IMG/VR virus record: IMGVR_UViG_3300037628_000422
Span: 1-30,270 of that record
DNA: 30,270 bases
Direction: 5' to 3' (one strand)
Source: a virus
Shown here: piece by piece, positions 1-30,270 of the stretch
Layout of the letters: each line of letters opens with the position of its first letter
Position numbering within the stretch: position 1 is the stretch's first letter
Notes under the pieces: model-generated
What the model was told of the DNA's origin: nothing
What the model saw: the letters and a program-made list of their open reading frames with translations, nothing else
Database searches by the model: none
Translations under genes and position numbers: made by a program

Positions 1-8
1 TTTTCTTC

Positions 9-419
9 TTAGCCATGGAGGTGCCTCTGTACAAGTTCTGAGAAATCGGGCGGAAAGAAGTCGGGACCCTTATCCCGAACACGTGGATCACCTGTGACTC
101 TCTTCGAGTCGTTCGATGCGCAGACCAGGCGGAGGATCTCCGTCGAGTCTAGGTCAAGAGCTGAACCAGTACCGATCACGACGTACAGCAGGTCGCCGTA
201 CGCATCCATGAGATCGGTGTAGGTCTTCTCCATGTCGTTGGATCCTTTCTGATCGATGCGGAAGGCCGCTTCAAGCAGTTCGGATAGTTCTTCAGTGATG
301 AGCTGAGCACGTAGCACCATGCATTGCATGAGATTTACGTCTGATCTCGGCGATCCATGCCGGTAGTTAAAGGCCGCGATGTTCCCGTGGAAATCATCCA
401 GCGAGTTGAGTGTACTCAT
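9..419 (-). CDS. MazG-like all-alpha nucleotide pyrophosphohydrolase
   Basis: This 136-residue protein looks like a MazG/HisE-type all-alpha NTP pyrophosphatase, a family that hydrolyses (d)NTPs to (d)NMPs and pyrophosphate. Visible metal-binding motifs are E43-E44-x-x-E47 and, one helix later, D72-x3-D76. The C-terminal part, with ASN-x-SKR (residues 101-107) and RDKGP-x-FFPPDF (115-126), is typical of phage MazG-like proteins. It starts at ATG 419 behind a GGGAG site, and the ATG overlaps the previous stop as ATGA. It is the last visible gene of the leftward operon with the synthase-like enzyme and dNMP kinase. From that context I infer it could act on dCTP, supplying dCMP as T4 gp56 does, but the sequence does not fix its substrate. 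Confidence 0.8.
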   Translation of the reverse strand: MSTLNSLDDFHGNIAAFNYRHGSPRSDVNLMQCMVLRAQLITEELSELLEAAFRIDQKGSNDMEKTYTDLMDAYGDLLYVVIGTGSALDLDSTEILRLVCASNDSKRVTGDPRVRDKGPDFFPPDFSELVQRHLHG

Positions 420-631
420 GAAGGCTCCCGGTTCAGGGTGACTCGAACGATCGTGATCTGCCCGTACTTGATGTGCGAGCGATACAACAGCCGCCTGACC
501 TCACCAGCGCAGTCGACGCAGTGAAAGAAGGCAGCCCTTGAGGAGTCAGGCTCGAAGCCGTACCCCGTCCAGGTGTACTCATCGCGGTTCTGCAGGATCC
601 AAGCCGAGCGTGGATATGATGCGCTCTGCAC
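416..631 (-). CDS. Small protein of unknown function in the nucleotide operon
   Basis: I do not recognise this protein of about 71 residues. The part not shared with the kinase gene reads like a real protein: a tyrosine/tryptophan-rich stretch, then HCVDCAGE with a C-x2-C pair, then a basic/hydrophobic C-terminus. Its TGA overlaps the ATG of the MazG-like gene (ATGA), which supports translational coupling. The start is uncertain. GTG at 631 is used here, with GGAG upstream but spaced rather close. An ATG at 706 would give 96 residues but lengthen the overlap with the kinase gene to about 128 bases. The ATG at 580 that overlaps the kinase stop opens a different frame with a low-complexity Ser/Thr/Gly product and is not preferred. 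Confidence 0.5.
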   Translation of the reverse strand: MQSASYPRSAWILQNRDEYTWTGYGFEPDSSRAAFFHCVDCAGEVRRLLYRSHIKYGQITIVRVTLNREPS

Positions 632-1115
632 AGTCTCCGGGACTGTCTCGGGAGCTGTCGTAGCTGAGGCAGCCGTCGAGCTGAGCGGCGAGGTCTTCAT
701 AGGCACTGATGAACTTCCCGATGTTCTCGAAGACGAAGACGTCGAGGTCGTTCGCTTCTACGTCCTGCTCGATCCGGGACATGACATCCAGCCGGTCAGC
801 CCGACAATAGACGATGACATGCTTCCGCTTCCCGAGCTCTGCCTCTAGTTCAGGCAGCTGCCACGGCTGGTACGCGTACTCGTTCCGCCAGAGCGGTCCA
901 TACACGAGCTCACCGTGGAACAGACGATCGCAGATGGCGTGGTCCGGTAGCTCACGGATCGTTTTCATGTAGTACTCAAACCCAGGCAGATAGTCTGGAT
1001 CAGTGATGTGCGGCGGCGGACCTTCGTGCGAGACCGGGTAGCCGAGACGACGATGCAGTTCTGCAGCGAGTGTCGATTTACCAGTCTTGTCTAGGCCTTC
1101 GAGAACGATGATCAT
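579..1115 (-). CDS. Deoxynucleoside monophosphate kinase (thymidylate-kinase-like P-loop kinase)
   Basis: This 178-residue protein belongs to the P-loop NMP kinase superfamily. It begins with strand-P-loop-helix, with the Walker A G7-L-D-K-T-G-K-S-T15. D63-R64 starts the DR-x(6)-VYG motif (residues 63-73) seen in thymidylate and deoxynucleoside kinases, where the Asp-Arg pair helps hold the acceptor nucleotide. Its length is close to the usual 180-210 residues. ATG 1115 overlaps the stop of the synthase-like gene as ATGA, with GAGGAAG upstream. T4 has an equivalent activity (gp1) that phosphorylates hydroxymethyl-dCMP, and the neighbourhood suggests the same job here. The acceptor base cannot be read from the sequence. 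Confidence 0.8.
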   Translation of the reverse strand: MIIVLEGLDKTGKSTLAAELHRRLGYPVSHEGPPPHITDPDYLPGFEYYMKTIRELPDHAICDRLFHGELVYGPLWRNEYAYQPWQLPELEAELGKRKHVIVYCRADRLDVMSRIEQDVEANDLDVFVFENIGKFISAYEDLAAQLDGCLSYDSSRDSPGDCAERIISTLGLDPAEPR

Positions 1116-1951
1116 GTGAGAGGCTTCCTCAGCAGGAAGTTGTGAAGCATCCTGCCGTAGCTAGAGAGCGGACCAGTCCCGGCGCCAGTCATGATGGCGT
1201 CACGCACCTGAGTGTAGGACCGGTCCGGTTGGTTCATGTACTCCGGGATGGGGATAGCCGTGTGCAGAGTAGCGGCTGCTTCTTCGACACGGTCAGCGTC
1301 GTAGAAACCAGCTTCCGGTGAGTACATGTGGAGTGAGTCGATGTACTCTCTGAGCACTCCCGGCCTGACGTCCAAGTCTTCTGCCATGTGGCACAGCAGC
1401 GTTCCGAAGACGAAGTGATCGTAAGGCACGCCCCAAATCACGTCGGCCGAGCGACGGAACACGGTCAGATCCAACTCGCCCTTGCGGACCTTGAAGTAGA
1501 TCTGGGTGTTGCACGGGTGGTCCTTCTTAGCGTACTGGAGGACGTCGAGATCGTTGTTCCAAAGAGTCAGCACAGCCTGACGGGTGTCAGGATCTACCGA
1601 CAGTTTTTCGATGATGGCATCGTACTTGGACGGGAAGCCGAGTCGAGTACCATACGCTCCGTGGAACGTACCGTCTGCCTCGGCGAACTGCGCAACGTTC
1701 TTGTTGAAGCGTGCCGGCCACGATAGGTCGTTCCAGCCGCAGCGCATGGCCATGTACTCTGCCATAGCGAAGCGGTAGTTGACACTCGGATCGGGGATCA
1801 TGCACTCGCCTGGGCTGTGGCTCTCGATGATCACCGGTCGGAGCTCCCTACAGGGTAGACCTCTCGGGTTCGTGAGCGCACCATTGCTGCTGATGTGCTT
1901 GATCATGTCGCTGTAGACCTCGGCGAGGCCTAAACATCTGTAGAATTTCAT
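1112..1951 (-). CDS. Thymidylate-synthase-family enzyme predicted to act on dCMP (dCMP hydroxymethylase or methylase)
   Basis: This 279-residue protein is clearly of the ThyA fold: YGTR (100-103), D120-P-D-T-R124, the nucleophile C147 in HPCNTQ, R167-S-A-D170, and H208-x-Y210 for the sugar hydroxyl. These run one residue ahead of E. coli ThyA C146, N177, H207 and Y209. The position of N177, which selects uracil, is here D178 (GVPYDHF). An Asp at this site is the hallmark of T4 dCMP hydroxymethylase (D179), and the Asn-to-Asp change in thymidylate synthases shifts preference to dCMP. I therefore predict 5-hydroxymethyl- or 5-methyl-dCMP as product; which of the two cannot be told. The ATG follows AGGAGG and its own promoter. 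It is the first gene of the leftward operon with the dNMP kinase and MazG-like pyrophosphatase. Confidence 0.85.
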   Translation of the reverse strand: MKFYRCLGLAEVYSDMIKHISSNGALTNPRGLPCRELRPVIIESHSPGECMIPDPSVNYRFAMAEYMAMRCGWNDLSWPARFNKNVAQFAEADGTFHGAYGTRLGFPSKYDAIIEKLSVDPDTRQAVLTLWNNDLDVLQYAKKDHPCNTQIYFKVRKGELDLTVFRRSADVIWGVPYDHFVFGTLLCHMAEDLDVRPGVLREYIDSLHMYSPEAGFYDADRVEEAAATLHTAIPIPEYMNQPDRSYTQVRDAIMTGAGTGPLSSYGRMLHNFLLRKPLT

Positions 1952-1980
1952 GGGTCCTCCTATCTCCAGTGTAGATCTAT

Positions 1981-2009
1981 ATTATAGCGTATTAGCGCGA
2001 TAGTATACA
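1981..2009 (-). promoter_or_regulatory. Leftward sigma70-type promoter for the nucleotide operon
   Basis: On the minus strand, TGTATA (2009-2004) is followed after exactly 17 bases by a perfect TATAAT (1986-1981). Transcription would start near 1975 and reach the synthase-like ATG at 1951. The -35 box lies inside the left arm of the 18-base inverted repeat and mirrors the rightward promoter. Confidence 0.7.
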
Positions 2010-2051
2010 CTTACTAAGCCGGTACTATGGGTCTAGTAAATGTATACTATC
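1999..2051. repeat. 18-base inverted repeat carrying both divergent -35 boxes
   Basis: The left arm 1999-2016 and right arm 2034-2051 are reverse complements at 17 of 18 positions, separated by 17 bases. The outer 11 bases (GATAGTATACA / TGTATACTATC) match perfectly. Each arm contains the TGTATA box of one divergent promoter, so a single dimeric regulator binding the arms could control both operons. Confidence 0.8.
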
Positions 2052-2069
2052 ACTGTAGTACACTATAAT
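2041..2069 (+). promoter_or_regulatory. Rightward sigma70-type promoter for the replication operon
   Basis: TGTATA (2041-2046), 17 bases, then TATAAT (2064-2069). Predicted start is near 2076, giving a leader of about 110 bases before the primase-helicase gene. The -35 box is in the right arm of the inverted repeat. Confidence 0.7.
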
Positions 2070-2080
2070 AGAGTCATACT

Positions 2081-2110
2081 GTGGTGGTAGATGCGTTGCA
2101 CCTATATAGA
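2081..2110 (+). promoter_or_regulatory. Shared bipartite leader element, copy 1
   Basis: GTGGTGG (2081-2087), 6 unrelated bases, then CGTTGCACCTATATAGA (2094-2110). The same arrangement with one change (C to T) recurs at 16115-16144 ahead of the structural operon. It lies just downstream of the predicted transcription start, so it is either an untranslated RNA or DNA control element, or part of a phage-specific promoter. Its role is unknown. Confidence 0.6.
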
Positions 2111-2185
2111 TCGTAAAAGTTTCGATTAAAATTTAACTTTCGTTCTAGATAGGTACAGCGGAGAAACCATCCACCGGGGTCCTGT

Positions 2186-4873
2186 GTGAGGAAGAACGTG
2201 TTACGACGTCAAGCTGTGAAAGAGTTCCTGGACAAGGTGGCAGACCCGCACATGGCGGAGCTGTACTCCCACTTTATGGAAGTCCAGGTCAATACGGTCG
2301 ACGGCACGGAACGTGTCACAGGTACAACCAAGAAGGGTAAGAACTGGTGGGGATGGAAAGACCCGAAGACTGGTGAGACCTGGAAGAACTTCCGGATCCC
2401 TTGGAATGCCAACACCGTACCTGAGTACAAAGACTCAGCGATCCGCTTCAACCTTGAGACGAAGTGCGAGTGTGTTGGACTCACTGGCTGGGACTGGGAG
2501 AACCAGCTCAGCCACTGGGTAGGCTTCGACTACGACTCGATCGTGGGTCACGAGAAGTCTAAAGGTCTGACCATGAAGCAGCTCGATGCTGTGAAGGAGA
2601 GGCTCCTTGAGCTCCCGTTCGTCAAGATCATACGTTCCAAGTCTGGACGAGGCTTTCATGCATATGTATTTTTCGATGAGCCCGTACCCTGTGCCAACCA
2701 CACGGAGCACGCAGCTCTTGCACGGGCTGTGCTCAGTGAAATGTCTGGGCTTGTCGGTCACGACCTCTTTGAGGATGTTGACAAATATGGCGGAGTACTT
2801 TGGATCTGGCACCGCGAAGCCACACCCGGAGGCTTCCAAGTGGTTCGGGAAGCCAGTGAGCGAATGTGTGCTCCTCAGTCCTGGCGCAACCACATCGATG
2901 TTATTCGTGATGGAGCGCTCAAAGTTAGATCTCGTGGCGGTGATGATCCGGCCTTCGAGGATCTCATCGCGCGCACCAAGCAGACCACGCTTGATGATGA
3001 TCACCGTCGACTCATTGAGTGGATGCGTAAGTCTGGATGGTTCGCCACCTGGGACAATGATCGACACATGCTCACGGCCCATACTGCTGCGCTGGCCGCT
3101 GCCCACAAGGAGCTCGGGTTTAGAGGCCTTTTCGAAACTGTGGCCGGCGGTACGTCGAAGAACGACTACAATTGCTTCATGTTCCCTCTTCGCAACGGGT
3201 CCTGGGTGGTCCGTCGCTTCGGAGCCGGAAGCAAAGAGCACCCGGCGTGGCAAGTCGACCAAAAAGGCTGGACCAAGTGTATGTACAACGTTCCCACCGA
3301 CATCGACACGGCCGCCCGTGCGTGCGGTGCGGACGAGATCGAGTCAGGTGAGTGGGTCTTTGAGAAGGCACTGACCATCTGCTCGATCGCGATGAAGTAC
3401 TTGGATGCGCCGACCATCCCGCTCGACGTGAAGTACCACGAGCGTGAGGGTCGACTCAAGCCAATGAAGGACCGGTCCAAGGTCCTCGTCCGCATTAAGA
3501 TGCAGGACAAGAACGAGCCTCGACCCGATGGGTGGAGGCCTGACAAGAAGAGTGAGTACCTTCAGAAGGTCGTGGACATCGAGCGGGGAGAGATCGAACT
3601 CGAGCCGCCGGATGAAGACGTCCGACTCATGGTCGCGGGAGGGTTTGGCGCAGGTTGGTTTATCCACGTGAAGGAGGACTGGCATGGACACGGAAAGTCT
3701 GATATCAAGGATCTCCTTCGTAGTGAGGGGAGGTCCGGTAGCGAGGTGGACAAACTCATCGGTCTCTGCCTCAAACACCCTTACTATCGTGTTTCCGTAC
3801 CTTTCCAGCCGGAGTATATTGGGAATAGGCAGTGGAACCTGCGCGCTGCTCGCCTGCGATACAAGCCTATTGAGGGCCAGCACCCTACCTGGGACTCGAT
3901 CTTTGATCATATCGGGAGAACCCTCACTGAGTCGGTCCTCGAGGACTCTTGGTGCAAAGCGAATAGCGTGGTTACAGGGGCAATGTATCTCAAGCTATGG
4001 GTTGCTTCTATGTTTCAGTATCCCGCCCAGCCACTGCCCTATCTATTCCTGTATTCACCGGACGAGGATACGGGCAAGAGCACCATGTGGGAAGCTCTCC
4101 ACATCCTGTTCGCCGATGAGAACGTCGGATGCGTCCGAGCCGACAGAGCTCTGACCACCGACTTCAACGGTGAGCTGGAAGGTGCGGTGTTAGCAGTCGT
4201 GGAGGAGACCAACCTCCAAGTGGCTAAGCAAGCCCGCAACCGCATGAAGGACTACGTGACTGGCCGGACCATCTCGATCAGAAATCTGTACCAGGCTAAG
4301 TTCGACACGATCAACTACACGCACTGGATACAGTGTGCGAACGACGTGCTGTACTGCCCGGTCATGAAGGGTGACTCACGAGTGGTCGTGATCCTGGTTG
4401 AGAAACCGGCGGTGATCGTACCGAAGGCAGAGTTCTTCGCGAGACTAGAAGCTGAGGCAGCGGCGTTCATGCACACGGCTCTGAACCTGCATGTACCGCG
4501 GAGTACGAGTCGGTTACGGATACCGACCATCACGTCGGCTGCGAAGCAAGACGCACAGACGATGAACCAGAACGAGCTCGAAGCATTCATCACAGACTTC
4601 ATGTACCCGTGCAACGGGCATCTGGTCTGTCGTGACACCTTTGTTCAAGCCTTCAAAGAGTCGATCATCACAGATCCTCAGGCCACGTCGTTCTGGACAT
4701 CACATAAGATCAACAACTTCCTTCGGAAGAACGGATACGACATGGGTCGTAAGGGAGGTGGAGGTCGTCTCCACATCTTGAACCATACATCTAACATCGC
4801 GGACACCCCGCGAGACGTACGCTGGCATGCAGCAGACGAACGAAGCACGGCCACGGAGGTCCCAATTGCTTAA
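2186..4873 (+). CDS. Primase-polymerase / superfamily 3 helicase replication protein
   Basis: This 895-residue protein combines two replication domains. The N-terminal third resembles an archaeo-eukaryotic primase: FD115-Y-D117 (hhhDhD motif), S153-G-R-G-F-H158 ahead of a hydrophobic strand (sxH motif), and a third acidic strand near 198-208. The C-terminal third is a D5/SF3-type helicase ATPase, with Walker A S624-PDEDTGKS-T633, a Walker B-like hydrophobic strand ending in EE near 667-674, and a later GDSR. It would prime and unwind phage DNA. It is the first gene of the rightward operon. The start chosen is GTG 2186, which follows only a weak GGGG site; an in-frame ATG at 2252 is the alternative. 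No separate DNA polymerase was recognised in the window. Confidence 0.85.
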   Translation: MRKNVLRRQAVKEFLDKVADPHMAELYSHFMEVQVNTVDGTERVTGTTKKGKNWWGWKDPKTGETWKNFRIPWNANTVPEYKDSAIRFNLETKCECVGLTGWDWENQLSHWVGFDYDSIVGHEKSKGLTMKQLDAVKERLLELPFVKIIRSKSGRGFHAYVFFDEPVPCANHTEHAALARAVLSEMSGLVGHDLFEDVDKYGGVLWIWHREATPGGFQVVREASERMCAPQSWRNHIDVIRDGALKVRSRGGDDPAFEDLIARTKQTTLDDDHRRLIEWMRKSGWFATWDNDRHMLTAHTAALAAAHKELGFRGLFETVAGGTSKNDYNCFMFPLRNGSWVVRRFGAGSKEHPAWQVDQKGWTKCMYNVPTDIDTAARACGADEIESGEWVFEKALTICSIAMKYLDAPTIPLDVKYHEREGRLKPMKDRSKVLVRIKMQDKNEPRPDGWRPDKKSEYLQKVVDIERGEIELEPPDEDVRLMVAGGFGAGWFIHVKEDWHGHGKSDIKDLLRSEGRSGSEVDKLIGLCLKHPYYRVSVPFQPEYIGNRQWNLRAARLRYKPIEGQHPTWDSIFDHIGRTLTESVLEDSWCKANSVVTGAMYLKLWVASMFQYPAQPLPYLFLYSPDEDTGKSTMWEALHILFADENVGCVRADRALTTDFNGELEGAVLAVVEETNLQVAKQARNRMKDYVTGRTISIRNLYQAKFDTINYTHWIQCANDVLYCPVMKGDSRVVVILVEKPAVIVPKAEFFARLEAEAAAFMHTALNLHVPRSTSRLRIPTITSAAKQDAQTMNQNELEAFITDFMYPCNGHLVCRDTFVQAFKESIITDPQATSFWTSHKINNFLRKNGYDMGRKGGGGRLHILNHTSNIADTPRDVRWHAADERSTATEVPIA

Positions 4874-5249
4874 GATCGATACACTCGCGAAGCCGATCGG
4901 TAAGATCTGCTGGATCGAGGTGGAGATGATCGAGATGTCGAGAGGCGGGATCTACTTTCACCGCGCCGACGACAAGGAGGTCCCGGATAGAGGCACTCTG
5001 TTTCTGACCGGAGACGAGGTAAGCGAGGAGATCACATCTCTCTGCGGCTGGTTGTTCTGGTACCGGAACACAACCGGTGCGATGTTCAAGTACGAGCCGC
5101 CTGATGGTGAGCCGCCCTGCATCGTTCATGCCATCCACGAGGACGATCTCCTCGCGTATAGCACTGATTGGAAGCTGCTTGAGCAGTTCATCGAGCCGAC
5201 GGTCTCACCGTCTCTGATCGAGAAGGCCTGGGACGGTGAGGACAGGTGA
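4866..5249 (+). CDS. Hypothetical protein downstream of the primase-helicase
   Basis: This protein of 127 residues is not recognised. It is acidic, with mixed strands and several Trp/Cys residues (LCGWLFWYRN; PPCIVHAIHEDDLL). I chose the TTG start at 4866 because a full GGAGG lies 6 bases upstream. This leaves only 8 bases of overlap with the primase-helicase gene, a spacing repeated elsewhere in this genome. An upstream ATG at 4827 would add 13 residues but overlap by 47 bases. Its GTGA overlap with the next nuclease gene argues for co-translation with replication functions. Confidence 0.75.
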   Translation: MLKIDTLAKPIGKICWIEVEMIEMSRGGIYFHRADDKEVPDRGTLFLTGDEVSEEITSLCGWLFWYRNTTGAMFKYEPPDGEPPCIVHAIHEDDLLAYSTDWKLLEQFIEPTVSPSLIEKAWDGEDR

Positions 5250-5602
5250 AGTCCTTCGACGCTAATCCACGCAAGCTTGAGTCTGACTTAGGCGACGAGC
5301 TCCGCGCTCACATGGTGAAGCGCGGGTGGATGATGCGTAAGGTGCATGGCTCGACGTACATGAAGGGCTGGCCGGACTACTGGTGCTATCACCCGGACTT
5401 CGGTATGAGATGGGTTGAGATGAAGAGGCCTAATCACGGGCGCTTGAAGAATACCCAGATAAAATTTTTCGGAGAATTAAACAAGTTCGGTTGTCCTGTC
5501 ACTATCGCCTTGGGCGTTGAGGACTACCTGATGATCGTGAAGAAAGAAAACAACTGGTGGAAGTGGGCTCCGGGCCTCAGCAAGGAGTGGCGCCATGGAT
5601 GA
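5246..5602 (+). CDS. VRR-NUC domain nuclease
   Basis: This 118-residue protein fits the stand-alone phage VRR-NUC nuclease, a PD-(D/E)xK fold. GWPD (41-44) supplies the first acidic residue, E58-x-K60 in RWVEMKR completes the core, and Q71 follows on the next helix. Length matches the single-domain phage versions, about 90-130 residues. Such enzymes are thought to cut branched or structured DNA during replication or recombination, though a specific substrate cannot be read here. The GTG start overlaps the preceding stop (GTGA), and the gene overlaps the following one by 8 bases. Confidence 0.85.
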   Translation: MKSFDANPRKLESDLGDELRAHMVKRGWMMRKVHGSTYMKGWPDYWCYHPDFGMRWVEMKRPNHGRLKNTQIKFFGELNKFGCPVTIALGVEDYLMIVKKENNWWKWAPGLSKEWRHG

Positions 5603-5921
5603 TGTCATCACAGTGCAGGTTTCACAGTCAGACGGGTCATGGATCCGCTTCACTGTAGAACCTTACGATACCCTGTTCATCAACGTATCTGACGCTGGTG
5701 AGACGCAACGACTGAAGCTCGAAGGGTTCGTAACCGAGATGAGTAGTTACGATCCTATCCCTGTATTACGCAAACGAGGAGACCTTGGTGGCCTACAACA
5801 CGACTCACTTAGATCCGGAGACGACGTTCGAACGGCACGTCTACCATCGAGATCAATTCGCACACTTCCTCCGGTGGACACACGTCCTCCGACTGATGAA
5901 GAGGGACCTCAACGTCCTTGA
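5595..5921 (+). CDS. Hypothetical protein with a long 3' overlap
   Basis: This 108-residue protein is not recognised. The ATG at 5595 is well supported by GGAG 7 bases upstream. The first 60 or so residues look like an ordinary small beta-rich protein. From about 5788 the frame runs inside the methyltransferase gene, and its residues become Arg/Ser/Pro-rich, as expected of an out-of-frame shadow. The ancestral gene may have ended near 5785 and lost its stop, or a base change near there extends it. The N-terminal part is firm; the last 45 residues are doubtful. Confidence 0.6.
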   Translation: MDDVITVQVSQSDGSWIRFTVEPYDTLFINVSDAGETQRLKLEGFVTEMSSYDPIPVLRKRGDLGGLQHDSLRSGDDVRTARLPSRSIRTLPPVDTRPPTDEEGPQRP

Positions 5922-6543
5922 CGTCTGCTGTGGCCCGGGCTCGCTGCTCGAGGTCATCTGGCGGAACAGGTTCGCGGCGAAGGAGTACTGTGGCATCGAC
6001 ATCAGGTCGGAGCTGCTTGCCAAGAACAAAGAGAAGTTCAAGCGGGTCACGTTCCCTCACCGCTTCATCCCGATCGACATCGTACACGGTACGCTGCCGA
6101 AGCCGAAGGACGGGGAGTGGGACGTCATCACGTTCTTCGAAGGTATCGAGCACATCTCGAAGCAGCACACTCACACGATCATGGAGAACATCGACGCTGT
6201 GATGGGGCCGAACACTCGGCTGTTGATCTCGACTCCCTGCTTCAATGGTAAGGCAGCCGAGAACCACATCATCGATGGTGAGGTCTGTGAGTACGGCTAC
6301 GTTGAGCTGAAGCTGGCACTCAAGCTTCACTTCGACATGCATCCGCTCGGGTTCGAGCATTACGGCACGTTCGTGTCGAAGGCAGACATCATCGACCTCG
6401 TCCGGCTCAAGGGCTGGGGAGATCTGTACGACTCGATGGAGAAGTACTACGACTCCAACATGATGTCCGTGATCTGGGCGCCGATGTTCCCAGCTCAGGC
6501 ACGTAACGTGATCTGGAACGTCGGTAAGAAGAAGGTGTTCTAA
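5788..6543 (+). CDS. SAM-dependent class I methyltransferase
   Basis: This 251-residue protein shows the Rossmann methyltransferase signature: motif I VLDVCCGPG (43-51), acidic residue D71 ending the second strand (CGIDI), and a later strand WDVITFFEGIEHI with an acidic-aromatic motif like the post-I region of small-molecule and protein methyltransferases. No NPPY/DPPY motif of N6-adenine or N4-cytosine methylases and no PC motif of C5 methylases is evident, so DNA is not the obvious substrate. The start is GTG 5788, spaced 6 bases from GAGGAG; TTG 5785 is too close to the site. A second, unrelated-looking methyltransferase lies in the structural module (22994-23587). Confidence 0.8.
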   Translation: MAYNTTHLDPETTFERHVYHRDQFAHFLRWTHVLRLMKRDLNVLDVCCGPGSLLEVIWRNRFAAKEYCGIDIRSELLAKNKEKFKRVTFPHRFIPIDIVHGTLPKPKDGEWDVITFFEGIEHISKQHTHTIMENIDAVMGPNTRLLISTPCFNGKAAENHIIDGEVCEYGYVELKLALKLHFDMHPLGFEHYGTFVSKADIIDLVRLKGWGDLYDSMEKYYDSNMMSVIWAPMFPAQARNVIWNVGKKKVF

Positions 6544-7181
6544 TGTTCTGTCTGGTCCCCGATGAGAACTGCAAGAGCCATCCAGGTTCCGGCGGAGTAT
6601 GTATCATCCATGACCAGATGGGACCCATGTTCGACGCGATGGCACACGCAAGAAAGTCTGTGAGGGAGAGTCTAGATGACGTTCGACGATATGATGGAGA
6701 CACCGGGCGAGGACCGGATCCATTGGTTGATCCACGAGATCGACCATCACGAAGCGGTGCTTACGTCCAGCGAGAACGAGCTGTTCGCGGATCTGTCGAG
6801 CGCGTTCAAACGCCGAGGTACTCTGTCGGAGAAGCAAGTCCAGGTGCTCGAGAAGTTCAAGGAACGACTGAACGACCGAGCGTAGTCTATGTACAGACTG
6901 GCTGGGGAACAGACCTAATCGGAGAGTTGCTCTCCATGGAGGTGAAGCTTGCGGGATCAGACACAACTGCAGACGGAGCTGATCAGCGCTCTAATAACGA
7001 CGCTCCGACCCGATCTCCTGGAGACCGACGTCGAGTTCATGGAAGGCATCTTCGCGAGGCTTATCGAGAAGCGTCCGGTAAGCATCGGGCACGTCGACGA
7101 TATACACTCGATGATCTCAAGAGCGGACTCGACAAGACCGTTGATACCGACGGAGGAGAGTTCGGATCCCTCACCGACTGA
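6543..7181 (+). CDS. Doubtful reading frame; only the first 45 codons are free of other genes
   Basis: An ATG overlaps the methyltransferase stop as TAATG and opens a 212-codon frame. The first 45 residues contain three cysteines and a His (C3, C10, C20, H23) and look plausible as a small metal-binding protein. From 6676 onward the frame is overlapped by two better-supported genes in another frame, and its composition turns Arg/Gly/Ser-rich. A short real gene ending near 6675 that has lost its stop through a sequence change would explain this. A fully overlapping gene is possible but unlikely. Confidence 0.35.
   Translation: MFCLVPDENCKSHPGSGGVCIIHDQMGPMFDAMAHARKSVRESLDDVRRYDGDTGRGPDPLVDPRDRPSRSGAYVQRERAVRGSVERVQTPRYSVGEASPGAREVQGTTERPSVVYVQTGWGTDLIGELLSMEVKLAGSDTTADGADQRSNNDAPTRSPGDRRRVHGRHLREAYREASGKHRARRRYTLDDLKSGLDKTVDTDGGEFGSLTD
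6676..6885 (+). CDS. Small acidic hypothetical protein
   Basis: This 69-residue protein is not recognised. It is helical and charged: an His/Asp/Glu-rich first half (IHWLIHEIDHHEAVL) and a basic C-terminal helix with LSEKQVQVLEKFKERL. The latter resembles the 'minimum spacing' helical segment of small phage proteins that follow nucleases, but no assignment is justified. ATG 6676 follows GGGAG by 8 bases. It sits between the methyltransferase and a zinc-ribbon protein in the replication operon. Confidence 0.7.
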   Translation: MTFDDMMETPGEDRIHWLIHEIDHHEAVLTSSENELFADLSSAFKRRGTLSEKQVQVLEKFKERLNDRA

Positions 7182-7377
7182 CCCCGGCGAGCACATTGCT
7201 GGCTGGGTAGACAAAATGGATGCTGAGGAATTGGTCGCCCCTTCTCAGTCTCCTTTATTTGGCGACCTGTACCCACGATGTGTGGACTGCTGCTGTAGCA
7301 TGGTACCTGTAGGAGAGTACAATGGCATTTTGAAATGGCAGTGCACGCATCCGGACTGTGGTGGAGATGTGACATGA
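6949..7377 (+). CDS. Hypothetical protein with C-terminal zinc ribbon
   Basis: This 142-residue protein is not recognised as a whole. The N-terminal half is helical. A Pro/Ser-rich linker (about residues 70-85) follows, and then a C-terminal cysteine cluster: C-x2-C-C-C near 111-115 and C-x4-C near 132-137, as in a zinc ribbon. The start is TTG 6949, with GGAGG 6 bases upstream. The stop overlaps the exonuclease start as ATGA, so it is likely co-translated with it and could be a nucleic-acid-binding partner; that is inference. Confidence 0.75.
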   Translation: MRDQTQLQTELISALITTLRPDLLETDVEFMEGIFARLIEKRPVSIGHVDDIHSMISRADSTRPLIPTEESSDPSPTDPGEHIAGWVDKMDAEELVAPSQSPLFGDLYPRCVDCCCSMVPVGEYNGILKWQCTHPDCGGDVT

Positions 7378-7955
7378 ACGACACGAAGATCGTCCAAGTG
7401 TGTATGGACGTGGAGACTACCGGCCTGATGCCAGGTCATCACGAGATCGTGGAGCTAGCACTAGTTCCACGTGTGCCGAGGTTCGAGCCACTTGTGCTGC
7501 GGATCAAGGCTGACTTCCCGGATCGAGCAGATCCCGAAGCGCTGAAGATCCATGGGCTGGACATCACTGAAGGCAACAATCGTAAGTTCGCTTACGGTGC
7601 GATCAAGGACTACGTGTACAAGCTCTGCCGAGACACGCCGTTCAACAAGGTTCGACTGATCGGTCAGCAGATCGCCTCATTCGACGTTCAGTTCTGCAAG
7701 ATGACGTGGGGTGTCAAGACCTGGGATCGACTCGCGTCGTACCGGCATCGGGACACAGCTGCAGTCGCACTAGCACTCATCGATGCGGGTATCATCACGC
7801 CCGCAACTCCCAGCATGAGAGATCTGCTGGACTACTTCGGTATCGCAAGGCCGATGCCCGATCACAGAGCTTTGCCTGACGCTCAAGCAGAGCTGATGCT
7901 GTGGGAAGAGCTCGACGCGATCCTGAAGCAGCACCCGAGAGCACAGCTGTCATGA
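7374..7955 (+). CDS. DEDDh 3'-5' exonuclease (DnaQ/RNase T-like)
   Basis: This 193-residue protein carries all three exonuclease motifs: ExoI D12-x-E14 in MDVETTGL, ExoII D104 in GQQIASFD, and ExoIII H164-x4-D169 in DHRALPDAQ, making it DEDDh type. The length corresponds to a single catalytic domain without fused polymerase. It would trim or proofread 3' ends during replication. The ATG overlaps the zinc-ribbon gene stop (ATGA) and has GGAG 8 bases upstream. Its stop overlaps the next nuclease gene in the same way, so the two nucleases form a coupled pair. Confidence 0.9.
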   Translation: MNDTKIVQVCMDVETTGLMPGHHEIVELALVPRVPRFEPLVLRIKADFPDRADPEALKIHGLDITEGNNRKFAYGAIKDYVYKLCRDTPFNKVRLIGQQIASFDVQFCKMTWGVKTWDRLASYRHRDTAAVALALIDAGIITPATPSMRDLLDYFGIARPMPDHRALPDAQAELMLWEELDAILKQHPRAQLS

Positions 7956-8881
7956 AGCGGGCCGACCATGGTACGATCAAGCCGGTAGACTTGGACGGCG
8001 ACTCCGCGTGGACGCTCGCCAAGTTCCTCGAAGCGTCAGGTACGCTACCGTATCCTCGGATGCCGGCATATCTGAGTCCAACGTCGTTCTTCGAGTTGGA
8101 GTCGAACCCAGATCTTTTCTATCTCAAGAGATGTGGACCGATTGAGCTGAAGCCAGAGAGTGAGCCACAAGCGAATTACTTCGGCGTTGGCTCGGCGTTC
8201 GACTACTTCATCAAGGTCCTACTCGCAGCCCGACTCGGTCAGCTGCTGCCGACCGACATGTACGAAACGCAGGTCGAGAAGCACAATCGCTCAGCTAACA
8301 ATATCATCCCGCGACTCGGGCTGGCAGCAGCTGCTGCTTACTTCGACTCGCCGTGCTTCGATCGCCTGTTCAAGGTGGACGGATTGCACCGTGTCGAGGA
8401 CCAAGTCGAGCCTATTCGGATCGAGGGTGTACCTCTTTGGGGTAAGCCTGACGCTAGCCTGTGGCGAGATCCGGTCGGCGTGTATGCTCACGACTTCAAG
8501 ACGACCGGCGCGTTCTCGAAGAACAAGAAGAACCCAGCGCCAGGGTACAAGATGCTCTGGCGGCGGATCAACGGCTCGTGGAAAGAGACGGGTGCACACA
8601 AGAACGCGTTCATGACCATGGATCAGATCAGCGAGAGCTGGGCTATCCAGTGCGTGTTCTACAGTTGGATGCTTGGGCGTAGCCCGAACATCGACTGCCC
8701 ATGCTCGATCGATCAAATCGTGTACAATGGGGCAGACATCGCCATCGCGCAGTATCGCAGCGTTGTGACGGTCGAGTTCCAGCAGGACCTGCTCCATCGC
8801 TTGGTGCAGGCCTGGGATATCGTCCAAGGGAAGCGGGTCGTGGTCGGACCCGATCCCACTTGGACGATGATGATGGCCTAA
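7952..8881 (+). CDS. PD-(D/E)XK exonuclease, Cas4/RecB-like
   Basis: This 309-residue protein matches phage RecB/Cas4-type nucleases. An N-terminal LSPTSFFELE segment stands where these families recognise the domain start. GKPD (164-167) and HD181-F-K183-TT give the PD-(D/E)xK core, and Q233-x3-Y237 forms the helical QxxxY motif typical of this branch. Unlike Cas4, I see no obvious four-cysteine iron-sulfur cluster. A role in recombination or DNA end processing with the adjacent DEDDh exonuclease is likely. The ATG overlaps the upstream stop (ATGA). It is the last rightward replication gene and meets the leftward block tail to tail, with the two stops overlapping. Confidence 0.85.
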   Translation: MKRADHGTIKPVDLDGDSAWTLAKFLEASGTLPYPRMPAYLSPTSFFELESNPDLFYLKRCGPIELKPESEPQANYFGVGSAFDYFIKVLLAARLGQLLPTDMYETQVEKHNRSANNIIPRLGLAAAAAYFDSPCFDRLFKVDGLHRVEDQVEPIRIEGVPLWGKPDASLWRDPVGVYAHDFKTTGAFSKNKKNPAPGYKMLWRRINGSWKETGAHKNAFMTMDQISESWAIQCVFYSWMLGRSPNIDCPCSIDQIVYNGADIAIAQYRSVVTVEFQQDLLHRLVQAWDIVQGKRVVVGPDPTWTMMMA

Positions 8882-9102
8882 CAGTCGAGCTTTTCGATCT
8901 CGACTATGTGCTTCTTAATATAGCCTGGCGGACTACCATCCGTCAGGCTTTTGTCAGCTTCATCTCGCACCTCGATCGCGTCTTTCAGGTAGAGAAACTC
9001 TCTCGGCCTATCACCTACATAGATGAATTCATGAAACATGCCGATTGAATACTCGAATTGGTCTTCTTGCCGCTTGTGCACTGTGTAATACGTGACCTTC
9101 AT
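8878..9102 (-). CDS. Small hypothetical protein, last gene of the leftward accessory block
   Basis: This 74-residue protein is not recognised. It is charged and beta-rich with several Tyr residues (MKVTYYTVHKR; HEFIYVGDRPREFLYLKDA). ATG 9102 overlaps the upstream stop (ATGA). Its TAG at 8878-8880 overlaps the TAA of the convergent Cas4/RecB-like gene, so no room is left for a dedicated terminator between opposing operons. Confidence 0.75.
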   Translation of the reverse strand: MKVTYYTVHKRQEDQFEYSIGMFHEFIYVGDRPREFLYLKDAIEVRDEADKSLTDGSPPGYIKKHIVEIEKLDC

Positions 9103-9347
9103 GCCTTACGCCATTCGCGTAGGAAGGCAGGATACGTTGCGGGTGGTCGGACTAGTCCTATCACTCGCAACGGTCCACAATGCCGACCGGGTAGGTGACG
9201 CCACGACGCGTGCATCGCTACCACTTGTGCGTCTGATCGACGCTCGAACACGGTAGCAGATGCGGCGAGGTAGAGCTCTCCGTTAGACGCGAGTCGTACC
9301 CCAGAGCTAGTGCCTCCGAGTACGAGCTTGTAGCCGATGTACTTCAT
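9099..9347 (-). CDS. Small hypothetical protein
   Basis: This 82-residue protein is not recognised. It starts at ATG 9347 behind a strong GGAGGAG site and overlaps the previous gene's stop. The N-terminal half is a Gly/Leu-rich beta segment (YKLVLGGTSSGVRL; ELYLAASATVFERR). The C-terminus is basic and Pro-rich. An earlier in-frame ATG at 9404 exists but would overlap the upstream gene by about 60 bases and lacks such a site. Confidence 0.7.
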   Translation of the reverse strand: MKYIGYKLVLGGTSSGVRLASNGELYLAASATVFERRSDAQVVAMHASWRHLPGRHCGPLRVIGLVRPPATYPAFLREWRKA

Positions 9348-9577
9348 ATAGTCTCCTCCGAGTCTCTTGCCATGTCTTCCAGTGACGAGGAGAGGTCCCG
9401 CCACAGCATGCTGAGCGAACCTTGATCGGCTAGCTTCACGCCGAACATGAACGTTCTTTTACCTGCTTTAGAGTCGAACCTCAGACTGATGAGAACATCA
9501 CCGGGTGGGATGTCGTACAGCTCTGGGTTGATCCATCTATCGCGCTGCTCGTCAGTTGCGATGTCGTCAATACTCAT
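9344..9577 (-). CDS. Small hypothetical protein
   Basis: This 77-residue protein is not recognised. It has an acidic N-terminus rich in Asp/Arg/Trp, a central strand pair (DVLISLRFDS and TFMFGVKLAD) and an acidic C-terminal helix. Start and stop overlap both neighbours (ATGA at the 5' end), showing it is part of the same translationally coupled chain. Confidence 0.7.
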   Translation of the reverse strand: MSIDDIATDEQRDRWINPELYDIPPGDVLISLRFDSKAGKRTFMFGVKLADQGSLSMLWRDLSSSLEDMARDSEETI

Positions 9578-9849
9578 CTGTGTCTCTTCGCGTAGTCGGA
9601 CAGGCTGGCGAAGTTGAAGTGAGCTTCGTTCAGTTCTAGGAAGTAGACCTCGATCTCGTCGGCGAAGTCGTCGGTTTGGGACGGCTCATCGACTCGCCAG
9701 CACACGTTGCCTCGATCTGTCTGCACACGGCAGTAGACTGGAGGCTCGTCGACTGTGTCGTAGTCCTCCTTGAGGAGGTAGTACCCTGGGCTGGGCAGGT
9801 TGCCGAGCGACTCAACGCTCAGCGGTTTATGGACAAAGATCCTGCTCAT
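9574..9849 (-). CDS. Small acidic hypothetical protein
   Basis: This 91-residue protein is not recognised. It begins SRIFVHKPLSVESLG, then YYLLKEDYDTVDEP and a beta segment with two cysteines (C41, C51 in VYCRVQTDRGNVCWRV), then an acidic stretch ending in a helix with SDYAKRHR. The ATG follows GGAG by 6 bases and overlaps the upstream stop (ATGA). Composition suggests a small soluble protein; no family was identified. Confidence 0.7.
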   Translation of the reverse strand: MSRIFVHKPLSVESLGNLPSPGYYLLKEDYDTVDEPPVYCRVQTDRGNVCWRVDEPSQTDDFADEIEVYFLELNEAHFNFASLSDYAKRHR

Positions 9850-10058
9850 GTATTGCTCCAGAATGGGACCAGTTTGTGGGTCAGGTAACCGAGCGATTGA
9901 AGCACGTCGGTTGCGTGTTTCATCGTCTTGGACGAGTTAACGACGTGCGCTTCGTTGAAGTAAAAACTTATCCGTCCTCGGCCAGCCCACCAGACATCTG
10001 GTAAGCCGGCCTTGGTGCCGATGACGTACATTCGACCATGTCCGCTGGAGTGGCTCAC
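9846..10058 (-). CDS. Small hypothetical protein
   Basis: This protein of 70 residues is not recognised. It contains YVIGTKAGLPDVWWAGRGRI, then SFYFNEAHVV and SLGYLTHKLVPFW. The start is ambiguous: GTG 10058 is used because it overlaps the upstream stop as GTGA, the pattern of this block. GTG 10073 and ATG 10031 are alternatives in the same frame. The Trp/Gly/Arg-rich centre followed by a strand could indicate ligand or nucleic acid binding, but nothing firmer can be said. Confidence 0.65.
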   Translation of the reverse strand: MSHSSGHGRMYVIGTKAGLPDVWWAGRGRISFYFNEAHVVNSSKTMKHATDVLQSLGYLTHKLVPFWSNT

Positions 10059-10378
10059 TCGATCTCTCGCCACTTAGCGTTGTCCCACAAGTCGCGGACT
10101 TCCCTCAGCTGCGACTTGCGTACCTGCATCGTGACCTCGACGAGCGGGTCGCGTCGATCGTAGATCTCGGCCACCTCAGTGATCTTGACTGGGATGACGA
10201 TCAGACCTGGATCGAAGTTCCAAGTCGAGCCGGTATGTAGATACCTGACGTGGACGATGCGATCGCGGTGCTCGACGACTTGGAAGACCTCGCTACCGTT
10301 CGGCTTCATCCCGAACTGGTTCTTCTCGAGGTGTGCGAGTGATACCTTGCGCCTGTGTCTGTGCTTAACTACTTTCAT
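10055..10378 (-). CDS. Basic hypothetical protein
   Basis: This 107-residue protein is not recognised. The N-terminus is strongly basic (KVVKHRHRRKVSLAHLEKN). The middle is beta-rich (EVFQVVEHRDRIVHVRYL; GLIVIPVKITEVAEIY), and it ends in a charged helix. The basic start could contact nucleic acid. ATG 10378 overlaps the upstream 47-residue gene's stop (ATGA). Confidence 0.7.
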   Translation of the reverse strand: MKVVKHRHRRKVSLAHLEKNQFGMKPNGSEVFQVVEHRDRIVHVRYLHTGSTWNFDPGLIVIPVKITEVAEIYDRRDPLVEVTMQVRKSQLREVRDLWDNAKWREIE

Positions 10379-10518
10379 CCGGGTTCTCCGTTAACGTATC
10401 GTTCTTGCGCTGCCGCGACAGCTTCCACTACTTCGATAAACTTCTCGTCCGACATAGGGATGCCATGCAGGATGTTCTCCAACACAGCTTCCCACCATAT
10501 GTAAGCTGGATCGATCAT
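10375..10518 (-). CDS. 47-residue protein, shorter paralogue of the next upstream gene
   Basis: A short gene with ATGA overlaps at both ends. Its product (47 residues) is an acidic helical protein with WWEAVLENILHGIPMSDEKF followed by a Val/Glu/Ala helix. This aligns with the N-terminal 35 residues of the adjacent upstream gene product (YWQTSLETILEDITLTDEQF and following): both have Trp, x-LE-x-IL, then (S/T)DE(K/Q)F and a V-E-x-V-A helix. The pair therefore probably arose by tandem duplication, with this copy lacking the long coiled-coil tail. Function unknown. Confidence 0.75.
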   Translation of the reverse strand: MIDPAYIWWEAVLENILHGIPMSDEKFIEVVEAVAAAQERYVNGEPG

Positions 10519-10817
10519 TGGTTCTCCGCGTCGTAGAGATCTGACCTGAGGCGTCGGATCGTGTACCTGAGGTTCTCGAGCTCTTCTCGGTACTTAGCTT
10601 CACGATCCTCCCAGCTCGCCTCATCTTTGTGGTGAGCTGTGGTAATCCTCTCGATCTCGGCTACCGACGGGTGCGGGATGTGCTCCTGTCCTGTAGCCTC
10701 CCACTCCATAGAAGCAGAGTGAGCAACGTCCTCGACGATCTGTGAGAACTGCTCGTCTGTGAGAGTGATGTCCTCGAGTATCGTCTCAAGGCTGGTCTGC
10801 CAGTATGAGTCACTCAC
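10515..10817 (-). CDS. Acidic helical protein, longer paralogue
   Basis: This 100-residue protein is not recognised. The N-terminal 35 residues resemble the complete 47-residue neighbour product. The remainder is a highly charged helix with a probable coiled coil (EASWEDREAKYREELENL and following, residues about 66-95). It starts at GTG 10817, overlapping the preceding gene by 8 bases. A two-part design, with a shared small helical head and an oligomerising tail, is what the sequence suggests. Confidence 0.75.
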   Translation of the reverse strand: MSDSYWQTSLETILEDITLTDEQFSQIVEDVAHSASMEWEATGQEHIPHPSVAEIERITTAHHKDEASWEDREAKYREELENLRYTIRRLRSDLYDAENQ

Positions 10818-11046
10818 AGGGTACTATCCGTCCTGGTAGGACTTGGCGAACCATCATGCCTTTGCGGAGCACACGTGGTATGCGTAAGCTGTTGCCAGCC
10901 TGCTCAGCGATAGTGCCTTCGCGGTCATGTCTGATGAGCGTCCAAGGATATGGACATCCGTCGTCCGACAAGAAGCAATCGTTCGGGTTGAGCGAACCGA
11001 GCTTCTTCTTGGTGCGTATGATCGTGCACTCGATGTGTATCCTCAT
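10810..11046 (-). CDS. Small basic hypothetical protein
   Basis: This 78-residue protein is not recognised. It opens with a strand and a basic patch (RIHIECTIIRTKKKLG), has a central DGCPYPWTLIRHDREG segment with two cysteines in the first half, and ends in a basic, Val/Leu-rich strand. ATG 11046 overlaps the upstream stop as ATGA. A longer in-frame start at 11115 would overlap the upstream gene by about 70 bases and is not preferred. Confidence 0.7.
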   Translation of the reverse strand: MRIHIECTIIRTKKKLGSLNPNDCFLSDDGCPYPWTLIRHDREGTIAEQAGNSLRIPRVLRKGMMVRQVLPGRIVPCE

Positions 11047-11384
11047 CGGAGTGGCATCGCTCTGGCCCATGACCAGTGTGTCCCACCGGAACTGTGCTTG
11101 TAGGCTCGGTACCAAATCTCTCGCATGAGAGCTTCAGTGAACGGGTTGATGAGATCGAATTCCATATCGCCTTGCGTCATCACGTACTGAAGCTTAGGCC
11201 AGTCATGAAGACGGACGAGAGTACCGCCGTAAAGTGTGAACTTGTATGACGTTCCGTCTCCAGGTTCCATGTTGAACAGGAACGGATGGTCTTTGTCGCG
11301 CTCAAGATAGTCCTTGTGCCACTGTAGGAGTGGCAGCAGACGTGAGTCGTGGACTCGATTGCCTTCTGAGCCGTACATTCTCAT
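11043..11384 (-). CDS. Hypothetical protein
   Basis: This 113-residue protein is not recognised. The N-terminus is helical and charged (LLQWHKDYLERDKDH), the centre is a beta-rich Gly/Tyr region (SYKFTLYGGTLVRLHDW), and the C-terminus is aromatic and basic (EIWYRAYKHSSGGTHWSW). ATG 11384 overlaps the stop of the 55-residue upstream gene. One of the larger members of the block, so it could be a useful anchor for homology searches. Confidence 0.75.
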   Translation of the reverse strand: MRMYGSEGNRVHDSRLLPLLQWHKDYLERDKDHPFLFNMEPGDGTSYKFTLYGGTLVRLHDWPKLQYVMTQGDMEFDLINPFTEALMREIWYRAYKHSSGGTHWSWARAMPLR

Positions 11385-11548
11385 AGCGTGCAGTACCGCT
11401 TGAGTGCGGATAGCGCGTAGTTGATGATGGCTCGCAGCCCGACGTCTTCAAGAGACTCGAGATCGATACCGTCGAGTGGCAGACCGATGTACAGCTTGCC
11501 ATCGACGATGTGCCATGTGACTCCGTTTAGTTCGCCGCTTTTTAGAAT
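11381..11548 (-). CDS. 55-residue protein probably started at ATT
   Basis: The open frame runs from just upstream of 11548 to TGA 11381-11383, which overlaps the next ATG. The product contains VTWHIVDGKLYIGLPLDG followed by an amphipathic helix (residues about 30-52), a compact strand-strand-helix pattern that looks genuine. The frame contains no ATG, GTG or TTG. However, ATT at 11548-11546 lies 8 bases after a perfect GGAGG, so a rare ATT start is the best explanation. A sequence error that removed a standard start is the alternative. Function unknown. Confidence 0.6.
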   Translation of the reverse strand: MLKSGELNGVTWHIVDGKLYIGLPLDGIDLESLEDVGLRAIINYALSALKRYCTL

Positions 11549-11757
11549 TTGATCGTCCTCCGGAGATGAGCTTCAAGCTCGTCTTGGTCGTAACCGAGCT
11601 TGAGGAAGCCACGCTGTACGCGGACTGCTGCCATGAATTGTACGTGCTCTGATGCGCACAGGATCAGAGCTCTAGCCGCACCGGCACGACAGCCGATGCG
11701 GTAAGCAATGCGGTAAACGAGATACGTCCAGACGAGGATGGTGAGTGCGATCACCAT
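11542..11757 (-). CDS. Small single-pass membrane protein
   Basis: This 71-residue protein is not recognised as a family. Residues 1-20 form a hydrophobic segment (VIALTILVWTYLVYRIAYRI) followed by positive charges, as expected for an N-terminal membrane anchor. The rest is a soluble helix with AARALILCASEHVQF and a charged C-terminus. ATG 11757 overlaps the preceding gene by 7 bases. A role at the host membrane is possible, but there is no evidence for holin-like function. Confidence 0.75.
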   Translation of the reverse strand: MVIALTILVWTYLVYRIAYRIGCRAGAARALILCASEHVQFMAAVRVQRGFLKLGYDQDELEAHLRRTIKF

Positions 11758-12137
11758 GGTCGGTCCCCATCGTGGTCCCAGCCGTTCGGGAAGTTCTCTG
11801 GGCAGACGATAGGATGGCTGTGAACCGGGTCGCCTTGATGGTTCGTCCACCACCACAGTATGTCGAACTGCGGGTACTTCCCGTAAAAGGCTCGTGTGCA
11901 CTCCCACATGGAGGCATGGTGTCGAGAGATTAGCTGGCGCTCGTAATCCATATCATCCTGTCGGATGTTGACTTCTGAATAGCCCTTTGAGAGCTGACGC
12001 AGTGCCTGCTCTATGTCATAGCTGTTCATGTGCTCGTCTGAGTAGATGGTCACCTGAACTGTATGACTGAAGTTGAACAGCTGACCCGCTAGGATCCTGC
12101 CGTCGTCCTTGGCCGTGTCGTACTTACTTGACACGCG
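11751..12137 (-). CDS. Hypothetical protein with His/Cys/Trp-rich C-terminus
   Basis: This protein of 128 residues is not recognised. The start chosen is GTG 12137, right behind a GGAGGAGG run and overlapping the upstream gene by 14 bases. A longer frame to 12281 would lie inside that gene. The first half is beta/helical (LFNFSHTVQVTIYSDEH; YDIEQALRQLSKG). The second half is rich in His, Cys and Trp (SRHHASMWECTRAFYG; FDILWWWTNHQGD; HSHPIVCP), which may bind metal. Confidence 0.7.
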   Translation of the reverse strand, partial: RVSSKYDTAKDDGRILAGQLFNFSHTVQVTIYSDEHMNSYDIEQALRQLSKGYSEVNIRQDDMDYERQLISRHHASMWECTRAFYGKYPQFDILWWWTNHQGDPVHSHPIVCPENFPNGWDHDGDRPW

Positions 12138-12309
12138 TCCTCCTCCATCCGCAAGGTGTATTAATCTCGACTGCGACCGCCTCACGGAGCGTCTCGAGTC
12201 GTTCTCTGAACTTAGTTGCTGAGCGAAGGTCGCGCACCCATCGATAGCTGAAGCCACCGGTGTTCTTGTAGTACCGACCATCGTCGAGTCGCTTGATGAC
12301 GTGTCTCAT
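12124..12309 (-). CDS. Small basic hypothetical protein
   Basis: This 61-residue protein is not recognised. It is basic, with RHVIKRLDDGRYYKNTGGFS then YRWVRDLRSATKF, and its second half is a charged helix. The layout (short strand pair then helix, Tyr/Arg-rich) resembles many tiny phage proteins of unknown role. Start ATG 12309 touches the upstream TGA. Confidence 0.7.
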   Translation of the reverse strand: MRHVIKRLDDGRYYKNTGGFSYRWVRDLRSATKFRERLETLREAVAVEINTPCGWRRTRVK

Positions 12310-12614
12310 CAATATTGTCTCGGGAACGCAGCGCCAGCTTCGACGTTGAACCAGATAGGTGCCGTGTCTTGCCAATGTTGCAGCATTCCGCTGACCTGGG
12401 GAGGCACGTGGTCGATGTCGAACGAGACGAGTATCTTGCCGGCGATGTCGACGATCTTGACTGTGTCGTTGTCGACGTCTTTCTGGATAAAGCACGGGTC
12501 GAGCTTAACGACCTGCGTGTTGTCAGGCAGAAAGATCTCCAAGTCCGACTTGAACTTCTGTTCAGTCGTGATCAGGTGAATCATGAACATGTTCAGTTCA
12601 TTTGAGCTAGTCAC
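12309..12614 (-). CDS. Hypothetical protein
   Basis: This 101-residue protein is not recognised. It is beta-rich and acidic: LEIFLPDNTQVVKLD, VKIVDIAGKILVSFDIDHV, then an aromatic C-terminus (LQHWQDTAPIWFNV). GTG 12614 overlaps the upstream gene by 8 bases and has GGAG 9 bases upstream. In-frame ATGs at 12590 and 12584 are weaker alternatives. Confidence 0.7.
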   Translation of the reverse strand: MTSSNELNMFMIHLITTEQKFKSDLEIFLPDNTQVVKLDPCFIQKDVDNDTVKIVDIAGKILVSFDIDHVPPQVSGMLQHWQDTAPIWFNVEAGAAFPRQY

Positions 12615-12900
12615 GGCGCACGATCTCCGCGTCTGAGTACCAGACAGGTACGATGTCGAAGACGTCTCCGAACATGCTTGTGTACTCGGCTTGATGGATC
12701 TCGCGGATCTTGACAGATTCGCCAGCTTCCAGGTCGTCTCCGGTGCGCGTGAGATACAGATGGTGGTGCTGCTTCACGATGAAGCCTGGGCGCCAGATCT
12801 GTATCTTCTCGATCTTACATCCGAGATGCCCGAGATTAGACAGCGCGTCTATCGCAGGCTGGATGTTGCCTTCAAGTTTCAATAACAATTTGCGCGACAA
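12607..12900 (-). CDS. Hypothetical protein
   Basis: This 97-residue protein is not recognised. The first half is helical (IQPAIDALSNLGHLGCKIEKI). The second is beta-rich with three consecutive His at about 45-47 (FIVKQHHHLYLTRTG) and ends IVPVWYSDAEIVRRD. The start is TTG 12900, 9 bases after AGGAG. This start overlaps the 30-residue membrane peptide gene by 29 bases. Confidence 0.7.
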   Translation of the reverse strand: MSRKLLLKLEGNIQPAIDALSNLGHLGCKIEKIQIWRPGFIVKQHHHLYLTRTGDDLEAGESVKIREIHQAEYTSMFGDVFDIVPVWYSDAEIVRRD

Positions 12901-12964
12901 GGATCAGTACTCCTATTATTAGAGTGTAGGCCAAGAACGGATGTATGTCTGCTCTTTCATCCAT
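12872..12964 (-). CDS. 30-residue single-pass membrane peptide
   Basis: A very short open frame starting at ATG 12964, which overlaps the stop of the upstream gene in the same ATG-GATGA arrangement seen across this block. After a charged N-terminus (MDERADIHP), residues 10-28 are an uninterrupted hydrophobic helix (FLAYTLIIGVLILVAQIVI). The gene fills what would otherwise be a gap between two coupled genes. The composition is hard to explain by chance in this GC-rich block. Function unknown. Confidence 0.55.
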   Translation of the reverse strand: MDERADIHPFLAYTLIIGVLILVAQIVIET

Positions 12965-13232
12965 CTGCCCAGACCATTTCGGCTGGGCTGAGGGTGAGTT
13001 TCTGAACCCGCAGTATGTGCAGGGGTTGGGACTCGGCCACGATGCCGGCAATGATGACGGCTGTGTCGCGACTCGCGTGCTGGAACGCTTTCCAGTACTC
13101 GGACGATATCTCCATGTCAGAGGTGAAGTCGTCTGTAGTCAAGTAGAACCAATACTGCTGCCCGAGTGGCATGACTGCCACGATCCAAGCTGTAGCGCTG
13201 TAGTTGTCTTTGGATCCGTCAATCAACGACAA
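12957..13232 (-). CDS. Hypothetical protein
   Basis: This 91-residue protein is not recognised. It has a hydrophobic beta-rich first half (ATAWIVAVMPLGQQYWFYLTT), an acidic middle (DMEISSEYWKAFQHASRD) and a hydrophobic strand (TAVIIAGIVAE). The start is uncertain, TTG 13232 or TTG 13226. Both overlap the upstream gene slightly, so the N-terminus may shift by two residues. Confidence 0.7.
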   Translation of the reverse strand: MSLIDGSKDNYSATAWIVAVMPLGQQYWFYLTTDDFTSDMEISSEYWKAFQHASRDTAVIIAGIVAESQPLHILRVQKLTLSPAEMVWADG

Positions 13233-13419
13233 TGTGCTCGACCTTAACGATCGACCACTTGTAGCCGCGTGCTTTACGCAGCTTAACGATGGCTGCGTGA
13301 GCCTCGACCTCTTCCGCGAACGGACGGGCCTGGTTCATGTACGGAGTCCATTTGTCGTCCTCGCGCAGGAAGAGTCCTGGGCCAGTCGGGTGGTCCTTGC
13401 GGACGTAGAAGACGATCAT
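13219..13419 (-). CDS. Small hypothetical protein
   Basis: This 66-residue protein is not recognised. It starts with a strand (IVFYVRKDHPTGPGLFLRE), has a central helix rich in Ala/Glu (ARPFAEEVEAHAAIVKLRK) and ends in another strand (YKWSIVKVEHIVV). That strand-helix-strand order could form a small alpha/beta fold. ATG 13419 overlaps the upstream regulator-like gene (ATGA). Confidence 0.7.
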   Translation of the reverse strand: MIVFYVRKDHPTGPGLFLREDDKWTPYMNQARPFAEEVEAHAAIVKLRKARGYKWSIVKVEHIVVD

Positions 13420-13634
13420 TCTTCCTCTTTCTTCAGCGCAGCTTTGAACTGTTCTGCGCCTGACTTGATCAGCTGTTCTACGAAGTCTTGCCGGGTCATG
13501 CCGTACTCACCTCGGACCATGTCGATCCACGTGAACAGATCTCTGTGCACATAGATCGTGAAGCCTTTGAAGGCAGATCTTTTCGATCCCTTGGAGGCAG
13601 GCTTGAGCCGGCGAACGAAGTCGTCCATACTCAT
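13416..13634 (-). CDS. Probable ribbon-helix-helix DNA-binding protein
   Basis: This 72-residue protein has the outline of a ribbon-helix-helix (Arc/MetJ/CopG-like) regulator: a basic lead (residues 8-22), one short strand FTIYVH (25-30), a helix (DLFTWIDMVRGEYG), a turn with MTRQDF, and a second helix (VEQLIKSGAEQFKAAL), ending in a charged tail. These proteins dimerise and insert the paired strands into DNA. The start ATG 13634 follows GGAG at 11 bases; a GTG at 13694 would add 20 residues but runs through the hairpin. It is the only likely regulator in the block and a natural candidate to bind the nearby operator-like dyads. That link is inference. Confidence 0.6.
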   Translation of the reverse strand: MSMDDFVRRLKPASKGSKRSAFKGFTIYVHRDLFTWIDMVRGEYGMTRQDFVEQLIKSGAEQFKAALKKEEE

Positions 13635-13662
13635 ATTATTGATAGCTCCGGAAACGGGTTTA

Positions 13663-13692
13663 GGCCGAGACCAGTAATTGCTGGTCTCGGCC
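13663..13692. terminator. Perfect 12-bp hairpin after the first paralogue
   Basis: GGCCGAGACCAG (13663-13674) and CTGGTCTCGGCC (13681-13692) pair perfectly around a 6-base loop. It lies 16 bases past the stop of the leftward gene 13709-13972 and before the regulator-like gene. There is no T-tract on either side, so it may be a leaky terminator, an RNA processing site or a 3' stabiliser. Confidence 0.65.
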
Positions 13693-13708
13693 ACGAGGTT
13701 GATCTCGA

Positions 13709-13972
13709 CTACTTGATGGAGTCGAGCAGGCTGGCGAGCTCGGGAGCGTTCTCGAGCGCGGTCTTCAGCTTGGCCTTGGCGGCCTTACGAGCCGTGTTGA
13801 GTGCCTTCTTCTCCTCGGACAGGGGGAAGTAGCGCTTCCAGATCTCGGACACCTCGGCCTTGACCGTCTGGTACTGGTCCTCGAGTCGCTTGGCATCCGT
13901 GATCAGCTCCTGGACGCTGGCGATCTGGGTTGCGATATCGGTCGTCTTGACCGTCTGCTTGTTCTGGTCCAT
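13709..13972 (-). CDS. Coiled-coil small protein, paralogue A of a twin cassette
   Basis: This 87-residue, almost wholly helical protein is not recognised as a family. Heptad-like spacing and charge suggest a coiled coil over residues 15-80, with a central E-V-S-x-I-W-K-x-Y-F motif and the C-terminus LLDSIK. It aligns without gaps to the 15438-15671 product at about half of 76 positions, so the two are paralogues. ATG 13972 follows GGAGG by 5 bases. It has its own promoter (14051-14092) and is followed by a perfect hairpin, an arrangement suggesting it is made in larger amounts than its neighbours. Confidence 0.8.
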   Translation of the reverse strand: MDQNKQTVKTTDIATQIASVQELITDAKRLEDQYQTVKAEVSEIWKRYFPLSEEKKALNTARKAAKAKLKTALENAPELASLLDSIK

Positions 13973-14050
13973 CTGGACCTCCGTTGATCCCCGAGTTGTT
14001 AATAGAGCCGAGAGACGGGGATCCAGATCTCTCGCTCATTTTCTAACACC

Positions 14051-14092
14051 ATTGTACCACGAAGTCGTGGAAATGTACAGTGTTTCACGTGA
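14051..14092 (-). promoter_or_regulatory. Leftward promoter P1 with upstream TCACGTGA box
   Basis: On the minus strand, TGTACA (14079-14074), 17 bases, TACAAT (14056-14051). The spacer contains an inverted repeat CCACGA-AG-TCGTGG. An 8-base palindrome TCACGTGA (14085-14092) lies 5 bases upstream of the -35 box, exactly as in P2. It would drive the 13709-13972 paralogue gene. Confidence 0.65.
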
Positions 14093-14095
14093 CTA

Positions 14096-14113
14096 TTTGC
14101 TCGATCGAGCAAA
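14096..14113. repeat. 18-base perfect palindrome
   Basis: TTTGCTCGATCGAGCAAA reads the same on both strands. It lies between the stop of gene 14122-14358 and promoter P1, so it could terminate the upstream transcript or be an operator. No T-tract follows on the minus strand. Confidence 0.65.
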
Positions 14114-14121
14114 CTGTTTTC

Positions 14122-14358
14122 TCAGCTGCTCACGAACGTCCGGGAGGTTACCCGGGCTTCGAAGGCATAATCGCCATTACGAGCGATCATACGAACTGTG
14201 GTGTTCGGATCGTCGATCGAGAGCACTGACTCGCCGTCTTGATAGCCTCGAGCTTCCTCGATGTTGGCCTCGTGCGCGGCAGCCTTCTTGGCATACACGG
14301 CTTGTACAACCCACCGGTTATCACTAGTTTTCTCTTCGGCCAGGTAGCATTCCATCAT
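14122..14358 (-). CDS. Small hypothetical protein
   Basis: This 78-residue protein is not recognised. It begins MMECYLAEEKTSDNRW, then a beta/helix stretch with VVQAVYAKKAAAHEANIEEA and a C-terminal beta-rich domain (TTVRMIARNGDYAFEARVTS). ATG 14358 overlaps the stop of the upstream gene; a second ATG follows immediately. GAGG 5 bases ahead supports this start. It is likely transcribed from P2 with the upstream gene. Confidence 0.7.
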   Translation of the reverse strand: MMECYLAEEKTSDNRWVVQAVYAKKAAAHEANIEEARGYQDGESVLSIDDPNTTVRMIARNGDYAFEARVTSRTFVSS

Positions 14359-14675
14359 TAGTTCCTCAACATGAAGGAGAACGTGGCCTGGATCGGCCGA
14401 AAGTGTCGGATCGTTCGTGCGGCCTCGATGCGTGCATTGATTTGTGCAAGACCGGGACCGTCGTAGGTTAGGTGGTAGTCCGAGGAACCGAGGTTGCAGA
14501 TCTTGCACGGCCAACCTTGAGCCTCGTGATATTGCTTCTCGAGTGGGTTACCCGCGCCTGTGGCGCCAGATAGCGTCTCGGACGACTTCTTCTTAGCTGG
14601 CTTCTTGATCACGCCAAGCGCAATCAGCATTTTTCTCGTCTGCGCCAGATTAACTTCCTGGCTCGTGTTGGACAT
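14358..14675 (-). CDS. Hypothetical protein with a CxxC site
   Basis: This 105-residue protein is not recognised. The N-terminal part is helical (NLAQTRKMLIALGVIKK) followed by a Lys/Ser/Ala-rich linker. A WPCKICNLG motif near 56-63 with a nearby His may bind zinc. The C-terminus is an Ala/Arg helix then an aromatic strand. ATG 14675 follows GAGGAGG at a longish 10 bases. It is the first gene behind promoter P2. Confidence 0.7.
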   Translation of the reverse strand: MSNTSQEVNLAQTRKMLIALGVIKKPAKKKSSETLSGATGAGNPLEKQYHEAQGWPCKICNLGSSDYHLTYDGPGLAQINARIEAARTIRHFRPIQATFSFMLRN

Positions 14676-14707
14676 CGTGTTGCGTCCTCCTCAACTCATG
14701 AAGATCC

Positions 14708-14749
14708 ATTGTATCACGAAAGCAACGAAAAGTACACCTTTTCACGTGA
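14708..14749 (-). promoter_or_regulatory. Leftward promoter P2 with upstream TCACGTGA box
   Basis: On the minus strand, TGTACT (14736-14731), 17 bases, TACAAT (14713-14708), with TCACGTGA at 14742-14749, 5 bases upstream of the -35 box. Spacing and flanking bases match P1 closely. It precedes gene 14358-14675. Confidence 0.65.
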
Positions 14750-14841
14750 CTTTATGTTAGCATAGGCAACTTTTCTTTCTGCGAGCGCCACGGTGCTAGG
14801 TGCACGGCTGTGCCTGCGCGCCAGCCAGCGCTAGAGTGCTT

Positions 14842-14861
14842 AGCCCAGCACAGGCTCCACA
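14842..14861 (+). repeat. 20-base direct repeat, copy 1
   Basis: AGCCCAGCACAGGCTCCACA, identical to 14961-14980, 119 bases apart. Both copies lie in the CTAG-rich non-coding stretch and fall in different reading frames of any minus-strand open frame, so they do not encode a repeated peptide. Confidence 0.85.
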
Positions 14862-14960
14862 CGTACACGGGCCGTAGAGGGGCGTGGTGCATGGGTCGAA
14901 ATCGACGCCTAGAGGCACTTGAACCCTAGGGCAGAAGATAGAGCCTAAGTAGAGGGTAGC

Positions 14961-14980
14961 AGCCCAGCACAGGCTCCACA
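14961..14980 (+). repeat. 20-base direct repeat, copy 2
   Basis: Second exact copy of the 20-base repeat at 14842-14861. Confidence 0.85.
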
Positions 14981-15246
14981 TGAGCCCAGGCCGAGTAGGG
15001 CAGTGTAGGGGCTAGAGCCTAGGACGGGCCTAATGGTCTACGGGCTGACGCCAGCGCTTACCTAGGTCGGGTACGCTCGGAGCAGAACGCCAGACTGTGC
15101 CAGAGGGCATAGGGCCACGGGCTGACGCGGCGCTGTACCTGGCCTGGGCTAGAGCCCGGGCTGGAGGGCCCGTGGGTGCGCGCCCATCACCGCGTGACAG
15201 GGGAGGAGGGCTCTGTCCTAAGCCGTGCTAGACTGTAAGCTCGAGG

Positions 15247-15384
15247 TTACATCGTGCTCGCGCACGCCTCGCAGATCGTGTGCGTCTCGACGTAGCCGTC
15301 GTCCGCGAATGGCCAGATCTCTGTGGTTTCTTCGAGCTCGAGTGTTCGTGTACACCAAGCACAGATGTGAGCGACGAGTGTCAT
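15247..15384 (-). CDS. 45-residue zinc-ribbon protein
   Basis: This short protein carries two cysteine pairs, C9-x2-C12 (HICAWCTR) and C38-x2-C41 (TICEACAS), separated by an acidic Glu/Asp/Trp-rich loop. That is the pattern of a minimal zinc ribbon. ATG 15384 follows GGAG by 6 bases; an upstream in-frame ATG at 15429 would start inside the large hairpin and is not preferred. It stands where the regulator-like gene stands in the other cassette, directly behind a paralogue gene and its hairpin. It could be a DNA-, RNA- or protein-binding adaptor. Confidence 0.7.
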   Translation of the reverse strand: MTLVAHICAWCTRTLELEETTEIWPFADDGYVETHTICEACASTM

Positions 15385-15395
15385 TTTGATCTCCG

Positions 15396-15428
15396 TGATT
15401 ACCGGGATGATAATCATCCCGGTAATCA
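15396..15428. terminator. Perfect 16-base-arm palindromic hairpin after the second paralogue
   Basis: TGATTACCGGGATGAT (15396-15411) and its exact reverse complement (15413-15428) flank a single central A. It begins 9 bases beyond the stop of the leftward gene 15438-15671 and ends shortly before the ribosome site of the 45-residue gene. There is no T-tract. Its position matches the hairpin at 13663-13692 after the other paralogue. Confidence 0.7.
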
Positions 15429-15437
15429 TATTGAGTG

Positions 15438-15671
15438 TTACTTTATCGACTTGAGAAGAGCGGCAAGCTCTGGACTATTATCGATGTGAGACTTGAGTTC
15501 CGCTTTGAGAAGTTTTCTTCTCGCATTGAGATCTTTCTTTATCGGATTGAGACGGAAGTATTCTTTCCATATCAAACTGACTTCTTCTTTCACGCTTTGA
15601 TAATCATTCTCGACTTGAGCAAGCTCGTTTGTCAAAGTGGTAATGTTCTCGATTTGATTAGCGATTGTCAT
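15438..15671 (-). CDS. Coiled-coil small protein, paralogue B of a twin cassette
   Basis: This 77-residue helical protein matches the 13709-13972 product over its whole length without gaps, about half the residues being identical. The conserved core is Y-Q-x-V-K-x-E-V-S-x-I-W-K-x-Y-F, and both end in LL-x-SIK. The gene is clearly more AT-rich than paralogue A and most of the window, so one copy may have come from a different phage rather than from a recent duplication. ATG 15671 is chosen, with AGGAG 10 bases upstream. The start codon lies inside a 17-base palindrome. It has its own promoter (P3). Confidence 0.8.
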   Translation of the reverse strand: MTIANQIENITTLTNELAQVENDYQSVKEEVSLIWKEYFRLNPIKKDLNARRKLLKAELKSHIDNSPELAALLKSIK

Positions 15672-15680
15672 AATGACAAT
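15664..15680. promoter_or_regulatory. Palindrome enclosing the start codon of paralogue B
   Basis: ATTGTCAT and ATGACAAT (15664-15671 and 15673-15680) are perfect complements around one base. In the leftward mRNA the hairpin would lie between the ribosome site and the start, and would include the ATG, so it could limit translation or be a repressor target. Confidence 0.5.
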
Positions 15681-15760
15681 TCTCCTTATCACGATGATTG
15701 TTGTTATTATCATAATGATTCATGTTCATCGTGTTAGACATGTCTCATTCATCTATGTTC

Positions 15761-15788
15761 ATTATACAACACATTCACGCGATGTACA
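15761..15788 (-). promoter_or_regulatory. Leftward promoter P3
   Basis: On the minus strand, TGTACA (15788-15783), 16 bases, perfect TATAAT (15766-15761), with TGAAA just upstream of the -35 box as in P1 and P2 but without the full TCACGTGA. A 10-base palindrome AGACATGTCT (15736-15745) follows in the leader. It would drive the paralogue B gene. Confidence 0.6.
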
Positions 15789-15819
15789 TGTTTCAAATAA
15801 TAACATGTGTGTTTAAATT

Positions 15820-16094
15820 AATGAACGATGTCCATTTAAAAGGACATGGTACCTGAGTCTCGATCTCAGTAGACCTCCGCTAACCCACCTACATATCTGG
15901 GGAAATTCTGCAGCGTTTGGGTAATGATCGGCGTCCGGGTCGCGGTGAGGGCCTCAGGGTGTGCGGTGGTAGAGCAGAGTCGCTTCTGATGTAGGTGCTC
16001 GAAAATTTTCGGGAGAAATGGATGGAGCTTGAACATAAACGCGTTTTGCGGGAGTGTAGAGGGAGGAACTGTAACTATATGTTATACTCTTGTT
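15820..16094. other. Non-coding stretch between divergent operons
   Basis: No credible gene was seen here. Visible structures are a 6-bp stem ATGTCC/GGACAT (15828-15847), a perfect 12-base palindrome CGAAAATTTTCG (16000-16011), and an extended -10 box TGTTATACT (16080-16088) that could start the structural transcript. Part of 15960-16012 resembles the D-arm and anticodon loop of a tRNA but does not fold as one. Confidence 0.5.
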
Positions 16095-16116
16095 ACTTAA
16101 CAAGTACTTAACAAGT
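16089..16116. repeat. Palindrome plus tandem 11-base repeat before the structural operon
   Basis: CTTGTTA-CT-TAACAAG (16089-16104) is a 7-2-7 inverted repeat. ACTTAACAAGT occurs twice in direct tandem (16095-16105 and 16106-16116). The cluster lies directly after the extended -10 box and runs into the shared leader element, so it looks like an operator. Confidence 0.65.
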
Positions 16117-16144
16117 GGTGGCTGTGTCGTTGTACCTATATAGA
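16115..16144 (+). promoter_or_regulatory. Shared bipartite leader element, copy 2
   Basis: GTGGTGG (16115-16121), 6 bases, CGTTGTACCTATATAGA (16128-16144). Same spacing and sequence as 2081-2110 apart from one C/T difference. It stands 260 bases ahead of the small terminase gene. Confidence 0.6.
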
Positions 16145-16220
16145 CTATAGGACTTACTCATTTTTATCTAATTTCATTTCTCTAGGGTTAAGTGCTTAGT
16201 TCACCCATTCTACCACTCGT

Positions 16221-16323
16221 GACGTTACGCGCGACGTTACGCGTTACGAGTACGTACGTTGTACGTACGCTAGTAGATGCTGTAGTATAGAGGACGTACG
16301 GACAGAGGGCGTAACGCGTTACG
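16221..16323. repeat. Cluster of short repeats and palindromes upstream of the small terminase gene
   Basis: GACGTTACGCG is repeated at 16221-16231 and 16233-16243. GTACGTAC occurs at 16250-16257 and 16261-16268 (self-complementary, 3-base gap). CGTAACGCGTTACG at 16310-16323 is a perfect 14-base palindrome sharing ACGCGTTACG with 16239-16248. This is a plausible terminase recognition (pac or cos) region. Confidence 0.5.
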
Positions 16324-16404
16324 ACTGAACCTCTACTGAGTCTTCGCGACTCTGAGAGCTCGGAATTGCCGAGCCCTTGGAGTCCTGTGTTCCAGGAGTT
16401 CTAC

Positions 16405-16995
16405 ATGCCACTGGAAGGTTCGACTGCTAGCAGGATCTCGCAATACGCGGGCATCCAGCGCACCGAAGAAACCAGGTTGCGTGTGCTCCTGGAGGAATTC
16501 GACGCCAATCCTCCGCCCGTGACAGACAAGGGAGATCTCTTCGCTACCTTGATGTCCGGCGACTGTCGCGGGCGACTCGGACTTGGCATCGATACTCGCT
16601 GGCGTCAGAAGATCATGTATCTCCTGGCGACCGCGCAGTACGTTCCGTTCTGGAAGCTCTGTGAGCTGGCAGGAACGAGCGCGCAGCTCGTGTGGCACAA
16701 GCGTCAGGCCGATCATTCTCTCGCCGCGGCTGTGAAGGCCTACCAGGCCGCGTGGTACGAGAGAGAAGCCGAAGACCCCATGACCACGCTGCCTCCCAGC
16801 ATCGTGGTCTTCGGTCTGAAGGCCAGGTCCAACTGGAAAGATTCTTCGGATACCTCTCTGACCCAAGATCAGCTGAGAGGATTGATTGACGGCATCGTGT
16901 CAGACATCCAGAACCTCGATCTTCCAAGTGAGAAGGTCGAGCAGCTCAACGCTGCCTTCAACGTCCGACTGTCAAGATTGTTCGGCACTGACTGA
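16405..16995 (+). CDS. Terminase small subunit (putative)
   Basis: This 196-residue protein is assigned mainly by position: it ends on the first base of the large terminase gene, at the head of the structural operon. A helical DNA-binding segment is plausible around residues 80-110 (FWKLCELAGTSAQLVWHKRQ), followed by KAYQAAWYEREAED and FGLKARSNWKD, a pattern I associate with phage small terminases. The C-terminal 50 residues are helical, suitable for oligomerisation. I chose ATG 16405 because CAGGAG lies 7 bases upstream; a TTG at 16366 would add 13 residues without a ribosome site. It should bind the packaging site, perhaps the repeat cluster just upstream. Confidence 0.7.
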   Translation: MPLEGSTASRISQYAGIQRTEETRLRVLLEEFDANPPPVTDKGDLFATLMSGDCRGRLGLGIDTRWRQKIMYLLATAQYVPFWKLCELAGTSAQLVWHKRQADHSLAAAVKAYQAAWYEREAEDPMTTLPPSIVVFGLKARSNWKDSSDTSLTQDQLRGLIDGIVSDIQNLDLPSEKVEQLNAAFNVRLSRLFGTD

Positions 16996-18554
16996 TGGCA
17001 GGCGAGCTCCTCCTGGTGGAACGGTCGAATAAGACCGCGGCATGGTTCTTGCGCTCCCTGACTCAGGGTCTGAAGCGCGGCAGTGTCTCTTTCCCGGAGT
17101 TCGTGGAAAAGTACTTCGCTCACTACAAAGAGAACGAACCGAGTCAGTTCCACATCTGGCTGATGGACTTCCTGGCAGAGGCAGCGATACGCCGCAGCGT
17201 GAAGGCAGTCATCAAGGCACCGCGAGGCAGCGCGAAGTCCAGCTACGTCTCTGTGTTCTTCGTGATCTACTGCATGTGCGAGAAGCTCGAAGACTACATC
17301 ATTCTGAGCTCCGATACCTTTAGCCAGGGCATCCAGCACCTGAAGAACATCAAGGAAGAGATCGAGCACAACGAGAAGCTCGCAGAAGATTACCCGGATG
17401 TGGTCGGTGAAGGACCTACCTGGGCGCGAGACTCGATCGTTACGAACAACGGTATCCGGATCGATGTCGTTGGCACCCTGGGGAAAATTCGTGGTCGAAG
17501 GAAGAGAGAGGCTCGGCCGTCGCTGATCCTACTCGATGACCCTGAGAACGACGAGAGCGCCTGCAGTCCTGCCGTAAGAGCCAAGACATTGGATTGGTTC
17601 GATAAAGGCGTGATGAAGGCTGGCCGACCAGGGACCAACGTCATCGTTCTGGGCACCGTGATCAACGCAGAGTGTCTCGTACAGAAGCTCGGTGACCGAC
17701 CTGGTTGGGACGGCTTCACCTTCAAGGCCATCGTGAAGTGGCCTGACAACATGACTCTCTGGGAGACCTGGGAGACGATCTACTTCACGGACACCGACAA
17801 GGCCCACGAGTTCTATCTCCTCCATAAGAAGGAGATGCACGAGGGGTCGGAGGTGCTCTGGGAGGATCGTGAACCCCTCCTAGACCTCATGAAGATGCGG
17901 GCTGAAGAAGGCCCGATCTCCTTCATGTCGGAGAAGCAGAACCACCCGATCAACCCGACAAGATGTCGTTTCGAGGAGAGCTGGTTCGAGGGTGAGAACC
18001 AGTGGTTCACGGACTGGCCGACGAACGGCTACTACTTCGCGGCATGCGATCCTGTCCTCGGCAAAGACGCTCAAAAGGGTGACTACTGCGCGTGGCTGTG
18101 GGGCTGCTGGGTGCCTGGGGAGACACACATCTATGTGGATGCCTACCTCGAGCGCCTTTCCAGCAAGCAGTCGATCGACTTCGGTCTGGGTCTCGCGAAG
18201 AAGTTCAAGCTCCAGGGCGTCGGCTGGGAGTCGAACGGCTTTCAGAGCGTGGTTGGTGGCGATCTTGCTGATGCCTATGCCCTCACGGGCCAGGCTCTGC
18301 CGATTGTGGAGATCTGGAACAACGATCCCAAGCATCTACGCATCGAGCGACTAGCTTCTTACCTGTACCAAGGTCGCTTGAGGTGGAAGGCCGGTAGTAA
18401 GGGCGCGAAGCGGTGCCGCGACCAGACACGTCTCTTCCCGATTGCAGACCACGACGATGGTCCTGATGCCCTGGAGATGCTCCTCAGAGTGATCGCCTCC
18501 TGGGTACAGAACCGTGGCCGGGCTAACACGGAGGTGACCATTGGACTCGCCTAG
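16995..18554 (+). CDS. terL: Terminase large subunit
   Basis: This 519-residue protein has the full two-domain design of a packaging motor. ATPase: Walker A A75-PRGSAKS-S83, Walker B LILLDD (177-182) followed by an acidic PENDE, and a coupling-like VLGTVIN near 218-224. Nuclease (RNase H fold): D352 in AACDPVLGKD, E412 in GWESNGF, and the C-terminal HDDGPDALE (486-494). It pumps DNA into proheads and cuts the concatemer. It overlaps the small subunit by one base and the portal start by 14 bases. Length and motifs are normal. Confidence 0.95.
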   Translation: MAGELLLVERSNKTAAWFLRSLTQGLKRGSVSFPEFVEKYFAHYKENEPSQFHIWLMDFLAEAAIRRSVKAVIKAPRGSAKSSYVSVFFVIYCMCEKLEDYIILSSDTFSQGIQHLKNIKEEIEHNEKLAEDYPDVVGEGPTWARDSIVTNNGIRIDVVGTLGKIRGRRKREARPSLILLDDPENDESACSPAVRAKTLDWFDKGVMKAGRPGTNVIVLGTVINAECLVQKLGDRPGWDGFTFKAIVKWPDNMTLWETWETIYFTDTDKAHEFYLLHKKEMHEGSEVLWEDREPLLDLMKMRAEEGPISFMSEKQNHPINPTRCRFEESWFEGENQWFTDWPTNGYYFAACDPVLGKDAQKGDYCAWLWGCWVPGETHIYVDAYLERLSSKQSIDFGLGLAKKFKLQGVGWESNGFQSVVGGDLADAYALTGQALPIVEIWNNDPKHLRIERLASYLYQGRLRWKAGSKGAKRCRDQTRLFPIADHDDGPDALEMLLRVIASWVQNRGRANTEVTIGLA

Positions 18555-20109
18555 TGCAGGAGCTGTCGCAGAAGCGACAACCGTCTCAGAGGTAGACATC
18601 GGTCTCCTCGAACTCAGCAACGATCAGCTCAGAATGCAGTTGAGGAAGTCTGAACTCGAGCTCGAGAAGAACCTTCTTGAGTCGTACCAGAACTTCGCTG
18701 GCCAGATCGTGGATCCTTACGCGGGTTACGAGGCCTGGACGCGTATCGATGGCAAGGACGGCGTGGACCACAAGGGTCCGGCCTCGCTCATGACGCTCGA
18801 GTGCATGCGGCTCATCGGAAGAGATCTTGCGTTCGACAACCCGTTCGCGAAGAACGGACACACGAACCTCCGCAACTTCGTCGTAGGAACCGGCTTCACC
18901 TACCGCTTGATCGACCCGAAGAGGCGTAAGACACTCGAGAAGCCGATCGAGCAGGCTCTCGCCCTCTGGGAGGTATGGGTCGAGGAGCACAGTTGGTGGG
19001 AAGCTGAGTCGGAGATGCAGTATCGCGGCGACCGGGACGGTGAGGCGTTCATTCGCTTCTTCGTGGACGTCGGCGGCGAACTCACTTACCGCTGGGTCGA
19101 GCCCGATGAGGTAGTCGATCGCTCAGGTAAGTTCGAGTTCGGCATCATCACGCCTCCGGGCGACAAGCAGGACATTCGTGGCTATGTCATCAACGACCAG
19201 CCAGTAGAGGCCCACGAAGTCCTCCATTTCAAGCAGAACGTGGACATGAACGTCTTCCGAGGAGTTCCTTCTTTCTGGTGTGTCAGAGAGAACCTCGTAC
19301 GGGCGAGTAAGGTCCTTCGGAACATGAGTAAGGTCGCAGAGCTGCAAGCTGCGATCGCTCTCATCAGAGAGCATCCAGTCGGGCAGAAGGGGAGTTCTGT
19401 AGCTACCTGGCTTGACAACGATGCCGACAGGACCGTCACCGATCTTGAGTCGGGTCAGTCGGTCAGACAGAAGAAGTTGCAGCCGGGCACGATCCTTGAT
19501 GTACCAGCCGGGCAAAAGTACCACTTCCCTGCCGCCGGGATCAACGCTTCCGAGATCGTCGGCGTTCTAGACGCCGAGCTACGTGCAGCAGCTTCTTCTG
19601 TCTCCATGGCAGAGTTCATCTTCTCGATGAACGCAGCCAACTCGAACTACGCGAGCCTTCTGGCCGCGGAGAGTCCGACGCTGAAGGCCTTTACGGTCCG
19701 CCAACGTCGCATGGGTCGCCACCTTCGAAAGGCTTTCAAGATCTTCTTGAAGGTCAACGTGGCACTCGGACGGCTCGACGAGCGCCTTCTCGAACTGAAG
19801 TGCGACATCCAAGGTCCGTCGGTCAAGAGCAGGAATGAGTTCCAAGAGACTCGCTCCCGTGAGATCAGACATCGCAACGGTCTTCTGTCTCTTCGTACGT
19901 GGGGCGCTCAAGAGGGCCTCGACTACGACGCAGAGCTGGACAACAACAAGAGCGATGAGATCATCATCCCGCCGTCTGCGAAGGACTGGGACGAGGAGCT
20001 CGAGGCCAGGAAGAACAAAGAAGCTGAGAACGAGGGTGATGACTCTCGCGGCAACAAGGGCAAGCCTGGCAAGGGTATGGACCCCAACAACGATAGCGCA
20101 GCTGGTTAA
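18541..20109 (+). CDS. Portal protein
   Basis: This 522-residue protein follows the large terminase and has the portal pattern: a helical N-terminus, LMTLECMRLIGRDLAFDNPF, a beta-rich wing region (GEAFIRFFVDVGGELTYRWVEP), EVLHFKQNVDMNVFRGVPSF, a crown/stem helix region, and a charged C-terminal tail rich in Glu/Lys/Gly. It forms the dodecameric ring for DNA entry. It starts at TTG 18541, supported by GGAGG 6 bases upstream inside the terminase gene. Confidence 0.9.
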   Translation: MDSPSAGAVAEATTVSEVDIGLLELSNDQLRMQLRKSELELEKNLLESYQNFAGQIVDPYAGYEAWTRIDGKDGVDHKGPASLMTLECMRLIGRDLAFDNPFAKNGHTNLRNFVVGTGFTYRLIDPKRRKTLEKPIEQALALWEVWVEEHSWWEAESEMQYRGDRDGEAFIRFFVDVGGELTYRWVEPDEVVDRSGKFEFGIITPPGDKQDIRGYVINDQPVEAHEVLHFKQNVDMNVFRGVPSFWCVRENLVRASKVLRNMSKVAELQAAIALIREHPVGQKGSSVATWLDNDADRTVTDLESGQSVRQKKLQPGTILDVPAGQKYHFPAAGINASEIVGVLDAELRAAASSVSMAEFIFSMNAANSNYASLLAAESPTLKAFTVRQRRMGRHLRKAFKIFLKVNVALGRLDERLLELKCDIQGPSVKSRNEFQETRSREIRHRNGLLSLRTWGAQEGLDYDAELDNNKSDEIIIPPSAKDWDEELEARKNKEAENEGDDSRGNKGKPGKGMDPNNDSAAG

Positions 20110-20439
20110 ATGACACCCAAGACCACTCCAACCAACTCGATGGTGAAGACCATTGTCGGGATAGCCAGCACGCTCTTCTGTGCTGGTCTGATTGCGTGGG
20201 CGTCTGCTATCAGTGCAGATGCCGATGAGGCCAACAATCAGAGTAATAAGAACGGTCATCGTCTCACGGTTCTCGAGACGAAGTTCATCGCTGACCGCAA
20301 GGTCATCGAGAAGATCGACTCGAAGATCGAGGAGATCGCACCTCAACAGATCCGGATCGAAGGGAAAATCGATCAGATCTTGAACATCCAGACTCGTCAG
20401 GGCATCGAGATCGAAAAGATCAAGGAGAAAGTGCAGTGA
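20110..20439 (+). CDS. Membrane-anchored coiled-coil protein (spanin- or holin-like, uncertain)
   Basis: This 109-residue protein has a positively charged start, one membrane segment at about residues 12-32 (VKTIVGIASTLFCAGLIAWA), and a long charged coiled coil (about 45-109) with regular Leu/Ile. That layout, an N-terminal anchor with a periplasmic or cytoplasmic coiled coil, fits an inner-membrane spanin or an accessory holin, but also other phage membrane proteins. ATG follows the portal stop directly (TAAATG). It begins a three-gene group of small proteins placed unusually between portal and head genes. Confidence 0.7.
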   Translation: MTPKTTPTNSMVKTIVGIASTLFCAGLIAWASAISADADEANNQSNKNGHRLTVLETKFIADRKVIEKIDSKIEEIAPQQIRIEGKIDQILNIQTRQGIEIEKIKEKVQ

Positions 20440-20621
20440 ACGGCAAAAAGACATACACAGGCATCGCCATGTGGCTCGTCGGTGCGCTGGGCGCCGTGTT
20501 CTTCCCGCAGTACGCGGCTGTCGCAGCCGTCGTGACAACCGTTGGTAAGGCCCTCACGGCCACGGGTGCCGCGCACAAACTCGCCAAGGCCGCGCCCAAG
20601 GCGGAGGCTCCCAAGGAGTGA
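20436..20621 (+). CDS. Small holin-like membrane protein
   Basis: This 61-residue protein has a short basic N-terminus (NGKKTYTG), then a hydrophobic segment, IAMWLVGALGAVFFPQYAAV, continuing into AAVVTTVGKALTATG, i.e. one long or two short membrane helices. It ends in an Ala/Lys/Pro tail. Such small membrane proteins are common beside phage lysis genes, and a holin function is possible. No endolysin was recognised in the window. GTG 20436 overlaps the previous stop as GTGA. Confidence 0.7.
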   Translation: MNGKKTYTGIAMWLVGALGAVFFPQYAAVAAVVTTVGKALTATGAAHKLAKAAPKAEAPKE

Positions 20622-20779
20622 AGTCGTGGTTTGTCCGCATGCTCGTGACACCCGTGTTGCGGTTGTTTAGCCGCGCGACGGCAGACAACTCTCGTAGGGT
20701 GTCACACTTCAAGGGCATGAGGAAAGCCGCGTACCACACGATCCTTCGCGGGAAGCGCATACTAAAGAAGAAGAAGTAA
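20618..20779 (+). CDS. 53-residue basic protein
   Basis: GTG 20618 overlaps the preceding stop (GTGA) and opens a short frame ending TAA 20777-20779. The product is strongly basic: an N-terminal amphipathic stretch (SWFVRMLVTPVLRLFSRAT), a middle with Arg/Lys/His, and a tail of lysines. It is not recognised. The head could associate with membranes; the tail suggests interaction with nucleic acid or acidic lipid. Overlap with its neighbour is the best evidence that it is real. Confidence 0.65.
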   Translation: MKSWFVRMLVTPVLRLFSRATADNSRRVSHFKGMRKAAYHTILRGKRILKKKK

Positions 20780-20843
20780 CATCGCCCATCAGTCCCATCT
20801 GACCTACGAACCTACCCATATCCATGGGAAGGTACAACCTGTA

Positions 20844-22016
20844 TTGGTTGATGCGTGGGGTGATAACGTTCAGGACTCTTTCGGGCGTCTGCGGGTGGCT
20901 GAGCCGTTTACGATCTTCGATAGCAAGCAACTTCACGACAAACAACCATTGCTGTGGGATGAGGAGATTACCGACACCTCCGGCAACGCTACTTCAATAC
21001 ACTCGGTGGTCGATGCGGCGACGACGATGCACGTCGAAGCGGGCGACTCGGTTGTTCGGCAGACCTTCCAGCGTTTCAACTATCAGCCGGGTAAGAGTCA
21101 ACTGGTCATGTTCACGTTGGTTCTTGGTGTCCAAGAGACCGGTGTAATCGGTCGGGCTGGTTACTTCGACGAGAGCAACGGTGTATTCTTCGAGAGTACA
21201 GACGGTACGGTATTCGTCGTCGTTCGTAAGGATGGCGTCGACAACCGCATCGAACAACAAGACTGGAACATCGATCGCGTCGATGGTAATGGTCCATCAA
21301 GAGTAGTTGCGAACCCTACAGCAGCACAGATCCTCGTCATCGACTTCGAGTGGCTCGGCGTAGGCACTGTCCGCTTCGGAGCTTATGTCGGCGGGAAACT
21401 GGTCTACCTGCACGCTGAACACCATGCCACCATCGTAGACTCGGTGTACATGAGTACGCCGAACCTGCCGCTCCGGTACGAGATCTCGAGTACTGGTCCC
21501 ACGGCCGAGTTGATGCACATCTGCTCGACTATAATGTCCGAAGGAGGTGTCGAAGAAAACGGTATCCAGTTCTACGAAGACCTGTCTGCCCATGTCAATG
21601 CGAACTCAACGTCTGTATGGTATGCGCTGCTCGGTATTCGCTTGAGCGCCGACCATATTGGCGATCGCATCGCTGTTCGTAAGACGTCGCTAATGGCTAC
21701 AACGAACGACATCTTCCGCTGGGGTTTGTTCTTCAATCCTACAGTCGCGGGTGCGTTCGTATATGCCAGTGTGAATGGCGTTGAGGTTGCGCAAGGCGAT
21801 CAAGTCAACAACCCGTCAGTCAACCTCCTGACAGGTGGTCACAAGATCGACGGTGGGTACGCAAAGAGTAGCACGGTCGTAAATCTGCCCACAAGGTCAA
21901 AGCGCAATCTCGGTCAAGCGATCAATGGTGATCGTGATGAGATCGTGTTGGCTGTCAATCCACTGACTTCAAACATGGACGTCCTCGGTGGTCTCGGTTG
22001 GGAAGAGATCATTTGA
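20844..22016 (+). CDS. Hypothetical structural-module protein
   Basis: This protein of about 390 residues is beta-rich and begins with a segment DNVQDSFGRLRVAEPFTIFD, then KQPLLWDEEI. I believe this is a pattern found in a widespread family of phage proteins of unknown function; I cannot name its role. The conserved-looking frame continues upstream to about 20766 (residues HLTYEPTHIHGKVQPVL precede the start) but offers no ATG, GTG or TTG. TTG 20844, 11 bases after GGAAGG, is used here as the first standard start. The true N-terminus is probably farther upstream, perhaps CTG 20799. A virion decoration or fibre-like role is inferred from position only. Confidence 0.7.
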   Translation: MVDAWGDNVQDSFGRLRVAEPFTIFDSKQLHDKQPLLWDEEITDTSGNATSIHSVVDAATTMHVEAGDSVVRQTFQRFNYQPGKSQLVMFTLVLGVQETGVIGRAGYFDESNGVFFESTDGTVFVVVRKDGVDNRIEQQDWNIDRVDGNGPSRVVANPTAAQILVIDFEWLGVGTVRFGAYVGGKLVYLHAEHHATIVDSVYMSTPNLPLRYEISSTGPTAELMHICSTIMSEGGVEENGIQFYEDLSAHVNANSTSVWYALLGIRLSADHIGDRIAVRKTSLMATTNDIFRWGLFFNPTVAGAFVYASVNGVEVAQGDQVNNPSVNLLTGGHKIDGGYAKSSTVVNLPTRSKRNLGQAINGDRDEIVLAVNPLTSNMDVLGGLGWEEII

Positions 22017-22156
22017 AACTCGAAGAGGCTCTGGGGAAATATAGTTGGTGGTTCAGGAACGTTCCTGGACTCGCACGGATGGCCGTGCACGTGACAAGGA
22101 AGATGTACAACGCCGCAGTGGCGAACGGAAGGGACTTCGGAGAAGAATGCCTGTAG
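22013..22156 (+). CDS. 47-residue hypothetical protein
   Basis: TTG 22013 overlaps the previous gene's stop by 4 bases and the frame closes with TAG 22154-22156, 10 bases into the glycosyltransferase-like gene. The product is amphipathic and basic (GKYSWWFRNVPGLARMAVHV then TRKMYNAAVANG). The overlaps on both sides fit the packing of this genome. Not recognised. Confidence 0.6.
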   Translation: MKLEEALGKYSWWFRNVPGLARMAVHVTRKMYNAAVANGRDFGEECL

Positions 22157-23010
22157 TCGTATCTGGAATGTTAGGCATGGGAGATAACATCTACCAGCGC
22201 CCCGCTCTCAAGGCCCTCGCGGCTGAGAGAGGCGATGTGTACATTCGTACGACCTGGCCGCAGTTCTATCGTGACATGCCGAACGTCCACCCGGTGTACG
22301 CTGACACCGGACTGCGAACGCAGCGAGCGAATGCTCTGAGTTCCGACGAGTTCGTCACATGCCCGCCCAAGCTCGAGAAGCTGGTCTGCCGCTACAAGAT
22401 CTCCGACTTCCGCAGAGGAATTGTTCCTCCTGACGCGATGGCCAAGAGTCTCGGTGTCTCGATCGCGAACGAGAGCTTCGAACTCCCTTGGGAACGCAAC
22501 GACATGGGTCGCGTGGGCATCATCCGACCTCCTACAGTACGTAGTGAGTGGACGAACTCCGCACGGCCCAATGACGCCGTCCACATGCAGAGACTGATCG
22601 ACAATCATCCAGAGATCACGTGGATCTCGCTTGGTTGGATCAAGCCCGGTGAGGAGTGGTACTACGGAGAACCTCTTCGCGTGGACGAGGAATACATGCT
22701 CGGACAGCTCTCGATTGACGCGATGATCACGATGATCGCGTCAGCTGAGATCATGGTCACCTGCGTGGGCTTCGGTCTGCCTCTCGGCATAGCTCTGAGG
22801 CAACGTACTCTTACGATGTACGGTGGTGATGTCCCTGCTCGTCTTCTCCGGAATGAGTGGATGGATTTGACCCACCACCGAGAGGTAGAACCAAACCCAT
22901 TCTGCGACTGCTATGGATCTCGTCACATGGGTGGCGAGTGCAACAAGAGGCTCGACGACGAAGAGATCGAGCGTAAGTACGAGGAACTCATGCATGCTGC
23001 AGTGGCGTGA
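22147..23010 (+). CDS. Glycosyltransferase-like protein (GT-B / GT9-like)
   Basis: This 287-residue protein starts with GMLGMGDNIYQRPALKAL, resembling the Gly-rich first loop of heptosyltransferase-type (GT9) and other GT-B enzymes. Later it has ITWISLGW and a C-terminal domain with MITMIASAEIMVTCVGFGLPLGIAL, like the nucleotide-sugar-binding half. A cysteine/His cluster near the C-terminus (CDCYGSRHMGGECNKR) may bind metal. It would transfer a sugar to an unknown acceptor, which could be a virion protein, a host glycan or modified DNA. ATG 22147 follows GGAG by 7 bases; the longer TTG start at 22045 is not needed. Confidence 0.65.
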   Translation: MPVVVSGMLGMGDNIYQRPALKALAAERGDVYIRTTWPQFYRDMPNVHPVYADTGLRTQRANALSSDEFVTCPPKLEKLVCRYKISDFRRGIVPPDAMAKSLGVSIANESFELPWERNDMGRVGIIRPPTVRSEWTNSARPNDAVHMQRLIDNHPEITWISLGWIKPGEEWYYGEPLRVDEEYMLGQLSIDAMITMIASAEIMVTCVGFGLPLGIALRQRTLTMYGGDVPARLLRNEWMDLTHHREVEPNPFCDCYGSRHMGGECNKRLDDEEIERKYEELMHAAVA

Positions 23011-23587
23011 TGATCATGGCTTCCTCGAGGTGAGGCCTATCGAGTATGACCACACGTACTTCAACAAGTACGTAGGGTATGCCCAAACAGAGCAAGGACT
23101 TGCTCTTAATCAGGCACGTCTTGGTCTGGTCCTTCAGCACCTGGAACCCGGTGCTGATCTCATCGACGTGGGTATCGGCTGCGGTCAGTTCCTCAAGTTA
23201 GCTCAAGCGGCTGGTTTGGACGTGAAGGGATATGACGTCGGTCTCCCAATGATGGACTGGCTTGTTCGAAACCGCTTGTACTCGGATCCTGAGTACGGTC
23301 ACGTGAACGCTAGCTTCTGGGACTCCTACGAACACGAGCGGACTCCCCAAAAGTACATTCAGAACCTGTTCGGGAAGGTGTTTATCTCTATCCCGATCTT
23401 CACCGATCGTGATCACGCTCGCTCATCGAAGCACTACCGTCCGGGTGAGCATTACTGGTACTTCACCCGCGAGGGACTCATCCGTCACTTCTCAGAACTC
23501 TGTTTCGAGCTCTTGGAAGAGAACCGCATGGAAGAGGACCTCGGCCGAGAGGATATCGGGACCTTTGTGTTCCAGAGGAAATCATGA
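22994..23587 (+). CDS. SAM-dependent methyltransferase
   Basis: This 197-residue protein has motif I DLIDVGIGCGQF (55-66) and acidic D81 (KGYDVG) ending the next strand, as in class I methyltransferases. The N-terminal segment (FNKYVGYAQTEQGLALNQAR) matches SAM-family enzymes of sugar or small-molecule type. There is no DNA-methylase catalytic motif. ATG 22994 lies inside the end of the glycosyltransferase-like gene, and the stop overlaps the protease start. The pairing of glycosyltransferase and methyltransferase suggests that a transferred sugar or glycan is methylated; this is inference. Confidence 0.8.
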   Translation: MLQWRDDHGFLEVRPIEYDHTYFNKYVGYAQTEQGLALNQARLGLVLQHLEPGADLIDVGIGCGQFLKLAQAAGLDVKGYDVGLPMMDWLVRNRLYSDPEYGHVNASFWDSYEHERTPQKYIQNLFGKVFISIPIFTDRDHARSSKHYRPGEHYWYFTREGLIRHFSELCFELLEENRMEEDLGREDIGTFVFQRKS

Positions 23588-24735
23588 AGACATTCTCACT
23601 GGTCGAAGACCATCGCCTCGAGATGCTCGAGGGCAGCAAGATCGACACCGAGAACGCTCTTATCGAGGGCGTGAAGATGGTCGGGCTTTCCAGTCCGTCC
23701 CGTAACCGCGTGTATCTCGAGAGCGCCCTGACGGACGCCATCGAGATGTACGAGGGTACGACTGCCAACATCGGACACCTCAAGCCTGAGGGATCTCGTG
23801 TCAAAGGTGACACGGCGGCGATCGCCGGCAACTACAGGAACGTTCGGATGGTCGAGGGCAAGGGTCTCTACGGAGATCTGCAGCTCATGCCGAGTCATCC
23901 GATGACGAGCCGCATCCTGTGGGCAGCCGAGAACGCTCCGGAACTCTTCTGCCTCAGTCACCACGCAGGTGGCAAGGGCAGGATGAACGACGAAGGCGTC
24001 CAGGAAGTCACAGAGATCACTGCGGTTGCCTCGGTCGACGTCGTCGGCAGAGGAGGCACGACCGCATCGCTCTTCGAGAGCGAACTGGAAGAGGGTGAGC
24101 TGGCCAACCGTGTGGCCGATGCCGCCCTGATGGAGAAGATCCGCGAGATCAACTTCGCTGCTTGGGATCTCCTCTGGGAGAGGATGCACGAGCAGCACAC
24201 AACACTCGATGACAAGAAAACAGCAATCGTTGGCGTCCTGGTCGAATGGACTCAGGAGCTTTCATTGCTTTCCACCGTGGAGGAGTCCGATATGGACCTC
24301 AGCAAGCTGACGATCAGCGAGCTCCGCGAGTCGCGCAAGGATTTGGTGGAGTTGATCCTCCAGGAGAGTACGGCTGACGCCGAACTCACCACCCTGCGCG
24401 CGACTGTCAAGGAGCTCACGTCGAAGATCGACGCACAGGAGGCCGCTACCACGGCCGCGTCGAAGATCAAGGAGAGGGAGACGCTCTTGGAGAGCGCCAA
24501 GATCCCCGAGATCCTCCTGACGGAGGCGTTCAAGTCGGACGTCCTCGACATCAACACCTCGGACGAGCGGGCGACCGCTCTCGTCGAGGACCGGAAGGCG
24601 CTCGCGAGCTCCATTCCGACCACGGCGCCCAAGTCCTCCGCCAAGACGCTCTTCGAGAGCGCCGGCAAGGGCAAGGGCGATGGCAGTGAAGGTCCGAAGG
24701 ACTCGAAAGAGTTCGTCGAGGCACTCGCCAAGTAG
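23584..24735 (+). CDS. Prohead protease fused to scaffold (putative)
   Basis: This 383-residue protein looks like a head maturation protease followed by a scaffold. The N-terminal domain (1-165) has H65 in NIGHLKP, S125-H-H-A in FCLSHHAGG, and an acidic strand ITAVASVDVV (D152), consistent with an assemblin-like His/Ser protease. The C-terminal 200 residues are Glu/Lys/Ala-rich coiled coil (for example ELRESRKDLVEL, TTLRATVKELTSKI), typical of scaffolding. Position before the decoration and major capsid genes agrees. Catalytic residues are read by eye and need alignment. Confidence 0.75.
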   Translation: MKTFSLVEDHRLEMLEGSKIDTENALIEGVKMVGLSSPSRNRVYLESALTDAIEMYEGTTANIGHLKPEGSRVKGDTAAIAGNYRNVRMVEGKGLYGDLQLMPSHPMTSRILWAAENAPELFCLSHHAGGKGRMNDEGVQEVTEITAVASVDVVGRGGTTASLFESELEEGELANRVADAALMEKIREINFAAWDLLWERMHEQHTTLDDKKTAIVGVLVEWTQELSLLSTVEESDMDLSKLTISELRESRKDLVELILQESTADAELTTLRATVKELTSKIDAQEAATTAASKIKERETLLESAKIPEILLTEAFKSDVLDINTSDERATALVEDRKALASSIPTTAPKSSAKTLFESAGKGKGDGSEGPKDSKEFVEALAK

Positions 24736-24738
24736 TTC

Positions 24739-24750
24739 GCCCTAACGGGC
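24739..24750. repeat. Short hairpin GCCC-TAAC-GGGC
   Basis: A 4-bp GC stem with TAAC loop just after the protease/scaffold stop. The CCTAACGGG core recurs at 25246-25259 after the next gene. Confidence 0.4.
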
Positions 24751-24773
24751 ACAACGCACTAGGAGGGACAACA

Positions 24774-25247
24774 TTGTCCAACGTGCAGCGCCACCGTCGT
24801 GAGGCGAACAACCCCGTGGAAGCGGCGGTCGATCTCGCAACGGCGATCGAAATCGGTGACATGGTCTGGCAGGACTCTGACGACGCGAAGCCCGCGTCCG
24901 ACGTGGCCGAAGCTTCGACCCTTGCCGAGACACAGGAGGCCTTCCACGATGGCTTCCTGGGAGTTTCGGAGCAGGCCAGTCGGGCCACTCTGGAGAGCAA
25001 TGACATCCGCGTCGGTACCACCGGCGTCTGGGAGTTCACGTGCGACGCCGCAACGTTCGAGCTCGGAGCCCTCGTGGGTCCGGCTGCGGGCGCGGGTGCA
25101 GCCATCGTCGACCAGAAGGTCGCCGCGGTTGCTACGCCCAATCTGGCCATCGGCCGGGTGGCGAAGCGTTACGGGTCCAACACCACCAAGGTCTTCGTGC
25201 GCATCTCCTCCGTGGTGATGAGCGGCGGACCGCAGGCGGCTGCCTAG
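24774..25247 (+). CDS. Capsid-associated small protein, possibly decoration (DUF2190-like)
   Basis: This 157-residue protein sits between protease/scaffold and major capsid, the usual place of a head decoration protein. The N-terminal half is an Ala/Asp/Glu-rich helix region. The C-terminal half is beta-rich (GVWEFTCDAATFELGALVG; AVATPNLAIGRVAK; KVFVRISSVVM), resembling the small barrel of DUF2190-type capsid proteins. Start TTG 24774 is supported by GGAGG 7 bases upstream. Confidence 0.65.
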   Translation: MSNVQRHRREANNPVEAAVDLATAIEIGDMVWQDSDDAKPASDVAEASTLAETQEAFHDGFLGVSEQASRATLESNDIRVGTTGVWEFTCDAATFELGALVGPAAGAGAAIVDQKVAAVATPNLAIGRVAKRYGSNTTKVFVRISSVVMSGGPQAAA

Positions 25248-25259
25248 TCCTAACGGGCT
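25246..25259. repeat. Short hairpin AGTCC-TAAC-GGGCT
   Basis: Five-base arms with one G-T pair and TAAC loop at the end of the decoration-like gene. It shares the CCTAACGGG core with 24739-24750. Confidence 0.4.
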
Positions 25260-25287
25260 AAGCAACCAGAAAGGGAAAGCAAGCATA

Positions 25288-26451
25288 ATGCTCGCTCAGA
25301 GGACGATCAATCTCAAGAACCTCTACGAGTCCCAGGGCGCCGCACGTACGTGCGAGCTCCTGCGGAACGCACTCGTCGAGGGCAAGTTGCGACCCGAAGA
25401 GTTCTCCATGAAGGAACTCGCGGACGCATTCATCGAGGGCGGCTCCACCGCTCTCCTCGGCCGCAGCGGCGGCATCGGCGACGGTCTGGTCCTGACCGAG
25501 GCACCCGTGGACTCCACGGCGTTCCTCAACGTCATGGGTCAGATCGTGTACAGCAAGATCCGGTCCGGTTACGACGAGGCCGATGGTGGCGTCTTCGATC
25601 GGATCATCCAGGTCGTGCCCACGAAGTTCGACGGCGAGAAGATCCCGGGACCCGGTGAGATCCTCGACGAAGAGTTCGTTGTCGGCGAGGGGATGGAATT
25701 CCCCGAGTCGGGGTTCGGCGAGGACTGGCAGAACACGCCGAACACGGTGAAGCGTGGCCTGATCGTGAAGATCACGAAGGAGTCCGTCTTCTTCGATCGC
25801 ACGTTCCTGGTCACCCGTCAGGCCGGCACTGTCGGCAAGCGCCTCGCGACCGGACGCCTCAAGAGGGTGTTGAAGGTCGTCATGGGCGCCACCAACAACT
25901 TCAACTGGCGTGGGACTGCGTACAACACGTACCTCACGTCGGGCAACTGGATCAACGATCACACGAACGTGCTCGCTGACTACACGGACATCGTGAACGC
26001 CTGGAAGCTCTTCCAGAACATGACGGACCCGGACACGGGCAACCCGATCATGATCGGCGACACGGAGATCCTCTGTGTCCCGGGCAACGTTCACAACGTT
26101 CGCCGCGTGATCAATGCCGTGCAGGTGCGTCAGACCGCTTCGTCCATCGAGACGCTGTCGGCCAACCCGGTCTCGGGTGACGCGCAGGACCCGATCGTGT
26201 CCGCACTGCTGAACGTGCTGCTCCAGTCGGAACTCTCGTACTCGGGCGCGAAGGCGAACGATACGTGGTTCTACGGCAACTTCAAGGAAGCCTTCTGGTA
26301 CATGCAGAACTGGGGCCTCACGGTCATCCAGGCTCCTGCGAACAACCCGGAGCAGTTCAAGAAGGATGTCGTCGGTCAGTGGCGTGCAGACGAGCGCGGT
26401 GTCGCCGCGGTCGGCAACCCCCGCTTCGTGATCCGCAACAACGGCGCCTAG
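25288..26451 (+). CDS. Major capsid protein (HK97 fold)
   Basis: This 387-residue protein has the hallmarks of an HK97-type major capsid protein: an N-terminal helical arm, a GGIGDGL Gly-rich segment, a long beta-rich E-loop-like region (RGLIVKITKESVFFDRT), a P-domain helix (RLKRVLKVVMGATN), and the C-terminal A-domain pattern ADERGVAAVGNPRFVIRN typical of the family. Length is typical. ATG 25288 follows a purine-rich AAAGGGAAAG site. Codon use is strongly GC-biased, as often seen for highly expressed phage genes. A strong hairpin follows it. Confidence 0.93.
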   Translation: MLAQRTINLKNLYESQGAARTCELLRNALVEGKLRPEEFSMKELADAFIEGGSTALLGRSGGIGDGLVLTEAPVDSTAFLNVMGQIVYSKIRSGYDEADGGVFDRIIQVVPTKFDGEKIPGPGEILDEEFVVGEGMEFPESGFGEDWQNTPNTVKRGLIVKITKESVFFDRTFLVTRQAGTVGKRLATGRLKRVLKVVMGATNNFNWRGTAYNTYLTSGNWINDHTNVLADYTDIVNAWKLFQNMTDPDTGNPIMIGDTEILCVPGNVHNVRRVINAVQVRQTASSIETLSANPVSGDAQDPIVSALLNVLLQSELSYSGAKANDTWFYGNFKEAFWYMQNWGLTVIQAPANNPEQFKKDVVGQWRADERGVAAVGNPRFVIRNNGA

Positions 26452-26475
26452 TAGCACCGCTACTTCGACTCTACC

Positions 26476-26505
26476 AGCCCGTGCAGGAATAATCCTGCAC
26501 GGGCT
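26476..26505. terminator. Perfect 13-bp hairpin after the major capsid gene
   Basis: AGCCCGTGCAGGA (26476-26488), loop ATAA, TCCTGCACGGGCT (26493-26505). No T-tract, so it may be a partial terminator or an mRNA stabiliser between the very highly expressed capsid gene and the connector genes. Confidence 0.7.
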
Positions 26506-26558
26506 CAGGGTGGTGAGGGAGCTAATCGCTCTCAGGAGAAACCACAAGGAGGCGCACC

Positions 26559-26897
26559 ATGCGCGAATTCGTTGACAAGAAATGCAAGCCGGAAGACTTC
26601 CGGTGTTACGAGGTCCGTATCGGACACGACAAGGCACGCGTGTTCACCTCGTCTGACCTCCGTGCCGAGCGTATCTTCACGCAGGGCATGGGCATTCGCA
26701 ACACGCAACACGAAGTCGTCGTGACGGAGAGTTCCGGCACGCCGGCAGAGAGTGCCACGCTGGTGCCCTTGGAAGAGATCGTGACCCACGACGGTACCGG
26801 TTACCGGACTGATCCGATCCTCGGGACGAAAACCCAGGGTGGTCGGAAGATCCTGACCGATGCCGAGAAGATGGCGGCCGCTCGGAGCGAGGGGTAA
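26559..26897 (+). CDS. Hypothetical head protein
   Basis: This 112-residue protein is not recognised. It is basic at the N-terminus (KKCKPEDFRCYEVRIGHD) and ends in a Glu/Arg/Lys-rich tail. A central segment (HEVVVTESSGTPAESATLV) suggests a small beta domain. ATG 26559 follows AAGGAGG by 7 bases. It stands where many phages have a small head-completion protein, which is the best guess. Confidence 0.65.
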   Translation: MREFVDKKCKPEDFRCYEVRIGHDKARVFTSSDLRAERIFTQGMGIRNTQHEVVVTESSGTPAESATLVPLEEIVTHDGTGYRTDPILGTKTQGGRKILTDAEKMAAARSEG

Positions 26898-26900
26898 CTC

Positions 26901-27116
26901 ATGTCGGACCTCACTGACCTTCAAGAGATCAAGAGCAACATCATCGCGAGGTTGAAGGAGATCACAGCGAAGCCGAAACCTTCGTATGATATTGAAGGTC
27001 AGGAGGTTCGTTGGCAGGAGTACTTCGACTCGCTGACGAAGAGACTGAAGGACCTCAACGAGTTGATCGCACTTGAGGACGGACCGTACGAGGAGAGGAC
27101 ACAGGGCTTCACGTAA
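26901..27116 (+). CDS. Small helical head protein
   Basis: This 71-residue protein has two helices, LTDLQEIKSNIIARLKEITA and WQEYFDSLTKRLKDLNELIA, joined by a short Lys/Pro/Tyr linker. This arrangement is common in small phage connector-region proteins of unknown role. Its stop shares bases with the next start (TAATG). Confidence 0.7.
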   Translation: MSDLTDLQEIKSNIIARLKEITAKPKPSYDIEGQEVRWQEYFDSLTKRLKDLNELIALEDGPYEERTQGFT

Positions 27117-27544
27117 TGGCCAATCTCCCAGTAACCGTAGCAGACTCACTGGTATTCGCTGAACAGGCGATTTATCATTGCCCTGCAGTATTTGATCTTG
27201 ACTTGACCGACGACTACTGTGTCTTCGACAACAAAGAAGAGATCACGTACACTCGTGAGGGTACCCACTCTCGCGCGGCATCTGGGATCGTGACCAGCAT
27301 CGACGACCAAGTGTTCACAATCAAGTCTGCGCTTCGTCACATGGTGGCAGAGCGAGACATCCGGATCATGGAGGGATACATTCAAGTCGACGACGTCAAA
27401 TGGGACATCCCCATCGACCAACTCGGCGTGAACCCCAAGGTCGGAGACATCATCGAGGACGCGGACGGTGTTCAGTTCCGCGTGATCGCAATCAACAAGA
27501 AGACATTGAAGTCACGATGGCATCTGTTCGCCCGCGAAACCTAG
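27116..27544 (+). CDS. Head-tail connector protein (putative head closure)
   Basis: This 142-residue protein is beta-rich (TYTREGTHSRAASGIVTSID; VFTIKSALRHMV; DIRIMEGYIQVDDVKWDIP; VGDIIEDADGVQFRVIAI). It stands in the head-closure position ahead of an HK97 gp10-like gene. The C-terminal 'DxxxxxGxxxRVI' turn is as seen in many stopper-like proteins. Assignment is from order and fold impression only. Confidence 0.6.
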   Translation: MANLPVTVADSLVFAEQAIYHCPAVFDLDLTDDYCVFDNKEEITYTREGTHSRAASGIVTSIDDQVFTIKSALRHMVAERDIRIMEGYIQVDDVKWDIPIDQLGVNPKVGDIIEDADGVQFRVIAINKKTLKSRWHLFARET

Positions 27545-27975
27545 GCAAGTGGACTTACACAGCCGCCCCTGGTACGAAGTCACTTCGGGTCTCTCAGGGA
27601 CTGAAGGTAGACATTGGGATCAGGATGGATGGCCTTATGCTGGCCATGCAGGTCTATCTCAATACGGTGAACGCTTCACAAGACGATATCTATCGAATTG
27701 TGGAAGAGATTGCGGTCGATACATACCGCCGGATCCAAGAGGATACTCCAGTCGCTACGGGCAAGGCTCAAGCCGGCTGGGAGTTGGAGAACATGAGTCG
27801 ACCTGGAAAGATCGACTTTGTTTTCCTGAACGATGTGCCATACATCGTATGGTTGGAGTACGGACACTCGGACCAAGCGCCCCGAGGCATGCTGCGGATC
27901 AACCTGCAGAAGGCCAAGGTCCGGGTGAAGAACAGAACCAGAGGATACCTACGTCGTCGTGGTCTTAAACGCTAA
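27517..27975 (+). CDS. HK97 gp10-like head-tail/tail completion protein
   Basis: This 152-residue protein matches the HK97-gp10-like family in two characteristic places: IQEDTPVATGKAQAGWE (the P-x-x-T-G-x-L/A motif) and PYIVWLEYGHSDQAPRGML (x-x-x-E-Y-G-x-S-x-x-x-P-x-G). It ends in a basic helix. It overlaps the preceding gene by 28 bases and the following one by 17. The upstream ribosome site is weak, so coupled translation is likely. Confidence 0.85.
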   Translation: MASVRPRNLGKWTYTAAPGTKSLRVSQGLKVDIGIRMDGLMLAMQVYLNTVNASQDDIYRIVEEIAVDTYRRIQEDTPVATGKAQAGWELENMSRPGKIDFVFLNDVPYIVWLEYGHSDQAPRGMLRINLQKAKVRVKNRTRGYLRRRGLKR

Positions 27976-28462
27976 GCTCCCTCACTACATCATACTCTCG
28001 CTCCAGAAGGAGTTCGAGGACGTGTGTACCGCTGTGAACGTCACGGCTCGGCACATGGGTATGCATCAAGAGGTGAAGGGTCTCGACGAGTGGGCTGTGT
28101 TCTGGCCGCTCTGGGATACCGAGATCAACACTCGTCGCGGTTCGTTCATGAACGACTTCATGTTCCAAATCGCTTGCCACGGACTGCTCGCTAACGAACA
28201 CAGTAAGAAAGACGCGAACGCCCCGTTCCGGATCGCAGCCGCCATCCAGATGGCTCTCCGGAACAAGAGGTTCGACGTCAAGACATACGATCAAGCCACC
28301 CATTCGGTGCTCTGTGGTGGTCGGATCGACGGAGGTCAGACGAAGTACGTTCCGTACAGAAACCTGACCTTTGCAGGCGAAGGTAACTTCGCAGTTGAAC
28401 AGGGCACCAATACACACTCTGTGGTCGTAACTTTCACGGCCCTGATTGGCGTTGGGAGTTAG
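27959..28462 (+). CDS. Tail terminator-like protein (putative)
   Basis: This 167-residue protein contains IILSLQKEFEDVCTAVN, WPLWDTEINTRRGSF, and a beta-rich C-terminus with TYDQATHSVLCGG and HSVVVTFTALIGVG. The placement between gp10-like and tail-tube-like genes is that of the tail terminator, which caps the tail tube. GTG 27959 lies inside the end of the gp10-like gene. Identification rests mainly on order. Confidence 0.6.
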   Translation: MVLNAKLPHYIILSLQKEFEDVCTAVNVTARHMGMHQEVKGLDEWAVFWPLWDTEINTRRGSFMNDFMFQIACHGLLANEHSKKDANAPFRIAAAIQMALRNKRFDVKTYDQATHSVLCGGRIDGGQTKYVPYRNLTFAGEGNFAVEQGTNTHSVVVTFTALIGVGS

Positions 28463-28463
28463 C

Positions 28464-28955
28464 ATGTCATGTGCACGCACCTTCCGCGACGCCGTCCTCG
28501 TGATCAAGGGCGGTGGAAGCGGCGAGTTGTTGACGATCCCGATCGACATGGGAGATCTCGAGGCTGATACCTCGGATCCCGCGGTCGTGATCAAGAACCG
28601 GGGAGCGATCCATTCGCTTGCCAAGGGCGAGGAAGAGGCCATGACGGTCCGCTTCTCGGCCGTCTTCGATGAGTGGCGTGGTGAGACCACCACCGGCGCG
28701 ACTGTTTCGATTGCGGATGCTCTGCGCAAGCAGGGTAACGCATCGGCATGGACGTCGACGGCAACGAACTCGTGTGGACCGTACGCGGTCGATCTCGAGC
28801 TCACGATCACCAACCCGGACTCCACAGGTGAGGACGAAGTCCTGACCTTCCCCGGGTTCCACGCTGACCGCGTGCGTTTCAAGGAGGGCATGCCCTCCTC
28901 GCTCGAGGTCGAAGGTATCTGCCCGGTGCTGCAGCCAGCATCCGCGCGGGCATAA
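28464..28955 (+). CDS. Major tail (tube) protein, putative
   Basis: This 163-residue protein is beta-rich and regular (AVLVIKGGGSGELLTIPID; EEAMTVRFSAVFDE; YAVDLELTITNPDS; RFKEGMPSSLEVEG), like tail-tube proteins. Position directly ahead of the tail assembly chaperone agrees. It is small for a major tail protein but within range. ATG 28464 follows GGGAG by 5 bases. Confidence 0.65.
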   Translation: MSCARTFRDAVLVIKGGGSGELLTIPIDMGDLEADTSDPAVVIKNRGAIHSLAKGEEEAMTVRFSAVFDEWRGETTTGATVSIADALRKQGNASAWTSTATNSCGPYAVDLELTITNPDSTGEDEVLTFPGFHADRVRFKEGMPSSLEVEGICPVLQPASARA

Positions 28956-28973
28956 CAGGGTAGGAGAAACCCG

Positions 28974-29489
28974 ATGAAGTTCAAGGGCGCCGCTTTCAAA
29001 AGCATCGCCCGGGGTGAGGTACTACTGCCTCGCCCTGGGGTCGACGCTGATCCGATCGTTTTCAAGATCAAGGCTCTTCCGCTGGGCTTTGAGGAGAGAG
29101 CTGAGAAGCTCTTCCCGAACCCGAAGCCACCTCGGAAGTACGCTCGCGACAATCGCAAGCGTATCATGAAGGACAACGGAGTCCCCGTTCTCGAGGACGA
29201 CGTCCACGACGAGGGGTTCATCCAGCGGATGACCGCTATCAATCGCCTGCGGATGATGTACTTCGTCGAGCAGGGTCTGGATGATGACAACTGGAAGTTC
29301 GATTGCGAGCTCCCAGAGGGTGTCGAGGATGACTCCGACGAGATGAAGGAGTACTACAACGCGATGTGGGACGAGTTCAAGGACTCGGGCTTCAGCTCGG
29401 GTGACCTCGTTCACATCGTGAACGGCATCATGGAGGTCTCGAACCTCAAGGACGATGCCATCGTGGAGGCCCGCGACTCTTTTGCATAG
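28974..29489 (+). CDS. Tail assembly chaperone, short product (gpG-like)
   Basis: This 171-residue protein stands between the tail tube and tape measure genes, the fixed place of the lambda G/T-type chaperones. The middle is charged (LGFEERAEKLFPNPKPPRKY), followed by helices (IQRMTAINRLRMMYFVEQG) and an acidic C-terminal helix. Its last codons (TCT-TTT-GCA-TAG) and the open -1 frame beyond suggest programmed frameshifting to make a longer form. Confidence 0.8.
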   Translation: MKFKGAAFKSIARGEVLLPRPGVDADPIVFKIKALPLGFEERAEKLFPNPKPPRKYARDNRKRIMKDNGVPVLEDDVHDEGFIQRMTAINRLRMMYFVEQGLDDDNWKFDCELPEGVEDDSDEMKEYYNAMWDEFKDSGFSSGDLVHIVNGIMEVSNLKDDAIVEARDSFA

Positions 29490-29701
29490 CAGGGGGAAGC
29501 GTTGGAGGGACCGGCTGGCGTCCTCAAAAGTTCGACGGCCGGTCTCTCAGATACACGGAACTATCTACCATCGAGCGTATTGACCCCCTATCGGTCTTTG
29601 GTAAGCCTTGGTGCGATCTGACTTTCAACGAGCAGGTCGAACTCATGGGGTTCCACTGGATACGGTGTGCTGAGGAGCAGCCGGAGGACATCAAGAAGTA
29701 A
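29483..29701 (+). CDS. Frameshifted C-terminal extension of the tail chaperone (gpT-like)
   Basis: In the -1 frame relative to the short chaperone, an open stretch runs from about 29405 to TAA 29699-29701. It has no usable start before ATG 29647, so it must be entered by frameshift. After a slip on TTT (29481-29483) the protein continues with a Gly-rich linker, GWRPQKFDGRSLRYTELSTI, and ends with FHWIRCAEEQPEDIKK. About 72 residues would be added, giving a product of roughly 242. The slip sequence C-TCT-TTT-G is only partly canonical. Its stop touches the tape measure ATG. Confidence 0.65.
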   Translation, partial: CIAGGSVGGTGWRPQKFDGRSLRYTELSTIERIDPLSVFGKPWCDLTFNEQVELMGFHWIRCAEEQPEDIKK

Positions 29702-30265
29702 ATGCCAAACACGGTCACGAGCGGCGGCGGAGGCTTGGAAGCCCATCTTGCACTCGACACTACACAGTGGACGAGAGCAATGCTTCGTGCTCAGGGCGAG
29801 GTACTCGGACTCGAGAACACGGTCAAGAAGCTGAACCTCACGATGGCGAAGATGAACGCCAACATGGCGAAGCAAGCTGCACTCGTGAACCAAGCTGGTG
29901 GATCCCAGAAGATCTATCAGCGCCGTACCGACGCCGCTACTCGTTCGACCAACCGCATGACGTTCAGTGTCCGTATGCTGGGCAACTCGCTCGGCCGCAT
30001 GGGTTCGATCGGTATCCGCTCGATGGGTGCCTTGAGTCTTGGCATGAAGGGCGCTGCCGGTGGCGTGGCCCTCATGACGAGTTCCTTCGCCACTCTCATG
30101 GCTCTGGTCATCGGATCTGGCACCGGGCTTCTGGTCAGGTGGTCTGCAGACTTCCGACAGAACATGATCGAAGTGATGACGATCGTGAAGGAGACGGAAG
30201 GCACTCTTGAGGGGCTCACCAAAAAGGTCATGGAGATGTCCAGGGCCTCAGGCATCAAACCCTGA
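29702..30265 (+). CDS. Tape measure protein, N-terminal part, truncated at the sequence end
   Basis: The 187 residues seen match the beginning of a tape measure protein: a first helix region (LEAHLALDTTQWTRAMLRAQ), a coiled coil with Met/Asn (KLNLTMAKMNANMAK), Arg/Gly/Met-rich SVRMLGNSLGRMGSIGIRS, a hydrophobic segment of about 30 residues (ALMTSSFATLMALVIGSG), and VMEMSRASGI, which usually leads into the next repeats. Tape measures are normally several hundred residues or more. The stop at 30263-30265 lies in a terminal inverted repeat and is probably an artefact. Confidence 0.85.
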   Translation: MPNTVTSGGGGLEAHLALDTTQWTRAMLRAQGEVLGLENTVKKLNLTMAKMNANMAKQAALVNQAGGSQKIYQRRTDAATRSTNRMTFSVRMLGNSLGRMGSIGIRSMGALSLGMKGAAGGVALMTSSFATLMALVIGSGTGLLVRWSADFRQNMIEVMTIVKETEGTLEGLTKKVMEMSRASGIKP

Positions 30266-30270
30266 GGCCC
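30243..30270. repeat. Inverted repeat at the very end of the sequence
   Basis: GGGCCTCAGG (30243-30252) and its exact complement CCTGAGGCCC (30261-30270) flank an 8-base loop, and the right arm ends exactly on the last base. It introduces the stop in the tape measure gene. A fold-back read or assembly artefact is the likely explanation. Confidence 0.75.

Follow-up and report, generated by a model that had tools for sequence, protein, structure and literature searches.

Phage T4 makes modified cytosine for its own DNA, which shields it against bacterial restriction enzymes, and Xp12 is a phage with 5-methylcytosine. Within the thymidylate synthase (TS) superfamily, an Asp at position 177 in EcTS numbering (Asp179 of the T4 enzyme) sets the preference for dCMP over dUMP, while an Asp at 143, three residues before the catalytic Cys, is the signature of hydroxymethylation and activates the water that gives the hydroxymethyl product (PMC6400193; PMC5175136; PMC8670742). 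In MetaGPA, no positions were linked to modified cytosine as strongly as 177 and 147 (PMC8670742). A thymidylate synthase carrying the Asn-to-Asp change makes 5-methyl-dCMP (cited in PMC8670742), and the choice between deoxyribose and ribose follows a Ser/Arg pair or, respectively, Ala176/Lys133 as found in MilA (PMC5175136).

We sorted the family by the residues at positions 143/147/177. The E. coli ThyA is L/H/N. SPO1 gp29 and 41 further viral rows are D/N/N (42 aligned rows), and T4 gp42 and 80 viral rows are D/T/D, one extra Asp-177 row having Tyr at 143. MilA is D/T/D as well, as judged by profile alignment. The T4 gp42 sequence used in all alignments was copied from the deposited T4 record. 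As a stand-in for Xp12 we used AXL1, of the same phage group, whose TS homologue gp63 (L127:16623-17564) is N/P/D and is adjoined by DHFR and dCMP deaminase genes; judged by sequence, N/P/D is a possible signature of dCMP methylases. Since AXL1 combines Asn143 with Asp177, methylase and hydroxymethylase types can be distinguished.

The window analysed here is a viral contig of 30,270 bases; it encodes terminase, portal and capsid proteins and comes from a tailed phage. An earlier note had described three minus-strand ORFs at its left end (9-419, 579-1115 and 1112-1951), and all three were found as it had them. The locus is composed as follows.

1112 to 1951, minus strand: TS-superfamily enzyme, 279 aa (PF00303, phrog_5131, alignments, AF2 model)
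579 to 1115, minus strand: P-loop protein, putative (d)NMP kinase of the thymidylate-kinase/YorR type, 178 aa (phrog_761, YorR structure 2axp)
416 to 706, minus strand: small ORF without assigned role, with a putative start; its 5' part overlaps the kinase gene
9 to 419, minus strand: MazG/PRA-PH-type all-alpha NTP pyrophosphatase, 136 aa (PF01503, phrog_671)
1 to 16, minus strand: start only (MAKKK...) of the next operon gene, truncated by the contig end
1952 to 2185: AT-rich intergenic stretch from the cassette to the divergent primase gene, with GGAGG ahead of the TS start
2186 to 4873, plus strand: divergent primase/helicase-type gene (DUF5906, family match), which marks the conserved locus

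Start and stop codons overlap as ATGA both in the TS/kinase pair and in the small ORF/MazG-type pair. The operon is truncated by the left contig end. Here the first codons of a further minus-strand gene, ATGGCTAAGAAGAAA from base 16 onward, overlap the stop of the MazG-type gene by 8 bases, and the rest of this gene lies beyond the contig. When the region upstream of the operon was scanned for sigma-70 promoters, no signal exceeded shuffled sequences, and the scan found no consensus promoter in 1952-2185.

The TS protein passes PF00303 (59.2 bits against a gathering cut-off of 24.3, E=4.5e-16, Pfam) and matches phrog_5131 (E=1.7e-49, PHROG). Its active-site positions are R30, E65, Y100, R124, D144, C147, N148, R167, S168, D170, D178, H208 and Y210. 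The earlier note had placed C147, H208 and Y210 one residue away from their E. coli ThyA counterparts and D178 at the site of ThyA N177 and T4 D179. The alignment bears this out, C147/D178/H208/Y210 corresponding to ThyA C146/N177/H207/Y209 and D178 to D179 of T4 gp42, whose D145 aligns with D144; the same correspondence recurs in separate alignments. The catalytic Cys/Arg/His/Tyr of the superfamily are intact (C147, R167, D170, H208, Y210). By its family name and its matches to TS models, the protein might be taken for an ordinary thymidylate synthase merely raising the dTMP supply. We consider this very improbable, as it scores far under every NCBIfam TS equivalog cut-off, Leu143, His147 and Asn177 are all replaced, and no TS-like C-terminal tail was found in the alignment with ThyA and T4 gp42.

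At the three sorting positions the query is D/N/D. It is thus a hydroxymethylase by 143, with D144 three residues ahead of the catalytic Cys, and a cytosine enzyme by 177, with D178; at 147 the cytosine-type Thr is absent and the uracil-type N148 is found instead. Thr occupies 147 in T4, MilA and all 81 other aligned cytosine-type (Asp-177) relatives. The earlier note had drawn the cytosine preference from D178; the Asp itself was confirmed, but as sole basis it is weakened by the second discriminating site, which is Asn as in dUMP hydroxymethylases. The predicted enzyme is of a known kind, with one unusual active-site residue (147).

The Asn148 raises the alternative of a dUMP hydroxymethylase making 5-hydroxymethyl-dUMP as in SPO1 and SP8, the phage then carrying hmU or hypermodified thymine. 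SPO1-group phages are indeed the best isolate matches of the query by E-value, and SP8, a member of this group, has 5hmdU for T (PMC7653180). Against this, Asp178 replaces an Asn kept in 42 of 42 D/N/N rows, and the PYD loop of the query is one residue shorter than the Asn-type GAN loop, like that of the Asp type. A point that weakens the cytosine reading is that, of 29 columns by which D/T/D and D/N/N differ, only 10 show the Asp-type residue in the query, and 5 the Asn-type one.

An Xp12-type dCMP methylase, producing 5-methyl-dCMP for a phage with 5-methylcytosine, would likewise have Asp at 177, as the AXL1 enzyme does, and the Asn-to-Asp thymidylate synthase that yields this product also speaks for it. 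However, D144 stands where AXL1 has Asn and ThyA has Leu, no DHFR gene was seen among the scanned window genes, and in the tree AXL1 groups with ThyA (98/97), apart from the query. This alternative appears improbable. Since D144 equals T4 D145 and is neither the Leu of ThyA nor the Asn of AXL1, the hydroxymethyl product is favoured, and 5-hydroxymethyl-dCMP would be likelier than 5-methyl-dCMP as judged from the sequence; the earlier proposal of 5-hydroxymethyl- or 5-methylcytosine is narrowed to its first half, the methyl form being less likely.

Other active-site positions were also compared. S168 and R124 occupy the sites where MilA has Ala176 and Lys133 in the alignment, and a deoxyribose substrate is therefore expected. 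The site of T4 Ser94 is G98 in the query, Ala in SPO1 gp29 and Gly in nearly all viral relatives; a Ser/Thr at this site, two positions ahead of the active-site Tyr, is therefore no defining mark of the class at large. An AlphaFold2 model built from a 37-row alignment reached a pLDDT of 83.5 and a pTM of 0.84, its C-terminal part being weaker. Among solved structures, this model matched MilA best (TM ~0.80, against ~0.55-0.68 for thymidylate synthases). Similarly, a search of solved structures with the Asp-type profile ranked MilA first at 147.6 bits (E~4e-42), whereas TS reached ~104 bits. Because SPO1 gp29 also has MilA as nearest solved relative, these matches support a hydroxymethylase and do not bear on base choice.

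A scan of IMG/VR with the D/N/D pattern D-x-P-C-N-(25)-G-x-x-Y-D matched 18 contigs, 6 of which encode TS-family proteins. In the tree, the query forms one clade with L131, L137 and L138 (support 100/99), outside the D/N/N and main D/T/D clades; L140, L142 and L143 form a second D/N/D clade separate from it. Members of the query's clade resemble the window beyond the enzyme. In L138/G001, L137/G002 and L131/G003, TS identity is 36-38% and primase identity 43-44%, terminase and portal reach 42-45% where present, and the G001 capsid reaches 52%. L138 sits in G001, a 54-kb contig that shares primase, VRR nuclease, exonuclease, terminase, portal, capsid and other genes with the window at 25-52% identity. 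As in the window, L131, L137 and L138 have the D/N/D residues, a primase gene divergent from the TS gene, and a kinase homologue following the TS gene; unlike the window kinase, this homologue is extended at its C terminus by a further domain of ~130 aa. The MazG-type gene lies downstream in L131 and G001, and in G001 it is followed by a dCMP deaminase gene. As residues, gene order and other genes are common to the clade, both D/N/D and its cassette are conserved within a group of phages. This group is without a close cultured relative. By tblastn, no relatives of the primase were found among isolated phages. A single-sequence pattern search found no relatives of the terminase in viral contigs.

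We then compared gene contexts around the different types. PRA-PH-type genes were present in 20/25 D/T/D contigs, 2/6 D/N/D, 3/10 D/N/N and 0/9 control virus contigs. The difference between D/T/D and D/N/N gave a Fisher p=0.008, to be taken as a guide because contigs are partial and phages related. Relatives of the window kinase were found in 7/25 D/T/D and 4/6 D/N/D contigs (11/31 for the Asp types together), and in 0/10 D/N/N and 0/9 control contigs. The association of kinase and MazG-type genes with the TS gene, on which the earlier note had built, thus recurs around Asp-type enzymes, and gene context favours Asp 177 as the substrate-telling site. For the dUMP hydroxymethylase, the resemblance of the kinase to thymidylate kinase and the dCMP deaminase downstream in L138 could be put forward, but the kinase family is missing from all ten Asn-type contigs and Asp-type enzymes too have dCMP deaminase neighbours; we regard this alternative as unlikely. 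The cytosine reading stands, since D/N/D recurs in clades and the kinase and MazG-type genes are commoner with Asp-type than with Asn-type enzymes, and we find it highly likely that dCMP is the substrate of the TS-family enzyme. That Asp177/Asn147 enzymes might instead form a distinct class, accepting both dCMP and dUMP or passing hmdCMP to an unrecognised step toward an undescribed modification, seems to us doubtful.

One member of the second D/N/D clade, L142, carries a carbamoyltransferase gene (PF02543/PF16861, 4949-6670) ~2 kb ahead of its TS gene. MetaGPA encountered the carbamoyltransferase-TS pairing only in modified-cytosine contigs, and for one such enzyme the study confirmed 5-hydroxymethylcytosine carbamoyltransferase activity (PMC8670742). 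L142 is thus a candidate for a carbamoylated hydroxymethylcytosine pathway; since it lies in the second clade, it speaks for the query by analogy.

The kinase has the P-loop GLDKTGKST. It scored 14.9 bits with Thymidylate_kin, against a Pfam cut-off of 27, and matched phrog_761 'thymidylate kinase' (E=7e-15) and the SPbeta YorR structure 2axp (E=4e-7). The MazG-type protein exceeds the PF01503 PRA-PH cut-off (32 bits against 21.3, E=1.6e-7) and matches phrog_671 (E=4e-17); its acidic motifs E43-E44-x-x-E47 and D72xxxD76 are kept across relatives. BLAST of the kinase against T4 gp1, and of the MazG-type protein against the T4 stretch expected to hold gp56, gave chance-level matches only. The mirroring of T4 gp56/gp42/gp1 suggested in the earlier note therefore holds for roles and does not extend to similarity of these two proteins. 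By analogy with T4, the kinase would plausibly phosphorylate modified dCMP and the MazG-type protein act as a dCTPase supplying dCMP.

Extra C-terminal parts were also seen on other kinases beside Asp-type TS genes (L142:6670-7944, L044:2480-3475, L131:2415-3335, L038:6989-7972). In L142 and in phage G gp315 (L044) this domain clearly belongs to the uracil-DNA-glycosylase superfamily, and the window kinase is without it; in L140 and L143, a UDG-family gene stands on its own close to the TS gene. For the small ORF 416-706, the libraries searched gave neither a family nor a relative, and no role was found. Its sole ATG/GTG/TTG starts, at 706 or 700, fall ~120 bases inside the kinase gene, which makes its start uncertain. 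The idea that it represents a lost kinase domain was unsupported.

Several genes elsewhere in the window were inspected. A glycosyltransferase-like protein (22045-23010, plus strand, phrog_6804) reads by eye like family GT9 and adjoins, inside the head-gene block, a methyltransferase (22913-23587, plus strand, phrog_6564); both are fused in L148 as one 492-aa protein (3815-5293). Their candidacy as hmC-modifying enzymes was set aside, because the TS gene was absent from 10 of 10 virus contigs with relatives of the glycosyltransferase-like protein. Two similar small proteins, at 13709-13972 and 15438-15713 on the minus strand, end in ...ELASLLDSIK and ...ELAALLKSIK and are apparently a duplicated gene. 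The long series of short overlapping minus-strand ORFs at 8878-14700 looks like an early-gene block.

No hypermodifying enzyme was identified in the window, no role was found for the small ORF, and the query has Gln at the EcTS R127 site. One could therefore propose a cassette that is real but degenerate, or that serves a use other than DNA modification, such as nucleotide-pool control. We judge this rather unlikely: the catalytic residues are all intact, the Gln is common to most Asp-type relatives, and gene order is conserved across contigs at ~37% identity.

Taken together, the operon probably makes 5-hydroxymethyl-dCTP for phage DNA. For the substrate, the product and every step in vivo, we infer the following pathway. 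The MazG-type pyrophosphatase would convert dCTP to dCMP. Cys147 of the TS-family enzyme would add onto C6 of dCMP, with Asp178 protonating the cytosine N3, and the one-carbon unit of methylene-tetrahydrofolate would be taken onto C5. The exocyclic methylene would then react with water activated by Asp144, instead of a hydride, and so become a hydroxymethyl group. Phosphorylation of hmdCMP by the kinase would yield hmdCDP, which host NDP kinase would convert to hmdCTP; from this the polymerase would substitute hmC for C, countering host restriction. If so, cytosine would be replaced by 5-hydroxymethylcytosine across this phage group, and its DNA would be expected to withstand many restriction enzymes and some CRISPR nucleases but to be open to attack by Type IV restriction. 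In addition, the D/N/D enzymes offer a natural test of whether the choice of cytosine or uracil is made at 147 or at 177, the two published sites.

How does the locus compare with known systems? SPO1 gp29 dUMP hydroxymethylase and PaMx11-type enzymes share Asp at 143 and Asn at 147 with the query but have Asn at 177 and a GAN loop one residue longer, the SPO1-type product being 5hmdU. MilA (5b6d, 5jnh, 5jp9), the mildiomycin CMP 5-hydroxymethylase, has both Asp residues and is the top fold match, whereas it prefers ribose via Ala176/Lys133 and has Thr at 147. In the Asp-type viral clade of MetaGPA-type TS homologues, Stenotrophomonas phage AXL3 (gp28-gp30) and PW916 have the two Asp residues and, like the window, the TS, a thymidylate-kinase-like and an NTP-pyrophosphatase gene in a single cluster. 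They are 32% identical to the query and have Thr at 147; the AXL3 kinase has 327 aa and is followed by a dCMP deaminase. Only 2 of 37 enzymes cut AXL3 DNA, both with A/T-only sites, and its authors took the cluster as serving dTMP supply (PMC7504290); the Asp residues instead suggest modified cytosine. A SAM-dependent methyltransferase of the window (5785-6543, plus strand) is ~30% identical to AXL3 gp31, which adjoins the AXL3 cluster; the parts of G001 and G002 that were searched yielded no counterpart of the window protein. Finally, T4 gp42 has Asp at 177 and 143 and the catalytic Cys/His/Tyr, and gp42/gp56/gp1 follow the same chain predicted here, dCTP to dCMP to hmdCMP to hmdCDP. It is nevertheless very distant in sequence, the query having Asn and not Thr at 147 and Gly and not Ser at T4-94, and the query genes form one operon, unlike gp42, gp56 and gp1 of T4.
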